Source of the DNA: Lachnospiraceae bacterium
GTDB lineage: Bacteria > Bacillota > Clostridia > Lachnospirales > Lachnospiraceae
Assembly: GCA_022781985.1 (NCBI GenBank)
Contig: JALESH010000050.1
Location: 1-64,000 of the forward strand
Reading direction: 5' to 3'
DNA: 64,000 nucleotides
Shown: positions 1 to 64,000 of the stretch, piece by piece
Layout of the letters: each line of letters begins with the position of its first letter
Numbering within the stretch: the stretch's first letter is position 1
Program-made: the position numbers and the translations under genes
Notes under the pieces: model-generated
Databases searched by the model: none
Told to the model about the DNA's origin: nothing
What the model saw: the letters and a program-made list of their open reading frames with translations, nothing else

Positions 1-608
1 CCTTCGGGACAATCCAATAAAACATCTCTTAATACCGGTTTATATTCATGTGGCTTAGGGAATTTATACTCTGTCTTATCTACCAGATCGTTTCTAATTC
101 CGATTGTAATCAATCGTTCTCTTTTCTGCGGTGCACCATAATCCCAAGCATTCAAAACTTGCTTAACAATTGTATAACCTGCGTTAGCAAAAATTTCGAG
201 CATTGTAGCATATGTTTTTCCCCTATCATGTGTCAACAATCCTCTAACATTTTCAAAAAGAAACATCTTGGGCTGTAACTTTTCCAAAAACAACGCATAA
301 TGATAAAACAATGTTCCTCTTGCGTCTTCAAGACCTAATCTCTTTCCTGCATAAGAAAATGCCTGGCAAGGTGCTCCTCCGGATAACAAGTCTAATTCAC
401 CTGACTTAATACCAAAATATTCTTCTAAGTCTAATGCAGAGATATTTGCAATATCATCATGAATAACATTCCAATTAGGACGGTTTTTCTTTAAAGTGTC
501 AGCCGCATCCTTATCATATTCTATTAATCCAATTGTGTCGAAGCCCGCCTTTTCAACTCCTAGTGCCAATCCACCGGCTCCTGCAAACAGTTCTATTGAT
601 GTGTACAT
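1..608 (-). CDS. DNA (cytosine-5-)methyltransferase, N-terminal part, runs off the window
   Basis: This frame is missing from the ORF track because it is open to the window edge; I translated it by hand from 608 down to 1 with no stop. It transfers a methyl group from S-adenosylmethionine to C5 of cytosine in a specific site, normally as half of a restriction-modification system. The sequence shows motif I (ELFAGAGG near residue 6), the catalytic motif IV Cys in GGAPCQAFS (about residue 79), motif VI ENVRG (about 118) and motif VIII QKRERL (about 160). The start is ATG at 608-606 (MYTSIELF); the preceding ATGAAAAAATG offers an ATG in another frame only. It lies about 30 bp after the XRE-type gene and is probably co-transcribed with it. 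The region is clearly AT-richer than the polysaccharide locus, suggesting horizontal acquisition. The target-recognition domain and any restriction enzyme lie outside the window. Confidence 0.93.
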   Translation of the reverse strand, partial: MYTSIELFAGAGGLALGVEKAGFDTIGLIEYDKDAADTLKKNRPNWNVIHDDIANISALDLEEYFGIKSGELDLLSGGAPCQAFSYAGKRLGLEDARGTLFYHYALFLEKLQPKMFLFENVRGLLTHDRGKTYATMLEIFANAGYTIVKQVLNAWDYGAPQKRERLITIGIRNDLVDKTEYKFPKPHEYKPVLRDVLLDCPE

Positions 609-638
609 TTTTTCATCCTATCTTTCATTTATTATTCC

Positions 639-851
639 TTACGGGCTAACTTCATCTACCAATTCCATAATATCATCAAGCTGACAATCAAGTGCTTTAC
701 AAATCTTACATAATGCTTCCGTAGAAACATTGTCATTTTTACCCATTTTTGCAATTACATTTGTTGTTACTCCTGCCTTTTCTCTCAGTTGTGATCTACT
801 CATATTTAGGTCAATTAGTAACTTCCATAATTTATTATAATTCACTTTCAT
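639..851 (-). CDS. XRE/Cro-type helix-turn-helix regulator, probable R-M controller protein
   Basis: A 70-residue single-domain DNA-binding protein of the Cro/CI type. The ORF track begins at an upstream start (887), but the first good start is the ATG at 851, giving MKVNYNKLWKLLIDLNMS, with GGAAAGG upstream. The helix-turn-helix spans roughly residues 18-40 (SRSQLREKAGVTTNVIAKM), and the C-terminal part ICKALDCQLDDIMEL is the usual fifth-helix region of this family. It lies directly upstream of the C5-methyltransferase on the same strand, the arrangement seen for controller or SinR-like regulators of restriction-modification systems. A palindrome overlaps its own -35 box, which suggests autoregulation. 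The regulatory role is inferred from position; the fold is clear from sequence. Confidence 0.85.
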   Translation of the reverse strand: MKVNYNKLWKLLIDLNMSRSQLREKAGVTTNVIAKMGKNDNVSTEALCKICKALDCQLDDIMELVDEVSP

Positions 852-896
852 AGCTTTGCCTTTCCATACAAATATGCACATTACCATTGTAAATAA

Positions 897-925
897 ATTA
901 TAACAGACGATTTTGAATTATTCAA
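897..925 (-). promoter_or_regulatory. Promoter of the XRE regulator / methyltransferase unit
   Basis: On the minus strand, TTGAAT (complement of 920-925) and TATAAT (complement of 897-902) are separated by exactly 17 bp. This is a near-consensus sigma-A promoter. It lies about 45 bp upstream of the ATG at 851. Confidence 0.7.
913..925. promoter_or_regulatory. Palindromic candidate operator overlapping the -35 box
   Basis: TTGAATTATTCAA is a perfect 13-bp palindrome (TTGAAT-T-ATTCAA) that covers the -35 hexamer and part of the spacer of the promoter before the XRE-type gene. The size and position fit an autoregulatory site for that protein. Binding is inferred only. Confidence 0.45.
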
Positions 926-973
926 TTCAATTTTGATTTTCTCAATATATCAACATATTATTTCCTAACATCA

Positions 974-1002
974 GAAGCAGAGGCGTGTCACGCCCCTGCT
1001 TC
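974..1002. other. Long hairpin between the methyltransferase remnant and the R-M genes
   Basis: GAAGCAGAGGCGTG and CACGCCCCTGCTTC form a 14-bp inverted repeat with one mismatch and almost no loop. Neither side is followed by a T run, so it is not a typical rho-independent terminator. It lies at the broken end of the methyltransferase remnant, at the junction of AT-rich and GC-richer DNA. A role as a transcription barrier or recombination scar is possible but unproven. Confidence 0.5.
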
Positions 1003-1137
1003 ATGATCCTCAAAAACTAAATTGGCAAGCAGTGCATCTGTCATACAGATTACAACATTTAATCCAGCCTTATCCAATCCAATATCTAATCCCATAGCCC
1101 CGGAAAACAAAGAAATGAAAAAGTTGAATATCAGCTT
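988..1137 (-). pseudogene. Remnant of a second C5-cytosine methyltransferase (N-terminal motif I only)
   Basis: The minus-strand frame with codons starting at multiples of 3 reads ISLFSGAMGLDIGLDKAGLN from 1116 down, then VVICM. LFSGAMGLDIGLxKAGL is the hallmark SAM-binding motif I region of one subfamily of C5-methyltransferases. It differs clearly from the LFAGAGGLALGVEKAGF of the intact gene at the left edge, so this is not a local duplication. After about residue 26 the sequence loses resemblance (TDALLANLVFEDHEAGA) and stops at 988. There is no ATG in frame upstream before a TGA at 1138-1140. I read this as the leftover of an R-M gene deleted by recombination. It lies just downstream of the flippase stop codon. 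Confidence 0.7.
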
Positions 1138-1153
1138 TCAAAGCTGGGATTCC

Positions 1154-2575
1154 TTATCGGAGTGCTCCCCTCAGCTTTTCTCCGACACTCCTCATCCCTA
1201 TCCTTCCTATATCGCCCAGACTGAGCTGCAGGCGCCTGCAAACGCTCAGGGGCCACTTCCAGTCGTTATAGCAGGCCTGGACCAGTCCCTGAACCGCTAC
1301 GATCCCCAATATTCCTGCCTGGGTGCAGGTGGCCAGCAGGAAGGAACAAAGCATCACAGCTGCCCCGGAAAAGAACTCCCCCTTCATGTATGGCACTTCA
1401 TTTCCCATCCCGATATACAGGCTGAAACAGATCTGATTATACTGAAGGAAGAAGCCGGCCGCAGCCAGGGCAAGGGCAGGCAGCTCCAGCAGCCTGGTAT
1501 TGGCCCCGATCCATGCCAGCAGGGGATTGGCCAGGAAAAGCAGTGCAGGAGCCGCCAGCCCGAAGGTACACCAGAACACTGCCACCGCAGCAGAAAACAG
1601 AGTCTTCTCCTTCTCCCTGTTCTTTTCCACCTTGGCACTGCTGATGGAGGGCACCACTGCCTGCAGATAAATCATGGCAATGGAGGAGATGGCCTGCAGG
1701 GCCTGTACCGTCAGACCATAACAGGCTGACACCTCCAGGGAGAGAAAGGTGGAGCAGATGAGGATGTTGCCCTGAGTGGACATGTACCTTCCTACAGCCA
1801 CCAGCCCCAGCTTTCTTGCGTTGAACCACAGCACTCCCAGTACCTTCTTCTGAGTCATCTCCCCGCTGGCCTCCATAACATCCCTCCTCCAGTGCCTGTA
1901 ATAATGCACATAGGTCATGATACAGATCAAAGCATTGCCCAGGACAAAGCCGCAGGCCAATGCCATAATCCCATAGCCTGCAAAGACACCTGCAATGGAA
2001 AAAATAAGCTGAAGCCCCCGTCCTATGGCATAGCTGCGCTGTACCTCAGCGATAGAGCCCACTCCCTTCAGGAAGGCGGGGAGGAAAATCATAAAAACAT
2101 TAAGTGCGATTCCAAAGGAATATATCACCCAGGCGGCAATATACTCTGTCCTGAAATAGGACTGGGTAATGTATTTTATATAAGGTATCCCTACCAGGAT
2201 TAATAACGCAAAAAAAACGGCAGCCATAGTCCCGTATAGCTTTCTTGCCGTTTTATATAGGCTCTTCAGCAGGCCGTAGTTACACCCTGCTTCCTTTTCT
2301 CTCTCATTGGTTATGATCCCTTCTTTCAGAAGCTCCCTGGCTCCGCCCATGCAGTATGCTGCATTTCTCATGAGCAGAGGGGAAAATCCCGTGTCGAAGA
2401 AATTAATCAGTGTAAATATACTGGTAAACGTATACCACAGCCCCAGCTCATATGAGCTGAGCTTGACGGAAATGACAGGTGTCAGCAATATGTGGACACC
2501 ATAATTTACGATCTGACCCATATAGGACCAGATGATATCCCATTTCCGCAGCTCCTTATTTCCTGTCTTATTCAT
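1154..2575 (-). CDS. Wzx-like oligosaccharide flippase (MATE/MOP superfamily)
   Basis: A 473-residue polytopic membrane protein with about 12 predicted helices and an N-terminus (WDIIWSYMGQIVNYGVHIL) typical of MOP-superfamily polysaccharide transporters. The family moves undecaprenyl-diphosphate-linked glycans across the cytoplasmic membrane. ISVKLSSYELGLWYTF and FFDTGFSPLLMRNA resemble the conserved first helices of the O-antigen/teichuronic flippases. The start at 2575 overlaps the preceding GT4 gene by 8 bp, so translation is probably coupled. It is the last gene of the polysaccharide locus. A second flippase lies at 18121-19662, so at least two lipid-linked products may be handled. Substrate unknown. 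Confidence 0.85.
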   Translation of the reverse strand: MNKTGNKELRKWDIIWSYMGQIVNYGVHILLTPVISVKLSSYELGLWYTFTSIFTLINFFDTGFSPLLMRNAAYCMGGARELLKEGIITNEREKEAGCNYGLLKSLYKTARKLYGTMAAVFFALLILVGIPYIKYITQSYFRTEYIAAWVIYSFGIALNVFMIFLPAFLKGVGSIAEVQRSYAIGRGLQLIFSIAGVFAGYGIMALACGFVLGNALICIMTYVHYYRHWRRDVMEASGEMTQKKVLGVLWFNARKLGLVAVGRYMSTQGNILICSTFLSLEVSACYGLTVQALQAISSIAMIYLQAVVPSISSAKVEKNREKEKTLFSAAVAVFWCTFGLAAPALLFLANPLLAWIGANTRLLELPALALAAAGFFLQYNQICFSLYIGMGNEVPYMKGEFFSGAAVMLCSFLLATCTQAGILGIVAVQGLVQACYNDWKWPLSVCRRLQLSLGDIGRIGMRSVGEKLRGALR

Positions 2576-3695
2576 TGCATCCCACCAGCTTTTCGATCTC
2601 CTCCCGCATTCTGTCCCAGGAGTACTTATATTCCTCCTGCCTTATGTTTTGCTGCATCCTTTCGATATCCGTGTCAGTAAAGAACCGTACTACGGCCTCA
2701 CCCAGGGCAGTATCGTCTCCCTGGGGAACCACATAACCGGTTTTTCCGTCCAACACTACCTCCGGGAGCCCGCCTACATCCGTTGCTACGATGGGCATAT
2801 CAAAGCCATAGGCAATCTGGGCGATTCCGCTCTGGGTTGCTGACTCATAGGGAAGCACCGCCAGGTCTGCCGCTGCAAAATACTGTTCTACCTCCTGATC
2901 CGGAATATAGCCCTCTACTATCTTTACATAGGGCGCTATCTTTTTCTCCCTGATCAGATCCATATATTCCTGCCTGTCATCGCCAAAGTCCCCTACCACC
3001 AGCAGCCTGATATCCGGCACCTTCTCCCGGACAGCCGGAAGAGCCCTCAGAATATGCCGCAGTCCCTTGTAGGGCCTGACGTAGCCGAAAAAGAGCATCA
3101 CCTTCTCCTCTCCGCCTATGGAAAGCTGCCTGCGGGCCTCTTCCCTGGTCATATTCTTCATTTTAAAAGCATTGTAGGTGGGATGGAATACCCTGCTGTA
3201 GGCTGCAGAGGGCTTCAATGCAAGCAGATCCTCCTCATCCCTGCGAGACTGCACCAGATAATAGTCCATTCCCCGCAAAGAAAGACCCGTCAGAAACTTG
3301 TCCAACGGGAATCTTTCATGGGGAAATACATTGTGGCAGACCATTAGCTTCCTGCACCTGCCCAAGCATTTCCGGAGCAGAAAATAGCAGGGGGCAAAAT
3401 AGGGATGCCACCACTGCAGAATGACCAGATCCGGCTTCAGCTTCCGTATTTTAGACGCAGACCATATGATATTAAAGGGATTGGCTGTATTCAGCCAGTA
3501 TTTTGTATCCTCTACCTTAAAACATTCATTGGTATAATCCCTCTGCTCTTTTCTAAAGAGCAGCCTGGGATACTGCATCTTATAAGATACCATATGTGTG
3601 TCATGCTTCTTCCTCAAAGCCCTGCACATCATTCCGGTGTAATGGGATATCCCTCCCTTATACGGATATACCGGTCCAATCATTACGATATTCAT
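2568..3695 (-). CDS. GT4-type glycosyltransferase
   Basis: A 375-residue GT-B fold glycosyltransferase. The N-terminal Rossmann domain starts MNIVMIGPVYPYKGGISHY, with the glycine-rich donor/acceptor loop. The C-terminal GT1 domain shows FFGYVRPYKGL (about residue 200) and AVLPYESATQSGIAQIAYG (about 285) followed by VATDVGGLPEVV, the nucleotide-sugar binding region. The usual EGxxxxxxE pattern is altered to ESATQSGIAQIA, as in a subset of GT4 proteins that accept lipid-linked chains. It probably adds one sugar to the growing glycan in the cytoplasm. A GGAG lies before the ATG. The 43-bp gap to the upstream SLH gene holds a small palindrome (GATAGATCTATC) but no clear terminator. Confidence 0.88.
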   Translation of the reverse strand: MNIVMIGPVYPYKGGISHYTGMMCRALRKKHDTHMVSYKMQYPRLLFRKEQRDYTNECFKVEDTKYWLNTANPFNIIWSASKIRKLKPDLVILQWWHPYFAPCYFLLRKCLGRCRKLMVCHNVFPHERFPLDKFLTGLSLRGMDYYLVQSRRDEEDLLALKPSAAYSRVFHPTYNAFKMKNMTREEARRQLSIGGEEKVMLFFGYVRPYKGLRHILRALPAVREKVPDIRLLVVGDFGDDRQEYMDLIREKKIAPYVKIVEGYIPDQEVEQYFAAADLAVLPYESATQSGIAQIAYGFDMPIVATDVGGLPEVVLDGKTGYVVPQGDDTALGEAVVRFFTDTDIERMQQNIRQEEYKYSWDRMREEIEKLVGCNE

Positions 3696-3738
3696 TGTCT
3701 ATCTCCATTCTTTCCTTCAGATAGATCTATCATACCAC

Positions 3739-5193
3739 TTACTTATACTTCTGGTCAAATATTGTGAGCATTTTTGCACATTCCGCTCTGGTAGCCTCAC
3801 CCTTGGGATCCAGACGGTAACCTCCGCCTGCATTAGGCTTGCCGCTGATCAGGCCTTCCGCCGTTGCCCACTGCATATATTCCTTTGCCCAGTTGCCGAC
3901 TGAGGATTGGTCGGTAAAGGAATCCAATGACTTGCGGGCACTCACATCCTTTCCGCTGGACTTGGCATATTCATAGAGCATCTTGGCGATCTGTTCACGG
4001 GTAATGTTCCTTTCTACCCCATAGCTGCCGTCACCCATTCCGCTCACGATCTTCTTATCATTTGCCCAGATGACTGCCTTGCTGTAGTACTGTTTATCCT
4101 TTACATCGGAAAACCTGTTGCTGAAGCTTGTTGCCGGGCTGTTGGCCATACGATAGAGCACTGTGGCAAACATGGCTCTGTTGAGCGGATCATCAGGCTT
4201 GAACCAGTTGGTTCCGGAGATTCCATTCATGATTCCATTGGAATATACATATTTTGTATTCACATATTTCCAGTTGTTTGTATCGATCAGGATATCTGAG
4301 AACGGGAAATCCAGGTCAGTCTGAGGAGAAACAGCAAAGATACAGGTGGCTGCCTTTCCTCCTACCTGAGCCGTGATATAAGCTATCCCATTGCCCTTGG
4401 CAGCCACACCGCCTGTATGGCTGCTGTAGAGGCCCTCATAGGCAACTACTGCCGCCTCATTGGTAGAACTCCATTTCACCATGGGGTCATCTGTTGTATC
4501 TGCCGGGCTGAGCGTCACCTTTACTTCCATCTCCTGCTCTGCCCTCATCTGCTTACCGGTGGTATTCATCGATATGCTCTGGAGCGGAATACGGTCATTC
4601 ACTACCTGGAACTGGAAGCTGGTTCTGGAATTGGGTGTTTCCGTATAAGCTCCATTGATATAGCTCAGGGCCCAGCATTCCACCGTATAGGTACCCGGAT
4701 CAAATGCCTCGGTGTTCAGCCCCAGGGTCTGCACCCAAAAGCCCTTCTGGCCGGGGAAATATTTGGGCACATCACCCAGAACCTGTCCATTAGTCCCCGC
4801 ACCCTGATATAGTTTGATGATATACTGGTCTGCTGAACTTCCCCTGCTGTAAAGATTAAAGTAGAGCTTGGTTTTTTCCCCTCTCCAAAGCTTCCTTCCC
4901 TTCATTTCGGTATAAGGCCAGATAAGACCGTAATCCTGTGTATTCTTTAATGCCTGCTCCTCCCCGGCCTCTGCCTCAAGCCTGTTTACCTCCGGTGTCC
5001 ATCCGGGCGCAGAAGCCGCCGGCTCTAAGCCGGCATCGAATACAAGCCCTCCTAATGCTTCCTCCCCTTCATTTTCCTCTGTAATGGCAAGGGGGGATAT
5101 GGCAGTCTGGCTGCTTTCGCTTGCAAAAACTGCAGTCGGCGCCTGAAATGCCATGACTGCTGCCAGCAGTCCTGTGATGATTCTCTTTTTCAT
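3739..5193 (-). CDS. SLH-domain surface protein with Ig-like (BIG2) domain
   Basis: A secreted cell-wall protein of 484 residues. I place the start at the second ATG of the track ORF (MKKRIITGLL) because AAGGAG sits 7 bases before it. Residues 1-25 are a signal peptide ending around VFASE. The middle of the protein (about 50-200) is an uncharacterised beta-rich region, followed by a bacterial Ig-like domain (SISMNTTGKQMRA to ATCIFAVS). Three SLH repeats fill roughly the last 190 residues (FSDILIDTNNWKYV, LNRAMFATVLYRMA, ITREQIAKMLYEYA, ATRAECAKMLTIF). SLH triplets bind pyruvylated secondary cell-wall polymer. No catalytic motif is visible, so it may be structural or an adhesin. It has its own candidate promoter. 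Confidence 0.9.
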   Translation of the reverse strand: MKKRIITGLLAAVMAFQAPTAVFASESSQTAISPLAITEENEGEEALGGLVFDAGLEPAASAPGWTPEVNRLEAEAGEEQALKNTQDYGLIWPYTEMKGRKLWRGEKTKLYFNLYSRGSSADQYIIKLYQGAGTNGQVLGDVPKYFPGQKGFWVQTLGLNTEAFDPGTYTVECWALSYINGAYTETPNSRTSFQFQVVNDRIPLQSISMNTTGKQMRAEQEMEVKVTLSPADTTDDPMVKWSSTNEAAVVAYEGLYSSHTGGVAAKGNGIAYITAQVGGKAATCIFAVSPQTDLDFPFSDILIDTNNWKYVNTKYVYSNGIMNGISGTNWFKPDDPLNRAMFATVLYRMANSPATSFSNRFSDVKDKQYYSKAVIWANDKKIVSGMGDGSYGVERNITREQIAKMLYEYAKSSGKDVSARKSLDSFTDQSSVGNWAKEYMQWATAEGLISGKPNAGGGYRLDPKGEATRAECAKMLTIFDQKYK

Positions 5194-5247
5194 TGTTCTC
5201 TCCTTTCTCATGAATCATTAATACATGTGAAACAATTTGCTTTACGT

Positions 5248-5276
5248 ATTGTATCATGGTTTCTCTACTTTGTATA
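5248..5276 (-). promoter_or_regulatory. Candidate promoter of the SLH/Ig-like gene
   Basis: On the minus strand TATACA (complement of 5271-5276) and TACAAT (complement of 5248-5253) are 17 bp apart, with a TG one base before the -10 box. It lies about 55 bp upstream of the ATG and just downstream of a terminator-like hairpin, which supports a new transcription start here. Confidence 0.45.
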
Positions 5277-5308
5277 GTAAAATTATTCCATAAATATACA
5301 ATGCAAAA

Positions 5309-5345
5309 CAGAGAGACGGGAGAAATGCCTCTCCCTGCCTCTCTG
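5309..5345 (-). terminator. Rho-independent terminator after the DUF5722-SLH gene
   Basis: CAGAGAGACGGGAGA pairs with TCTCCCTGCCTCTCTG around a 6-base loop, apart from an internal mismatch. On the minus strand the hairpin is followed by TTTTGCATTGTATATTT. It begins about 20 bp after the stop codon at 5367. Confidence 0.65.
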
Positions 5346-5366
5346 CATATAAATTTATAAAACTAT

Positions 5367-8258
5367 TTATTTATCGGCATATTTATTCTGAAACCGCATC
5401 AGCATCGCCGCACACTCAGCCCGTGTTGCCTCTCCCTTGGGATCCAGACGGTAGCTTCTGTCATCATTGGGCTTACCGGTGATCATACCCACTGCAGTTG
5501 CCCACTGGAGATATTGCTCCGCCCATGGACTCACCTTTTGCCTGTCCGTAAAACCGGTCAGCTCTTTTTTCTGGCTCACATCGTAGCCGGCCGCCTTGTC
5601 TGCGTACTCATACAGCATCTTGGCAATCTGATCACGAGTGATATTTTGCTCTACACCAAAGGTTCCATCCAGGTAACCGGAGACGATCCCCTTCTGGCTG
5701 GCCCAGATAATGGCCTTGCTGTACCACTTTCCATCTGCCACATCCGAAAATTTCTTGGTGTACTTCACTCCCGGCTCTCCTGCCATACGGTAGAGAACCG
5801 TAGCAAACATGCCTCTGGTAAGGGGCCTGTCGGGGTCAAAGCGGGTAGTGGCTGTGATACCGTTCATAATTTTGTTCTCATATACATATTTTATACTTTC
5901 GTATTTCCAGTTTCCCGGGATCACCAGCACATCGGAAAAGGCAAAGAGCACCGCCTCCGGATTCAGCGTGGCATCCCAGGGAAGCTCCGAGCTGCTTCCT
6001 ATGGTCTCTGCACACTGCAGATCATAAATGGTAAAGGTTCCGTCAAAGGATTTGGCCTGGCCGTATTCCTGAACCCATACCTCGATCCTGTCTATGGAAT
6101 TCCTGTACTCCCAATCCTTCAGCCTGACACAGAGGTTATAATCCCTGTTCACATCCAGAATGACGTTGCTGTCATTTATATTGTTGCCGCTGAATACCCT
6201 GATCCTAGTCAGCAGCTTGTCATTGCTTCCCCCTGCATCCTTGGGCTGGAAGCTGATGGTGAAGCCCAGATAGGGTCTCGCATTCAGATTCAGCGGGGAA
6301 GTCGGTTCATACTTCAGTCCCTGGTAGCTGAGGTGATAGGCATAGGGATTTGTCACTGCAACCCCTCTGGGGAAGTAAGAATTATTGTAGCCATGAATGC
6401 CGATTCCATGGGTGTTGTGCTGGTTGACCCAGGTGCCCTGCATATCAGCCGCTATCATGCTTCTGTTGCCGGCCTTGGACCAGTCGTCCAGATTCACGAT
6501 GCCTCCCATCTCAATACTCCGCATGCTGTTGAATTTGGCAGCATTGAAGCCGGGCACCACACTTGCCCAGTCAGAGATTCCCAGGACAGATTTTGCAAAT
6601 CCGGTTACTGTCAGGGACTCCTTCGTATCCATATACTTAAAAATATTATAGGCAAGCTTTTTTGATTTGGCAAAGTTGCTCTGACTGCAGTTCCACAGCC
6701 CAAACTTAAAATAGGGGCTGCCCTCTTCTGCGTCCACATGGGCCCGGAGAAGGAAGGCATCAATATCCGGATTCATCTCAGCCTTGTAGTAGGCCAGAGC
6801 AATGTTGGCAGCCTGAGTAGTCTCCGTTGCCCCCGAATTGGACACAGAGGTCCAGCCCTGCTCAGCCAGGATGACGGAACGCACAGCGCCTGATGCAGTC
6901 TTCAGATTGGCCGTATTCAGATAGTCTGTCAGCACATTGATATTCTTCATGGTAATAATCGGCGTATTCCACTGGTCAGTTACATGTCCAGCATCCAGAG
7001 GTTTTCCATACTGATCCACCATGGAGGTGCCGTCCTTCAGGATACTGCTGGTGCTGATGGGATGGGAGTAGGCATGATAGGCTACCCCCCAGTTGAAGTT
7101 CCCCTCTGACTTGGACAGGCTATTGAAGGTTTCCAGAAAGCCTCTTCCGCCGTAATCCGTCAGGGTATCCGCCGTCATCCAGCGTCCCTGCAGAGGTATG
7201 TATACATTGGCTGCCGCATTCCCGCTGCGGATAGCGTTGTAAGCAATACGGAAGGTCTTGTAGTACTCCCTTACAAAGCTGTCCCTGTCCTTGGCTCCCA
7301 TATAATAATACTGAAGATTGTCGTTGACCTCGTTACCGATGATCCAGTTGGTGACCTTGCCCACATTGGGATCCGTACCGTTATAACGGGATGCCAGATA
7401 GCTCAGGGTAGCCTGGATATAGCCTGCCCCTGTAGCATCCTGTGTATTCCAGGCATAGCCGAAGGTGCCTGGCCTGTATTCCACACCGGGGCAGATCAGA
7501 AACTCATATCCGCCCCTGTGCTCGCTCAGGAGAGCCACAGTAATCTGTGTACCCGTATCATAGAGAGTGCCTAGCAGACTGTCAAAATCCTGAATGATAC
7601 TGTCCGTAAAATAATACCGTTTCCCGCCATAATCATAATAATAAGCCGTAGGATGCAGGCTGATGACCTCCTGCAGTACAATATTAAAGAAGGCATGGCT
7701 TACTCCCAGATCCTCCACATCAGGCAGAATGTTGTTAACAACCTGAATGCCCTTTTTGGAGTTGCCGCCCTGCCCTGTCAGTGCGCCGAGGGCGGGAACC
7801 TCCTCCTCTGCCAGAGCCTCCGGGTTGGTGATCCAGGCCAGGTTCGATATAGGAGTATACTTCCCCTCTTCTCCTGCAGCTATTACAAATCTGGAGCAGA
7901 GAAGGCTCTCTGCCCCCTCCTGCAGACCTGCCTCCAGCACATAGGTACTCTGTCCCGCCCGGCTGTCTGCCGCCGCGATGGGAGAATGTCCCTCCAGGGA
8001 GTCCTCATAGACCGGCAAGGCAAAGAGATAAAGCCTTTCAGGCAAAGCCTGCTCTGTGTCAAAGCTTGCCTCTACCCTGACCCTCTCCCTGTCCGTACCG
8101 GCTATGGTACAGGAATCAATCCGGCAGGCGGTTTCCCCCTCTGCGCTGATCTGCTGCGCTGCTGCCCCACCGGCTCTCTCCAGCTCCGCCCCATGAGCCT
8201 TTCCGGCCGAAGCCAGGAGGAAGGCTGCTGTCACTGCCATTAACAGTCCTCTTTTCAT
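5367..8258 (-). CDS. SLH-anchored glycoside-hydrolase-like protein (DUF5722 family)
   Basis: A 963-residue exported protein. A signal peptide occupies residues 1-23 (ending KAHGAE), followed by a small beta domain to about 150. A TIM-barrel domain (about 165-560) matches the DUF5722 glycosidase-like family. Likely acid/base Glu310 lies in NWIIGNEVND and likely nucleophile Glu466 in VILAEQGWTS, the spacing of clan GH-A enzymes. A beta-sandwich (about 600-770) resembles a carbohydrate-binding module, and three SLH repeats fill the C-terminus. It probably trims or remodels a cell-surface glycan; the substrate is unknown. The start has AAAGGA upstream. It follows the SLH protease gene by 37 bp in the same unit, with a terminator after it. 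Confidence 0.86.
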   Translation of the reverse strand: MKRGLLMAVTAAFLLASAGKAHGAELERAGGAAAQQISAEGETACRIDSCTIAGTDRERVRVEASFDTEQALPERLYLFALPVYEDSLEGHSPIAAADSRAGQSTYVLEAGLQEGAESLLCSRFVIAAGEEGKYTPISNLAWITNPEALAEEEVPALGALTGQGGNSKKGIQVVNNILPDVEDLGVSHAFFNIVLQEVISLHPTAYYYDYGGKRYYFTDSIIQDFDSLLGTLYDTGTQITVALLSEHRGGYEFLICPGVEYRPGTFGYAWNTQDATGAGYIQATLSYLASRYNGTDPNVGKVTNWIIGNEVNDNLQYYYMGAKDRDSFVREYYKTFRIAYNAIRSGNAAANVYIPLQGRWMTADTLTDYGGRGFLETFNSLSKSEGNFNWGVAYHAYSHPISTSSILKDGTSMVDQYGKPLDAGHVTDQWNTPIITMKNINVLTDYLNTANLKTASGAVRSVILAEQGWTSVSNSGATETTQAANIALAYYKAEMNPDIDAFLLRAHVDAEEGSPYFKFGLWNCSQSNFAKSKKLAYNIFKYMDTKESLTVTGFAKSVLGISDWASVVPGFNAAKFNSMRSIEMGGIVNLDDWSKAGNRSMIAADMQGTWVNQHNTHGIGIHGYNNSYFPRGVAVTNPYAYHLSYQGLKYEPTSPLNLNARPYLGFTISFQPKDAGGSNDKLLTRIRVFSGNNINDSNVILDVNRDYNLCVRLKDWEYRNSIDRIEVWVQEYGQAKSFDGTFTIYDLQCAETIGSSSELPWDATLNPEAVLFAFSDVLVIPGNWKYESIKYVYENKIMNGITATTRFDPDRPLTRGMFATVLYRMAGEPGVKYTKKFSDVADGKWYSKAIIWASQKGIVSGYLDGTFGVEQNITRDQIAKMLYEYADKAAGYDVSQKKELTGFTDRQKVSPWAEQYLQWATAVGMITGKPNDDRSYRLDPKGEATRAECAAMLMRFQNKYADK

Positions 8259-8295
8259 ACCAATTTCTTCCTTTCTCGTTTGTTTTTATCTTTGA

Positions 8296-10602
8296 TCACA
8301 TTTCATAATATGTATCAAAACGCATCATCATGGCTGCGCATTCTGCCCTGGTGGCTTTTCCTCCCGGATCCAGACGATAGCCTCCGCTGCTGTTCGGCTT
8401 ACCGGTTATCATCCCAACTGCTGTGGCCCACTCCATATATCCCTCAGCCCATCCGCTGACCTGGCCGGCATCGCTGAAGCCTGCAAGGGATTTCTTTTTT
8501 GACACATCAAGCTTCTGGCTGCCGGCATAGAGATTGAGCATCTTGGCCATCTGTTCCCGGGTAACATCCGTATCTACACCAAAGCTGCCGTCAGAAAAGC
8601 CTGTTACGATCCCTTTCTCCTCTGCCCAGAGAACCGCGTCGCTGTACCATCTGCCTTTTTCCACATCAGTAAACCTGTCTTTCCACTGTACTCCGGGCGC
8701 ACCGGCCATACGGTGCAGGATGGTGACGAACATTCCTCTGGACAGGGTTCTGTCCGGCATGAATTGATCCGTTCCTGTGATGGCTCCCATGGTCCCTTTT
8801 AGATAGGCATATTTGATGCTCTCATACTTCCAGTTGCCGTCTTTTACCGTGATATCAGAGAAGGGAAAGCGTACCGTCACCTTACAGGAGGCAGTCCTGC
8901 CTCCGGCCGTGGCAGTGATGACTGCCTCTCCATAGCCGACTCCCTTCACCACTCCCTGCTGGGTCACTGTTGCCACACTCTCATCAGAGCTTTTCCAGGC
9001 CACCTCTGTACCAGCTGCGCCCGCCGGGTGAACAGTAGCTGTTAAACCGAGCCTCTTGTTCAGATCTGTCTCCCGGGTGGCATAATCCAGGGAAACCCTG
9101 GTCACCGGTATATAGTCCACATCCTCTGTAAATGCTTTGATCCTTATATTACCGCCATAGCGCTCTCCATAATCCCTCCAGCTTCCCTCTGTCTCCAGGA
9201 AGCTCTGTCCGCTCTCTGCATGGGCTGAAATATCATACCAGGATCCCCTGCTGGAACTCTCCACACCGATCAGGGCATCCCCGGAGGACTTATGCAGGGT
9301 GATCACTACTGCAAAGGGCTCCCCTTTTTCCAGGGGCACCTCCTTCTTCAGGGGAACGGTATAATAGCCCTCCGCTGTGGTGGTTCCCTTAGTGACAGAC
9401 TCTGTTTCCAGAGTGCCGCTTGCAGGATCCTTGGGATCCGTCAGATAGGTATAGATCTCTACCTTATAATTTGTATTAGGTGATCCTGTGTAAAAGGACA
9501 CCGCCTTTAACAGCTCTCCCTTTCCATTACTCACTCGGGGGATAAACACATTGGCCACCCTGCCTTTTTCGCCCAGGGGAACATCCCTGGTCATCATGGA
9601 GCCGTCATACTGGTAATTGTGGTCATAGTTGCCGGCATCTTCAAACTCAAACACATAAGCCTCATCATCCAGCGTCCTGTCATAATAAGAAAGCCAGAAA
9701 TAGCCATATCTGTTATACCCGCTGCCTCCCCAGCTGTTGCGGATCAGCCAGGCTCCGTTTCCTGCCGGTCTGGTAGCAAAATTCTCTGCCGGGAAATTGT
9801 CATCCCAGCCCACCACAAGCACAGCATGGTTGGCATAGTCCGGAGTGCTGCAGTAATAAGCATGGCTGCCCGGATTGTAGTAGGCCGGATCATCATAATG
9901 ACCGTAGCTGATGCCCACGCTGCCATTTTTTTTGATAAACTGTTTTACCAGCTTTTCGTCCTCTGCCAGACTGAGCTTATAGGCCCCCTGAAGATGCATG
10001 ATGTCCTCATAGGCCAGTCCCTGATCCAATCCCTTGGCAATGACCTGCCCGGACTGGCTGTAGGGAACCAACGCCTCATCGGCTGCCCCTGACCAGTTGG
10101 CCAGCACCATCCCTGAGAAGAACAGATTCCCTCCCACCTGCATAAAATTGTCACCCAGGCAGCTGTTGGAATCTCCTCTGAGGCCTCCCAGGGGATCCAC
10201 TGCTGAATGGTAGGAAAAATAGGAAAGATGCAGTTCTGAAAGATCCCGGTCCAGTCCCTGCTTCCAGGCTTCTATTTCTCCCATCCCCAGGGAAGTAAAG
10301 GCCCAGCAGGCACCGTAGGGACTCTGGTTCCTCACCGCAGGCAGAGCCTCAAAGCCCTCATCCAGCGGATTGTAACGGTCTTCCAGGCTGGCCTGCAGGG
10401 GGGCTGCATAGTCAGCATCCCTGGTAACGCTCTTCACCTGATTTTCAATGGGACGGTAGGTAAGCGGCGGAATCACATTTTCCTCTGCCGGCTCTGAGGC
10501 CATGGCAGAAACAGAGGAAGCGGACAGCATAAGTAAGGCCAATCCCCTTATCATATCCGTCTTCCACCGTGCTCTCCATCTTCTTTTCCCCTTTCTGCTC
10601 AT
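8296..10602 (-). CDS. SLH-anchored papain-family (C1) cysteine protease with Ig-like domain
   Basis: A 768-residue exported protease. I choose the ATG at 10602 (MSRKGKRRWR) because GGAGGA sits 6 bases before it; the upstream ATG of the track has no such site. A basic N-terminus and hydrophobic stretch act as signal peptide. The papain core has its active Cys near residue 99 (RNQSPYGACWAF), the His in ANHAVLVVGWDDN (about 258) and the Asn in WLIRNSWGGSGY. Next comes a beta-rich domain typical of bacterial C1 proteases, a BIG2 Ig-like domain (VTRVSLDYATRE to ASCKVTV) and three SLH repeats. It acts at the cell wall on unknown proteins, perhaps in surface-protein maturation. It follows a GT2 gene by about 20 bp. 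Confidence 0.9.
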   Translation of the reverse strand: MSRKGKRRWRARWKTDMIRGLALLMLSASSVSAMASEPAEENVIPPLTYRPIENQVKSVTRDADYAAPLQASLEDRYNPLDEGFEALPAVRNQSPYGACWAFTSLGMGEIEAWKQGLDRDLSELHLSYFSYHSAVDPLGGLRGDSNSCLGDNFMQVGGNLFFSGMVLANWSGAADEALVPYSQSGQVIAKGLDQGLAYEDIMHLQGAYKLSLAEDEKLVKQFIKKNGSVGISYGHYDDPAYYNPGSHAYYCSTPDYANHAVLVVGWDDNFPAENFATRPAGNGAWLIRNSWGGSGYNRYGYFWLSYYDRTLDDEAYVFEFEDAGNYDHNYQYDGSMMTRDVPLGEKGRVANVFIPRVSNGKGELLKAVSFYTGSPNTNYKVEIYTYLTDPKDPASGTLETESVTKGTTTAEGYYTVPLKKEVPLEKGEPFAVVITLHKSSGDALIGVESSSRGSWYDISAHAESGQSFLETEGSWRDYGERYGGNIRIKAFTEDVDYIPVTRVSLDYATRETDLNKRLGLTATVHPAGAAGTEVAWKSSDESVATVTQQGVVKGVGYGEAVITATAGGRTASCKVTVRFPFSDITVKDGNWKYESIKYAYLKGTMGAITGTDQFMPDRTLSRGMFVTILHRMAGAPGVQWKDRFTDVEKGRWYSDAVLWAEEKGIVTGFSDGSFGVDTDVTREQMAKMLNLYAGSQKLDVSKKKSLAGFSDAGQVSGWAEGYMEWATAVGMITGKPNSSGGYRLDPGGKATRAECAAMMMRFDTYYEM

Positions 10603-10623
10603 TTGTTTTCCTCCTCTCATGTC

Positions 10624-11595
10624 CTAAATAATTTCCTTGATATGCTCCTCACTATATCTGCTCCTGTAGAAAGTATCTACAATCAGGTTGCCTATGAAGC
10701 CTATGGAAAACAGCTGTATGCCTGTTATGATGCACAGAATCCCCAGCTGCAGCAGCGGCCTGGTCCCTATGTAGTCTCCCAGCAGCCATTCCACTGTCAG
10801 ATAACCGCACAGAATGACCCCGATCAGCAGTGAAATGATTCCCCACTTACCGAAAAAGTACATGGGTTTATCGTAGTACTTCAGCAAAAACACAGACGAA
10901 ATAGAATCCAGAAGGCCCCGCGTATAGCGTTCAAACCCATATTTTGACTTTCCGAATTCCCTCTTGTTATGATGTACTGTAATCTCTGCTATCTTAAAGC
11001 CCTTGCGCTGGGCAAACACAGGAATATAGCGGTGGAATTCCCCATACACATCGATCCCCTTTACTACCTCCCTGCGATATGCCTTGAAGCCGCAGTTAAA
11101 ATCATGCAGCTCCACTCCGGAGGCCCGGGCCGTCACCCAGTTGAACAGCTTGGAGGGCAGCCTCTTTTCCAGGGGATCCTTCCTGTTATACTTCCAGCCG
11201 GAAACCAGATCGTATCCCTCCTCCAGCTTGTCGATGAACCGGGATATCTCTGCCGGATCATCCTGCAGGTCTGCATCCATGGTAAAAATAATATCTCCCG
11301 CGCAGTGCCGGAATCCGGCCTCCAATGCGGCGGCTTTGCCAAAGTTTTTCCGGAAGGATATCAGACGGATCCTGCTGTCGGCAGCGATCATCTCCTTTAT
11401 TACTTCCTCGGAAGAATCCACGGAGCCGTCATTGATGAAAAAAACCTCATACTCACTGATTTCCCAGTCATGCTCCTCCCTGCGGCTCTGCTCTATACTC
11501 CTTCCTATTTCTCCATACAGCTTTTCCAGCGATTTTTCTTCATTATATACAGGAATCACGAAGGATACCCTGTAGCTCTTTTTCTCCTGTTTCAT
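10624..11595 (-). CDS. Polyprenyl-phosphate glycosyltransferase, GT2 (DPM1/GtrB/CsbB-like)
   Basis: A GT-A fold enzyme of about 323 residues with start MKQEKKSYRVSFVIPVYNEE. An upstream in-frame start in the track would overlap the AraC-type gene. Catalytic features are the DADLQDDP motif (about residue 105), FNCGFKAYRREV, and two C-terminal membrane helices (IISLLIGVILCGYLTVEWLL, LGILCIITGIQLFSIGFIG). This family makes undecaprenyl-phosphate-sugar in the inner leaflet, the donor for extracytoplasmic glycosylation by YfhO or other GT-C enzymes, several of which are encoded in this locus. It follows the AraC-type gene by 35 bp. The sugar is not predictable from sequence. Confidence 0.9.
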   Translation of the reverse strand: MKQEKKSYRVSFVIPVYNEEKSLEKLYGEIGRSIEQSRREEHDWEISEYEVFFINDGSVDSSEEVIKEMIAADSRIRLISFRKNFGKAAALEAGFRHCAGDIIFTMDADLQDDPAEISRFIDKLEEGYDLVSGWKYNRKDPLEKRLPSKLFNWVTARASGVELHDFNCGFKAYRREVVKGIDVYGEFHRYIPVFAQRKGFKIAEITVHHNKREFGKSKYGFERYTRGLLDSISSVFLLKYYDKPMYFFGKWGIISLLIGVILCGYLTVEWLLGDYIGTRPLLQLGILCIITGIQLFSIGFIGNLIVDTFYRSRYSEEHIKEII

Positions 11596-11630
11596 ATCTT
11601 TGTCCCTTTGTCCTGTTCTCCGATTCCGGG

Positions 11631-12518
11631 CTACTTGATCCACTGGGCCCACTTCATGCGATATTCCTCTGCACTCATGCCCTCCCCCTCTTTGAACAGC
11701 TGTCTGAATAAGTCTCCGTTTCTGATCCCGGATTCCTCTACGATATCCCGTATAGGCTTGATCGTAAATCTTAACAGCTCCTTGGCCACTGTAAATCTTC
11801 TGTTCAGAATATAGTCCTGCAATTCAATTCCATAGACCCTCAGAAACACCGCATTCAGCTCTCCCTCCTCCTGCCCGTACTTCTCCGAAAGCCTTCCCAT
11901 CAGATCCTGCTCCTTATAGTTTTCATTTACATATTCCCTGATGCCGGCACAGCATTTCATTTCCTCCTCCTGCTCCGGGCTCTCCCTTCTCATGACACTC
12001 ATCAGACAGAAATTGACCAGCCTTACCAGGATGCTGCCGCTCTCCAGTTCAGATTCCAGATCCTTTCCCTTCTGATATTCCATCAGGCTTTCAATAAACC
12101 GCTCTGCCTCCTGCAGCCTCTCCGGCCGGAAGATACAGCACTGGTCATTTTTTTCATGGAACAGCTCATAATATGCTTTGGCTGTAATTCCATTAAAGTG
12201 TACCCACATCAGCCTCCAGGGCTTTTCCTCACTGCTCTCATGCATATACTGGTCCGCACAGTTGATAAAGGCACAGTCCCCCTCCTTCAGCTTATAGCTC
12301 CTTCCCTTTATCTCTATACTGCCTTCCCCCTCCAGCACTCCCATAAAAAGAAAGGAATCCAGATTTTCTCTCCGAGCCTTGTGAGGCTGCAGGCTCTTCA
12401 GTTTTCCTACCTCCTGCACATACAGCAGGTTCTTTTTTGCAAAATCACCGGGCGTATGGAGCATTCTGGTGGAATCCGTAATGCCCGTTTCTGAAAATAA
12501 CGACTGAACCGTATTCAT
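11631..12518 (-). CDS. AraC-family transcriptional regulator
   Basis: A 295-residue regulator with an N-terminal cupin ligand-binding domain (about 20-130; GEGSIEIKGRSYKLKEGD) and a C-terminal double helix-turn-helix of AraC type (about 195-295). Its second half reads KPIRDIVEESGIRNGDLFRQLFKEGEGMSAEEYR, the characteristic segment. The first helix-turn-helix (LMGRLSEKYGQEEGELNAVF) is diverged from consensus. It begins 4 bp after the rmd stop codon and is read in the same unit as gmd-rmd, an unusual place for an AraC regulator. It may tune the rhamnose/SLH part of the locus in response to a sugar-like ligand. That role is inferred from context. Confidence 0.9.
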   Translation of the reverse strand: MNTVQSLFSETGITDSTRMLHTPGDFAKKNLLYVQEVGKLKSLQPHKARRENLDSFLFMGVLEGEGSIEIKGRSYKLKEGDCAFINCADQYMHESSEEKPWRLMWVHFNGITAKAYYELFHEKNDQCCIFRPERLQEAERFIESLMEYQKGKDLESELESGSILVRLVNFCLMSVMRRESPEQEEEMKCCAGIREYVNENYKEQDLMGRLSEKYGQEEGELNAVFLRVYGIELQDYILNRRFTVAKELLRFTIKPIRDIVEESGIRNGDLFRQLFKEGEGMSAEEYRMKWAQWIK

Positions 12519-12522
12519 ATGA

Positions 12523-13464
12523 TCATACCCTTTCCCGCCAATAGTCCAAGGTTTCCCTGATTGTCTGTTCCAATGTAATGCCAGGGGTCCATCCTGTTGT
12601 CCGGCGGATCTTTCCGATATCCGCCTCGATCAATGCCACATCCACCGGCCGTATCTTGTTGGCATCCACCTCTACCCGTATCTCCTTTGCGGACAGGCTC
12701 AGGATCAGCCTCAGCACCTCCTGGATACTCACTGCATGGCCACTCCCCACATTGTAGGTCTCCCCTGCGATCCCCTTCTGTATCAGCAGCGCATAAGCCT
12801 CTACCACATCCCTGACATCCGTAAAGTCGCGCTTTGTATTGAGATTGCCCACATACATGACAGGCTCCCGTTTTCCCTTCTCTATCTCTGCCACCTGCTT
12901 GCAGAAATCTGCCACTACAAAGATGGGAGACTGGCAGGGCCCGATATGGTTGAAGGCTCTCACCATCATCAGCTCCATATCATATGCCTTGGCATAGATA
13001 TTGCCGATCATATTCTGGCATGCCTTGGTAGCCGCATAGATATTTCCCGGCCGCAGCCTGTTCTCCTCCGTAATGGGATTCTCCCCTTCCCTGATATGCC
13101 CATACTCCTCTCCTGATCCGATGAGCAGCACTCTCGGCTTGTAATACAGTTCCCTGACGGCATCCATCACATTGATGCTCCCCTTAATATTTACATCCAC
13201 CGTCAGTCCCGGATTCTTCCACGCCACCCCCACCGAGCTCTGGGCTGCCAGATGGAAGATGTAGTCTGGCCTGATCCGGAACAGCAGGCTGACGATTGCC
13301 TCCCTGTCCAGAATATCCAGGTCATATACCTGCACCCCCTTCTTTTCCACCTGCTCGCCGGCAAGCTTGGTCACATGCACTTCCATCCCGCATCCGCAGA
13401 GCAGATGCTCTGCCAAATAACCGCCAACAAAGCCGGCCCCTCCGATTATCAATGCTTTTGCCAT
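12523..13464 (-). CDS. rmd: GDP-6-deoxy-D-lyxo-4-hexulose reductase (GDP-D-rhamnose synthesis)
   Basis: A 313-residue short-chain dehydrogenase/reductase with NAD(P) motif GGAGFVGGYLAEHL at the N-terminus and catalytic YAATK (about residue 143). RAFNHIGPCQSPIFVVADF is typical of RMD proteins, which reduce the 4-keto intermediate made by GMD to GDP-D-rhamnose. It lies directly downstream of gmd, which fixes the pathway step. An alternative, GDP-L-fucose synthase, is less likely because the N-terminal and substrate-loop motifs match RMD. No strong Shine-Dalgarno is seen. A hairpin separates it from gmd. The product is a candidate donor for the rhamnosyltransferase-like GT2/GT4 enzymes of this locus. 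Confidence 0.85.
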   Translation of the reverse strand: MAKALIIGGAGFVGGYLAEHLLCGCGMEVHVTKLAGEQVEKKGVQVYDLDILDREAIVSLLFRIRPDYIFHLAAQSSVGVAWKNPGLTVDVNIKGSINVMDAVRELYYKPRVLLIGSGEEYGHIREGENPITEENRLRPGNIYAATKACQNMIGNIYAKAYDMELMMVRAFNHIGPCQSPIFVVADFCKQVAEIEKGKREPVMYVGNLNTKRDFTDVRDVVEAYALLIQKGIAGETYNVGSGHAVSIQEVLRLILSLSAKEIRVEVDANKIRPVDVALIEADIGKIRRTTGWTPGITLEQTIRETLDYWRERV

Positions 13465-13478
13465 AATTTTACCATGAA

Positions 13479-13500
13479 AGGGAACCCCTTGGGATTCCCT
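13479..13500 (-). terminator. Weak hairpin between gmd and rmd (attenuator or processing site)
   Basis: On the minus strand AGGGAATCCCAAGGGGTTCCCT can fold with AGGGAA pairing TTCCCT, plus inner CCC/GGG pairs, followed by TTTCAT. The T run is short, so it would at best lower read-through into rmd. Confidence 0.3.
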
Positions 13501-13524
13501 TCTCCTATGAATAATTATTCTGTC

Positions 13525-14604
<1,080 letters not shown>

Positions 14605-14626
14605 TTAAAACCACTATTCTTTTCAT

Positions 14627-14655
14627 ATTTTATTATATATATAAGGATTGTGCAA
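14627..14655 (-). promoter_or_regulatory. Candidate promoter upstream of gmd
   Basis: On the minus strand TTGCAC (complement of 14650-14655) is followed 17 bp later by TAAAAT (complement of 14627-14632) within an AT-rich stretch. A second reading (TTTCTT-16-TATAAT) uses overlapping bases. The long leader to the ATG includes a GC-rich inverted repeat (GGCGG/CCGCC). Confidence 0.5.
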
Positions 14656-14676
14656 GAAATTTCCTCTGGAAGTTGC

Positions 14677-15402
14677 TTACAGTATACCGAACAGATTCTC
14701 CCATTCCTCTCCCTCTATCACCCGCTCCGTCACCCTGTCTGCATTCATCAGCATGCTTTCCACCCGGTTTGCCAGGCTTACATCCACAAGCCTTCCTACT
14801 TCTATCCCCCGCAGTTGAAAAAACAGCAGGGGATCCTCATCGAATCTTGCGCCTATGCCATAGAGGACAGAGGCCACATGCTTACACATCAGCGCCCAGT
14901 CGGGGCAGCTGCAGGTGAAACTGATCTCCCTGGCTGAGGGAAACAGTCCGTTCTTCTCTAAAAATATGCTCTTCAACTCCTCCGGAAAGTCTCCCTGCAG
15001 CAGCCTTTCCAGATTTTCTATCCTGCCGCTGCAGCAGTCGATGATTTCCTGGCAGTGTTCCTCACTCAGAGGGCTGATGCGGATCTCCACCTTATAGGGG
15101 GTCTTGCGGCTTCCCTGTACCCGGGCCGATACCCTTCCCTTCTGCAGCCTCAGGTCCACCACAGCCCCGGTGCGCACATATCTTTTCCCCCGTTCCAGCC
15201 GGCTTTCATAGTCCGCATACCGCTCCAGATTCTCACACCAGGATTTTCCCCACCAGTTTTTTGCAATTTCCCTGCCCTGAATGTGCACCGGCTCCAGTGC
15301 CCTCCCCTTTTCCCTTTCCTTCCTGACCGTCTCTGCCGCATTCCTCCTGAGGCTGTCCGCGGAGGGCTGGCTGTAATGGATCTCATCCCAATATCTGCCC
15401 AT
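14677..15402 (-). CDS. SWIM zinc-finger protein, partner of SNF2 helicase
   Basis: A 241-residue protein with start MGRYWDEIHYSQPS; the longer track ORF begins at a TTG inside the helicase gene. Its SWIM motif is CSCPDWALMCKH (about residue 165), the CxCx(n)CxH zinc-binding pattern found in bacterial partners of SNF2 ATPases. Before it lies a basic region with KNWWGKSWCENLERY, common in this family. It starts 5 bp after the helicase stop and uses the AAGGAG at the helicase end as ribosome binding site. It probably binds DNA or helps the helicase. No link to polysaccharide synthesis is evident. Confidence 0.88.
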   Translation of the reverse strand: MGRYWDEIHYSQPSADSLRRNAAETVRKEREKGRALEPVHIQGREIAKNWWGKSWCENLERYADYESRLERGKRYVRTGAVVDLRLQKGRVSARVQGSRKTPYKVEIRISPLSEEHCQEIIDCCSGRIENLERLLQGDFPEELKSIFLEKNGLFPSAREISFTCSCPDWALMCKHVASVLYGIGARFDEDPLLFFQLRGIEVGRLVDVSLANRVESMLMNADRVTERVIEGEEWENLFGIL

Positions 15403-15407
15403 CTTTA

Positions 15408-18023
15408 TCACTCTACTCCTTTCCAAGCCTCATCCAGCCTTAAAACCGACAGCAGTTCCTCATTGCTCATCTCCGTCAGCCAGCTTTCACCGCCGGAGCC
15501 GATCACATTCTCTGCCAATTCCTTTTTGGAATTGATCATCTCATCTATTTTCTCTTCGACAGACCCTTTACACACCAGCTTATGCACCAGTACATTATTC
15601 TTCTGCCCGATTCGGTAAGCCCGATCCGTGGCCTGGTTTTCCACCGCCGGATTCCACCAGCGGTCAAAGTGGATCACATGGCTGGCCTTCGTCAGATTCA
15701 GTCCGGTTCCCCCTGCCTTGACTGACAGTACCATATAAGGGATATATTTTTCTCCCTGAAAGGCTTCCACCATCCGGTTCCTTTCCGGTACCGGCACCCC
15801 TCCATGGAGGACAAAGCCCCTGCGCCCGAAGATGGTGAAGAGATACTCGTCCAGATAACCGCTGATTTCCTTAAACTGAGTAAATACCAGTACCCTCTCT
15901 CTTTTTTCGCAGATGGTTTCACAGATATCCCTAAGCATCCGGAATTTGCCGCTTTCCTCCGGTGCATATGTCTGCTGGCCCAGGTACTGGTCAGGATGGT
16001 TGCACACCTGTTTGAGCCTGCTGATCAGGGAAAGCACCATTCCCCTTCGCTCTATTCCATTCAGTTCCTTCAGCCTCTCCTGTGCCTCCGCCACCAGCTT
16101 CCTGTAGAGGACAGCCTGCTTTTTGGACAGGCTCACATAGTCCACCTGCTCCAGCTTATCAGGCAGATCGGAAATGATCTCCTTATCCGTTTTCACCCTG
16201 CGCAGCATAAAGGGAGCAATCATGGCTTTCAGCCTGGCATAGCCCTCCGGGCGCTCCTCCAGTCCCTTGCAGTATTCCTTAAATTCAGCGGAGCTTCCCA
16301 ATAGTCCTTTATTCAGGAAATCGAAAAGGGACCATAGGTTCGTCAGGTTATTTTCTATAGGAGTGCCGGTCATGGCAATACGCATCCGGCTTTTCAGCCT
16401 TTTGATCTGCTTCGTCTGTCTGGTCACCGGGTTTTTGATGGCCTGTGCCTCATCCAGGATCAGACAGTCCCATCGGATCTCCTCCAACTCCTTTATCCTG
16501 GCAGCCATGCCATAGGTGGTGATGTTCAGAAAGGTCGGAGCTGCCTTCAGCTCCTGTCCCAGCACTGCCGCGCTCCTGCCATGGAGCAGCCTAAGCTCCA
16601 TCTCCGGGGCAAATTTTTCTGCCTCCCTCTGCCAGTTGCCCAGCAGCGAGGCCGGTACCACCAGCAGGATACGGGCCTTCTTCCTCCGCCCTCTCAGCTT
16701 TTCCAAAAAGGCGATGACCTGCAGGGTCTTGCCCAGTCCCATATCGTCCGCCAGACAGGCCCCAAATCCCATCTGATCCATATAATTCAGCCAGGTATAG
16801 CCTGTCTTCTGATAGGGTCTGAGACATGCCCGCAGGCTTTTGGGCAGGACAGCAGAGCGGATATTGGCAGGCGCCCGCAGATTCTGCAGCAGGGATGCCA
16901 GCCATTTGCCATTGGTGAGCACCGGACCTACATCTGCGCCCTCCTTTCCCTCCTGCGCCTTCAACCCCATACGGAGAGCCTCCATCAGGGTGATTTCTCC
17001 CCGATAACTGTCTATCTCCTCTAACAATCTCTGCAGCCTCTCATGGCTGACCTCCACCCATCGGCCCTTTAAAAGCGCCAGCCCTTCTGTCTGCGCCAGC
17101 AGCCGTTTTACCTCCTCCCTCGTCAGGGGCATTCCATCCAGTGTCAGCTCCGGCCGCATCTGCAGCAGGGTATCCAGACCCAGCAGAGCGGGCTTCTCCT
17201 CTCCCAGATTCACTGTCACAGACACGGCGCCGGAACGCCTCCTCCACCAGTTGGGAATCCGGCACATGATCCCGGCCTCCTCCAGCGCCGGAACCGCCTT
17301 TAATATCTCATAGGCCTCCTGGCTGCTCAATCTTAAGGGATGGAACAGCTCCCCCCTCTCCACAAATTCCCCGATCAGTCCGGACACCTCTGCCGCCCGG
17401 TTCAGGCAGGACAGCAGCTCCAGCAGCTTCTCCCTCCGGCCCTTATATTCTGTCAGGGCATATTGGAGGGGGACATGGCGTATCCTTCCGTCCTTTTCCC
17501 TGGTGGCGTAGGTAGCCAGGAAGGCAAAGGGGAAATCCTCCTTCCCGCTTTCCACCAGATGAAAAAAAATCCGCTCCGGCACACGCAGATACTGGCTCTT
17601 TTCCGCCAGATACATGGAGACCTTCCCCTTGTACTGACTGATCTCCCGGGCAAAAACCTCCTGCAGCCTGCCAAAGATCCGTCGGATCCATTTCTCCGTT
17701 ACATATTCTGCCCCCAGCAGAAAAGGGATAGAATCCAGAAGCTGCCCATATTCCTCAGCTGTGGGCTCCGCCACTGTATTCTCCCTGGCCAGCTCCAGGT
17801 CGGGATGCTGGCTGAGCAGACAGGCAAACCGGTTGGCCAGCAGGTACAGATAATTCCCCCCTGCATCCAGGCAGTCCGGCCTTTCCTTAAAGCCCATATT
17901 ATACAGGGCTGAAAATTTTTCCTTTTCAAATTCCTCTTTCCACCTCTGCGCCCCCGGCGATATGGCCTCATCCCCATCTACGGTGAAGCTGTCCTCAGTG
18001 AACTGAAAATATAATTTATCCAT
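15408..18023 (-). CDS. SNF2-family DEAD/DEAH-box helicase (HepA/RapA-like)
   Basis: An 871-residue superfamily 2 ATPase. The start is MDKLYFQFTEDSF at 18023, with AGAGGA upstream; the extra track residues precede the ribosome binding site and overlap the promoter. The N-terminal third carries the helicase-associated region of bacterial SNF2 proteins. Motif I is CLADDMGLGKTLQV, motif II DEAQAIKN, motif III AMTGTPIENN, and the C-terminal helicase domain shows VLVFTQFKE, SVKAGGTGLNL and HFDRWWNPAVENQATDR. It likely translocates on double-stranded DNA and displaces proteins. It forms a two-gene unit with the SWIM protein under its own promoter, a housekeeping or defence-like insert in the glycan locus. 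Confidence 0.95.
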   Translation of the reverse strand: MDKLYFQFTEDSFTVDGDEAISPGAQRWKEEFEKEKFSALYNMGFKERPDCLDAGGNYLYLLANRFACLLSQHPDLELARENTVAEPTAEEYGQLLDSIPFLLGAEYVTEKWIRRIFGRLQEVFAREISQYKGKVSMYLAEKSQYLRVPERIFFHLVESGKEDFPFAFLATYATREKDGRIRHVPLQYALTEYKGRREKLLELLSCLNRAAEVSGLIGEFVERGELFHPLRLSSQEAYEILKAVPALEEAGIMCRIPNWWRRRSGAVSVTVNLGEEKPALLGLDTLLQMRPELTLDGMPLTREEVKRLLAQTEGLALLKGRWVEVSHERLQRLLEEIDSYRGEITLMEALRMGLKAQEGKEGADVGPVLTNGKWLASLLQNLRAPANIRSAVLPKSLRACLRPYQKTGYTWLNYMDQMGFGACLADDMGLGKTLQVIAFLEKLRGRRKKARILLVVPASLLGNWQREAEKFAPEMELRLLHGRSAAVLGQELKAAPTFLNITTYGMAARIKELEEIRWDCLILDEAQAIKNPVTRQTKQIKRLKSRMRIAMTGTPIENNLTNLWSLFDFLNKGLLGSSAEFKEYCKGLEERPEGYARLKAMIAPFMLRRVKTDKEIISDLPDKLEQVDYVSLSKKQAVLYRKLVAEAQERLKELNGIERRGMVLSLISRLKQVCNHPDQYLGQQTYAPEESGKFRMLRDICETICEKRERVLVFTQFKEISGYLDEYLFTIFGRRGFVLHGGVPVPERNRMVEAFQGEKYIPYMVLSVKAGGTGLNLTKASHVIHFDRWWNPAVENQATDRAYRIGQKNNVLVHKLVCKGSVEEKIDEMINSKKELAENVIGSGGESWLTEMSNEELLSVLRLDEAWKGVE

Positions 18024-18061
18024 AGCTTTTTCCTCTGAATGTGTCAGCAACAGTCTGTTAT

Positions 18062-18090
18062 AGTATAGCATGGGAGGCGCCAGGGTTCAA
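18062..18090 (-). promoter_or_regulatory. Strong promoter of the SNF2-SWIM unit
   Basis: On the minus strand TTGAAC (complement of 18085-18090) and TATACT (complement of 18062-18067) are 17 bp apart, with an extended -10 TGC just before the -10. It lies about 40 bp before the helicase ATG. Confidence 0.75.
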
Positions 18091-18120
18091 CCGATAACTG
18101 CCGGGCCCCAGCGTCCCTTC

Positions 18121-19662
18121 TCATTGCCCCTCCTCCCTTTCCCGTCCTTTTTTTGCACAGACCAGGCGCTTTGCCAGTGCCATACACTCCTTCAGCTCTC
18201 TCCTTCTGCAGTTTGCTGCCAGCAAAAAGACATTTGCAACGATGATACAGAGGAAGCATCTGTAAAATATGGCGCCCCACAGCGAGCTGATGGGAGCCGC
18301 TTCACTGAGCACATATACCACCAGGCCGCTGCCCAGGGTATTGAGCAGGTTTCTTATCATGTCTCTAAAATAGTTCCAGGGAGATCTTTCAAAGACTCCC
18401 TTGTATACCACTATGGGAAACGATATCTGAAGCACCAGATTGCTTATCATGGTCCCTATATAGATTCCGATGATTCCCCATCTTCCTGCAGCATAGACCG
18501 ATATCATAATATTCAGAACCGCGCTTATCACCGGAATCCACCGATCACTTTCATATAGTCCGGCTGCTATTTTCACCTGTCCCACAGGCCCTCTGGAGGT
18601 GGATAAATAAAAATTCATGCAGACCAGAAAAATCACATATTGGGGCAGTACATACTGGCCTCCATACAGCAACTCCACCGCCGGGGTCATCAGGAAAAAC
18701 AGGCAGATGGAACACCAGCCGCAGAACCAGCCTCCAAGAAAATCAAAGGTTTTGAATATCCTCAGCTTATCCTCTGTCTTCTCTGTTACCAGAACATTCC
18801 CTATACTGGCAACTGCCGCTGTCATCACACTGTTTGCCACTCCGCTGATTACTTTTATAAACATATTGTAGTTGGCAATCTTCCCTACCATCTGGACGCT
18901 GATCACCGCTGAGGTGATAATGCTGTCTGTCTGTCTAATACAGGTATCGCTGAATTTAAAAAAGATAATCCCCTTCATCTTGCCGAAGATCCCCCTGACC
19001 TCCGCCCTGTCCAGAGGTTTTGCTTCCTCCTGCAGAAAGGGATATTTTTTATTTGCCCAGTAGGAGATATATAAAAATTTGGCTGCATTCACTGTAGCGT
19101 TCCCCAGCAGATACATATAATAATTTCTGGTGAACAGGATCAGCAGGCACTGCGCGCATGCCAGAACAGAATCAAAGACAGTGAGTATATTGGTATACCA
19201 ATACTGCTTCTGGTCTGCAATCATAAAAGTGATCTTATAGGAAAAAAAATAAGAAAATACAGTATTAAAGAGAAAGATCAGATAAACAGGCACAATATGG
19301 GCAATTCCCTCCGTCCCCTTCATCATCACTGGCAGAAAGGGAATCAGCCCCAGACCGATTGCTGTAACCAGGAGTGCGGTGATCTGATAAGCCTTCCGGT
19401 AAAAAAACATGATGGACTTCAGCTTTTCCCTGTCCTTTTCTGCCAGAGGCTTATACAGATAGAAAGTGACCGCCGCTTCCAGTCCCAGCTCCGTCAGCGC
19501 CAGTACGGATATGATCTCGCCGAACAGACTGTTGATCCCCAGATAGGTATCTCCTAAAATCCGTACAAACACCACCTGGCTGAGCGTTGATGCAATGGAA
19601 GCGGCCAGTCTGTTTCCCATAGAGGCTGCTACATTTTTAGACGTATTTTTCAGCCTTGACAT
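18121..19662 (-). CDS. Second polysaccharide flippase (MOP superfamily, Wzx-like)
   Basis: A 513-residue membrane protein. The start is MSRLKNTSKNVAASMGNRL at 19662, since GGAGGGGG lies upstream and the track's first 61 residues belong to the end of the previous gene in another frame. It has about 12-14 helices. The opening LAASIASTLSQVVFVRILGDTYLGINSLF matches the MOP polysaccharide transporters of Firmicutes. YLGINSLFGEIISVLALTELGLEAAVT resembles teichuronic/capsular repeat-unit flippases. It starts 7 bp after the upstream glycosyltransferase and appears to be the last gene of the main glycan unit; no clear terminator follows. It probably flips undecaprenyl-linked units. Confidence 0.87.
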   Translation of the reverse strand: MSRLKNTSKNVAASMGNRLAASIASTLSQVVFVRILGDTYLGINSLFGEIISVLALTELGLEAAVTFYLYKPLAEKDREKLKSIMFFYRKAYQITALLVTAIGLGLIPFLPVMMKGTEGIAHIVPVYLIFLFNTVFSYFFSYKITFMIADQKQYWYTNILTVFDSVLACAQCLLILFTRNYYMYLLGNATVNAAKFLYISYWANKKYPFLQEEAKPLDRAEVRGIFGKMKGIIFFKFSDTCIRQTDSIITSAVISVQMVGKIANYNMFIKVISGVANSVMTAAVASIGNVLVTEKTEDKLRIFKTFDFLGGWFCGWCSICLFFLMTPAVELLYGGQYVLPQYVIFLVCMNFYLSTSRGPVGQVKIAAGLYESDRWIPVISAVLNIMISVYAAGRWGIIGIYIGTMISNLVLQISFPIVVYKGVFERSPWNYFRDMIRNLLNTLGSGLVVYVLSEAAPISSLWGAIFYRCFLCIIVANVFLLAANCRRRELKECMALAKRLVCAKKGREREEGQ

Positions 19663-19669
19663 CTCTTCC

Positions 19670-20737
19670 TTACCCCCTCCTTTCACAGCCGGAATATTTT
19701 CCGGCCTCTGCCCCCTGCTCCTTTTCCTGCAGCAGCCTGACTGCCCTGTCCAGAAAGACTCCGGAGGAATACTCATCCCTGTAGCCGTAATCCACCGGAA
19801 CTCTCTCCGTGATAAAATCAATGCGGATCTCCTCCGGCCTTTCAAAAATCTGCATATATTCCCCGTTGTAAAAGGGCATATTCTTCAGATTTTTATTATT
19901 GGTAAGCAGCTTTTTATTATAGGCCAGCGCCTCCATGGTTCTCTGGGTGATTCCGGTCTGGCCCTCCTGGAGTATCTCCAGAATGCAGTTGGCTTCCAGC
20001 GACTTACGGATAATCTTTCCATAGGGAATATAGCTGATATATTCCCAGCCCGCCCCCTTGTCCTCACCCTGGCCGCAGATATCAAATTCCGTATTGACAT
20101 TCTTTGATCTTAGCAGATGATGCAGCTCTTCCAGCAGCCCCTCCCTTCCCTTTTCCCTGCCTACAAAGATCAGATCTCTTTTGATTTCCCTCTTCTCTGC
20201 AGTCTCTATCCGGGAGTATATTGCCGGAATCAGCCCCAGATCAAAATCCTCCGCATCCCTGGGATCAATTGTGATCACCAGATCATACCATTTTTTAAGC
20301 CTGGAAACGGATATACCCTTGACATATCCTTTCTTTCCCTTTCTCTTCAGGGGGTTCAGAATAAACAGTATGACCCTGGCGCCATACTCCATCTTCAGAT
20401 AGGGAGCAAACTCAGGGTTCCTCATACAGATGTTGATATCACTGATAAAGATATAATTCTGCTCCTCTTTAGAAATATCCATATCTGACAGATATTTCCC
20501 TATCCACAGCCTCCTTCCCGGCAGCCGTGAAAATAAATGGAGCTTGTGGAGCCTCCTCCAGAAAGCGTTGTGCTGCCAGAGAGTATCATAAACGACCCTT
20601 ACCGCCTCTCTTTTCTCAGCATCCGACCACAGTATACGAGCCCACTCATCATAGGCCACCGTCTGAACCAGAACCGTATATCTCACTTTCTTTCCTTTCA
20701 CTTCCGCCTCCATAAGCCTTTGCCCTATTTCATTCAT
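19670..20737 (-). CDS. Glycosyltransferase, GT-B-like, family not assigned
   Basis: A 355-residue soluble protein that I assign as a glycosyltransferase by context and fold-like motifs. The C-terminal half has DLIFVGREKGREGLLEEL (about 195) and ITQRTMEALAYNKKLLTNN (about 285), the counterpart of the nucleotide-sugar binding segment of GT-B enzymes. The N-terminal half has YIFISDINICMRNPEF and KKWYDLVITIDPRDAEDF. No EX7E is present. Its ATG overlaps the preceding GT4 gene by 8 bp, so it is translated with it. It may add a side sugar; donor and acceptor are unknown. Specific family membership needs a profile search. Confidence 0.7.
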   Translation of the reverse strand: MNEIGQRLMEAEVKGKKVRYTVLVQTVAYDEWARILWSDAEKREAVRVVYDTLWQHNAFWRRLHKLHLFSRLPGRRLWIGKYLSDMDISKEEQNYIFISDINICMRNPEFAPYLKMEYGARVILFILNPLKRKGKKGYVKGISVSRLKKWYDLVITIDPRDAEDFDLGLIPAIYSRIETAEKREIKRDLIFVGREKGREGLLEELHHLLRSKNVNTEFDICGQGEDKGAGWEYISYIPYGKIIRKSLEANCILEILQEGQTGITQRTMEALAYNKKLLTNNKNLKNMPFYNGEYMQIFERPEEIRIDFITERVPVDYGYRDEYSSGVFLDRAVRLLQEKEQGAEAGKYSGCERRG

Positions 20738-21899
20738 TTTCTATCACACCTATATACTGCTCCATGCACCTTTCTTCACTAAACTGCATGGCACGCTCCC
20801 GGGCCTTCTCCCCATAAAACGCAGCAAGCTCTCCATCCCGAAGCATCTCCTCCCAGACTCGGGCCAGCGCTTCCTCATACTGCCTTACCCGGTTCCTGTC
20901 CTCCTTCACCGGCTCGAAATCCGGAATCAGGATCCCATAGTCTGCCTTCTCACATTCCTTTACCCGATCCGGCCTGAAGCCCTCCCGGAGGATTTCTCCC
21001 GGACCGGACCGGCAATCTGTCTGGATCACAGGTATGCCGCAGGCCATGGCCTCCACCAGGGCATTGGGAAAGCCCTCACTAAGGGTGGCAGAGACGTATA
21101 GCCGGGAAAGCCGCAGATACTTGAACGGATTGCTCTGCTGTCCCAGAAAAAGTACGCTTTCGGCCACCCCCAGCTGATCGGCCAGCTCCCTCAGCGTCTT
21201 CTCATAGGGCCCCGAGCCTATGACGATCAGCCCTGCCCCTTCTCTTTTTTTTAAAAGGAGGCTTAGGCTTTCCAGCAGATACTGACAGCCCTTCCCCTCA
21301 ATCAGCCTTCCCATTGTTGCGGCGCATTCATGGGCTTCCATAAAATCCAATACCGTCTTTTCCACTTTTTCTCCGGTCAGCTTTTCGATCTGTTTTACAT
21401 TATAGGGATTGGCAATGGCCTTGATCCTGTTTTCGCCAATCCCATAGTCCGTAATATATTTTTCTCTTATTTCTTCTGACACAGCCACCACCCAGTCTGC
21501 TTTTTTATAAAGCAGCCTGCACAGTCTGTTTTTCATGGATGAGGCATCTGCTCCCTCGCCATAACCCCGTATGCTGATGATCCGCCTGATCCTGGGGGTA
21601 AAGATAAGGTTGATCAGATTGGGAACGGGCAGAAAGCTGATAACACATTCGATCTCTTTCTCTTTGATGATCCTCCTTATCCTGAGACAGCTGTGAAATA
21701 CCCTGCTGTGGTAATTCCGTCCCTGCCCTCCCAGATCCAGAATCTCCCCACTGCTGGTATATGCCATATCCGCTGAGTCCACCAGCAGGATAGATATGTT
21801 ATATCTCTCCTGCAGGATGTCCCCAAGCCTTGAGACTACCCGCTCCGCTCCCCCCGCGCCTAAAGTATTAATTAAAAAAGCAATATTCTTTTTCTTCAT
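20730..21899 (-). CDS. GT4-type glycosyltransferase
   Basis: A 389-residue GT-B retaining transferase. The start motif MKKKNIAFLINTLGAGGAERVV carries the GGAERV acceptor loop common in capsule and O-antigen enzymes. The donor domain has TMGRLIEGKGCQYLLES (about 205) and the EX7E motif EGFPNALVE (about 290) followed by CGIPVIQTDCRSGPGEIL. It sits 4 bp after the stop of another GT4 with the same architecture, which suggests an old gene duplication. It probably adds successive sugars of the repeat or chain in the cytoplasm. Confidence 0.92.
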   Translation of the reverse strand: MKKKNIAFLINTLGAGGAERVVSRLGDILQERYNISILLVDSADMAYTSSGEILDLGGQGRNYHSRVFHSCLRIRRIIKEKEIECVISFLPVPNLINLIFTPRIRRIISIRGYGEGADASSMKNRLCRLLYKKADWVVAVSEEIREKYITDYGIGENRIKAIANPYNVKQIEKLTGEKVEKTVLDFMEAHECAATMGRLIEGKGCQYLLESLSLLLKKREGAGLIVIGSGPYEKTLRELADQLGVAESVLFLGQQSNPFKYLRLSRLYVSATLSEGFPNALVEAMACGIPVIQTDCRSGPGEILREGFRPDRVKECEKADYGILIPDFEPVKEDRNRVRQYEEALARVWEEMLRDGELAAFYGEKARERAMQFSEERCMEQYIGVIENE

Positions 21900-21903
21900 A
21901 TTC

Positions 21904-23133
21904 CTAATTCCCTGTTCTATCAGCCGACTCAGCCAATTCCAGATACTGCCCGATGCTCTTTTTTACAGACAGAGCCTCACTTCTTTCTCTCCCCAGAGCA
22001 CGGTATCTTTCCTGCAGCTTATCATTTCCAAGCATAAGGCAGACAGCCTCCGCCAGCAACTCCTCCTCATGGGTCAGCCCTTCAGCAGCCCCCCTGACCC
22101 TTCCATCACACACAGGAGAGAGGATCCCATACTCAGCACAGGTAACCTCACTGATCTTCTTTTCCAGCCTATCATGGGGATCCATAATTTCACGTACACC
22201 AGTCCTAAAATCTGTAGAAACACAGGGTATTCCGCAGCACATCGCCTCAGGCAGCACATTGGGAAATCCCTCTAATACAGAGGACAGGGCAAACATCCTG
22301 CACCGGGAAACTATCCGGAAAGGATTTTCCCTCACACCGCAGAGAATGATGCTGTCCTCCAGCCCAAGCTCCCGGATCAGCCCCTGCAGCCCTTCCCTCA
22401 GTTGCCCTTCCCCCAGAATCAACAGGCGGGCGTCTGCATAGCTTTCCTTTACTTTTTTCATTGCGCGTATCAGATGCCATTGAGCCTTCATGGGATCCAG
22501 CCGCCCCATGGTCACGATGGTATGCTCTGTGCCCTGCAGCCAATGCCTTTCCTGCCCGCCGGGCTCTTCTGCAGCCAGCTTTCTGATGCTCTCTGTATCG
22601 TATCCGTTATTGATCGTGGATACCTTCTGCGGACTGATTTTAAAATAGTTCACCAGATCCCGGGATATGTCTTTTGATACCCCCACGATATGGTCTGCCC
22701 TGTTATACAGCAGTCTGACTGCAGGATGCACCAAATACTTATATTGGGGCAGGCTGATTCCCCTCAGATTGGTGTGTACTGTTCCGATCACCCTGCAGCA
22801 GCGCCTGCCGGACAAAATATTGGCGATATTGGCAGAGTCCATAAAGCTGATACATGCCGTATATTCATTTTTCTCTTTCAGCATCCTTAATTTCAGTATA
22901 CGAATAAGGAACACCTTAAGCTGATAAAATACATCCAATTTATTTTTCCGGGCTTTTATGCCCAGATCTATGATACTGCCCCTGTAGGGATATTCCACCT
23001 CCCCTCCATTATTGAGGATAAAATCAATATCCCAGCCTTCCGGCCAGTTCAGGGACAGCTCAGAAGCCGCCCGCTCTGCTCCGCCCCTGTTCAATGAGGA
23101 AATAAGGATAGCTATTTTCTTCTTCCCCTTCAT
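21904..23133 (-). CDS. GT4-type glycosyltransferase
   Basis: A 409-residue GT-B enzyme opening MKGKKKIAILISSLNRGGAE, close in plan to the next gene downstream. Donor-site features are VTMGRLDPMKAQWHLI (about 220), ILCGVRENPF, and EGFPNVLPE as EX7E (about 300) followed by CGIPCVSTDFRTGVREIM. It is expected to transfer a nucleotide-activated sugar to a lipid-linked acceptor. A 45-bp gap separates it from the YfhO gene, in the same direction. Confidence 0.92.
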   Translation of the reverse strand: MKGKKKIAILISSLNRGGAERAASELSLNWPEGWDIDFILNNGGEVEYPYRGSIIDLGIKARKNKLDVFYQLKVFLIRILKLRMLKEKNEYTACISFMDSANIANILSGRRCCRVIGTVHTNLRGISLPQYKYLVHPAVRLLYNRADHIVGVSKDISRDLVNYFKISPQKVSTINNGYDTESIRKLAAEEPGGQERHWLQGTEHTIVTMGRLDPMKAQWHLIRAMKKVKESYADARLLILGEGQLREGLQGLIRELGLEDSIILCGVRENPFRIVSRCRMFALSSVLEGFPNVLPEAMCCGIPCVSTDFRTGVREIMDPHDRLEKKISEVTCAEYGILSPVCDGRVRGAAEGLTHEEELLAEAVCLMLGNDKLQERYRALGRERSEALSVKKSIGQYLELAESADRTGN

Positions 23134-23178
23134 CCTGATGTCTATGCTCCTTTCACAGTCTGCTGCCTTCCCAGCGGG

Positions 23179-26100
23179 TTAATCCGGCCTCCCGAACAGG
23201 TCTGCAATCCATCTGCTCTGCTGATAAAATGGGAAGGTGCTGGTATATACCACCTGGATCTCATGAATGCCCTTTTCCAGCCAGATTCCGGTAAAGCCAT
23301 AATGTACCCTGATTGGTTCTGCCTCCACCCCATCTACCAGATACTGAAAGGGTGCCTTGGACAAAATAGGGAAATAGCATATCCCCTCCTTCTCCATATC
23401 TATGGTACCTTTTATATATTCATCGGAGACAGCTTCCATGCGAAGACAGTTTTTCCGCAAACCTGCAATGTTTTCCCTATAGTCCTGATAGTACTCTTCA
23501 CTGTCATACACACTGAGCCTGAGATAAGGGACAGTGCTCTCTGTGATAGAATCTGGAAAACTGTTTATTCTGATATGGGAGATATCCTCCTGATTGCTCA
23601 GGGTCAGAATCCCCTCTCCGGTTTCCGCATAGCTGCTGATCATCCTGCTTTGCTCCTCAATGTAGTCTCCGTCCCTGCTTCGCCAATACACCTTCATGCA
23701 CTGCTCCATCCCAGGCGCCTCTATATATATCTCCAGGGTATCTCCCGGCTGATTCAGAGCCACCTCAAACTCATCTCCAAAGCTGACATCCCTGTACTCC
23801 CGGCTGACAGAAGGCACAGCTTTTTTTTCATAAGTTTCTTTATCCGGCTCCTCCATATCCAGCTCCTCAAAGACCTCATCCTCCAATACAGCTCCTGCCA
23901 GCAGCACCGACATCTTCTCTCTGATTCCAAGCCTTTCATAATCACTCTCCTTGACTGCTTTGTGATAAATGACGCCCATAGGCAGGAAATACTCATTTTC
24001 GTAGACCTCAATTCCTTCCTCATTATGCTTACGCTCATATCCATAATCCATATATCTGCTTTCTCTGGCAAGGCCATATTTGCATGAGAGTATGGCTGAA
24101 ACATAGGGATATCCATAGGTTCCTGCAAAATATCCGGGCCGGTTGCCATGGGTGGGCAGGCCAAGCTGGTACACCAGCTTCAAAAAGTCCTGGGTCACAG
24201 AGGATAGAGTCCCTGAATAATATGAGGTGCCATTATGGCCCTGAGCCCCTGCATCACTGTACCAGCGGAAATAGGCTTTATTTGTCCTGTAAAAAATATT
24301 GCTGTCCCTCAGACTTAATTTCTCTGATATCTCTCTGGTTCCATCATTGATAAAGCACTCTGCAAACTCTGTCCGATCCAGCGAATCAGAATTATTTATA
24401 AAGCCATAATTAAACAGTACTGCCTCTGCTGAGAGTAATGCAAGGATTCCGGCCTTCACTTTCCATATCGCTCTGTTAGCGGGTTCCATTCTTTTGTATG
24501 CAGACAGCAGCAGCAAATAAAAACAGAAGGCCATATTCACAAGCAGGAAATTTGCAGTGAAAACTCTCTTGCCGCTGATAAATAATATGAATACTCCCAT
24601 GTTAAAGCAGAGCATCACCGTAATGGCGGTGTGAAGCAACAGCCGGTAACAGAAGGATTTCTTTCGCAATATAGCATCATTCAGCACAAGCAATGCAGGC
24701 CACAATAACAGCAGGGTTCCAAGCAGCCGGACATTTTTATAGCCGTAGCCGGAAAATCCCTGCAGCGCAAATCTGAGCTTCGGAAAGCATAAAAGCAGCG
24801 TCAGCAGCAGGCTCCAGCCTGCCCATAAGACTTTTTCCCCTCTCTTCCTTCCGGCAAAAATCTGGGGATACAGCAGCAGACAGAGAATCCCGCATCCAAA
24901 ACTGCCCCCGGTCAGATAATCCAGGGTTCCGAAATACTCTGTATCGCCGGCAATCCCCAGTACAGTATGGCTGACGGTCCGCATAAAGGCACTGCCGATC
25001 AGCTGCAGATTCTCCAGACTGAATATGGGGGGTATGTTTCCCATGGATGCGATATTTTTTATGATGCCATCGTTCTGCAGGACTGCTGATACCGCCCTGT
25101 ATGCAAACAATATAAAAATACACAGAACTCCCGCTGCAAGGAACCAAATCCATTTCACCGTAATTCTTGCGGTGATTTCCTGATAATGATTCAGCAGCCT
25201 TATGGCTGCCCTCATTCCCTCAAACAAAAGCAGGATCCCTGCTGTTACAATGATATAGCTGTCTGACAGGACAAAATACAGAAACAGACCGCTCCCCAGC
25301 AGCCAGCCATATTTTCTTTTCTGCATACATCTTTCTATAGCATACAGAAGCACAGCCAGGGCAATGGCGCTTTCTGCCTGAGAACCCCAAAGTCCGCCAA
25401 CCACCACCTGCGCGCTAAATGCGTAGCATATCCCGCCGATACAGCAGACCGCAGGACACATCTTACTTTCCCAAAGAAAAAGCAGAAAAAACAGACCCGC
25501 CAAGAATATTTTCAGTGCATAGGCTGCCCACAGCAAGTATGGCAGATCTGCTCTGTCGCAAAAAAGAAAGAGCATGGTAAACGGATTTAAGGTAGATACC
25601 TCTCCTCCCAATCCATTTTTAAAGGAATATCCGATCACGTTTCCAAATTCATGGAGATGCTCATTCTGCAGGTAATACATAGGATAAAACTGCACGAATC
25701 CATCAGAGTTCAACTCTGGAAACAGGAAAATACGCTCTCCCAAAAAATACTGATGAAACAAAACCATTATGGCGAGCAGCATAAAGAGCAGAAAGCAGCC
25801 TCTCCAATGCTTTCTGCAGTACATGTAGGGCTGATAGAGCAAATCCAGCTTCTCATCCATAAATCCGGAAAGCTTCATCAACTTCCTGCCCATCCTTCTG
25901 CAGACCCCAGCGGCATACAGCGCCTTCAGCAATCTGTAAACAAAGCCTGCAAGCTTTTGCACGGCTGCTGCAGAAGCCATTCCTGCCAGCAGAACCATCA
26001 CTTTGGTCAGCACGGCGGCCTGGAAAAGATTCTGTTTTAAAATCCCATATTCTCTTTCATAGACATCAGACCTCATCCTCAATATCGGATCCTGGCCCTC

Positions 26101-26526
26101 GGATACAATAACAGCATGGTCTTCGGCCTCTTCTACGGCCGAAACATACTGCACCGGCTGAAAATCCTGCAGCAGGCTCCTAGGCGTTATCTCATACACC
26201 TTCCAGAACAAATAATAAAATTTTACGGAACGGAACTCTACCCTGACAGCCGCCTCCGTCACATCCAGCCGGATTGCTTTCACATCCTCTATGCTGATAT
26301 CCGTGCTGCTTTTGCAGACTCCCATGTTCTCATTGGGAATGCGGATTCTCTGTATATTATTTTTCTCCAGACAGTAGAATAATTCGGTCATGGTTCCGGC
26401 CGGATCGGTGAGATCAAAGGCAACCCCTGTAATGATACCCTTCGGAACCATAATACTTATCAGGATGGCCGCTGCCAGTAACAGGATTCTTATGATGTTG
26501 ATGATAGGTTTTGCTAGTCTATTCAT
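23179..26526 (-). CDS. YfhO-family membrane glycosyltransferase-like protein
   Basis: An integral membrane protein of 1115 residues; the start is MNRLAKPIINIIRI, whose ATG overlaps the upstream GT4 stop by 8 bp. After one helix comes an extracytoplasmic region (about 30-175) that may be a diverged form of the module repeated in the giant YfhO protein (LFYCLEKNNIQRIRIP ... GQDPILRM). Then about 12 helices with YfhO marks such as GERIFLFPELNSDGFVQFYP and SFKNGLGGEVSTLNPF, and a large C-terminal extracytoplasmic beta domain ending FYQQSRW. YfhO proteins are GT-C type enzymes that move a sugar from undecaprenyl phosphate onto cell-wall polymers outside the membrane, fed by CsbB-like GT2 enzymes. 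Confidence 0.85.
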   Translation of the reverse strand: MNRLAKPIINIIRILLLAAAILISIMVPKGIITGVAFDLTDPAGTMTELFYCLEKNNIQRIRIPNENMGVCKSSTDISIEDVKAIRLDVTEAAVRVEFRSVKFYYLFWKVYEITPRSLLQDFQPVQYVSAVEEAEDHAVIVSEGQDPILRMRSDVYEREYGILKQNLFQAAVLTKVMVLLAGMASAAAVQKLAGFVYRLLKALYAAGVCRRMGRKLMKLSGFMDEKLDLLYQPYMYCRKHWRGCFLLFMLLAIMVLFHQYFLGERIFLFPELNSDGFVQFYPMYYLQNEHLHEFGNVIGYSFKNGLGGEVSTLNPFTMLFLFCDRADLPYLLWAAYALKIFLAGLFFLLFLWESKMCPAVCCIGGICYAFSAQVVVGGLWGSQAESAIALAVLLYAIERCMQKRKYGWLLGSGLFLYFVLSDSYIIVTAGILLLFEGMRAAIRLLNHYQEITARITVKWIWFLAAGVLCIFILFAYRAVSAVLQNDGIIKNIASMGNIPPIFSLENLQLIGSAFMRTVSHTVLGIAGDTEYFGTLDYLTGGSFGCGILCLLLYPQIFAGRKRGEKVLWAGWSLLLTLLLCFPKLRFALQGFSGYGYKNVRLLGTLLLLWPALLVLNDAILRKKSFCYRLLLHTAITVMLCFNMGVFILFISGKRVFTANFLLVNMAFCFYLLLLSAYKRMEPANRAIWKVKAGILALLSAEAVLFNYGFINNSDSLDRTEFAECFINDGTREISEKLSLRDSNIFYRTNKAYFRWYSDAGAQGHNGTSYYSGTLSSVTQDFLKLVYQLGLPTHGNRPGYFAGTYGYPYVSAILSCKYGLARESRYMDYGYERKHNEEGIEVYENEYFLPMGVIYHKAVKESDYERLGIREKMSVLLAGAVLEDEVFEELDMEEPDKETYEKKAVPSVSREYRDVSFGDEFEVALNQPGDTLEIYIEAPGMEQCMKVYWRSRDGDYIEEQSRMISSYAETGEGILTLSNQEDISHIRINSFPDSITESTVPYLRLSVYDSEEYYQDYRENIAGLRKNCLRMEAVSDEYIKGTIDMEKEGICYFPILSKAPFQYLVDGVEAEPIRVHYGFTGIWLEKGIHEIQVVYTSTFPFYQQSRWIADLFGRPD

Positions 26527-27640
26527 TATGTTCCAATACTTCTCTATACTGACGGGCAATGTGCTTCCATTGAAACCTGTCCTCTGCGATTTCCCTGCTT
26601 CTGTTTCCCATCTTCTCTCTCAGCTCCCGGTCATTGGCCAGTTTCACAACTGCATCACTGAAATGCTTATAATCGGCTATAATCCCATTGTCTGTCACAA
26701 GCTCCTTGCTGCCCTCACAGGGCGTCATGATAATGGGCAGCTTCATGGCCATGGCTTCCAGCACCACATTGGGCATCCCTTCTCCTCTGGAAGGCAGGAT
26801 GAAAATATCCGCCCTGCTGTAGTATTCCAGCAGGCTTTCCTTATCCTGCCTCCCTTCCATACTCACAAGCCCTTCCATCCCATGCTTCCTGATAATCTGC
26901 GCCAGTTCCTCCCTGTAAGGACCGTCCCCCACAATACTCAGATGTACCTCTCCTACAGTTCTTTCCTGTATCTCCTTCATCCTGGGAATCACATACTGGA
27001 GTCCCTTCCCCTCCAGCAGTCTGGATACAAACAATATTTCTACCTCATATTTCTTTTCTGCTGTTTTCCTGGAAAAATACTGGTGATCTACCCCATTGGT
27101 GATAACCTGCAGATGGCTGCAGTCATAAAAAACCCTGGCCCGCCTCTCCAGTCCCTCACTGTTGGCAACCACGCTACTGGCATCCTTCCAGATCCGCTTC
27201 AGCGGAAGGGACAGCAGTCTGTACAAAATCTGAAAGCGATCCTGGCTGCCCGGAATGTCCCCTCCGCCGATTCTTATGATATACGGTATGCGGTATCTCT
27301 TTTTGATGTACCAGCCCAGAGGTCCACTGGGAATTCCAAAAAATATAAAGCATCTGTCAAAGCTCTCTTTTCTCAGTAACCTGCCGGCTGTAAAAAAAGC
27401 ACTGAACATAAAAGTCAGCATCTCTAAAAATGTGCTTTTATCCCTCTTCCTCCTCAATGCTTTTACCCGGATCACCCTGCACCCATTGACTGTCTCCCGG
27501 GCGGGGAGATCCGCAAATGAGGAGGTAATAACAGTGCATGAATCCCCCATCTGCTCCAGCTCTTTTGTCAGAAAATAGCATGCCGTGGCTCCGCCGCCGC
27601 CGATAGGAGGAAACTCATGGTTGATACATAGCAGCTTCAT
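26519..27640 (-). CDS. GT4-type glycosyltransferase
   Basis: A 373-residue GT-B enzyme beginning MKLLCINHEFPPIGGGGATA, the N-terminal form of WcaI/PimB-like transferases. It shows ITNGVDHQYFSRK, FVSRLLEGKGLQYV (about 210) and the EX7E segment GEGMPNVVLEAMAMKLPIIMT (about 290). It probably extends the lipid-linked chain. It overlaps the YfhO gene by 8 bp, linking a cytoplasmic transferase to an extracytoplasmic one in expression. Confidence 0.92.
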   Translation of the reverse strand: MKLLCINHEFPPIGGGGATACYFLTKELEQMGDSCTVITSSFADLPARETVNGCRVIRVKALRRKRDKSTFLEMLTFMFSAFFTAGRLLRKESFDRCFIFFGIPSGPLGWYIKKRYRIPYIIRIGGGDIPGSQDRFQILYRLLSLPLKRIWKDASSVVANSEGLERRARVFYDCSHLQVITNGVDHQYFSRKTAEKKYEVEILFVSRLLEGKGLQYVIPRMKEIQERTVGEVHLSIVGDGPYREELAQIIRKHGMEGLVSMEGRQDKESLLEYYSRADIFILPSRGEGMPNVVLEAMAMKLPIIMTPCEGSKELVTDNGIIADYKHFSDAVVKLANDRELREKMGNRSREIAEDRFQWKHIARQYREVLEHNE

Positions 27641-27666
27641 CCCATATACCTCACAATTTCATATTC

Positions 27667-29145
27667 TCATTCCATGCCCCGTCCCTCCCCCACATAGGGG
27701 GTCAGCTTTTCCCTCCAGCCAAAGGATGGGACAAAATAATCCCTGATTTCCTCCAGCGGCCGGTTTCCTGCAATTTCCACCTGCTCCGCCTGCTTGTCCG
27801 CCAGGGGCCACCATCTGTTTTCAAAGCCCCGGGCTATGGATGGTATACACCTGTAGTCATAGCACATCAGCCTGCTGACCGCATAGTCCGCATATACTGG
27901 ATTTGTCCCTGCCAAAATAACGCCGAGGGGCTTTGTTGTCTGTTCCATGGGCCCCTCCCCCTCGCCGGCCAGCACTCCATCCGCAATACAAAGATACCTG
28001 CGCTGCTTCTTCTCCTGCATCCTGCCTTGCTTATCGGCATACAGCACAATCTTATTCAGATCCTTTACACAGCGCCATATGGTATCGTTCCCATGCCAGC
28101 TTCCCTCAAAAAATGCCGTGGGGGCATGCTCCATGTTATACTCCTTCATGCTCTTCCCTTTCCAGATAAACCTCTGGAAAAACCTTTTGATCAGGCTTGC
28201 CGCCTTTATGCCCAGCCAGTTGGTCTTTAAGAAGGTCCAAACACGAACCTTGAGCCACAGCTTCACACTTTTCTGACTGAACTCATCTCCGCCGCTTTCC
28301 CTGGTTCCCCTGGTATGATGGGCCAGACAGGTTTTATCTCCGTTGATCCCCACCAGATTTTTCATTGCGCAGGTCAGCCCAGCCTTTCTGTGGGTCTTTA
28401 TCTTGGGCAGATTGACAAACAGATCTGCCTCCAGCACCTCCCGAGGAATAAAATACTCATTTTTCTCCCTGCTGTGATGCTTTCTTACCGAGCCGATCCC
28501 ATAATCTGTGATCTCAAACCGGCGAACCTTATCAATGACGTCTATCAGCTCACTTTTCTCCCTTAAATCCACTCTTCGGTAATGGGAGGCGTCTCTCTGA
28601 TATATTCTTTTTTCAAGAATATCCATCTCATTGGGCAGGGAGCGCACCATCCGCATATCTGCTATCCTGATGCGGATCCCCCTGCTTTTATAAAATTCCT
28701 GCAGGGCAGTTATCCCCGCCAGGGCACAGGTTTTTTGAAAATCTGCCCCCTGAATGGGAGCATCCGCTATGGTAATCTCCACCTCGCCCTTTGCTGCAAT
28801 GAGTATATAATCAATGATGGGTCTGAGCACAGCCCCATTGGTCACCATGCTCTCCATCTCCCGGGGACCCTTGGGATGCTCATGAAATACCAAATTGGGC
28901 TTTAGGACTGCCTTCTCCCCGGGCCTGATAAAATCCTTCAGGGGATTCCACTCCGGCGTCCCGTATTTTTCTTTATCCAGGCCCATTTCAAAAAGCATTT
29001 CCCTTATGCCGGAAAACACCTCATTCTCCCCTTGTATTTCCGGCTTATATCCCAGCTGCGCCAACTCAGGATAAATGGCCTCCGGATGATAGGGCTTGTC
29101 CGGATAGCCCATATGGGACAATTTATGAATGTATATATCTTTCAT
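27667..29145 (-). CDS. DUF362 domain protein of polysaccharide loci
   Basis: A 492-residue protein with start MKDIYIHKLSHMG at 29145; the longer track start lies deep in the CapK-like gene. It belongs to DUF362, shown by VLKPNLVFHEHPKGPREM (about 85), FVNLPKIKTHRKAGLTCAMKNL (about 255) and LVGINGDKTCLAHH. Unlike many DUF362 proteins, no 4Fe-4S ferredoxin motif follows. It has a basic, possibly membrane-associating stretch (IKAASLIKRFFQRF) near the middle. Its biochemical role is unknown. It overlaps the CapK-like gene by 23 bp, a pairing that suggests they act on the same substrate, perhaps a glycan substituent. Confidence 0.8.
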   Translation of the reverse strand: MKDIYIHKLSHMGYPDKPYHPEAIYPELAQLGYKPEIQGENEVFSGIREMLFEMGLDKEKYGTPEWNPLKDFIRPGEKAVLKPNLVFHEHPKGPREMESMVTNGAVLRPIIDYILIAAKGEVEITIADAPIQGADFQKTCALAGITALQEFYKSRGIRIRIADMRMVRSLPNEMDILEKRIYQRDASHYRRVDLREKSELIDVIDKVRRFEITDYGIGSVRKHHSREKNEYFIPREVLEADLFVNLPKIKTHRKAGLTCAMKNLVGINGDKTCLAHHTRGTRESGGDEFSQKSVKLWLKVRVWTFLKTNWLGIKAASLIKRFFQRFIWKGKSMKEYNMEHAPTAFFEGSWHGNDTIWRCVKDLNKIVLYADKQGRMQEKKQRRYLCIADGVLAGEGEGPMEQTTKPLGVILAGTNPVYADYAVSRLMCYDYRCIPSIARGFENRWWPLADKQAEQVEIAGNRPLEEIRDYFVPSFGWREKLTPYVGEGRGME

Positions 29146-30481
29146 CCTGCTTCTCCTGTTCCGCCCCTTCCACTTCACTGATCACAAACTGGTGCTTCCC
29201 ACTTTTCAGCCTTGGTATTTCTTCCACATATCGGACTGTCAGCTCCGCTTCCGGCATGACAGCCTTGACTCCCCTCTTCATCTCCTCTATATCCCCCAGA
29301 ACCCTCTCTCCGTCCCTGACCGGCCGGATCAGAAGCTCCAAGGAATAATCCCTGCGCTGTACAACCTGAAAGTTCCTGATCCAGCTTTTTCCATAAAAAA
29401 GATGGGTAAAATATTCTCCGTGAATGAGGGCTCCGCTCTTACGCCTGATATGGCTGTTCACTCTACCTTTCAGCTCTGTCAACACCCCGAAACTCCCCTC
29501 CCTCTCCCCGGTCTGCTGTGTCAGAGTCCCGATGTCCCCTATGTCAAACCGGATGAGCGGCATGGCCTTGTTGATCAATGACGTAACTAGTATCCGTCCT
29601 GTGCCCTCCTTGGATATCTGTCCCGTACTTTCATTAAGTATCTCTATATAGACGCTGTGATCAAAGGTGCGTATGCCCTTTTCCCCCCGGACTTCTATGC
29701 CCACAGCCCCTACCTCCCTGGAACCATACTGGTTACAGATAAGGCTTCCGGGAAAGCACCGCTGAATGGTTTTCCTCATGTCATCATATAAAACCCCCGC
29801 TGTGGTGATGATTACCCTTGGGCTGAACATCCTGACCTTTTCCCTCAGCGCACAGCAGGCCAGTTCATATATGGAATCCGCATAAGCCCATATGGAAACC
29901 GGCTGTCTGGTATTGATACAATCCAGGTACTGCAGCATCCTGTCCTCTGACATGACAAAGCTGTTCAGCAGCATGCGGTTGTAAATGAAATTGATCAGCT
30001 TTTCTTTTATGCCTATATCCCCCTGTAGTATGTCCCTCTCACTCCCCCACAATTTGATTTCAAAATCACCGGGTCTCTTCCCGTTCAGCAGTCCGAACAG
30101 GATCTTATTTCCAAAGTTTTTATCATAATATTCTCTGTCCTGGAGAAATTTTACCGGTTCCCCGGTAGAGCCTCCGGAGGTATTCTCATACAGGCCTTTT
30201 CTGCTGATGCTGCTGCATATCTCCCCATAGGACTGCCTCAGTACAGCCTTGGTCAAGACGGGAGCATTCTCAATTTCCGGTTCCCTGCCGGCGAAAGCCT
30301 CCGCATAATACGCTGTATTCTCCACCGCATACCTGAGTATCTCCCTTAATTTTTCCCTTACATAATTTTCCTTTGCCTCTGCGCTCCCCCGGTACAGCGC
30401 CAGCCCTTCCTTTGCAAATGCCAGACTCTGGGCGCCATGCAGGGCAATGGCCGTTTCGCACAGCAGATTATGAAAAGCCAT
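29123..30481 (-). CDS. CapK-like adenylate-forming protein (phenylacetate-CoA ligase superfamily)
   Basis: A 452-residue member of the AMP-forming ligase superfamily. The start is the ATG at 30481 with GGGAGAGG upstream; the track's first M is a TTG. Motifs are TSGGSTGEPVKF (about 105, ATP-binding P-loop equivalent), NQYGSREVGAVG (about 250) and PLIRFDIGDIG (about 315, the ribose-binding Asp). CapK relatives are found in capsule loci and are thought to activate an acid or amino acid for attachment to polysaccharide; the true reaction is not established. A degradative phenylacetate role is unlikely here. It is followed by the DUF362 gene with overlap. Confidence 0.85.
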   Translation of the reverse strand: MAFHNLLCETAIALHGAQSLAFAKEGLALYRGSAEAKENYVREKLREILRYAVENTAYYAEAFAGREPEIENAPVLTKAVLRQSYGEICSSISRKGLYENTSGGSTGEPVKFLQDREYYDKNFGNKILFGLLNGKRPGDFEIKLWGSERDILQGDIGIKEKLINFIYNRMLLNSFVMSEDRMLQYLDCINTRQPVSIWAYADSIYELACCALREKVRMFSPRVIITTAGVLYDDMRKTIQRCFPGSLICNQYGSREVGAVGIEVRGEKGIRTFDHSVYIEILNESTGQISKEGTGRILVTSLINKAMPLIRFDIGDIGTLTQQTGEREGSFGVLTELKGRVNSHIRRKSGALIHGEYFTHLFYGKSWIRNFQVVQRRDYSLELLIRPVRDGERVLGDIEEMKRGVKAVMPEAELTVRYVEEIPRLKSGKHQFVISEVEGAEQEKQDERYIHS

Positions 30482-30504
30482 AGTCAACCTCTCCCTAAAA
30501 GCTA

Positions 30505-31437
30505 CTACAATTCAACCGTTTCCTTTACACTGTAGGGCGTATCCACATGCACCCCATAATATGTCTTGATCATAATCTCACTCATCAGGCCCAAGATAAA
30601 CATCAGCAGGCCTATGATAATAAAAAATACCGTCAAAATAACCGGGATGATATTGTTTGACATTTTATATCCCAGCATAAACAGCAGCACGGACCAGATC
30701 CCGCACCAAAAGCCCATGAGCAGGCCCATGATGCCAAAGCCTCCCAGAATATGCAGAGGCCTGGTAGCATATTTGTTCCAGAACCAAACCGAGATCATAT
30801 CTACAAAGCCCTTCACAGTCCTGTGCCAGTTATATTTTGTAGTCCCCTGGGTACGGGGTCTGTGATTGACCACCACCTCCCCTACTCTGAAGCCCTTTAT
30901 TTTCAGCAGCGCCGGGATAAATCTATGCTGCTCCCCATACAGGTTCACACCATTAAAGCACTCTTTTTTATAAATCTTCAGGGAGCACCCGCTGTCATGG
31001 ATGCCGTCCTTGACTAAGATCCCTCTCAGAAAATTTGCCCCCCGGGAAACAAATCTTTTCATAAAGGTATCCTTACGGTTCTTTCTCCACCCTGATACTA
31101 CATCCAGTCCATTCTCCACCAGATACTCCAGCATGGCGGGAATGTCCGCAGGATCATTCTGCCGGTCTCCGTCCATTGTCACTATATAATCATATTTTGC
31201 AGCCTTGATCCCTGCATCCATAGCAGCCGTCTGGCCAAAATTCCTGCGCATGCAGATATATTTTAAAGGCCTGAGAGTCCGGCATATTTCATCTGTCCTG
31301 TCCCTGGAGCCATCGTTGATAAAAATAATCTCATACTCATAGCCCTGGCTTTCACAGACCTCCTTGATCTCCTTGTGCAGGCCGCTGACGTTTCCCTCTT
31401 CGTTATATACCGGCACTACTACTGATATCCTGTACAT
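30505..31437 (-). CDS. Polyprenyl-phosphate glycosyltransferase, GT2 (GtrB/CsbB-like)
   Basis: A 310-residue GT-A enzyme: MYRISVVVPVYNEEGNVSGL, DGDRQNDPADIP as catalytic DxD-like motif (about 90), HDSGCSLKIYKKECF (about 150) and two C-terminal helices. It shares its plan with the GT2 at 10624-11595 but is clearly diverged, so the locus encodes two different undecaprenyl-phosphate-sugar synthases. It sits between the DUF2142 membrane gene and the CapK-like gene, so its lipid-linked sugar may feed the DUF2142 or YfhO proteins. The pairing is inferred from location. Confidence 0.92.
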   Translation of the reverse strand: MYRISVVVPVYNEEGNVSGLHKEIKEVCESQGYEYEIIFINDGSRDRTDEICRTLRPLKYICMRRNFGQTAAMDAGIKAAKYDYIVTMDGDRQNDPADIPAMLEYLVENGLDVVSGWRKNRKDTFMKRFVSRGANFLRGILVKDGIHDSGCSLKIYKKECFNGVNLYGEQHRFIPALLKIKGFRVGEVVVNHRPRTQGTTKYNWHRTVKGFVDMISVWFWNKYATRPLHILGGFGIMGLLMGFWCGIWSVLLFMLGYKMSNNIIPVILTVFFIIIGLLMFILGLMSEIMIKTYYGVHVDTPYSVKETVEL

Positions 31438-31468
31438 TACTTCCTCCTGTAAATGCTTCCTTTATTCA

Positions 31469-33388
31469 TCATGTCAAACATAAAATACCGCCAAATAAAA
31501 ATGAATAAACCGATAGGCAGCCGACAGCGCATAAAATCACCTTCATGGCCTTCCTATCATAAATCCCCCTATAATACACACAACTGCAGACTGCCAATAT
31601 AAAATTGATGGCAAACAGATACCTTCCCTGGGGCTGAAAATCAGACGTCCAGGAGTGCCACAGCGATATGCCGGGTACCGTTGCGCCCAGACACATCAGC
31701 AGACAGAACAGCGTCCGCCTCCCTGCGCCCCGCCCCGCCACCATGGCCCGCCACAATACAGCCAACAGGCTGACATACATGATCCCCATAAGAACATAAT
31801 ATGCATATGGGCTCTCATACTCCATCCAACCGTAATTTCCCGCATAGGATCGGTAGGAATGCTCCAGGAAGCCATACTCCTCAACCACTTCTTTCAGTCC
31901 GACTCCCTGCCCCCGCAGACCAACTCCATCCCAGATCCCCTGGAGACCGGCTCCTTTTGCCTGAGCTTCCGTATTTTTTTCAGCATAGACTTCTCTCTGC
32001 TGGGATGCGATCTCACTTTTATTCCCGCCATAAATCCGGGAATCCATGTATTGAGTCCCGCCATATACCGACAGACATACGGCTACGATTATAGCATATT
32101 TCAGGATGATTTGCATCCTTTTTTTTCTCACCGCACTCAGCATACGCCATAATAAGAGTAAAAAGGAGGCCGCAAATACAAAATAGTAATTCTTCTTGCC
32201 CAGAAGCAGGGTTCCATATAAAGCTCCTATCAGAACCAGACTGCCTGCGGCTCTCTTAAAGGAGGCTGCTTCCATGGCCCTGTGAAACAGGCTGCCCTTC
32301 ACCGTAAGCTGATACAGGATAAGAAAACTCAGAAAATAATCCCATCCATCCGAGGTAGCATAGGAAAAGATGTACCAGACCTGAGGCGTAAGCCCCAGCA
32401 TCAGGAATAAAAAACCGTTTTCTCTTCCCTTTTTATAGTAAACTGCCGTCATCATGACAAACAGCAGCACATTGAATGCCCTGTAATATTTGCTCAGCCC
32501 CAATATGTTTTTGGCGAACCAGGCTGCCTTACCTGCCAGAAAATAATAAAAGGTAGTCTCGCTCAATCTGGAATTCCCATAGGCAGAAAAGCTGTCCGCT
32601 GCCTCCGGACTGCGGATGTCAGCCGGCAGCCAGTTCGTCATGTAATAGTCCACCGCAGCCTTGCTCATATTCTCATCCGGGTGGGCATAGTCAAAGCTGT
32701 TAAAAGCCATAACTGCAGCCAGAAGCGCTGCCGCCGCCAGAATGACCCTTGTAATGATGTGGTAATGCGCCGATATGTAACTGACCGCTGCCCTTACATA
32801 TTTCCCATAGAGGACACCTGCTGCCGCCAGGATCCCTGCTGCTGTGATCCAGCCGGAGAGCGCTGCCCTGAGCCTGGTATTGCAGGAGGCGAAATATTCT
32901 TCCACCATATCCTCCCCAAAGACGATGATCGGGTCATCCCCCTGGGGCCTGATCAGCAGAAGCCCCCGTTTCACCTCCGGCTGCTCCATGCGGTAAAACT
33001 CAGCCCTCTTCCATATCTCCCTCATGGGGATCAAACCCATGCCGATCCCATGGTTTCTGACCTGGATGGAAGTGATGGCTGTCCCGGCCTCCCGGTCCGT
33101 AGGATCCAGCCTGAGTCCCGTGACCCTATCTATCTCCTCCCCCAGCTCCAGCACTGCCCGGTTGCGCTTCACCTTACTGACGCTGGACTCCTCGCCGGAA
33201 TAACTCCCATCTGTCTTCCAGAACAGCTGGGCCTGAAAGCTGTTGTCATACTTCCTGGAGCTGTATTCCACCCTGATGCTCAGCTCATCCTCTATGGGCA
33301 GCAGCCACACCAGGCCGGCAGATATCAGAGCTGCCGCCAGGATCATGCCGCATATCATGAGTTTGCGCACTGTATTCCTTTTCTCCAT
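31469..33388 (-). CDS. DUF2142 family membrane protein (GT-C-like) with N-terminal extracytoplasmic module
   Basis: A 639-residue polytopic protein. After one helix (residues about 10-30) an extracytoplasmic domain (about 35-175) contains AQLFWKTDG, VTGLRLDPTD and RPQGDDPIIVFGED, recognisably the same module that is repeated four times in the giant YfhO protein of this locus. About 10-12 helices follow, with FDYAHPDENMSKAAVDYY (acidic loop of GT-C enzymes, about 245), GLTPQVWYIFSYATSDGWDYF and WHSWTSDFQPQGRYLF. DUF2142 proteins are thought to be lipid-linked sugar transferases. It follows the methyltransferase gene by 63 bp, a gap that contains tandem repeats. Confidence 0.83.
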   Translation of the reverse strand: MEKRNTVRKLMICGMILAAALISAGLVWLLPIEDELSIRVEYSSRKYDNSFQAQLFWKTDGSYSGEESSVSKVKRNRAVLELGEEIDRVTGLRLDPTDREAGTAITSIQVRNHGIGMGLIPMREIWKRAEFYRMEQPEVKRGLLLIRPQGDDPIIVFGEDMVEEYFASCNTRLRAALSGWITAAGILAAAGVLYGKYVRAAVSYISAHYHIITRVILAAAALLAAVMAFNSFDYAHPDENMSKAAVDYYMTNWLPADIRSPEAADSFSAYGNSRLSETTFYYFLAGKAAWFAKNILGLSKYYRAFNVLLFVMMTAVYYKKGRENGFLFLMLGLTPQVWYIFSYATSDGWDYFLSFLILYQLTVKGSLFHRAMEAASFKRAAGSLVLIGALYGTLLLGKKNYYFVFAASFLLLLWRMLSAVRKKRMQIILKYAIIVAVCLSVYGGTQYMDSRIYGGNKSEIASQQREVYAEKNTEAQAKGAGLQGIWDGVGLRGQGVGLKEVVEEYGFLEHSYRSYAGNYGWMEYESPYAYYVLMGIMYVSLLAVLWRAMVAGRGAGRRTLFCLLMCLGATVPGISLWHSWTSDFQPQGRYLFAINFILAVCSCVYYRGIYDRKAMKVILCAVGCLSVYSFLFGGILCLT

Positions 33389-33422
33389 TACCCAGCATAT
33401 CCCCTCTCAAATTCTGTCCCTA

Positions 33423-33467
33423 TAGGGACTTTCCCTTTAGGGACTTTCCTTTTAGGGACTTTCCCCT
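33423..33467 (-). repeat. Three 15-bp tandem repeats spanning a stop codon
   Basis: TAGGGACTTTCC(C/T)(T/C)T occurs three times head to tail (33423-33437, 33438-33452, 33453-33467). On the minus strand each unit reads (A/G)GGGAAAGTCCCTA-like, encoding Glu-Ser-Pro-stop, so the gene's own stop codon sits inside the repeat and further copies add no coding sequence. A palindrome GTCCCTATAGGGAC (33416-33429) overlaps the outer copy. Confidence 0.85.
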
Positions 33468-35083
33468 GAACTGCCTGCCCCTTTGCCGAACAGCTTCCGC
33501 AGCGGCGCCGTCACCTTCCAGGAGCCTGATCCTATCACGCTGTTATAGGCCTCCTCATACAGATCAGCCCTGGCCTGCTCCTGGGCATACTGATGACGCA
33601 TGTCTTCTTTTTCCTGAACCGCAGCGTCCTTCTCCGAGCGCAGGCTGTCCCTCTCTGCGCGCAGGTCATCCCTTTCCCGGAGTGCAGCATCCTTTTCCAC
33701 CGCTATTGCATTTCTCTGTTCTGCCGCCCTCTGGCACTCCCGGGCGATCCTGTCCCTTTCCTCCTCCGCCCTTTCCTTATCCCGGACGGCATCTGCCCTG
33801 GCGTACAGGGCTGCCTCCTTCTCCCGAATGGCATCGACGGCTCTCTGCTCACTCTCACGGACAATCTTATCCATCATGCTGAACATCAGCCCTCTTTCCT
33901 CCGGATATATGACAATATCCGCCTCTATTCTGAGCCACCGGATCTGTTTTCCGCCTGCATCGATAAAAAACTGAGGATCGTCCCCGGGAAAGACAAACCA
34001 GCCGTCATGCGCCCAGGCGCCCACCGGCGAAAAGGGCAGCTCTCCCTGATCGGAGCAGATGCTGACCCCTGATATCATGCAGCAGCAGCCCTCTAAGGGA
34101 TCAAACCTGAAACCTGACACAGACCGGGATATTTCATACTCATAAGAAATATGAAGCTGATTGCCGGCTCCCATCAGAGTCTCCCGTTCCAGCTTGTCCT
34201 CCTCCCTCCAGCCCCTGCCCTCGTCCATATACAGGAAGCTCTTCACCTGCCTGCAGGCTCTCCTTCCGCAGAGTGCTTTCAGATCCTGCAGTCCCCGGAG
34301 CATCCCTTCCCTTCCGTCAGCTCCGTTTCCTTTCTCAAAGACTGCCTGCATGGAAGCTGCCAGCTCCTCTGCCAGCGCCTTATCCTTTGACATCAGGAGA
34401 AAAACCCGGTAATTGCTTTCTCCCACATCATGAAAATAGATATCCTCTCCATAGTACTCCTCCAGAGCCGCCAGATAGCCCTCTGCCCCCGGAACGTCAT
34501 AGGCTCCGAACAGGGCCTTCATCCACTCCTCCCAGAGGAGGATATCTCCATGCTCAAAGCCTGCATACCCTATTTTTTCCCGGTCCAGAATCTCCTTCGT
34601 CCTGTCCCATTCAGGAAGGCCGTTCTCTATATGCTCTTCAAGCCATATATGGTTCTTTCCATATATGGCTTTATAGTAGCTGTTGGCCCGCTTCTCTGCC
34701 AGCTGGTTCCTGCCGTTGGCAAAGGGAAAGCAAAGAATCGCCAGCTTTCCGGCCACTCTGCTGATTTCTTTTAGAAAGTCGGCACGCTTTTCCTCCGGCA
34801 CATGCTCAAATACATCCAGTGCCACCGCCACATCGTAGGCCCCGGTTTCTACCTGGGGCATATTTGTGCCGTCCAATACAATGAACCTGTCGTCTCCCTC
34901 TCTCTCCCTGGGGATCTCCAGGCAGGAATACTGTATCCTTTCCTCCGGCAAAGCCTCTCCCAGATTGCACTGGCCGTTGCTTCCGATCTCCAGAACAGAC
35001 ACCTGGGAGAGTCCCTTCCGTTTCTTTAATTCCTCTACAATTAGCTGTACCGTCTTATACCTCTGAAACTGATCAAATGACAT
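33452..35083 (-). CDS. SAM-dependent methyltransferase with long C-terminal coiled coil
   Basis: A 543-residue protein. The start is the ATG giving MSFDQFQRYKTV, preceded by GGAGGA. Residues about 30-140 form a class I methyltransferase: VSVLEIGSNGQCN (SAM motif I), FIVLDGTNMP, YDVAVALDVFEHVPEE. The middle (about 230-400) is of unknown fold. Residues about 410-505 are a charged heptad-rich coiled coil (VRDKERAEEERDRIARE). The end, GSGSWKVTAPLRKLFGK, is a motif found at the tail of many polysaccharide-locus enzymes. It may methylate the terminal sugar, a classical chain-length cap read by Wzt-type exporters. Its gene overlaps the Wzt gene by 11 bp, which fits that idea; the coiled coil could act as the molecular ruler. 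Confidence 0.85.
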   Translation of the reverse strand: MSFDQFQRYKTVQLIVEELKKRKGLSQVSVLEIGSNGQCNLGEALPEERIQYSCLEIPREREGDDRFIVLDGTNMPQVETGAYDVAVALDVFEHVPEEKRADFLKEISRVAGKLAILCFPFANGRNQLAEKRANSYYKAIYGKNHIWLEEHIENGLPEWDRTKEILDREKIGYAGFEHGDILLWEEWMKALFGAYDVPGAEGYLAALEEYYGEDIYFHDVGESNYRVFLLMSKDKALAEELAASMQAVFEKGNGADGREGMLRGLQDLKALCGRRACRQVKSFLYMDEGRGWREEDKLERETLMGAGNQLHISYEYEISRSVSGFRFDPLEGCCCMISGVSICSDQGELPFSPVGAWAHDGWFVFPGDDPQFFIDAGGKQIRWLRIEADIVIYPEERGLMFSMMDKIVRESEQRAVDAIREKEAALYARADAVRDKERAEEERDRIARECQRAAEQRNAIAVEKDAALRERDDLRAERDSLRSEKDAAVQEKEDMRHQYAQEQARADLYEEAYNSVIGSGSWKVTAPLRKLFGKGAGSSGESP

Positions 35084-36419
35084 GCTCTCCTCCATCTACT
35101 TCCCATCTGTGGCTCATCTTCATGAAGCCCATCTCCTCCGTAATGCCGGTGATCTCAAACTCATTTACCGTATCCATGTAATCCACGATCAGATCCAGAC
35201 CTCTGGCAATACATACATCCACAAAATATCTTCCCGGCAGCAGCTTGTTGTTGTCAAAGCAGACTCTGGCCCTTCCGTCCTTCTCAATGGCAAACTCCTT
35301 CACCCTGTCCACCCTGGTATTGCTTCCGTAGCAGCGCGTCCCGTCGATACGGAAGATACTGAGTCCGAAGATGGCCTGCTCTATCCTCTCATAGGTCTCA
35401 TAGGTGATTTCAAATATGATGTCCTCCCCACTGCTGAAATTATACTTCTCCTCCCCCTTACTGTTATAGCTCCTGATGGATTTCATCCGGGCCTCCCCGC
35501 TGCCCCTCCGCAGGGCCGCAGGCTTCTCAACGCACTCCTGACTCTGTTCCGCTTCCTCCCGGGCTCCTCCGTCCGCTTCCCCGCCTTCAGGCTGCCCGGG
35601 GCTGTCCTCCCCGGAGGCTTCCACGCTTCCGGCCTCCTCCTGCTTTCGCCCTTCCTGCTCATTCAGGGTCTGCCTGCGCTTTTCCTCCATGAATTCCAGG
35701 TAGGCATTGTGCACCTCCCTGGGCGTCCCATCCATCCGGATCAGCCCCTCATGGATCCATATGGTTCTTTCGCAGATCTGCTCGATCTGACCCAGAGAAT
35801 GGGAAACCAGCACGATAGTAGTGCCCTTTTTCTTGATTTCCAGCATTTTATTAAAGCATTTATTCTGGAAGTTGGCATCTCCCACTGCCAGAATCTCGTC
35901 AATCAGCAGAATATCTGCATTCACGTTGATCGCCACGGAAAAGGCCAGCCTCATATACATACCGGAGGAATAGGTTCTCACCGGATTGTCGATATAATCT
36001 CCCAGCTCCGAAAAATCAATGATATCCTGCAGCCTGCTGTCGATTTCCTTTTTGCTCAGGCCGAAGATGGATGCATTGATATAGATGTTGTCCCTGCCGC
36101 TCATATCCGGATGGAAGCCCGCCCCCAGCTCCAGCAGGCTGGACACCCTTCCGCACATCTCTATGCTGCCTGCATCAGGAAACATGATCCTGGTCAGCAG
36201 CTTCAGCGTAGTGCTCTTTCCGCAGCCGTTGTGCCCGATCAGGCCGATGGCCTCTCCCTTCCTCACCTGGAAGCTGATGCCCTTGAGCACCCATCTTTCC
36301 TCGTATTTGTTCCGACTGCGGAAAATAACCTTTTCCTTCAGCAGAGCCCCTTTATCAAAATAGATCCTGAATTTTTTTGTTATGTCACTGACCTCTATTG
36401 CATTCTCCTGGTTCTTCAT
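35073..36419 (-). CDS. wzt: Polysaccharide ABC exporter ATPase with C-terminal glycan-binding domain (Wzt)
   Basis: A 448-residue ATPase; start ATG at 36419 shares one base with the permease stop (TGATG), with GGAGGA upstream. The nucleotide-binding domain has GLIGHNGCGKSTT (Walker A, about 65), YSSGMYMRL (signature) and ILLIDEILAVGD (Walker B, about 180). A long acidic low-complexity linker (about 255-320; EEAGSVEASGEDSPG and on) leads to a Wzt-type beta domain (about 325-445; FDNNKLLPGRYFVDVCI). In known systems this domain recognises the modified end of the finished chain. The linker is longer than I would expect for the family. Product: export of the complete glycan across the membrane. 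Confidence 0.94.
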   Translation of the reverse strand: MKNQENAIEVSDITKKFRIYFDKGALLKEKVIFRSRNKYEERWVLKGISFQVRKGEAIGLIGHNGCGKSTTLKLLTRIMFPDAGSIEMCGRVSSLLELGAGFHPDMSGRDNIYINASIFGLSKKEIDSRLQDIIDFSELGDYIDNPVRTYSSGMYMRLAFSVAINVNADILLIDEILAVGDANFQNKCFNKMLEIKKKGTTIVLVSHSLGQIEQICERTIWIHEGLIRMDGTPREVHNAYLEFMEEKRRQTLNEQEGRKQEEAGSVEASGEDSPGQPEGGEADGGAREEAEQSQECVEKPAALRRGSGEARMKSIRSYNSKGEEKYNFSSGEDIIFEITYETYERIEQAIFGLSIFRIDGTRCYGSNTRVDRVKEFAIEKDGRARVCFDNNKLLPGRYFVDVCIARGLDLIVDYMDTVNEFEITGITEEMGFMKMSHRWEVDGGEHVI

Positions 36420-37195
36420 CACAGTTCCTCCGCAAATCTTCTTTTGAGCCTGCTGAAGCTGAAGCAGCCGAATGCCAGCACCGCAAGGCCCAGCAGCACC
36501 GCATTCAGCAGCGTCCCCAGCTGGGGCGGCCTCTTATAATAAAGGATGTCCCTGTACGCCACGATAATAGATGTCATGGGGTTGAGATGGTACAGCCCCC
36601 GAAGCTCCTCCGGAACCATGTCCACGGAATACAGCACCGGCGTCATATACATCCATGCCATTCCTATGATGTTGAAGATCTGCTCCAGATCCCTGATATA
36701 TACGGTGGCAGCCGCGCCAAACATGGTGATTCCCAGGGCCAGTATATACTCAATGGCCATGACCAGGGGCAGATAAAGCAGGGCCTGCAGGCTGACTCCC
36801 ATCCCGGATATAAAAACCACGGCAAAAATCACCACAAATGCCAGAACCATGTTGACAAACTGGCTGGTGGCAAAAGCAACAGGCAGCACCTCCCTGGGAA
36901 AATAGATCTTTTTCACCATATCCTCCTGGGAGAATATGACTCTGGTGCCACCTCCCAGGCAGGTATTGAAAAACATCCAGGGTATCAGCGCCACAAAGAG
37001 AAACAGATAGTACCTGTCTATATTCATCCGCATGATGATCGAAAAAACAACAGTATATACGCCAAGCTGCAGCAGCGGATTGATAAAGGTCCACATGAAG
37101 CCCAGCACGGAGCCCTTGTACCTCCCTCTCAGATCCCTTCTGATCAGGCTGAATATCATTTCCCTGTACTCAATTATTTCTTTGATTGTCTTCAT
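36419..37195 (-). CDS. wzm: Polysaccharide ABC exporter permease (Wzm)
   Basis: A 258-residue ABC-2 type permease with six predicted helices, the normal size for Wzm/TagG-like proteins. RRDLRGRYKGSVLGFMWTFINPLLQLGVY (about 18-45) is the hallmark N-terminal signature, and MTPVLYSVDMVPEELRGLYHLNPMT (about 190-215) the periplasmic-side loop. It pairs with the ATPase immediately downstream (one-base overlap) and follows a large GT2-GT4 fusion gene by 14 bp, placing chain synthesis and export together. Confidence 0.95.
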   Translation of the reverse strand: MKTIKEIIEYREMIFSLIRRDLRGRYKGSVLGFMWTFINPLLQLGVYTVVFSIIMRMNIDRYYLFLFVALIPWMFFNTCLGGGTRVIFSQEDMVKKIYFPREVLPVAFATSQFVNMVLAFVVIFAVVFISGMGVSLQALLYLPLVMAIEYILALGITMFGAAATVYIRDLEQIFNIIGMAWMYMTPVLYSVDMVPEELRGLYHLNPMTSIIVAYRDILYYKRPPQLGTLLNAVLLGLAVLAFGCFSFSRLKRRFAEEL

Positions 37196-37209
37196 CGCTG
37201 ATCCATCCT

Positions 37210-39261
37210 TTACTGCTCACCTCTGATCTGCTTCTTCATCCTGCGGAGCAGGCCGTAGGCTCTGGGAAACCTGCGGTCTCCAAAGGCCTTCAGGCTGGCC
37301 TTCACCGAAAGCTCCGGCGAAGGTACATAGCATCTATGTATGTTCTCCAGATATCTCATCTCCAGCCACCTTGCATGCAAAAGCTTAAAATCCACCTCCT
37401 GCTGCAGGATTTTCCTGATAAAAGCCTCAGAATCCACCGCAACATCCTTCCAGGTGCGCATGATCTTCTTATCGTTTTTATAACGCACCTGAGGATCTGC
37501 CGCCACCTGATCCAGCAGTCCCTTTACATCCTTACTCTCCTCAAACAGGAGGATATTGTCTCCATAGCACTCAAAATATTCCTTCAGCTCACGATTCAGC
37601 TCGGTATCGCTGACGATGATCTTTTTGTCAAACTCTATGCCCTTTAGGATAGGAAGGCCAAAGCCCTCATATAAGCTGGGGAAAAGGATACCCTGGGAAC
37701 GATGGATCAGGAAGTCAATGAACTCATCCGGCAGATTTCCGCTCTTATAGCCATAGATGTTCTTTTCTGTATAGCCCTCCTCCACAGCTCCGATGAAGAT
37801 GAAGTTGTGCTCCGTATCCTTTAACAGCTCCAGAACCTCCCACAGGAATTTATGCTTGAATTTATTGCCGAAGACAAAAAAGTATTTGTCGAAGACCTGT
37901 TCATACTCCCGGCTGAATCTCCCCCTCTCCTTCTCATGGCTGCCGTGATAGATCACGGTATCGGGAATCTCTCTGGCCGCAAACTCATCCGGATAATACC
38001 GCTTGGTATCGACCAGAGAAAACTGGCTGATAGAGGTCATGCCATCACAGAAGTGAATGGACTTTCTGAAGACATCCTGCCTTTCCTTATCATAGGCCAG
38101 TATATAGCTGCTCCTCAGGCTGATGATATCCTGCATACAGAATGTATATTTCAGACAGGTTCTGTTGAGGATGAACATATGCTCTATGTGGAAGATCTGG
38201 GACGGCGCAAAGGCAATATGGAAGGTCTGCCCCTGGATAGTATGAGGATGCCATACCCGGGGATACTTCTCCGAAATATGAAAGAACTCATCTGCCATCA
38301 CATTTGTCAGTACATGGATATCATACACATCCTTATAAAGCCTGTAAAATTCTCCCAGCAGGGACAGCCCATACTCTGCTGTGCCGTTAAAAGCGGAGGG
38401 CAGCTCATACAGGCTGAAAAGCACCCTTTTCTTTTCATACACTCCTTCGCAGAGCAGATCCGCATAGTAGTCCACAGGATCCATATCCCTGTTGAAATAC
38501 TGTTCCACGATCACCGGATAGTGGGGGTATCTCTCCCTGAGAACGGCGCTGTTCCTTTCATCCAGCTCCGCCTTGGCGCTGCCGAAGCTCCTGCCCTCAT
38601 AATGGAAAACAAAGGCCCGGTTGGCCATAACGATATTGTAACCATACTGATTCACTCTCATGCAAAAATCATTTTCTTCGTTGTAGCCCCTGCCATAGAT
38701 TTCATCGAACAGTCCGAACTCATTGATCAGCCTGCGCTTGATCAGCATGGCAAAGCCAACTCCCGTAGGGATCGGCATGTATTCCGGCAGCAGCTCCCTG
38801 ACCTGACGGTACACACCATAGCTCTTCTCCGGCTCCAGCAGATGGCCCAGATTATTTTTCACCGGTACGGTAAGCAGGGTAGCATTGTTGCTTCTTGGGC
38901 AGACTACACCATGCTTTTCTGCCAGGTACAGCACCCTGGACATCTCCTCTAAAAATCCTTCCGTCACCTTGGTGTCGGAATTCAGCAGCAGGATGTCATT
39001 GCCTGTCTGATCCAGCTCCAGCACTGCCCTGTTGCAGGTCTTTACAAATCCCAGATTGGAATCATTTTTAAAATAATGGAAATGATCCAGCCCCTTGATC
39101 GCGCTCCGGATCCTCTTCTCCAAATCCTCCCATTCAGGTCCCATATCATTAATAAAAAATACCTGGTGGCTGCCCTGCACCCACTCCTTCAGGGAATCTA
39201 TACAAAGCTTCAGGGTACTCCAATCCTTATAAACAGGTACTACTACCGTTACATTTCTCAT
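37210..39261 (-). CDS. Bifunctional GT2-GT4 glycosyltransferase (rhamnan-type)
   Basis: A 683-residue two-domain enzyme. The N-terminal GT-A domain (1-250) has VTVVVPVYKDWS, LLNSDTKV (DxD equivalent, about 95) and YNEENDFCMRVNQYG (catalytic base region, about 195). The C-terminal GT-B domain (about 270-600) has FFVFGNKFKHKFLWEVLE, IGAVEEGY and EGFGLPILKGIEFDKKIIVSD. The second Glu of the EX7E motif is replaced by Lys (EGFGLPILK), so the second domain may be inactive or use another residue. The tail is basic. Such fusions in ABC-dependent loci build rhamnose-rich polymers. It is translated just before Wzm. Confidence 0.85.
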   Translation of the reverse strand: MRNVTVVVPVYKDWSTLKLCIDSLKEWVQGSHQVFFINDMGPEWEDLEKRIRSAIKGLDHFHYFKNDSNLGFVKTCNRAVLELDQTGNDILLLNSDTKVTEGFLEEMSRVLYLAEKHGVVCPRSNNATLLTVPVKNNLGHLLEPEKSYGVYRQVRELLPEYMPIPTGVGFAMLIKRRLINEFGLFDEIYGRGYNEENDFCMRVNQYGYNIVMANRAFVFHYEGRSFGSAKAELDERNSAVLRERYPHYPVIVEQYFNRDMDPVDYYADLLCEGVYEKKRVLFSLYELPSAFNGTAEYGLSLLGEFYRLYKDVYDIHVLTNVMADEFFHISEKYPRVWHPHTIQGQTFHIAFAPSQIFHIEHMFILNRTCLKYTFCMQDIISLRSSYILAYDKERQDVFRKSIHFCDGMTSISQFSLVDTKRYYPDEFAAREIPDTVIYHGSHEKERGRFSREYEQVFDKYFFVFGNKFKHKFLWEVLELLKDTEHNFIFIGAVEEGYTEKNIYGYKSGNLPDEFIDFLIHRSQGILFPSLYEGFGLPILKGIEFDKKIIVSDTELNRELKEYFECYGDNILLFEESKDVKGLLDQVAADPQVRYKNDKKIMRTWKDVAVDSEAFIRKILQQEVDFKLLHARWLEMRYLENIHRCYVPSPELSVKASLKAFGDRRFPRAYGLLRRMKKQIRGEQ

Positions 39262-39318
39262 CCTACTGTCCTTTCCTCGTGGCTATTTGGATATATTCTA
39301 GCATATTTTCCACATCTG

Positions 39319-41169
39319 TCAACCGAGCCGCCCCTCCGAAGCCAGAGCTTTCAGCCGTTCCTCCATCTTCTCCGCCGCCTTATCCCAGGTAAATTCCCGT
39401 CTGACGTATTCTGAAGCCAGTCTCCCTTTACGGGCTGCCTCCTCCCTGTGCTCATAGACCCAGCGCATCCTTTGGATCAGATGCTCCTCATCGGCCTGGG
39501 CCCACCGGAAGCCCTCGTAATACCGGCACTTGGCCTTTGCATCCACCAGCTTCTCCACCCTCACCGGAAAACCGTTGTCTTCGTTCAGGAAGTCGGTCTG
39601 GGCGCTCCAGGCTGTGGCTATGGCAGGCAGGCCGCAGGCCATGGCCTCCAGGATCGGCATCCCCCAGCCCTCTCCTCTGGCTGCCGTTACGAAGCAATCC
39701 GATGAGCGGTAGAGGGCCGGCATCTCATAGTCTTCAAAATCTGTGTTATATAAGAAGATGATTTCAGGCCCGTTCCCGGGCAGACCCAGCTTCCTGACCT
39801 CATTTTCCACGCTGATGCTGCTGTCGCTGTTGTTCACCTTGCAGATCAGAACCACCTCATCCTTTCCGGTAAAGGCTCTGCTATAGGCTCTCAGCAGCAG
39901 CTCCGGGGCCTTTCTTTCCCCCCACTCAAAAATAGAAAGGAAGGTGTATTTTCTGTTGTTTTTGTATGATACGATATTTTGATTATAATAATCAGGATCA
40001 ATCCCCAGGGGCATGACCTGGATCGGCACCCTCACCCCGCTGTCCCGGAAGGTCTGCACGTTGAAACTGGAGGGCACCCATATCTCATCCATCCGGTTGC
40101 ATTCCTTCACCCAATCTCCGGGAATACCGGTGGTTTCCAGCATGGTATATCCGATCTTATATCTGCCGGTATTCTTGTGGAAAACATCTGCCACTCCGTA
40201 GACCACCTGGGGATAGCTCCTCAGGAACTTTCTCTTACGGATCACGTTGATTCTGTAGTCGTCACTCTCCCCCTTCTCCTCCCAGGGAATAGGGGTATTC
40301 TTTCCATACACATAACGGTAACGCACATCAATCCCCCTGTTTTCCAAGGCCAGCATAAGGTTTTTGGCAGATACGGCATAACCGCTCCTTCCAACTGCCG
40401 TCGAATGCCAGGCCATTCCCTGCTTCTGTCTTCCTTCCAGCTCTGTGCTCCAGATCTCCTTAAAGGTTCTCTGAGAAGCCTGGAACATCCTGGAGAAGCT
40501 GGCCTTATTCACATTGGTGGACACATTCTGATAGTGAACCAGCGTCACCCTGCCGCAGCAGATCACCTTAAAGCCTGCCTTTCTGGCCCTGAGGCAGTAG
40601 TCTGTGTCCTCAAAATAAGAAAAAAAGGCTTCGTTCAGGCCGCCGATCCTGTCCAGCACCGCCCTCTTGATATAGGCGCAGGCAAATACCACTCCTTCCA
40701 CCTCACGGTTATCCGGGTACTGGCCGATGTCCCTCTGCCCACCCCCGATCTGCTGGCCCCAGTAGGTGTCCGGCATAATATAGGTGCCTGCATGCAGCAG
40801 CTCTCCCCTTTCATTCACCAGCCTGCAGCCGATGACGCCGTATTCTTCCTCTTCATAGGCCGTACGGTGCAGCACCTCCAGCCAATCCTCCTGACAGAGG
40901 ATCATATCGTTGTTGAGCAGCACGATATCCCCCTCCTCTATCCGGGAGATCACCGCATTGTTTCCCTTAACAAATCCCAGGTTTTCCCTGTGGCTGATGA
41001 CCTCTATCCAGTCCAGGCCCTGCAGATATTCCAGGGTTCCGTCGCTGCTGCCGTTGTCAGCCACATACACCCTGCAGCCGGACCGCTCTGCACTGGGCCG
41101 CAGAGACTCCAGGCATTTTTTTGTATATTCCAGTCCATTCCATGTCAGTATGATAACCGATACCTTCAT
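39319..41169 (-). CDS. Bifunctional GT2-GT4 glycosyltransferase
   Basis: A 616-residue fusion. The GT-A domain (1-240) shows VSVIILTWNGLEYTKKC, ADNGSSDGT, VLLNNDMI (metal-binding motif) and FFSYFEDTDYCLRARKAG (catalytic base, about 190). The GT-B domain (about 255-600) starts QGMAWHSTAVGRSGYAVSAKNL and contains IFEWGERKAPELLLRA and EGWGMPILEAMACG, an intact EX7E. The two domains probably add two sugars in succession, typical for D- or L-rhamnose polymers. Its start overlaps the small unknown gene by 4 bp (ATGA type). Confidence 0.9.
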   Translation of the reverse strand: MKVSVIILTWNGLEYTKKCLESLRPSAERSGCRVYVADNGSSDGTLEYLQGLDWIEVISHRENLGFVKGNNAVISRIEEGDIVLLNNDMILCQEDWLEVLHRTAYEEEEYGVIGCRLVNERGELLHAGTYIMPDTYWGQQIGGGQRDIGQYPDNREVEGVVFACAYIKRAVLDRIGGLNEAFFSYFEDTDYCLRARKAGFKVICCGRVTLVHYQNVSTNVNKASFSRMFQASQRTFKEIWSTELEGRQKQGMAWHSTAVGRSGYAVSAKNLMLALENRGIDVRYRYVYGKNTPIPWEEKGESDDYRINVIRKRKFLRSYPQVVYGVADVFHKNTGRYKIGYTMLETTGIPGDWVKECNRMDEIWVPSSFNVQTFRDSGVRVPIQVMPLGIDPDYYNQNIVSYKNNRKYTFLSIFEWGERKAPELLLRAYSRAFTGKDEVVLICKVNNSDSSISVENEVRKLGLPGNGPEIIFLYNTDFEDYEMPALYRSSDCFVTAARGEGWGMPILEAMACGLPAIATAWSAQTDFLNEDNGFPVRVEKLVDAKAKCRYYEGFRWAQADEEHLIQRMRWVYEHREEAARKGRLASEYVRREFTWDKAAEKMEERLKALASEGRLG

Positions 41170-41573
41170 GTCACACCCCTGCCTTTCTCTCTGCCGCTCC
41201 GGGCCCTCTCCGCGCTCTGTCTCACCAGCTCCCCCAGTATGGCCTTCTCACTGTTGAGGGCACAGAGCAGATGCATATTAAAATCCGTCTGCCTCTTATT
41301 GATGTCCCTCATATACCAGCCCACACATTTTGCAGCAGCCCTTTTTACAACTCCCTTCAGTCCCCTGCCTCCTGCTGCGGGCTGTATCCGGGTTAAGTCA
41401 AATTCCTCATTCATCCTCTCCGTATAAGCGGCAAATTCCTCATAATATCGAATCAGTATATCCGGCTGCAGTCCATCCCCGGCAGGCTTCCTGCCATTCA
41501 GGTATACATTTACATGGTTCATGGCCGCTTCCACCGTAGTCTTCCGGCCCTCTCCGTCAAAATATTTTATCAT
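41166..41573 (-). CDS. Small conserved-looking protein of the glycan locus, function unknown
   Basis: A protein of about 135 residues; I use the ATG at 41573 because the track's first M is GTG one codon earlier, with GGGAGAAG upstream. It is soluble, basic at the C-terminus, and holds the helical stretch WYMRDINKRQTDFNMHLLCALNSE (about 85-110). A similar helix precedes methyltransferase or transferase domains in some rhamnan loci as far as I recall; I cannot confirm it here. It overlaps the next GT2-GT4 gene by 4 bp and follows the acyltransferase by about 30 bp, so it may be a scaffold for chain synthesis. Confidence 0.65.
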   Translation of the reverse strand: MIKYFDGEGRKTTVEAAMNHVNVYLNGRKPAGDGLQPDILIRYYEEFAAYTERMNEEFDLTRIQPAAGGRGLKGVVKRAAAKCVGWYMRDINKRQTDFNMHLLCALNSEKAILGELVRQSAERARSGREKGRGVT

Positions 41574-41606
41574 CACAGCTTCTCCCTTCCATTACAACCA
41601 GTACCA

Positions 41607-42668
41607 TCAGCACACATATTTTCCCAGCGCCGGGATCCGCTTCAGCAGGCCGGCCGCCCCTGCGCTGATGACCGTCACTGCAATAAACAGTACGGGCAGG
41701 GAAAGGAGGGCATTAAAGGAAAGGGTGGACAGGCCAAGCTGCTGGAGCACAAAGATAACCAGCATGTGTATGCCGTAGATCCCAAGGGAAATACCGGAAA
41801 GCCACTTCGTCAGCCCTGCCAGCCTGCCCTCTTTCACAAAGGTGTATTTGCAATAAACAAACACCGCAGTACTCCACAGGATCACACTGGGCATCATGGG
41901 CATTACAAAGGAAAAGTAAGTCTCATGAAAGGTATTATCCCTGATACACAGATACAGGGTCTTCAGGATGATCACCCCCACTCCAAGGATCCCCGAAGCA
42001 TAGAGGAGCAGTCTGCTTCTTTTGGAGATCTCATAGGTATGGAGATAGTGTCCCAACAGAAAAAAGCATACATAGCTGCCCATTCCATAGATACACAGCC
42101 TGCTGTAATTACTCACAAGAATACCCGCCGCGGTCCCTGAAGAGCGTGAAAGCAGCGGAAAAATATCCGTAGTCAGAAACCCCAGAAGGATGGCATACAG
42201 CAGCTGCTTTTTATCCGCATGATCCGTAAACACCTTCAGTACCGGAACCAGCAGATACAGTCCGATAATAGCATAGACAAACCACAGGTGCACCTGTGTA
42301 TCCCCTTTCACTATATTTTTTACAGCCGCGAGAAAAATATTTCCCTCTGTCTGCCCCGCCAGCAGATGATACATCTGATACACCATTGCCCAAAATACCA
42401 AAAATACCACCAGCCTGAAAATATAGACGGTATAGATCCTCCGTATGGAGACCTCTTTCTCCCTGCGCAGAAACAAGGCGCCCGACATCATAAAAAACAC
42501 GGGCACGGAGAAACGCATGAAGCCTCCCACTACAGTAAACACCACCCAATTAAAGCTGCCGATATATCCAAACCAGTTCACAGATGCCAGATGGAGCATC
42601 ACCACGGCCAGAGCTGCCGCCGCCCTCAATACATCCAGGTAATAAATCTTTTTTTCCTTCTTCTCCAT
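41607..42668 (-). CDS. Membrane acyltransferase, family 3 (OafA/WecH-like)
   Basis: A 353-residue protein with about ten helices. The family marks are YYLDVLRAAAALAVVMLHLAS at the N-terminus, including the catalytic His of the R-x10-H motif, and FSVPVFFMMSGALFLRRE with the conserved SGxL. The group moves acetyl or other acyl groups onto sugars in the membrane or outside. Here it probably O-acetylates the locus glycan. It is 30 bp downstream of the giant YfhO gene. Confidence 0.92.
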   Translation of the reverse strand: MEKKEKKIYYLDVLRAAAALAVVMLHLASVNWFGYIGSFNWVVFTVVGGFMRFSVPVFFMMSGALFLRREKEVSIRRIYTVYIFRLVVFLVFWAMVYQMYHLLAGQTEGNIFLAAVKNIVKGDTQVHLWFVYAIIGLYLLVPVLKVFTDHADKKQLLYAILLGFLTTDIFPLLSRSSGTAAGILVSNYSRLCIYGMGSYVCFFLLGHYLHTYEISKRSRLLLYASGILGVGVIILKTLYLCIRDNTFHETYFSFVMPMMPSVILWSTAVFVYCKYTFVKEGRLAGLTKWLSGISLGIYGIHMLVIFVLQQLGLSTLSFNALLSLPVLFIAVTVISAGAAGLLKRIPALGKYVC

Positions 42669-42698
42669 ACTAAATTTACCTCTTGTTTCTCCATCACC

Positions 42699-45600
42699 CT
42701 ATCTGTATTTCAGAAGGATCTCATGGCTTCCTGCTTCCAGCCCAAGTGCCATAAAGCCCACATTGGCATGGATCAGCTCCTGCTCCTCACCATCCACATA
42801 GGCACTCCAGTCCTCATCATAAGGGATGGTAAATACCATGATACCGTCCTTCTGAAGATTCGCACTGCCCTCTATCCGCTCCTCCTCAAAATGAGTCAGC
42901 TTCAGGCTGCCCTCACTTCTTTCCTCTGTAAGCACGGCAAAATCTGCATAATACACCTCCTGGGGAATCACGTACAGCTGGGCCTCTGCAATCTCATAGG
43001 GCTTTCTCGTATTGGCCAGGATGGGCACCCTGTCCGTTCCCGCCATCATAAATTCCATATAGTGGTCATTCTCACCCTTCACCAGAGTCACATCTGTGCT
43101 GCCCTGCAGCACATTTCCCTGCATATAATAGGCTTCTGCCCGGGCATCCTCCTGCGCACTCATTCTCACCCTGAGGATAGCCACCTCACCCTCCTCCAGG
43201 GGGGCAAAGGCAATCTCCTTCTCATCCAGGCTGACTGCCGTCCTGTATGCCTGCCATTGCTCCGCGAAAGTCTCGTAGGAGCCCCCTGCCTTCACCCCCT
43301 CAGGAAGAAGTCCTGTCTCTCCCTCCCGGATCACACACTGCTCCAGCATGATATTGCGCCTGTCCACATAATTATATTCCAGAAATTCCCCTTCCGTCAT
43401 ATACTCATCATAGACATAGCCAAAGGGAAGGGCGTGCTTATTCTCATACAGCACGATACCATCCTTTTCCGACAGATATTCCAGGCCATAGGTATTCGGC
43501 TTCTGATTTTTGGTCAGTACATATTTCACATTAAAAAGTGCATTCACCGCCGCATTTTGTTTTGTCCCCTTCTGGATATGGTCCATCACCGGCAGACCCA
43601 GGCAGCTGTACAGTCTCTGGGTATGGTCGTTGTCACCCACACCGCCTATATAAGAGGCAGTCCCCCTGTATCTCTGGTACAGGGAATCGCAGTAGGAAAC
43701 GGAGGTAAACTGCTTATCCACCCGATAGAACTCCCCCTCTTCCCCCACTTTGGCCAGCAGCTCACCGGTGGCATCATTGTAGTATATCTTTTCCTCCAAT
43801 ACCTCTGTATTCAGCCCGGCCTTATTATTGATGATCCTGTAGGAGGAGCCTGCCACCTCTGCCGCTGCGGCGATCACCAGCAGATAGCTGAGGTATGCTT
43901 TTTTCTCCCCATCCTTTTCCCTCATCAGCAGAAACAGCAGCAGGGAAAGAAAAGCGCAGAAAACCAATGCTATGGCCAGATAAAATATCTGTATCCCTTC
44001 CTTGAAAAAGAGAACGGACAGAACCAAAAGGACAATATTGGTACCCAGCAGAATTTTGCCGGCCCTGTCTGCCCCGATCCCCTCCTTCTCCTGCCACAGC
44101 GCTGCTGCGAAGAGCAGAAGCAGCACGATGACCCAGAGGGAGGACAGCTTCCATCCTATACCTGCAAATCCGTTTGCTACATTCCGTACCACCCCGAACG
44201 CATTGTAAATGACTGCTCCTGCCAGGGGCAGCATATACCAGCGCCGCTTCCTTTTGTTCATGGCACACAGGCCAAGGGGTGCCAGCGCCACTGCTGCCAG
44301 ACCGCAGTAGAACACCGGATCCTCCAGCCAGTTGGTAACACCTGCATAGGTATCCTCAAACATTCCCAAAATGTCCGGGCACAGCAGTCTGTAAAACATG
44401 ATGCGATAGCCGGGCAGCCTGGTATAATTCAGGATATTCTTCCATTCCCCGGCCACCTGGGCTCCCGTGCTCACTCTGGAGCTTCCCAGCATCTCTGTCA
44501 GGGAAGGCAGCCAGGCTGCCAGGGAAACCGCCGCCCCCGCCAGCACGATCCCCGTCAGCTTCAGGATACATTTAAGAGGATTTTCCGTCTCTCCCGGTTC
44601 TGCCGCCTCCTCCCTGCCGGAGCAGAACCGGAAGACTCCGTAGGCCAGTCCTACCCCGGTGTAGAGAACGGCCGTATAGCCGTGGTAATTCCAATAGCAA
44701 AAAATATTGGCAAGGAAAAACGGCAGCCATTTCTTTGTTTTTTTAAAGCGCTCAAATCCCCATAGCCACAGAGCCAGGCAGACAGCCTCGTTGGGATAGC
44801 TCTGCCACATTCCCCGGGCCACAATATAGCTATTGCAGGAATACCCTAGGCCCAGCAGGCTGCTGCCCAGCTTCCCTGTCCCCAGCCGACGCAAAAAGCA
44901 ATAGAAGAACATACCGGCCAGAAATATTTTCAGCATCTGGGCAAGCCCCATGGCATAAGCCAGATGCTCCCTGCCGAACAAAGCACAGAAATTTTTCAGG
45001 GACAGAATGATGGGCTCCTCTGCATTCCCAAGGGACTCATAGAAGGTATAGCTCCATCCCCACTCTCCATTGCCGATCCTGTCAGCCAGATGAGCCAGCT
45101 GGGCATAGGTCTGATAAAAGGAATCTCCCATATAAAGAAAAACTCTGTCTCCCGGCAGAAAATCCTGAAACAGGACAAAAATCATGCCTGCCAGCAGGAT
45201 TCCATAGCACAGCAGAGCTATCCTGTCATCCTCTGCGCGCTCCTTTACCCAGCCATAGAGCCTCCGCAGCAGCGGCAGTCTGTCAGCCATCACCACCAAA
45301 AAGACCGGCACCATGACGGCCGCCAGCTTAAGAAAATAATCCGTCACAATATGCTCTGTGATAGCCCGGGACAGACGAATGCCAAAATACAGGACAGGAT
45401 CGTCCCCGGACGGATCCACATAATAGGTCTCTCCCGTGCTGCAGACTGCCTCCACTCCCTCACTGCCCACCACACAGGCCGCCAGCTCATCTGCAGAAAA
45501 GGCTCTGGACCACCGCTGCCCCTGATACAATTCAAAGGAGGAAATTTCTACCTCTTTGTCTGCAGCTATGATATCCAGGCGCCACTCCTTGTTCCAGCCC

Positions 45601-47651
45601 AGCATCCCTGCCTGGATCGGAAGAGAGACCCTTCTTCCGTCAATCCGAGCCTGATAGAACTGCTCCTGGGTAAAGCCCTCCCCTGTATTCCACCAGAAGA
45701 TTTCTGTAATATTGCCTGTATGGTCCTCTGTCAGCTCCAGCTTCAGCGTATAATCTGTATACCTGGGTGCCAGGGCTCCGGCACAGACCAGGAACAGCAG
45801 CCCCATAACCGCAAGCCTCCATCTGTTTCTGCCTATCCATGCATATATCCATCCTACTCCCGGTAAGGTGTCCCCCGTAACCAGGAAAAGGAGTATCAGG
45901 GCTGCCAATGACAGACCCAGGCAATATTCTGCAAAGACCTCCTCCAGAATCGTCCGTGAGAGACGCACTCCAAAAAAGACAGCGGGGTCATTTTCCAGGG
46001 GGGTTAAAAAATACCCACCCTCTGTGCAGTAGGCAGTCTCCACCCCCTCACACCTTATCATGTATGACTCCAGCTCATTTGCCGGAAAAGACCTGATCTG
46101 GCGGTGTCCCCTGTACAGGCCAAGGGCTGTGATCTCTGCAGCGGCATCCGAATTTACCGGATCCAGGCGCCACTCCCTATCCCATCCCAATGCCCCGTTC
46201 TGCAGCGGTATCACAACCTGGTTTCCAAAAATTACAGCTTGGCAGGACTGTTCATGGGTGAATTCCTCCCCCTCCTCCCACCAGTACAACTGGGCATAAT
46301 CCCCCGTTCTGTCCTCAGACAGCGCAATCTGCAGGGAATAATCCTCTGACCTGGGCAGGGTTATCACGCCCCAGGCCGTCGTCAGCAGCACAGCGAAAGC
46401 CAGCCTGCCCTTCTTCTGCAAAATATATTTCCATAAAAAGGCATAGGCACTCTTTAACCCGGGGAGCCTGTCTCCTATGGCCAGGATAAAAATCACAACA
46501 AAAACCATCCACAGTCTCATCAGGTAATGACAGGCAATATCCTTTCTCAGGCTTTGGGACAGGCCGGCGCCGAAGTACAGGACAGGATCATCTCCCGCCG
46601 GCTTGATATAATAAGCCTCCCCGGTGCTGCCAATGTTCTTCACGCCTGCACAGCTTATGATGTACTTCTCCAGCTCGTCCGGGGAAAATCTCCTGCTCCT
46701 CTCATGCTCCCTGTAGACATCAAAGGACACAATGCTCACATCCATATCGGCATCTATGATATCCAGACGCCATTCCGTATCCCGGCCCAGTATCCCCCTC
46801 TCCAATGGCATCAGGATCTGTCTCCCATAGATCGGAACCTGAAGGGACTGTTCCTGGGCAGAGGCCTCCCCCTGCTTCCACCAGAAGAGCTGGGCATGCT
46901 GCCCCGTCCTGTCCTCAGCCAGCCTGATCTGCAGGGAATAATCCTCTGAATGGGGCAGGGCCATGATGCCCCAGAGAGCCGTCAAAAGCACTGCAATGCC
47001 CAGCCTGCCCTTACTTTTCCATAGCAGGGCAGTTATCCGCCTTACTCCGGGCAGCCTGTCTGCTGTGATCAGCAGACAGAGAGCCAGAAAAACCAAGGCC
47101 AGCTCTTTTTGATAGCTTCGCTCCATGTGCCTGATAATATCCCGGGAAATACCTGTACCGAAAAAGATGGCGGGATCCTCCCCCACTGGCTTGATATAAT
47201 AAGCCCCGCCTGCGCTGCAGGCCGTTTCTATGCCTGCGCGTCCCACCTCATAGGAAGCCAGCGCATCCGCCGAAAAATTCTTACGGAAGCTGTCTCCCTT
47301 ATATAGGTCAAAGGACAGGATGCTCACCTCCAGATCCGCATCCACAATATCCAGCCTCCACTCCTTGTCGCGGCCCAGCATTTCCTCCCGGAGGGGGATG
47401 ATCACCTGCTTTCCGCAGATCGCTGCCTGAAAGGACTGCTCCTGAACTGCCTCCTTCCCTGCATCCCACCAGAAGATCTGTGTACTGCAGCCGGTTCTGT
47501 CCTCACCCAGCTCAATATGCAGGGAAAAGTCCGTGGCTTTGGGCTGCATGCCCAATGCACAGACCAAGAACAGGATCAGTATGATCCCTGCTCTGATACA
47601 TGCCTGCTTCCAATTTATCCTCTCTGATAGGCTCCTGATTTTCTGATTCAT
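42699..47651 (-). CDS. Giant YfhO-family protein with four tandem membrane-anchored extracytoplasmic modules
   Basis: A 1650-residue membrane protein. The start is MNQKIRSLSERIN: its ATG overlaps the upstream GT4 stop as ATGA; the track's first 98 residues are antisense-like read-through. Residues 15-805 consist of four units of about 196-200 residues, each with a helix, an extracytoplasmic domain (about 40-172, 236-368, 436-566, 632-764) with EDRTG, FWW, EWRLD and DDPxxxFG motifs, and a second helix ending ADRLPG or GDRLPG. The YfhO core follows (about 12 helices; RVFLYMGDSFYQTYAQLAHL, SLGNAEEPIILSLKNF), then a C-terminal beta domain (AYVDGEEQELIHAN). The core is a GT-C type side-chain transferase; the modules probably bind glycan. 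Confidence 0.88.
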   Translation of the reverse strand: MNQKIRSLSERINWKQACIRAGIILILFLVCALGMQPKATDFSLHIELGEDRTGCSTQIFWWDAGKEAVQEQSFQAAICGKQVIIPLREEMLGRDKEWRLDIVDADLEVSILSFDLYKGDSFRKNFSADALASYEVGRAGIETACSAGGAYYIKPVGEDPAIFFGTGISRDIIRHMERSYQKELALVFLALCLLITADRLPGVRRITALLWKSKGRLGIAVLLTALWGIMALPHSEDYSLQIRLAEDRTGQHAQLFWWKQGEASAQEQSLQVPIYGRQILMPLERGILGRDTEWRLDIIDADMDVSIVSFDVYREHERSRRFSPDELEKYIISCAGVKNIGSTGEAYYIKPAGDDPVLYFGAGLSQSLRKDIACHYLMRLWMVFVVIFILAIGDRLPGLKSAYAFLWKYILQKKGRLAFAVLLTTAWGVITLPRSEDYSLQIALSEDRTGDYAQLYWWEEGEEFTHEQSCQAVIFGNQVVIPLQNGALGWDREWRLDPVNSDAAAEITALGLYRGHRQIRSFPANELESYMIRCEGVETAYCTEGGYFLTPLENDPAVFFGVRLSRTILEEVFAEYCLGLSLAALILLFLVTGDTLPGVGWIYAWIGRNRWRLAVMGLLFLVCAGALAPRYTDYTLKLELTEDHTGNITEIFWWNTGEGFTQEQFYQARIDGRRVSLPIQAGMLGWNKEWRLDIIAADKEVEISSFELYQGQRWSRAFSADELAACVVGSEGVEAVCSTGETYYVDPSGDDPVLYFGIRLSRAITEHIVTDYFLKLAAVMVPVFLVVMADRLPLLRRLYGWVKERAEDDRIALLCYGILLAGMIFVLFQDFLPGDRVFLYMGDSFYQTYAQLAHLADRIGNGEWGWSYTFYESLGNAEEPIILSLKNFCALFGREHLAYAMGLAQMLKIFLAGMFFYCFLRRLGTGKLGSSLLGLGYSCNSYIVARGMWQSYPNEAVCLALWLWGFERFKKTKKWLPFFLANIFCYWNYHGYTAVLYTGVGLAYGVFRFCSGREEAAEPGETENPLKCILKLTGIVLAGAAVSLAAWLPSLTEMLGSSRVSTGAQVAGEWKNILNYTRLPGYRIMFYRLLCPDILGMFEDTYAGVTNWLEDPVFYCGLAAVALAPLGLCAMNKRKRRWYMLPLAGAVIYNAFGVVRNVANGFAGIGWKLSSLWVIVLLLLFAAALWQEKEGIGADRAGKILLGTNIVLLVLSVLFFKEGIQIFYLAIALVFCAFLSLLLFLLMREKDGEKKAYLSYLLVIAAAAEVAGSSYRIINNKAGLNTEVLEEKIYYNDATGELLAKVGEEGEFYRVDKQFTSVSYCDSLYQRYRGTASYIGGVGDNDHTQRLYSCLGLPVMDHIQKGTKQNAAVNALFNVKYVLTKNQKPNTYGLEYLSEKDGIVLYENKHALPFGYVYDEYMTEGEFLEYNYVDRRNIMLEQCVIREGETGLLPEGVKAGGSYETFAEQWQAYRTAVSLDEKEIAFAPLEEGEVAILRVRMSAQEDARAEAYYMQGNVLQGSTDVTLVKGENDHYMEFMMAGTDRVPILANTRKPYEIAEAQLYVIPQEVYYADFAVLTEERSEGSLKLTHFEEERIEGSANLQKDGIMVFTIPYDEDWSAYVDGEEQELIHANVGFMALGLEAGSHEILLKYR
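45237..47609 (-). repeat. Four tandem ~590-600 bp coding repeats inside the YfhO gene
   Basis: Each unit encodes helix, extracytoplasmic domain and second helix. Approximate units are 47609-47022, 47021-46422, 46421-45831 and 45830-45237. Units two and three remain similar at DNA level (for example CAGGGAATAATCCTCTGA occurs at both about 46334 and 46934, 600 bp apart), so at least one duplication is recent. Units one and four are more diverged. Confidence 0.85.
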
Positions 47652-48832
47652 GCTTTTATGACCCCTGCTATAACCTCTTTCCACTGATCCAGCACCGTTT
47701 CCCAGCGATAGTTCTCCTCCACATACCGGATGCCGGACTCCTTCATTTTTCTGTATTTCCCTTCGTCCCACATAGCTTCCAATGCCTCCCGGAAGCTCTT
47801 GTAATCCCTGTAGGAAAGGCCGCCGCCGCTGCGCCTGCAGTGCCCCTGCAACACGGGAGAGTCTCCGTTGACGATGATGGGCGTCCCCAGATACATGGCT
47901 TCCAGGGCTGCCATAGAAAGGCTTTCGTGCCGGGAGGGCAGGCACAGCGCCCTGGCTCCTGCGATGCCGCTGTTCTTATCCTCCTCGGACAGAAAGCCCA
48001 GATAACGGACATGTCCGCCCTCCGGCAGTGCCATCTCACTTTTGCCGATCAGCACCAGCGTAACCATGGGCTCTTCCCGGGAGCAGCTTTGACAATACCT
48101 CTCAAAATATTCTATCAGCTGCCCGCAGCCCTTGTCCACGTCTATTCTTCCCGCATAGATCAGATAGGATCCGGAAATGCCGTATTTTTTCTTAAAATCC
48201 AAGTTCTCCTCCCCGATCCGGGGAGCGATCCCCATAGCCGCTACCCGGTTGGGCACTGTGCTCACGGGAAACAGGGAGAAGACCAGCTCCCTTTCCTCCT
48301 CTGTCAGGAATACATAGGCTGCCGGGCTTCCGAACACATCTTCCATCAACTTAAAATGGATATATGGCTCTTCATGGGCTGTGGGCACAAAAACTGACTT
48401 TTCTCCCACCAGTCCTAGGCCGAAAACAGCCGGGTAGTACAGATAGGTCACAAAGATAAACACATCATAGCTTTCCCTGTTCTCTTCTATAAAGTCCAGC
48501 AGCTCCGGTGCATAAGGTCCCTGGGCTTTGATCCATATCCGGTTCAGCCATCGGTAATTCATCCCCAGGGCAGTGATCAGCCTGCCCGTTATCCTTAAAA
48601 GCAGCCTCTGCCTCCTTCGCTTCACCGGAAAACGTCTCACCCTTACGCCGTCCACCCATTCCTCCCTCTCTTTATAATGGTTCTCCCAGGTGGCATAGGA
48701 AAGGGCCTGGGTGGTCAGCACCTCCACCTCATACTCCTCCCGCATATGCTCTGCAAGCTGCATGGTATAGGATTCTGAGCCTCCATTGACCTCCCGTCCA
48801 TACCGCTGATTGACGATCGCTATCCTTTTCAA
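47648..48832 (-). CDS. GT4-type glycosyltransferase
   Basis: A 394-residue GT-B enzyme: MKRIAIVNQRYGREVNGGSES is the WcaI-like acceptor loop, LIYAGRIDVDKGCGQLIEYF (about 215) the donor domain and ESLSMAALEAMYLGTPIIVNG (about 310) the EX7E segment. Its ATG overlaps the upstream gene by 4 bp (ATGA), and its stop overlaps the giant YfhO gene in the same way. Expected to act in the cytoplasm on a lipid-linked acceptor. Confidence 0.91.
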   Translation of the reverse strand: MKRIAIVNQRYGREVNGGSESYTMQLAEHMREEYEVEVLTTQALSYATWENHYKEREEWVDGVRVRRFPVKRRRQRLLLRITGRLITALGMNYRWLNRIWIKAQGPYAPELLDFIEENRESYDVFIFVTYLYYPAVFGLGLVGEKSVFVPTAHEEPYIHFKLMEDVFGSPAAYVFLTEEERELVFSLFPVSTVPNRVAAMGIAPRIGEENLDFKKKYGISGSYLIYAGRIDVDKGCGQLIEYFERYCQSCSREEPMVTLVLIGKSEMALPEGGHVRYLGFLSEEDKNSGIAGARALCLPSRHESLSMAALEAMYLGTPIIVNGDSPVLQGHCRRSGGGLSYRDYKSFREALEAMWDEGKYRKMKESGIRYVEENYRWETVLDQWKEVIAGVIKA

Positions 48833-50061
48833 ATCCTGTCCATCCTTTCGTCCAGAGCCGCCTTCGCTCTCTCAAAGCTCAGATACTCCTGCACCTTCTT
48901 TCTTCCCTCAGCCGCCATTCCTTCATAAAAATCCGGCTCCTCCCGGAGTCTCCTGATCAGCCCGGCCGCCTGCTCCGTATCCGCATCTGCCCAGCGGCTG
49001 CCCTTCTGATAAGGACCGATCCTTTTCTCCAGAGTAATGAGGCTGTAATCCACCAGGCAGGCACAGGTCTGATCCATAAATTCCGTGGTGGCGGACCAGT
49101 TGGTGCAGACAATGGGGGTTCCCATGGCCATTGCCTCTGCCATGGGCAGCCCAAAGCCCTCGGAACGGTGCAGGGAAACCAGCACGTTTACCCCGGCTAT
49201 CAGGGACTCCACCTCAGACCGGGAAAGATTGTCCGTGATAAAATATACATTATGATAAGCCTCCAGCTCCTTCCCCAGCAGCTGCAGCTCCCGGCTTTCC
49301 CCGGCATGACTCACCTTGACCACCAGTCCCACATCAGCTCTTTCCCGGGGAAATGCCTTCTTATATGCCTCCAGCGCCCCTCGGGGATTCTTTCTCTCAC
49401 TGATGCTCTTAAAGTCATACATGACCAGATAGAGGAATTTCTCCTCCGGCAGGCCAAAGTGCTGCCTTCCATACCTGATATCCTCCCCCATGTCCCGGAG
49501 AATATAGGGGATGACAGCCACAGGCTTGTCCGTCACAGCCCTGATGCTTCTGCAGATAAATTCAGAGGGTGCCCAGATCTCATCCACCGTGTCTATACAG
49601 GGTATCCATTCCCGGGGGAAATCCTCCAGCTCCCAGAGCCAGTAAGCGATCTGGTATCTGCCGTCCAGCAGCTCCACCGGCAGTCTGTTGTAGCTTTCTG
49701 CCCAGATGCTGGGGTTGATATGCAGCAGATTGATACCGTAGCGGGCCTCTGCACTGAGCCTGTGCTCCCACTGGGTATCGCTGTGCTCCAGTCCGCCGGG
49801 GGAGTCTGCCTGAATAATACAGAAGGGAATCCCTGCCCTCTCCAAAAGCCCCGCCAGTATCCTCATGCTCTGGCCCAATCCGGTTTCCGCCCTGATGTCT
49901 CCTATCAGATTGATGCCGAAGGGATGACTCTCCCTGCTGTAGGGGCGCAGGCCCGCCGCCTTCCGCCCCATGATTTGATTGTTCCTATGCTCCAACAGGG
50001 ACTTCATCCGCACGATCACATCGTCGGACACCACCCTCTTAATCACTGTTTTGATTCCCAT
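48829..50061 (-). CDS. GT4-type glycosyltransferase
   Basis: I place the start at MGIKTVIKRVVSDD (50061), since GGAAGAG precedes it and the track's first 42 residues lie over the previous gene. The 410-residue protein has an N-terminal helical segment and then PFGINLIGDIRAETGLGQSM (about 50), as in transferases fused to GT2 domains in rhamnan loci. Donor-domain motifs are LVMYDFKSISERKNPRGALEA and EGFGLPMAEAMAMGTPIVCTN (EX7E). It resembles the GT-B half of the 39319 fusion in motif style, so it may be a freestanding version of that type. It overlaps both neighbours. Confidence 0.88.
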   Translation of the reverse strand: MGIKTVIKRVVSDDVIVRMKSLLEHRNNQIMGRKAAGLRPYSRESHPFGINLIGDIRAETGLGQSMRILAGLLERAGIPFCIIQADSPGGLEHSDTQWEHRLSAEARYGINLLHINPSIWAESYNRLPVELLDGRYQIAYWLWELEDFPREWIPCIDTVDEIWAPSEFICRSIRAVTDKPVAVIPYILRDMGEDIRYGRQHFGLPEEKFLYLVMYDFKSISERKNPRGALEAYKKAFPRERADVGLVVKVSHAGESRELQLLGKELEAYHNVYFITDNLSRSEVESLIAGVNVLVSLHRSEGFGLPMAEAMAMGTPIVCTNWSATTEFMDQTCACLVDYSLITLEKRIGPYQKGSRWADADTEQAAGLIRRLREEPDFYEGMAAEGRKKVQEYLSFERAKAALDERMDRI

Positions 50062-51254
50062 GCTCTCTTCCTGTCCGTCTGCTCCCTTTCCATAAGTCCC
50101 AGCCCTGCCGCAATCCTGGCTGCGGATCTTTTCCATTGAAACAGCTTCATTCTTTTCTTTATTTCCTCCGGGGCAACATCTCCGCACTCCTGCCGGATCC
50201 CCTGCCGGATCCTGTTCTTTAGCTCCTCCTTGTCTCCCAGGTGGAAATAGGAGGCTGCCTTTCCCAGTACCTCCTGCAGTGAGGCTGCATCCGAGGAAAT
50301 GGTGATAGTACCCACCGCCATAGCCTCCAGGGGCGGCATGCCGAAGCCCTCATAGACCGATGGAAATATAAAGCAATCTGCCATATGATATACATAAGGC
50401 AAATCCTTATCTTCAATAAATCCTGTGACAATGATTTTACTCCGGAACTCCTGTTCTATGCGTTTCAGAAATGCATCCATTTTCCAGCCCTTCCTCCCGG
50501 CCAGCACCAGCGGGATACGGACACTGCCTTCCTCTAAAAGCTCCACATAGGACTCCACCAGAAAGGGCAGGTTTTTCCTGGGCTCCAGGGTTGCTAGGCA
50601 CAGCAGATACTGCTCCGGCAGATGATACCTGCGCCGCACATCCAGGGAACGCTGCCTGACTGCCTCCGCTCTTTCGGCCGCGTCCCTGTCACCTGCCTTA
50701 GGCTGGGATTTCACATAATCTGTAAATACGTCAGAAATCCCACAGTAGGCCAGGATGATCTTCCTTCTGTCATAGCCGAACTGCTCTGCGATTCTGTCTC
50801 TTGTGAATTGGGAAATGGTGATGATTCCCCTGCTGACCAGCAGGGCATTTCTGATAGAAAGCTTAAAGTACCACTCCATCCGCTTTTTCATCGTCTGGGG
50901 GCAGTCCCAGCTTGTGAGATCATGGATCACATTGTATATGCCCCTTTTCCAAAAGAGGAGCGGACTCTGAAAAGCCAGGAAAAGATAGATGTCTGCCCGG
51001 ATCCCATATAGGAAAAAGGGCAGGATCACCTGTGCAAACAGCAGCTTGTTCTGTCCCGGGAGGATCCTGCAGACTACATTTTTCCTGTTCTCGTATTTCT
51101 TCATCTCGGGATGGATGCCCCGTTTAAAAAGCAGGATATAGGTATGCTCCTGCTTTTTATCCAGGGCGATCAGCTCCTTCGTAATATTCATGGCATAGCG
51201 TTCGATTCCAGAAAAATTATCCGCCAATGAGGTAAGATCTATCGCTATTTTCAT
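50043..51254 (-). CDS. GT4-type glycosyltransferase
   Basis: A 403-residue GT-B enzyme with MKIAIDLTSLADNFSGIERY (the SGIxRY loop of mannosyl/rhamnosyl-type transferases), LCLATLEPRKNLPFLVESY (about 225), FIEDKDLPYVYHMADCF and EGFGMPPLEAMAVG (EX7E). Typical of chain-forming enzymes in D-rhamnan or mannan loci. It follows the SLH transglutaminase gene by 15 bp and overlaps the next GT4 by 19 bp. Confidence 0.92.
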   Translation of the reverse strand: MKIAIDLTSLADNFSGIERYAMNITKELIALDKKQEHTYILLFKRGIHPEMKKYENRKNVVCRILPGQNKLLFAQVILPFFLYGIRADIYLFLAFQSPLLFWKRGIYNVIHDLTSWDCPQTMKKRMEWYFKLSIRNALLVSRGIITISQFTRDRIAEQFGYDRRKIILAYCGISDVFTDYVKSQPKAGDRDAAERAEAVRQRSLDVRRRYHLPEQYLLCLATLEPRKNLPFLVESYVELLEEGSVRIPLVLAGRKGWKMDAFLKRIEQEFRSKIIVTGFIEDKDLPYVYHMADCFIFPSVYEGFGMPPLEAMAVGTITISSDAASLQEVLGKAASYFHLGDKEELKNRIRQGIRQECGDVAPEEIKKRMKLFQWKRSAARIAAGLGLMEREQTDRKRAWESKQ

Positions 51255-51269
51255 ATCCCTGCTTTTCCT

Positions 51270-53285
51270 TTAATTCCCATACTGCATCATGAACATCATA
51301 AGCATCTTGGCACATTCCGCCCTGGTTGCCTGCCCCTTGGGATCCAGCCTGTAGCTCCCGTCCCCGTTGGGCTTTCCGGAGATCATGCCGGCAGATACCG
51401 CCCACTGCATATAGCCCACGGCCCAGCCGTTTACGGAGGAAGCATCCGTAAAGCTGTCCAGCCCTTCCTTACCGCTCACGTTATAGCCCTGTTTGCTGCC
51501 AAACTCATAGAGCATCTTGGCGATCTGTTCCCTGGTGATGTTGTTGTCCACACCAAAGCTGCCGTCACCCATACCTGTTGCTATTTTCCGGCTGTTTGCC
51601 CAAAGGATTGCCTCCGTATAATATTTTCCTTCTGCCACATCACGGAACACAGCAGAAAATGCTGTCTTGGGCTTTCCCGCCATACGATAGAGCACCGTAG
51701 CAAACATAGCCCTAGTGAGCTGGGCATCCGGTTCGAACCGGTCTGTACCGGAGATACCGTTCATGATGCTGTGCTCATACACATACTGCACTGCGTCGTA
51801 TTTCCAGTTGCCCGGATTGTAAGCTACATCCGAAAAGGTATTGCGGGTTGACAAAAGGGGAAGATACAGCCTCTCTATCCTGGAGGCCGGCACATAGCCG
51901 ATACTGTAAAACTGTACCTTATTGTCTCCGTCGATCATAATGAGCAGGGGGTAATAGAGGCTGCTTCCCGCTTCCACCAGCCTTGCATACTGCCACATGG
52001 CACTCAATGCCGTCTGGCTCAGATCATAGCCGAATCGGATATTGCCCTGAGGACAATAGCTGTTCCTGAACGCCTCCACCTCAGCCCGGCTATGCCGCTC
52101 CGTTTCCACAGCAAGGATATCCACCGCCCCGCTGGCTGCCCAGCTGCTTGCGGCAATATCCTGCAGCGTCCGCTGGGAATTACCGCAGATGGTATTAAAG
52201 AAAATCAGCAGCTTGGGCCTGCCTGTTCCGGTGGAGGAAAGCTGCTCCCCGTTTATCCCCATAAAGCTGAAATCATAGTTATCTCTGTTCAGCCCCTCTT
52301 CCCCGGTCTCTCCATAGGAAATCTCCGCCATGGGATATGCCTTGTGAAACGCAGCCGTATCATATGCCCCATCCCTAGTGTGATCCGCAAAATCCATCTC
52401 CGACTTGAGGAAATAATCATACCGCAGGCTGCCCCCAATGGGATCGTCCCAGGTAACATCCACATTATACCACTGGCCATCCAGCTTTACGATATTCCAG
52501 GCATGGGCTTCTCCTCCGCCATAGCCTGTAATATATCTGGTCTCTATTCCCGCCTCCTTGCACAGCCTCTGGAACAGGCCGGCATAGCCCTGGCATACTG
52601 CAGTGCCCCGCAGCAGGGCCGAATAGGCACTGTGGCAAAGATAGGTTCCATCATTCACATAGGAGGTATTGCTGACAATATAATCATGGATCAGTTTGAT
52701 CCGGTCATAGTCTCCCTTTCCCGACAGGCCCAGATCGGCTATCACCTCTGCCACTCTCCGGGTAACCTGAGCTTCCTGCTCGCCATTGGCTGCGTATGTG
52801 AATTGCAGTGCATAGTTAACAGAGCCGCCGCCGAAGCTGACGCTGTATCTATAGCCTATGAAATTTGCTCTGATGTAGTCTCCCTCGTCTGCAGGAACAG
52901 CACTTCCCTCGGCCATCGCGTCCTCCAGGATCTGGGTAAACAGACTCTGGGAGAACTGATTCGTATAGGTAAGCGTCAGTGAACAGGCAGTGGTTCTGGC
53001 TTTTAACATATTCCGCAGCTGGGCTGCCGCCTGCTCATGGGAAGCAGCAACGATCCCCCCCTCGCGGAAGGCCGGAACAGAGCTGTCCTCTTCCTTCTCC
53101 AGAAGCTCCCGGATGTCCTCCGGGGTATATATGTCTTTGTACGCCGGCCCGACCCCATAGCCCTCAGCCTGCGTAACAGCCTCTTCTTCCTTCTGCGCCG
53201 GCAGGCCCTCTGCCGCCTTTACCGGAATCCCGGCAGCACACAGCAGGACTGCCGCCATCAGCAACCATACCAGTTTGTTTCTCAT
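51270..53285 (-). CDS. SLH-anchored transglutaminase-like protein with redoxin-like domain
   Basis: A 671-residue exported protein, start MRNKLVWLLMAAV (AAAGGAG 10 bases upstream; the track's GTG is too close to it). A signal peptide ends near residue 25. A transglutaminase-like core (about 180-290) has the triad Cys231 (AVCQGYAG), His261 (EAHAWNIV) and Asp276 (YNVDVTWDD). A thioredoxin/TlpA-like fold (about 335-480) follows, with LLIFFNTICGNSQRTLQD: the active site is CGNS instead of CxxC. Three SLH repeats close the protein. It could process or cross-link cell-wall peptides or proteins. It lies inside the glycosyltransferase operon between the Wzy-like gene and a GT4. Confidence 0.88.
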   Translation of the reverse strand: MRNKLVWLLMAAVLLCAAGIPVKAAEGLPAQKEEEAVTQAEGYGVGPAYKDIYTPEDIRELLEKEEDSSVPAFREGGIVAASHEQAAAQLRNMLKARTTACSLTLTYTNQFSQSLFTQILEDAMAEGSAVPADEGDYIRANFIGYRYSVSFGGGSVNYALQFTYAANGEQEAQVTRRVAEVIADLGLSGKGDYDRIKLIHDYIVSNTSYVNDGTYLCHSAYSALLRGTAVCQGYAGLFQRLCKEAGIETRYITGYGGGEAHAWNIVKLDGQWYNVDVTWDDPIGGSLRYDYFLKSEMDFADHTRDGAYDTAAFHKAYPMAEISYGETGEEGLNRDNYDFSFMGINGEQLSSTGTGRPKLLIFFNTICGNSQRTLQDIAASSWAASGAVDILAVETERHSRAEVEAFRNSYCPQGNIRFGYDLSQTALSAMWQYARLVEAGSSLYYPLLIMIDGDNKVQFYSIGYVPASRIERLYLPLLSTRNTFSDVAYNPGNWKYDAVQYVYEHSIMNGISGTDRFEPDAQLTRAMFATVLYRMAGKPKTAFSAVFRDVAEGKYYTEAILWANSRKIATGMGDGSFGVDNNITREQIAKMLYEFGSKQGYNVSGKEGLDSFTDASSVNGWAVGYMQWAVSAGMISGKPNGDGSYRLDPKGQATRAECAKMLMMFMMQYGN

Positions 53286-53304
53286 CTCACCCACACTCCT
53301 TTAC

Positions 53305-55131
53305 TTATTTTGAAAGTTTCATTCCCCTTATTTTTCGCCGCCCGGTAAATACAGCACAGATAACTCCCATTCCTGCTGTGCCGTAGAAGACGCCCTTCCT
53401 CACCGCTTCCACTTCCACCATAGGCCCTTCCTTTTCTGCCAGAAACTCCTTCTCTGCACTCATGTGCTCTATCCTGTCCTCACCGAAGCTTTTGCCGATG
53501 CGCTCCTCATAGATACCCTCCGGGGATGTATACCTGCCCCCCGCAGCCGCCACCATATATTCCATTAACTGATCATATTGTTTCGGTGATACATCACAAT
53601 ACAGCTTCAAAAGCCTGACACGGAAGGTGTCATACCTGCCGTCCCTGTGTACGGAAACCGGCAGGGAATATTCCAAGGCCGCTTTTAACTCCTCCTCCGT
53701 CAGCAGTTCTCCTGCTCCGGCAGCCTGCAGCGCACCGCTCAGAAGCTCCGGTGCCTCCAAAATTGTCTGGCACTCCTTCATGGCTTCCTTCAGATACTCC
53801 TTGGTATTGCCCGGATTTTCCACCTGAAGCCGAACGGAAACCCCATCCACATAATTCAGGGAATCTATCGGTATGAGGATACATTCGGGCCGCTCCGCCC
53901 TCTGCATATAAAGGACAAAGATAGCCAGGCCTGTCAGAATGCAGGCCGACCAGCCCCGGCTGCGGGGTTCTCCCCTCTCCGAAGACACCCGGACTTTCTC
54001 AGGCCTCCCGGCTTCCCCTCCGCATGCCCCACGGCAGCTTCCGAACAGCAGCTCGGCCAGAAACAGCAGGGAAAGATTCATAAAGGCATTTGTGATAAAC
54101 TGCTCCATGATCCCATAGAGCAGACAGGAAAAGATGATGGCCAGCTCCTGCAGCCGCTCCCCATCCCCCTCTCCCGGCCTGAAAGCAAGCCCGCTGTACC
54201 TTCCGATCAGGACTCCATAGCCTGTAAACAGAAGAAGGGCTGTGACCACTCCGAAGGTCATCAGGCAGTACACATAGCCGTTGTCCATGATAATCCAGAA
54301 ATTGGGGATATCCTTCATCCTTGTACCCAGCAGGGTGATGGGCTGATTCTGCAGATAATAGGCCGAAAATGTGAGCCTGGCCTGCAGCAGCTCATCCAGC
54401 CTCTGTACTGCCGGATGCCCCAGCAGAAAAGGTGTGCTGAAAGAAAACAGCAGGCACAGGGGAAGCGGAAGCTGACAGAGAAGCCTCTCTGCCCCGGACA
54501 GCCGCCTCCTCCTGACTGCATAGAGATTCAGCAGCAGATAAAAGGCCGTTACGGCCACACCTGTATAGCTGAGAGAAAAAAGAAATACCAGCAGATTGCC
54601 GGCCAAAAGTCCGACCAATTTTTTTACCCCATAGTCCTTTCCCCAGGTGTAGCAGAGAAAAACCGCCAGGATAAAGTAAGAAGCATGGAATACATTTCCT
54701 GTGCTGTAGCCCATCCCCCACCGGATGACCTCCATTCCGCCTTTTTCATGCACCGCCAGAGGATTGCTGATCATGCCGAATCCGGCCGCCAGTACCGTAA
54801 AGGCAAAGGAGACCCCGTAAATCACCGCGCCTAAACGGAACAGCTTTTTCAGATCCATATCCTTCATGCCAATGATGGCCAGTACACTCAGCACGATCCC
54901 CATTCTGCCCGAATTTCTCCAGGCAGCAAGGGCAAGCAGACACAGCAACCCCATCACTGCCACCTGCTTTCTGCTGTATTTCGTCAGAACCAGCTTGCAG
55001 GCCACACAGAGACAGGCGGCTGCACCCAGCCAATAATACAGCCTGTCCCCGCTGTCCAGGCCGATCCCCTTCGCAAAGACCATGATCCCGAAAAAAAGGT
55101 AATAAGACAACTCCCTGATTTTATTCCCCAT
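53305..55131 (-). CDS. O-antigen polymerase/ligase-like membrane protein with C-terminal extracytoplasmic domain
   Basis: A 608-residue protein; start MGNKIRELSYYLFFG with GAAGGAAGG upstream. About ten helices form a Wzy/WaaL-like core with a large loop (about 240-290; QARLTFSAYYLQNQPITLLGTRMKD, the usual ligase/polymerase loop). After another helix (ILTGLAIFVLYMQ) comes an extracytoplasmic domain of about 160 residues (VRLQVENPGNTKEYLKEAM ... MVEVEAVRKG) and a final helix with GRRK end. This tail has the topology of a Wzz/YveK-type polysaccharide co-polymerase, so polymerase and chain-length control may be fused. That reading is an inference. It follows ugd by 38 bp. Confidence 0.75.
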   Translation of the reverse strand: MGNKIRELSYYLFFGIMVFAKGIGLDSGDRLYYWLGAAACLCVACKLVLTKYSRKQVAVMGLLCLLALAAWRNSGRMGIVLSVLAIIGMKDMDLKKLFRLGAVIYGVSFAFTVLAAGFGMISNPLAVHEKGGMEVIRWGMGYSTGNVFHASYFILAVFLCYTWGKDYGVKKLVGLLAGNLLVFLFSLSYTGVAVTAFYLLLNLYAVRRRRLSGAERLLCQLPLPLCLLFSFSTPFLLGHPAVQRLDELLQARLTFSAYYLQNQPITLLGTRMKDIPNFWIIMDNGYVYCLMTFGVVTALLLFTGYGVLIGRYSGLAFRPGEGDGERLQELAIIFSCLLYGIMEQFITNAFMNLSLLFLAELLFGSCRGACGGEAGRPEKVRVSSERGEPRSRGWSACILTGLAIFVLYMQRAERPECILIPIDSLNYVDGVSVRLQVENPGNTKEYLKEAMKECQTILEAPELLSGALQAAGAGELLTEEELKAALEYSLPVSVHRDGRYDTFRVRLLKLYCDVSPKQYDQLMEYMVAAAGGRYTSPEGIYEERIGKSFGEDRIEHMSAEKEFLAEKEGPMVEVEAVRKGVFYGTAGMGVICAVFTGRRKIRGMKLSK

Positions 55132-55147
55132 CCTGCCTTCCTTCTGC

Positions 55148-55183
55148 ACATCATCTTCCGATGCCAACATCATCTTCCGATGC
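55148..55183 (-). repeat. 17-bp direct repeat spanning the ugd stop codon
   Basis: ACATCATCTTCCGATGC occurs at 55148-55164 and 55167-55183, a 19-bp period. The ugd TGA (55172-55170) lies in the right-hand copy, so the gene's end has been duplicated into the gap before the next gene. It probably arose by replication slippage. Confidence 0.85.
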
Positions 55184-56480
55184 TGTGGTATTCTACTTCC
55201 TGCTCCTCCATTTCCTTCACGCTGTATACATTTCTCCCGTCATAGACCAGCGGGGTCTGCATCAGCTCCTTATAGACTGACGGAGCTATCCCTTTGATCT
55301 CATCCCACTCTGTGAAGATAAAACAGATATTGGCACCCTTCAGAGCTTGCTCGGGATCGGAAGCATAGGTGATGCTCCCCCTTCCCACCCTTCCTTCAGG
55401 GTATCTCCTTTTAAAATTCTCCCCGGCCACAGGGTCATAGGCATAGACTCTTGCACCATTTTCCAGCAGCAGCTCCACATTGTCCAGGGAGGGGGCCTCT
55501 CTCAGATCATCTGTTCCCGGCTTGAAGGCCAGTCCCAGGACAGCCACCTTCAGCCCGTCAAAGGTGATCATCCTATTGCTGGCCTTCTGAAACAGCCTGG
55601 TCTTCTGCCTTGCATTGACTGCTACCGCAGCCTCCACTGTCTCCAGGTGGTAGCCCGCCTGCTCCGCTAGGAATTTCAGCGCCTTGGTATCCTTCGGGAA
55701 ACAGCTTCCCCCATAGCCGATACCGGCCTTTAAGAAATTGGCGCCGATTCTGGCATCATAGCTCATTCCTCTGGCCACATCCTCAATGTCTGCCCCAACC
55801 AGCTCACACAGATTGGCAATGTCATTCATATAGGATATCTTCAAGGCCAGGAAATCGTTGCTGGCATATTTGATCATCTCCGCGCTTCTGCGGCTCACTG
55901 ATACCACGGGCAGGTGGAAGGGCTCATAAATCTTCATCAGCAGCTCCTCTGCCTTTTTGCTCTCCGTCCCAATGATGATGCGGGCTGCGTGGAAGGTGTC
56001 CCGCACCGCCGAGCCCTGTGCCAGAAACTCAGGATTGGAGGCTACCTCTATTTTCACATCATGAACCAGAAAGTCCTTGATAAACTGCTCCACCTTGTCA
56101 TTGGTGCCCACCGGCACGGTGGACTTCACCACCACCAGGCAATCCTTCTCCACCGTTTCCGCAATCTGTCTGGAAACTGCAGCAATATAGCTCAGGTTTG
56201 CAGATCCGTCGGGTTGCTCCGGTGTACCCACACCTATGAATATGGCATCTGCCTCCCGGTATGCTTCCTTATAATCTACCGTATAATGGAGACGGCCGGC
56301 TGCATGGTTCTTCTGCATCAACTCCTCCAGTCCCTCCTCGTAAATAGGTGAGGTGCCCGATTCCATAAGCCTTATTTTCTGCTCGTCCACATCCACACAG
56401 GTTACATTGTGTCCTACCTCTGCAAAGCAGACTCCTGCCACCAGCCCCACATATCCTGTTCCTGCCACTGTTATCTTCAT
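55170..56480 (-). CDS. ugd: UDP-glucose 6-dehydrogenase
   Basis: A 436-residue enzyme that oxidises UDP-glucose to UDP-glucuronate. The N-terminal NAD domain reads MKITVAGTGYVGLVAGVCFAEVGHNVTCVD, VVVKSTVPVGTNDKVEQF and ASNPEFLAQGSAV are family marks, and the catalytic Cys is in GYGGSCFPKDTKAL (about 255). VAVLGLAFKPGTDDLREAPS opens the UDP-binding domain. Length is normal for the family. It is the first gene of the main minus-strand unit and sits about 40 bp after a strong promoter. UDP-GlcA would be used in the glycan backbone or a side chain. Confidence 0.95.
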   Translation of the reverse strand: MKITVAGTGYVGLVAGVCFAEVGHNVTCVDVDEQKIRLMESGTSPIYEEGLEELMQKNHAAGRLHYTVDYKEAYREADAIFIGVGTPEQPDGSANLSYIAAVSRQIAETVEKDCLVVVKSTVPVGTNDKVEQFIKDFLVHDVKIEVASNPEFLAQGSAVRDTFHAARIIIGTESKKAEELLMKIYEPFHLPVVSVSRRSAEMIKYASNDFLALKISYMNDIANLCELVGADIEDVARGMSYDARIGANFLKAGIGYGGSCFPKDTKALKFLAEQAGYHLETVEAAVAVNARQKTRLFQKASNRMITFDGLKVAVLGLAFKPGTDDLREAPSLDNVELLLENGARVYAYDPVAGENFKRRYPEGRVGRGSITYASDPEQALKGANICFIFTEWDEIKGIAPSVYKELMQTPLVYDGRNVYSVKEMEEQEVEYHSIGR

Positions 56481-56527
56481 TTTAAAACCTGCCCTTTTCT
56501 ATTACTGTTGATTCGTATTATTTATAT

Positions 56528-56556
56528 ATTATAGCATACTCCTGCCCTGAAAACAA
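56528..56556 (-). promoter_or_regulatory. Main promoter of the polysaccharide unit, upstream of ugd
   Basis: On the minus strand TTGTTT (complement of 56551-56556) and TATAAT (complement of 56528-56533) are 17 bp apart, with extended -10 TGC just before. The expected start is near 56521, about 40 bp before the ugd ATG. This is the clearest promoter for the genes down to about 18121. Confidence 0.75.
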
Positions 56557-56584
56557 ACACTGCTTGTATTCTTTGCTCTCCTGC

Positions 56585-56613
56585 TTCCAAAAGCCTCTGC
56601 CCTGTGCTATACT
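56585..56613 (+). promoter_or_regulatory. Candidate promoter of the divergent membrane-protein gene
   Basis: TTCCAA (56585-56590) and TATACT (56608-56613) with 17-bp spacing and an extended -10 TGC. The -35 is weak. It faces the ugd promoter across about 30 bp, so the two could share regulation. Confidence 0.5.
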
Positions 56614-56649
56614 ACAGCTGATACTATACTATAAATGAGGAGGGAAAAG

Positions 56650-57621
56650 ATGTACAGAAAAGTAAAACAGTATGCTCTTGACAATCACTTCACGGTAGAT
56701 GAAAAGAAGGGCTGGGTCTATGGAAAAATGAACGGCTTTTTTATCTTCATCCGGCAGGACGGCGCCACACTGGCCTGCCACTCGGTACAAATATGGGTAA
56801 AGGAAGGCAGCAGCGTGCCGATCCCCGAGATTGCGGATTTTGTGCAGCAATGTCCTTCCAAATACCAGTATCTTCAGACAGCTTCCTATAATGGCTCTAA
56901 AATCATCGCTCAGTTTCAGGGGCTGGGCTTTCAATGGAAAAAAAATTACGTCCCCTGTCTGGATCAGTTTCTGAAAGATGTCACCGCCTATTGCAGCAGC
57001 AACCGTCTGGTTACCTGCTGTGAATCCTGTGGGTCAAAGGACTATCTCACACTGCTCCAACTGCCGGACGGAGATCACATGCTCTGTTCCTCCTGCCAGT
57101 CCGACGCTTCCGAGGACATCTGGCAGACAGCCGGCCAAAATGCCAGAACCGGCACCTCAAACATTGCCGGAGGGATCGTGGGCGCCCTGCTCGGCTCCCT
57201 GCTGGGCGCAGCCGCATGGGTACTGATCTACCAGCTGGGATTTATCTCATCTTTTGGCGGTCTGATCATGGTCATCTGTGCCTTCAAGGGTTATGAAATG
57301 CTGGGCGGCAGACTGGACAAGGCAGGGGTGGTCACAGGCTGCATTATCTCTGTTCTTATGCTGCTTGCTGCAGAGCAGTTTTCCTTAAGCCTGCAGATTT
57401 ATAATTCCTATAAAGAATATTATGACATTACCTTCTTTGACGCCTTCCAAAGCGTTCCCTCCTTCCTGCAGGAAAGTGAGATTATGTCCTTCGTGGTAAG
57501 GGATATCGCCATTGGCTATTTACTCATGGCAGCGGGTGCCTGGAGCACCATCCGCCATGCCTACAAGCAGGATGAGGTCGCTACCCGGATGCAGACGATC
57601 ACCACAGTGAGACAGGACTGA
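56650..57621 (+). CDS. Zinc-ribbon membrane protein, function unknown
   Basis: The only plausible plus-strand gene. The start MYRKVKQYALDNHF at 56650 has GAGGAGGG upstream; the track ATG lies before that site. The 323-residue protein has an N-terminal soluble domain of about 110 residues, then a four-Cys zinc-ribbon-like element (CCESCGSKDYL ... MLCSSCQS, about 118-145), and three to four helices (NIAGGIVGALLGSLLGAAAWVLIY and later segments). Similar unnamed proteins are common in Clostridia. A sensor, membrane-stress or trafficking role is possible, but I recognise no specific family. It is transcribed away from the glycan operon. Confidence 0.8.
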   Translation: MYRKVKQYALDNHFTVDEKKGWVYGKMNGFFIFIRQDGATLACHSVQIWVKEGSSVPIPEIADFVQQCPSKYQYLQTASYNGSKIIAQFQGLGFQWKKNYVPCLDQFLKDVTAYCSSNRLVTCCESCGSKDYLTLLQLPDGDHMLCSSCQSDASEDIWQTAGQNARTGTSNIAGGIVGALLGSLLGAAAWVLIYQLGFISSFGGLIMVICAFKGYEMLGGRLDKAGVVTGCIISVLMLLAAEQFSLSLQIYNSYKEYYDITFFDAFQSVPSFLQESEIMSFVVRDIAIGYLLMAAGAWSTIRHAYKQDEVATRMQTITTVRQD

Positions 57622-57636
57622 AATTCTGTTTAACCC

Positions 57637-57692
57637 GGGGAGTATCAGGACTACCTCACCTGCATATACAGGCTGCAGTCCTGATACTCCCC
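57637..57692. other. 16-bp perfect inverted repeat at a convergent gene end
   Basis: GGGGAGTATCAGGACT (57637-57652) and AGTCCTGATACTCCCC (57677-57692) flank a 24-base loop that contains the stop codon of the minus-strand gene. It lies between the convergent plus-strand membrane gene and the GT-C gene. No T run follows on either side, yet the position suggests a bidirectional transcription barrier. An inverted duplication of the gene's 3' end would also explain it. Confidence 0.7.
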
Positions 57693-59528
57693 ATTGATGA
57701 TCAGCGGATGGCCGCTGTCAAAGCCGTCGGTAATCCATGGGCTGAAGAAATAGCTGCTGCCCTCCATCCCCTTCACCCCTTCCAGGGACAGGGTATAAGC
57801 CGCTCCGGCCTTCACCGGCGTGCCATCCAGATCTATCCTGCACTCTCTTCCCGGCTCCGTCATACTGGCTCCCAGCCTTTTTTCAAACAGCACCCGGCCC
57901 GAGGTCTGCTCTGTCAGCCGGATCCATACAGAGCCGAAGTTATCCTTTACATACCCGTCATTGGCAAAATACAGCAGCAGCTCCTCCAGCCTGCGATCCG
58001 CCTCAAAGCCCAGCTCCTGAGTGTACACCGCTCCCTCCAGCAGATTCACCTCCGCCTGCTTATAGCTGCAGTGCAGGGTGGAATAGCTGACGGGATTGCC
58101 TGCCTTTAAGTTGGCATAGATCAAAAGCAGGGAGGTCAGGAGGACAGCTCCCACCCTGCTCCAGAGGATGCCCGGCTGTGCAAATTCCCTCTTCTCCCTC
58201 TCAGACTCACTGTCCGCTTTCTTTTCGCCCCTCAGGATAATCCCCGGCCTGTTCAGTACTGCCAGGCTGACTATCCCTGCCACGAAAAGAGTATGCACAA
58301 GCTGGGCATAGGGCTGCAGGCCAAGCTGCTCCATGAGTCCCTTCACACTGCCGTACAGCCGCAGCTCTTCATCGGGTATCTCCATAAAAATTCCCAAAAA
58401 CCGCTCTGTAACCAGCTCCGGATAGCTATAGGGATATACCTTGCTGATAAAGGCATAGAACAGATACATGCCCGAAGCAGCCGTTTCAAGCAACAGGTTT
58501 ATTTTGTAGCTGCCGGGATTCATCAGCATAAGCAGCACACCGAAGGGCAGCCAGAAAATCACCCAGTAGTCGTTGATTGCAACCAGCGCCGCAAAGGAGG
58601 CAAATATCAGAAAACAGAGATACACCGGCCAGACCATCCCCTCCCACCCACTCTCCAGCCGCTTCCAATAGCAGAAGATACAGATCAGGGCATAGACACC
58701 CAGAAACAGACACAGGGAATAGCCTGAATATTCCAGGGCGGAATCCAGCAGCTTATTGGTTCCGTACTGTCCCTGAGAACCACTGATGAAGGGGTAGGCA
58801 CTGTCCCCTGCAAACAGCAGCTTCAGGGCAGCATAAGGGACACAGCAGCCTGCCGTTTTCACCAGGATGGCCCAGATCCTCTTTTCTTTCAGCAAAATCA
58901 GGGGCAGCAGAAGAAAAAGCCCATATACCTTCAAGGGTATGGATACCAGAAAGCACAAATAAAAGCCTCTCATTTCCCCTTTCAGATAAAAATACAGCCC
59001 CAGCAGCATAAAAAACAAGGGCAGGGAATCATACTGACCCGCTATAAAGACAGGCGCAGCCAGACTCAGGCTGGACAGCAGCAGAAAGGCTGCCCGAAGC
59101 CCCTTTTCCTTTTCCAGTCCCAGCACCCCGGCGATCCGGTACACAGCCCAGGCCATGGCTCCCGCAAAGGCAGCCCCCAGCCCCTTACACCACAGCAGGG
59201 CCAGGGGAGACTCCAGATAATCAAAGCCGGTCAGCAGATGGAGAAGAATGGAAGGGAGATTCCAGACCCCAAAAAACAGATACAGCAGTATGTCATAGCC
59301 TGCGGGCCAATAGGTTCTGGCATGCTCCAGGGAATACTCATAAAAATGCAGAAATTCTCCCTCTCCTATGGCTTTTGCCATCAGTACCGTATTGTCAAAG
59401 GTGGCCTCCACATCCCCATAGAAGAAGCTGCAGAAGGCAAACCCCAGGCAAAGCAGCAGGGATACCCACAATCCTGTTTTTCCATATTGATAACCATGCT
59501 CTCGCATATTCTTCAGCAGCTCCTTCAT
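57651..59528 (-). CDS. GT-C-like membrane glycosyltransferase with C-terminal beta domain
   Basis: A 625-residue polytopic protein; start MKELLKNMREHGYQY at 59528, with AGGAAGGGAG upstream. About 11-13 helices with a first outside loop FYGDVEATFDNTVLMAKAI (acidic pair as in GT-C enzymes), YWPAGYDILLYLFFG and VFIAGQYDSLPLFFMLLGLY. A C-terminal extracytoplasmic beta-sandwich (about 480-625, VWIRLTEQTSGRVLFEKR ... GEYQDCSLYMQ) resembles the sugar-binding tails of related lipid-linked sugar transferases. It likely moves a sugar from a polyprenyl-phosphate donor. It follows the DUF6020 gene by about 100 bp. Confidence 0.75.
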   Translation of the reverse strand: MKELLKNMREHGYQYGKTGLWVSLLLCLGFAFCSFFYGDVEATFDNTVLMAKAIGEGEFLHFYEYSLEHARTYWPAGYDILLYLFFGVWNLPSILLHLLTGFDYLESPLALLWCKGLGAAFAGAMAWAVYRIAGVLGLEKEKGLRAAFLLLSSLSLAAPVFIAGQYDSLPLFFMLLGLYFYLKGEMRGFYLCFLVSIPLKVYGLFLLLPLILLKEKRIWAILVKTAGCCVPYAALKLLFAGDSAYPFISGSQGQYGTNKLLDSALEYSGYSLCLFLGVYALICIFCYWKRLESGWEGMVWPVYLCFLIFASFAALVAINDYWVIFWLPFGVLLMLMNPGSYKINLLLETAASGMYLFYAFISKVYPYSYPELVTERFLGIFMEIPDEELRLYGSVKGLMEQLGLQPYAQLVHTLFVAGIVSLAVLNRPGIILRGEKKADSESEREKREFAQPGILWSRVGAVLLTSLLLIYANLKAGNPVSYSTLHCSYKQAEVNLLEGAVYTQELGFEADRRLEELLLYFANDGYVKDNFGSVWIRLTEQTSGRVLFEKRLGASMTEPGRECRIDLDGTPVKAGAAYTLSLEGVKGMEGSSYFFSPWITDGFDSGHPLIINGEYQDCSLYMQVR

Positions 59529-59627
59529 CCCTCTTCTCCCTTCCTGAATTCTTATTCTGATAGCCGGTACTCCCTCTCTGCTTCTGATCTCCCGGCCGTT
59601 GTCCGGCATCTCCTCATTCCGGCATAC

Positions 59628-61232
59628 CTACCTTACCTGCCACCATTTTTCCACATATCGATAGTTCCTTCCGCTTCCCTCTCTCTCCTTATCCAGCACA
59701 AGCATCAGGATCAGCGGATAGGATATGATGATGGGAAACATATATCTGAAATTACTCACAGGCCCCAGCAGATAGGTCATCCACAGAAGTACCAGGGGCA
59801 GGAGGGGAATAGCCCGCTTCCATCTCCCTTCCGCAGCCAGTGCGCAGGCTGCCGCAAGCAGCACCCAGATGGGCAGGGCCACCGAAAAGAACTGACGGAT
59901 CACAGGCCATCTCAATATGCCCTCCTCCGCCCTGTCATACTCCGCCACCGCAGTATAAAACTGCCGCACACCTGGCAGCCTGTCCCTGTACTCAAAGGTA
60001 TAGTGCCTGCTGAACAGCCCCAGAGAAATATAGGGATCCACCGTATCCGATTCCATATACCACAGAGGGGCGTTCAGCACAAGGAAAGCCTCTGCATACA
60101 GCCGCGGCTCCTTCCTCAGATACCGAAGCCACAGAGACCAGAACTCCCCCTTCTTTTTTTTATATTCCTCTTCATGGAAGGTGAGCTTGATGGGATCCGC
60201 GAACTGCCTCTCATACCTCTCGATGTCCGGTATATATTTCAGCATCAGCTCCCTGTCGGCAGCATCCAGATCCTCTTTTTCCTCCCGGTATACATTGGCA
60301 AGCTGGCTTAACGGCACCGAGAGCATCTCTCTGGCATACCCCGGCAGTACTCCCAGGCCCCGGTAAACCGGTCCCGTAATCAGAAAATATCCCGCAATCA
60401 CACACAGGAACATCAACGCCGCCCGCTTTCTCTGCCCCCTGAACACCGCCAGAACCACGGCCGCTGTCAGAAGCATTACGTATATCATATTATTCCGGAA
60501 CAGACAGGCCGCCAGACCCACCAGCACAAAGCAGGCCGGCCTTCCCCAGCCCTCAAAAAATCCTTCTGCATCCCTGCAAAACTCTGTAAGCAGCAGCGCC
60601 ATCAACAGCACAAAGGCTCCAAAGAGGATATCCTTGGTGGTAATAAAAGAAAACAGCACAATAGAGGGGCAGAGGGCATACATCAGGAAAGCCGAAACCA
60701 CAAGCCCCTTTCGCAGGCCTCTTTTTACCATATAATAGAGCACGCAGGTAAACACAGCCGTCAGAGCCAGCATCTGTGCTACCGAATACAGCACGATCCC
60801 GCTCTGCGCCACCCCCAGCCGCTGCTCCAGCCTGACACAGGCCGTCCAGAGAATGGTATGAAGGAAGGGCTGAAAATTATCAAAGGGTCTGAGTCCCAGA
60901 GCCTGCTCCGTGATCCTTTTGGAATCATAGCTCATTATCCCCGGAAAAAATGCAGCATAACAGGGCAGATAGCACAAAAACATCCCCAGCCACACAGCCA
61001 GCCAGCACCTCTTTTTCCCCGCCATGCGAAAGCCTCTTCCCCCTCCGCTTCCTTCAAAATTCCAGAGAAAATAATAAAGCAGCCCAAAGCCTCCCCACCC
61101 CAGCAGCAGCTCTGCCAGGGACCACAGCAGCCCCCGCTGCCCCCTGTCCATAAGCAGCCGCCCCAAAACCAGCGATGCCTCCAGGGCCGCTCCCGTCACT
61201 AATCCGCAAATTACCGCCTTTTTCTTCCCCAC
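59628..61232 (-). CDS. DUF6020 family membrane protein (putative GT-C)
   Basis: A 534-residue membrane protein with about 10-12 helices. The start is GTG (MGKKKAVICGLV), with GGAGGAG 8 bases upstream. Features are FFPGIMSYDSKRITEQALG (acidic first loop, about 105), LFRNNMIYVMLL, REMLSVPLSQLANVYREE (about 305) and LLGPVSNFRYMFPI near the end. These recur in the partial gene at the right edge, so the two are paralogues. DUF6020 proteins are thought to be GT-C-like transferases of wall glycans; no activity can be assigned from sequence. Confidence 0.8.
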   Translation of the reverse strand: MGKKKAVICGLVTGAALEASLVLGRLLMDRGQRGLLWSLAELLLGWGGFGLLYYFLWNFEGSGGGRGFRMAGKKRCWLAVWLGMFLCYLPCYAAFFPGIMSYDSKRITEQALGLRPFDNFQPFLHTILWTACVRLEQRLGVAQSGIVLYSVAQMLALTAVFTCVLYYMVKRGLRKGLVVSAFLMYALCPSIVLFSFITTKDILFGAFVLLMALLLTEFCRDAEGFFEGWGRPACFVLVGLAACLFRNNMIYVMLLTAAVVLAVFRGQRKRAALMFLCVIAGYFLITGPVYRGLGVLPGYAREMLSVPLSQLANVYREEKEDLDAADRELMLKYIPDIERYERQFADPIKLTFHEEEYKKKKGEFWSLWLRYLRKEPRLYAEAFLVLNAPLWYMESDTVDPYISLGLFSRHYTFEYRDRLPGVRQFYTAVAEYDRAEEGILRWPVIRQFFSVALPIWVLLAAACALAAEGRWKRAIPLLPLVLLWMTYLLGPVSNFRYMFPIIISYPLILMLVLDKEREGSGRNYRYVEKWWQVR

Positions 61233-61304
61233 TCCGGCTCTCCTCCCTCATCAGCAGCATTCCCGATTGCCCGGCACAGATTCCTTCCAAAAGTCCTGCG
61301 CCCC

Positions 61305-63068
61305 CTATTCCCCAAACAGCTCTTCCTTCTGCTTCCTCCTGACCCTGCCCTCACTCACCTCATAGATCACATCCGCATTCCGTATAGTGGTCAGCCTGTG
61401 GGCGATGATCAGCATCGTCTTTGTCCCGTGCAGCCTCTCAACGGACTCCATCACTGCCGTCTCGGTATCGCTGTCCAGTGCCGAGGTAGCCTCATCCAGC
61501 ACCAGCACCTCCGGATCATGGTACAGGGCACGGGCGATCCCTATCCTCTGCCTCTGCCCTCCTGACAGACGGATGCCCCGATCCCCCACAAAGGTATCCA
61601 TCCCCTCCGGCAGGCTGTCGATAAACTCCCCGAGCTGGGCTTTTTCTGCAGCCTGATAAAGAGCCTCCTCATCAATATCCTCCTCCCTGACGCCAAAGGC
61701 AATATTGCTGCGTATGGTATCATCGGAGAGATAGATGGTCTGGGGGATATAGCCGATCTGGCTATGCCAGATACTCATGTTCTTATAGACATTCAGATCA
61801 TCCGCATATATTTTCCCCATCCGGGGCGGCAGCAGGCCCAGGATAATATCGATCAGCGTAGTCTTTCCCGCCCCCGAAGGCCCGATGAAGGCTGCTGTGC
61901 TTCCCTTGGGAATGACGCAGCTTACATCCTCCAGCACCGGCTTCTCCGTATTGGGATAGCAGTAGGTCACATGCTTCACGGCAATCTCCCTTTCCAGTTT
62001 CCAGGCGGGTTCTCCTGCCCCTTCCTTCTTCTCCTGCCGTCCCTGCTCCTCCTCAAAGCCCTCAATGCTCTTTAGATCCCGATAGATCAGCTCCACCGAA
62101 GGGGTAGCATAGAGGATATTGTTCAGATGGTCGTTGATCCTCCCCACTGAGGGCAGCAGGCGGAAGGCCGCCACTGCAAACACCGCAAGCTGAGGGATAA
62201 AATCTATGATATCCTTCTGTCCGAAAAACATCTTGATCAACACCGCCAGCAGCAGTCCCGTCATACAGACAGTTTCCACCACATACTTGGGCATGGCAGA
62301 CAGCAGACGGTTATTTTTCAGCCCTCTCGCAAACTTAGCATAAAAGGCCTCATAGGAGGCAGTAAAAAACTCCTCCCTCTCCAGCACCTTGATCTCCTTG
62401 ATCCCTCCCAGCGACTGATTCACCCATTGGAACAGCTTAGCCCTGTAATACTGGTTATCCCTGCCGATCCTCTTGGAATACTTTTTCGTAATAAATGTAA
62501 AGCCCCCAACGCACAGCACCAGCAGTCCCAGCACGATGGCCGTGATGGACTGGCTCACGATATACAGATAAATACCGATGATCCCGCAGACCGCCAGCTC
62601 CGCCACCACCTCCAGGGTATGGATCAGAAACTGGGAAAACTGGGTGGTATCCTCCTGCATGCTGCGCTGCAGCTCTGCCACATTCTTATTCAGATGAAAG
62701 GAATATGGCTCTGACATATAGGTCTTCAAAAGCCTGGTGGAGATCCGCATCTGTGTATTGTAGCAGAACTTGATGATGCTGTTCTGCAGGATAGCCAGAA
62801 AAATATTCTTCACCACATAAATTACAATGATCACACCGGCAATCACCCCCAGGAAGCCCTCCACGGTGCCAAACCCTCCCAGCTCATAGAAAAAGCGCAG
62901 AAGAGGATTTTCCTGTATCTGCCCAGGCTCCATGATGATATTGATAAAAGGCATAAAAATCGAGACGCCCATCAGCTCCAGCACACTGCCTATGATCATC
63001 ATAAGCATGAGAAGGAACAGGCGAAGCTTGTCCTTATATGAAAAAATATAATTTAATCTGTTCAGCAT
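61305..63068 (-). CDS. ABC transporter, fused membrane and ATPase domains (PglK/MsbA-like flippase)
   Basis: A 587-residue half-transporter. Six helices (1-320; LFLLMLMMIIGSVLELMGVSIFMPFINI) are followed by the ATPase domain with AAFIGPSGAGKTTLIDII (Walker A, about 390), IRLSGGQRQRIGIARAL (signature, about 495) and VLVLDEATSALDSDT (Walker B). The first helices resemble PglK-type lipid-linked oligosaccharide flippases more than multidrug exporters. It sits between two DUF6020 genes, so it probably translocates a lipid-linked sugar or short glycan. It is a third kind of translocation route in this locus besides Wzx and Wzm-Wzt. Confidence 0.88.
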   Translation of the reverse strand: MLNRLNYIFSYKDKLRLFLLMLMMIIGSVLELMGVSIFMPFINIIMEPGQIQENPLLRFFYELGGFGTVEGFLGVIAGVIIVIYVVKNIFLAILQNSIIKFCYNTQMRISTRLLKTYMSEPYSFHLNKNVAELQRSMQEDTTQFSQFLIHTLEVVAELAVCGIIGIYLYIVSQSITAIVLGLLVLCVGGFTFITKKYSKRIGRDNQYYRAKLFQWVNQSLGGIKEIKVLEREEFFTASYEAFYAKFARGLKNNRLLSAMPKYVVETVCMTGLLLAVLIKMFFGQKDIIDFIPQLAVFAVAAFRLLPSVGRINDHLNNILYATPSVELIYRDLKSIEGFEEEQGRQEKKEGAGEPAWKLEREIAVKHVTYCYPNTEKPVLEDVSCVIPKGSTAAFIGPSGAGKTTLIDIILGLLPPRMGKIYADDLNVYKNMSIWHSQIGYIPQTIYLSDDTIRSNIAFGVREEDIDEEALYQAAEKAQLGEFIDSLPEGMDTFVGDRGIRLSGGQRQRIGIARALYHDPEVLVLDEATSALDSDTETAVMESVERLHGTKTMLIIAHRLTTIRNADVIYEVSEGRVRRKQKEELFGE

Positions 63069-63089
63069 ATGAGCCTCCTTTTTCCCGTA

Positions 63090-64000
63090 TTATACCAATT
63101 GATTGACTCCTGCCACAAGAGGCAGGGCAAAAAACAGCACCAGATAGTATCTCACCAGCACAATAGGACCCAGGAGGCAGGTCAGGCAAAGGCAGAGCAG
63201 CATAAGCAGCAGGCCTGCTGCCGCCCTTTTGCTGTAGCACAGGGCGTAGGCCAGGGCATACAGCAGCACCCAGAGCATAGTTCCTACGGAAAACAGGATG
63301 GGAAGCACCGGCACTGTATCAAAGGTCATGTGGCGGGAAAAAAATCTATAGAAGCCCAGCAGTCCCGGCAGCCTGCTCTGAGCCTTTGCCGGTTCCTCCG
63401 TCTCCAGTGCAAAGTAGCAGCTTTCACTGCCCCGATAACGGGGCTTGGCATTTTCGCCGCAGTAGCCGTCAGGTATGGTGAAGGGATACCAGGCCTGGTA
63501 GGTCTGGAGCAGGAGGGCATCTATGTAGCTACCCGGAGCTTTTATCCCTATTCTCAGCCACAGCCGGACAAAATCCGGCAGAGTGGAATTCAGGCCCACA
63601 TGGAGATTAGCCTTCACCGGGTCTGCCAGCTTCGGGCTGTAACGGCTCAGATCCTCCTCCGGGATGAAGCTGTAGAGTCTGGCCCTGTCCTCCTCTTCAA
63701 AAAATGCTGCCCCTTCCTCCGCATAGGTTCTGGCCAGCTGCTGGGCAGGAACCGAAAGCATCTCCCGCAGCCCATTCCTGTCCTCCGCCTCCAGCAGGCC
63801 GGCCAGCCCCCTGGTCACCAGAAGAAAGACTCCCATGCAGGATATGGTCAACACCGCCGCTTTTTTTCTGCTCCCCCTTGACAGGAGCAGCAGGATGGGA
63901 AGGAAGATCAGCCAAGAATAAAAACCGTTATTCCGAAACAGCATGGCCAGCACCGCTGTTGCTGCATAGAGGGCCACCCAGGCCGGCCTTTTAAAAAAGG
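63090..64000 (-). CDS. Second DUF6020 family protein, 5' end outside the window
   Basis: The frame is open to the window edge (it reads FFKRPAWVALYAATAVLAML above the track start), so the track's 295-residue ORF is only the C-terminal part. LFRNNGFYSWLI, REMLSVPAQQLARTY, IPEEDLSRYSPKLADPVKANL and LLGPIVLVRYYLVLF align with equivalent segments of the complete paralogue at 59628-61232. The same reaction is likely with a different substrate. The stop lies 21 bp before the ABC transporter start, so the two are co-expressed. Confidence 0.85.
   Translation of the reverse strand, partial: FFKRPAWVALYAATAVLAMLFRNNGFYSWLIFLPILLLLSRGSRKKAAVLTISCMGVFLLVTRGLAGLLEAEDRNGLREMLSVPAQQLARTYAEEGAAFFEEEDRARLYSFIPEEDLSRYSPKLADPVKANLHVGLNSTLPDFVRLWLRIGIKAPGSYIDALLLQTYQAWYPFTIPDGYCGENAKPRYRGSESCYFALETEEPAKAQSRLPGLLGFYRFFSRHMTFDTVPVLPILFSVGTMLWVLLYALAYALCYSKRAAAGLLLMLLCLCLTCLLGPIVLVRYYLVLFFALPLVAGVNQLV

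Follow-up and report, generated by a model that had tools for sequence, protein, structure and literature searches.

A single family of modules of about 130 residues is carried by three GT-C enzymes and one methyltransferase of a surface-polysaccharide locus. The locus occupies the minus strand of the window, the whole stretch of 64,000 nucleotides analysed here, which comes from a genome of 2.4 Mb with close relatives among the Lachnospiraceae. Seven module copies are present in the window, with that of the methyltransferase included (Table 1). The module is a real, undescribed and widespread accessory domain, for which we infer a role in recognition. No description of the family, of tandem membrane-anchored arrays or of a spread over two membrane faces was found in the literature searched, and among the libraries searched neither Pfam nor NCBIfam holds a model for the module.

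Table 1. Module-bearing proteins, module copies and neighbouring genes in the window.
Feature	Coordinates	Strand	Evidence
DUF2142-like protein, predicted GT-C enzyme, 639 aa	31469..33388	-	ORF; HPDE at start of first catalytic loop, DFQPQGRY near C-terminus
Module of DUF2142-like protein (aa 36-166)	32891..33283	-	HMM, hhalign, AF2 strands, hydropathy; TM1 aa ~12-30, TM2 aa ~169-193
Giant YfhO protein	42699..47648	-	Four TM-module-TM cassettes ahead of YfhO core; Pfam YfhO from aa 820
Giant module M1	47112..47531	-	Weakest of four; independent HMM i-E 0.1
Giant module M2	46521..46943	-	Independent HMM i-E 3e-9
Giant module M3	45921..46343	-	Independent HMM i-E 9e-9
Giant module M4	45333..45755	-	Independent HMM i-E 3.5e-10; AF2 pLDDT 87
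Second YfhO protein (YfhO2)	23179..26526	-	Pfam YfhO 8.3e-44, from aa 247
N-terminal module of YfhO2	26047..26421	-	HMM i-E 6.7e-12
Possible weak half-module, C-terminal ectodomain of YfhO2	23530..23736	-	i-E 0.0042
Methyltransferase - module - coiled-coil-like protein, chain-terminator-like layout	33452..35095	-	Methyltransf_11 4.7e-5
Module copy of methyltransferase protein (aa 282-394), presumed cytosolic	33914..34252	-	HMM 0.042 and 3.7e-5; hhalign Prob 94
GT2 with C-terminal hydrophobic segments, GtrB/CsbB-like	30505..31437	-	Pfam
Wzt (with Wzt_C domain) and Wzm, ABC exporter of polymer	35073..37195	-	Pfam

In the DUF2142-like protein the module is extracytoplasmic and lies between the first two membrane helices. 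The initial annotation had proposed that the same module recurs in the giant YfhO protein and perhaps in YfhO2. The motifs it quoted are present in the translations (AQLFW, VTGLRLDPTD and RPQGDDPIIVFGED, with LFYCLEKN...GQDPILRM in YfhO2), and a tblastn search of the genome itself aligned aa 21-163 of the DUF2142-like protein with the giant protein (27% identity, E 1.4e-4). For SIGNIFICANCE, 79 relatives of the DUF2142-like membrane core were gathered from other genomes. An independent HMM was built from 43 long GT-C N-termini found in other organisms; the window protein and its ortholog (locus L032, 68% identical) were kept out of it. This HMM was then used to search every window ORF of 100 aa or more in the six frames (111 in total). 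It matched the giant YfhO protein in four stretches (E 2.5e-31), YfhO2 (1.5e-15 in full; 6.7e-12 for the best domain, the N-terminal stretch) and the DUF2142-like protein (7.5e-11). The next ORFs were the methyltransferase at 0.042 and a decoy ORF at 0.27, and the best reversed ORF reached 1.4. Profile-profile comparison (hhalign) of the DUF-type family gave Prob 97.7 with the giant modules and 96.5 with YfhO2; the window protein and its ortholog alone gave 96.2 with the giant modules, and a second run with the DUF2142-like module gave 97.5 (E 5.7e-12). Reversed and column-shuffled controls reached at most 4.4%. The proposed sharing of one module by all three proteins is borne out by these comparisons.

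The methyltransferase copy was reached from the other direction. An HMM made from 11 cytosolic-type copies alone matched the giant protein (3.8e-9), the DUF2142-like protein (1e-8), the methyltransferase (1.7e-5) and YfhO2 (0.0014), with the next ORF at 0.55, and the cytosolic-type and extracytoplasmic profiles matched each other at 98.5%. Pairwise identities between modules are low, ranging from 14 to 27%, and the sequence of YfhO2 taken alone, outside family profiles, gave a pairwise probability of 6-7%; it is the family profile alone that makes the link of YfhO2 to the other modules secure. These low values would suit a convergence of generic β-sandwich sequence in place of homology. Matches of about 1e-10 and better with an independent profile, clean reversed, shuffled and six-frame decoys, the same strand order and the same position between TM1 and TM2 all speak against convergence, which we judge extremely improbable as a general explanation and which is already refuted for the giant and DUF2142-like proteins. 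A weak half-module match (KVYWRSRDGDYIEEQS...ISHIRIN) was also seen with four profiles in the C-terminal ectodomain of YfhO2, and a fainter one in the giant protein. It may be that the module and the C-terminal β-domain of YfhO are distant paralogues.

The fold of the module was modelled with AlphaFold2. In the DUF2142-like protein it consists of seven strands, a helix, four strands and a helix between TM1 and TM2, and giant module M4, modelled from YfhO-type sequences only, has the same strand order. The two models come from separate alignments and were compared by strand order. The module is thus predicted to be a β-sandwich. In hydropathy profiles each module is flanked by a pair of helices, and the loops on the opposite side are short and mostly basic, which by the positive-inside rule places the GT-C modules outside the cell. 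The GT-C cassette can be described as a membrane helix, a β-sandwich and a second membrane helix, set ahead of the catalytic core. The best-conserved residues of the module are the R and D of R-x-D-P (about 90%), which could have a structural role; conservation is centred on the RxDP and DDP motifs and not on aromatic platforms. Foldseek of the module alone against the PDB gave nothing below 1e-3 (best DUF4425 at E 4.9e-3, with galectin, GH16 and C2 weaker), so no known CBM was matched with confidence at E<1e-3; a viral structure library likewise gave no match with E<1e-3. The module alignment gave no match by sequence in the PDB. PF17689 (Arabino_trans_N) was matched by 0 of 30 module sequences at E<=1 and by none in the genome itself.

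The enzyme assignment of the DUF2142-like protein comes from its relatives and its model. The protein itself matches no Pfam family at E<=1, DUF2142 included, while PF09913 was matched by 25 of 66 members of an alignment that comprises the window protein alongside 65 relatives found in other genomes (best E 1.1e-12). Judged from this alignment, the DUF2142 label would be right at the family level only. The whole-protein AlphaFold2 model from the 66 sequences (pLDDT 91.7, pTM 0.85) found EmbB as its best PDB match by Foldseek (E 3.7e-4, prob 1.0), with Pmt4, ALG3 and AftA weaker; the full GT-C alignment, searched by sequence against the PDB, gave no match. These structural matches point to a GT-C enzyme, with sugar transfer predicted. 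D238 and E239 of the HPDE motif are invariant across the 66 sequences and form an acidic motif in the core's first extracytoplasmic loop.

Among the 79 GT-C relatives, 69 have a long N-terminus carrying the module. The 10 relatives without it, among them L067 and L075, have an intact core, begin about 35-50 aa ahead of HPDE and keep the catalytic motifs, and module presence changes 3 to 6 times on the tree of GT-C cores. These results demonstrate that the GT-C cassette is removable, and the reading of one module, with a fold of its own and present on each of the three GT-C enzymes, holds. Across phyla, the GT-C module and its enzyme are inherited together. Modules M1-M3 of the giant protein match the window DUF2142-like module better than they match 76-77 of 77 other GT-C modules. 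The window module also ranks high against unrelated loci, with a mean of 0.80 as compared to 0.93 for its own locus (p 0.08, values non-independent), and the likeness of M1-M3 is therefore no evidence of locus-specific matching. Co-evolution of modules within the locus was accordingly rejected as unproven. The initial annotation had treated sharing inside one locus as a signal in its own right, a point that is not supported, given inheritance across phyla and the near-equal similarity of modules from unrelated loci.

Iterated HMM searches of the flanks and about 600 sampled genomes were used to assess the occurrence of the module elsewhere. At the stringency used, and with the own genome in each count, it was found in 7 of 295 genomes of the order, a figure that includes three marginal matches rejected as modules, and in 7 of 300 genomes of the phylum. 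Matches in G343, G332 and G413 (E 5e-4 to 9e-3 with the first rough profile) are not counted; the long ORFs nearby read as P-type ATPases. The module is uncommon at this stringency, and it is spread over many glycan-assembly proteins in several phyla. It occurs on YfhO and DUF2142-like GT-Cs, where Methylococcaceae and Syntrophus have as many as three copies in tandem, and tandem copies are also found on another deltaproteobacterial GT-C. Other bearers include a polytopic PMT-like protein (L069), a DUF6056 protein with two C-terminal copies (L129), an Acyl_transf_3 protein (L099) and Wzm-type ABC permeases (L030, L130). A sulfatase/LTA-synthase-like protein from another family of the order (L026:1795-5097, minus strand) has two N-terminal modules, each between membrane helices. 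Expected to be cytosolic are GT2 enzymes (L047, L084), methyltransferases with a coiled coil, some of them GT-fused (L101, L130, L132, L133), and kinase-like proteins (L031, L129, L131). One protein of the L129 locus (13033-15285, minus strand) has an N-terminal module together with a WbsX domain and a GT2 stretch; the DUF6056 and kinase-like proteins of that locus are also module-bearing. The companion domains lie on both membrane faces and all belong to glycan assembly.

This range of companions bears on the earlier suggestion that the three GT-C enzymes share a module because they act on the same lipid-linked donor. The flanking helices hold all three GT-C copies next to the membrane surface, where a module binding such a donor, or undecaprenyl phosphate, might be expected. 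By family chemistry, most companions elsewhere (methyltransferases, GT2s, kinase-like proteins, an acyltransferase, the LTA-synthase-like sulfatase and ABC permeases) do not draw on lipid-linked, polyprenyl-phosphate sugars. Module-less GT-C relatives keep their catalytic motifs, and with two GtrB-like GT2 genes in the locus more than one donor is likely. Donor binding is for these reasons improbable, and the shared-donor claim is not upheld. The other half of the same reading, a common polymer and a recognition domain, is plausible.

The neighbourhood of the DUF2142-like gene provides further context. The methyltransferase protein, which has a repetitive charged C-terminal tail and a coiled coil read from sequence only, is encoded beside Wzm and a Wzt with a Wzt_C domain, and resembles the chain terminators or rulers typified by WbdD and Klebsiella O7, here in a genome of Gram-positive type. 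Its coiled-coil repeat length differs from that of the ortholog L032:7933-9864. The L032 locus is syntenic (Wzm-Wzt-methyltransferase-GT-C-GtrB-like-GT4 ... YfhO), with the GT-C/GT2 pair kept. By analogy with the CsbB/YfhO paradigm (PMC8035078), the GT2 is a candidate maker of the lipid-linked donor for the adjoining GT-C. A GtrB neighbour within 400 bp of the GT-C was present in 4 of 79 loci, and the GT-C/GtrB-like pairing is therefore local to the present lineage. Another YfhO protein (L010:5452-8934) is encoded at a second locus in this genome. Its single module shows 43% identity to a stretch of the giant protein's module region, and it adjoins a second long polytopic protein (L010:3588-5600). 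Elsewhere on the minus strand of the window, secreted proteins (3739-5211, 5367-8258, 8296-10620 and 51270-53294) share three SLH-like C-terminal repeats (e.g. FSDV...NWKY...YVYENGIMNGI). These repeats suggest anchoring to a secondary cell-wall polymer, which might be the product of the present locus.

The glycan chain appears to be the common denominator of the module-bearing proteins, and the module would therefore hold or recognise the polymer or its end. On balance we favour, with some reserve, a substrate-holding, CBM-like accessory of surface-polysaccharide assembly enzymes, with putative glycan binding. Such a module would most likely bind the chain, or the group at its end, during growth or export, or guide it to the active site; a comparable role has been proposed for the CBMs of EmbB/EmbC. 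In the cytoplasm the methyltransferase-module-coiled-coil protein would cap and measure the chain, and Wzm and Wzt would then export the capped chain. Outside the cell the DUF2142-like and YfhO enzymes may decorate it, each with its own lipid-linked sugar, that of the DUF2142-like enzyme being supplied by the adjoining GtrB-like GT2; the four tandem copies of the giant protein could provide a multivalent grip on a long chain. The homology with its controls, the shared strand order, the removable cassette, the tandem copies, the glycan-assembly companions and the presence of Wzt_C/Wzm and of the GT-C/GtrB-like pair in the locus all fit this role. A review has suggested that large GT-Cs, AftD and YfhO among them, bind acceptor polymer through their extracellular domains (PMC8035078). 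Counting against a chain-holding role are the lack of a confident CBM match and a module likeness not demonstrably greater within the locus than elsewhere, since a strongly polymer-specific module might show more of it. In EmbB, acceptor binding is assigned mainly to the C-terminal CBM and not to the N-terminal CBM that matches the present architecture (PMC7341804).

A bolder form of the chain-holding role makes one glycan-recognition β-sandwich the handle by which terminator, exporter, decorating and ligating enzymes grip one chain on both membrane faces; tandem membrane-anchored arrays would then serve extracytoplasmic decoration as a multivalent clamp or ruler. We put this forward tentatively, as possible but doubtful. 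The same distribution could be read as that of a structural or protein-interaction domain, not sugar-binding, that assembles the polysaccharide machinery by joining GT-C with GT-C, exporter or terminator. The module is on nearly every protein kind of such machines and on both membrane faces, its conservation lies in the RxDP and DDP motifs rather than in aromatic platforms, and complexes of terminators with polymerases are known (PMC11231755). However, copies on opposite membrane sides in one locus cannot touch directly, and tandem copies within one protein suggest ligand multivalency. We regard a scaffold of this kind as unlikely, if still deserving of weight.

Which part of GT-C enzymes selects the acceptor polymer has been named an open question (PMC8035078). 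The module is small, deletable and naturally present or absent in similar enzymes, and acceptor selection is therefore directly testable with it. It also connects enzymes that are annotated separately (YfhO, DUF2142, DUF6056, Wzm and terminators) and offers a searchable signature for polysaccharide-assembly proteins that have no Pfam domain.

Several known systems can be compared with the module. In EmbB the first two helices anchor an N-terminal CBM ahead of the GT-C core (PMC7341804). In the mycobacterial arabinosyltransferases EmbA/B/C the N-terminal CBM (PF17689) is likewise a β-sandwich, which an additional pair of N-terminal membrane helices holds ahead of the core, and EmbB is the protein that the full model matched best; it differs in that neither PF17689 nor a PDB sequence is matched here and in that the present module is in places absent, tandem or on cytosolic proteins. 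β-sandwich CBMs on GT-C enzymes are already known, and it is the present sequence family, its tandem arrays and its two-face spread that are undescribed in the papers and libraries searched. The Klebsiella O7 terminator ORF6 is a methyltransferase-kinase-CBM-coiled coil protein whose CBM-like domain lies between the catalytic domains and the coiled coil (PMC11231755). In architecture, the window methyltransferase and those of L101, L132 and L133 share this domain position, as well as an ABC-transporter-dependent pathway; the window protein differs in being without a recognisable kinase domain. In ABC-dependent export, the capped end of the chain is recognised by Wzt_C (PF14524), a carbohydrate-binding domain at the C-terminus of the exporter ATPase. 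A carbohydrate-binding domain of this type is present in the locus, and the Wzt itself (35073-36422) is not detectably of the module family (E 3 with the module HMMs). The DUF2142 (PF09913) and WpsJ-WpsI-like proteins of lactococcal cell-wall polysaccharide loci, whose assignments are predictions, are, by relatives, of the same polytopic family (PMC12599335); the window protein is below Pfam detection, and its module is outside the core conserved with module-less relatives. As in YfhO (PF09586) and the CsbB/GtcA/YfhO glycosylation systems (PMC8035078), two window proteins have the full YfhO core, and they differ in carrying cassettes N-terminal to the YfhO model, four in the giant protein, as an addition to the Pfam-defined protein.
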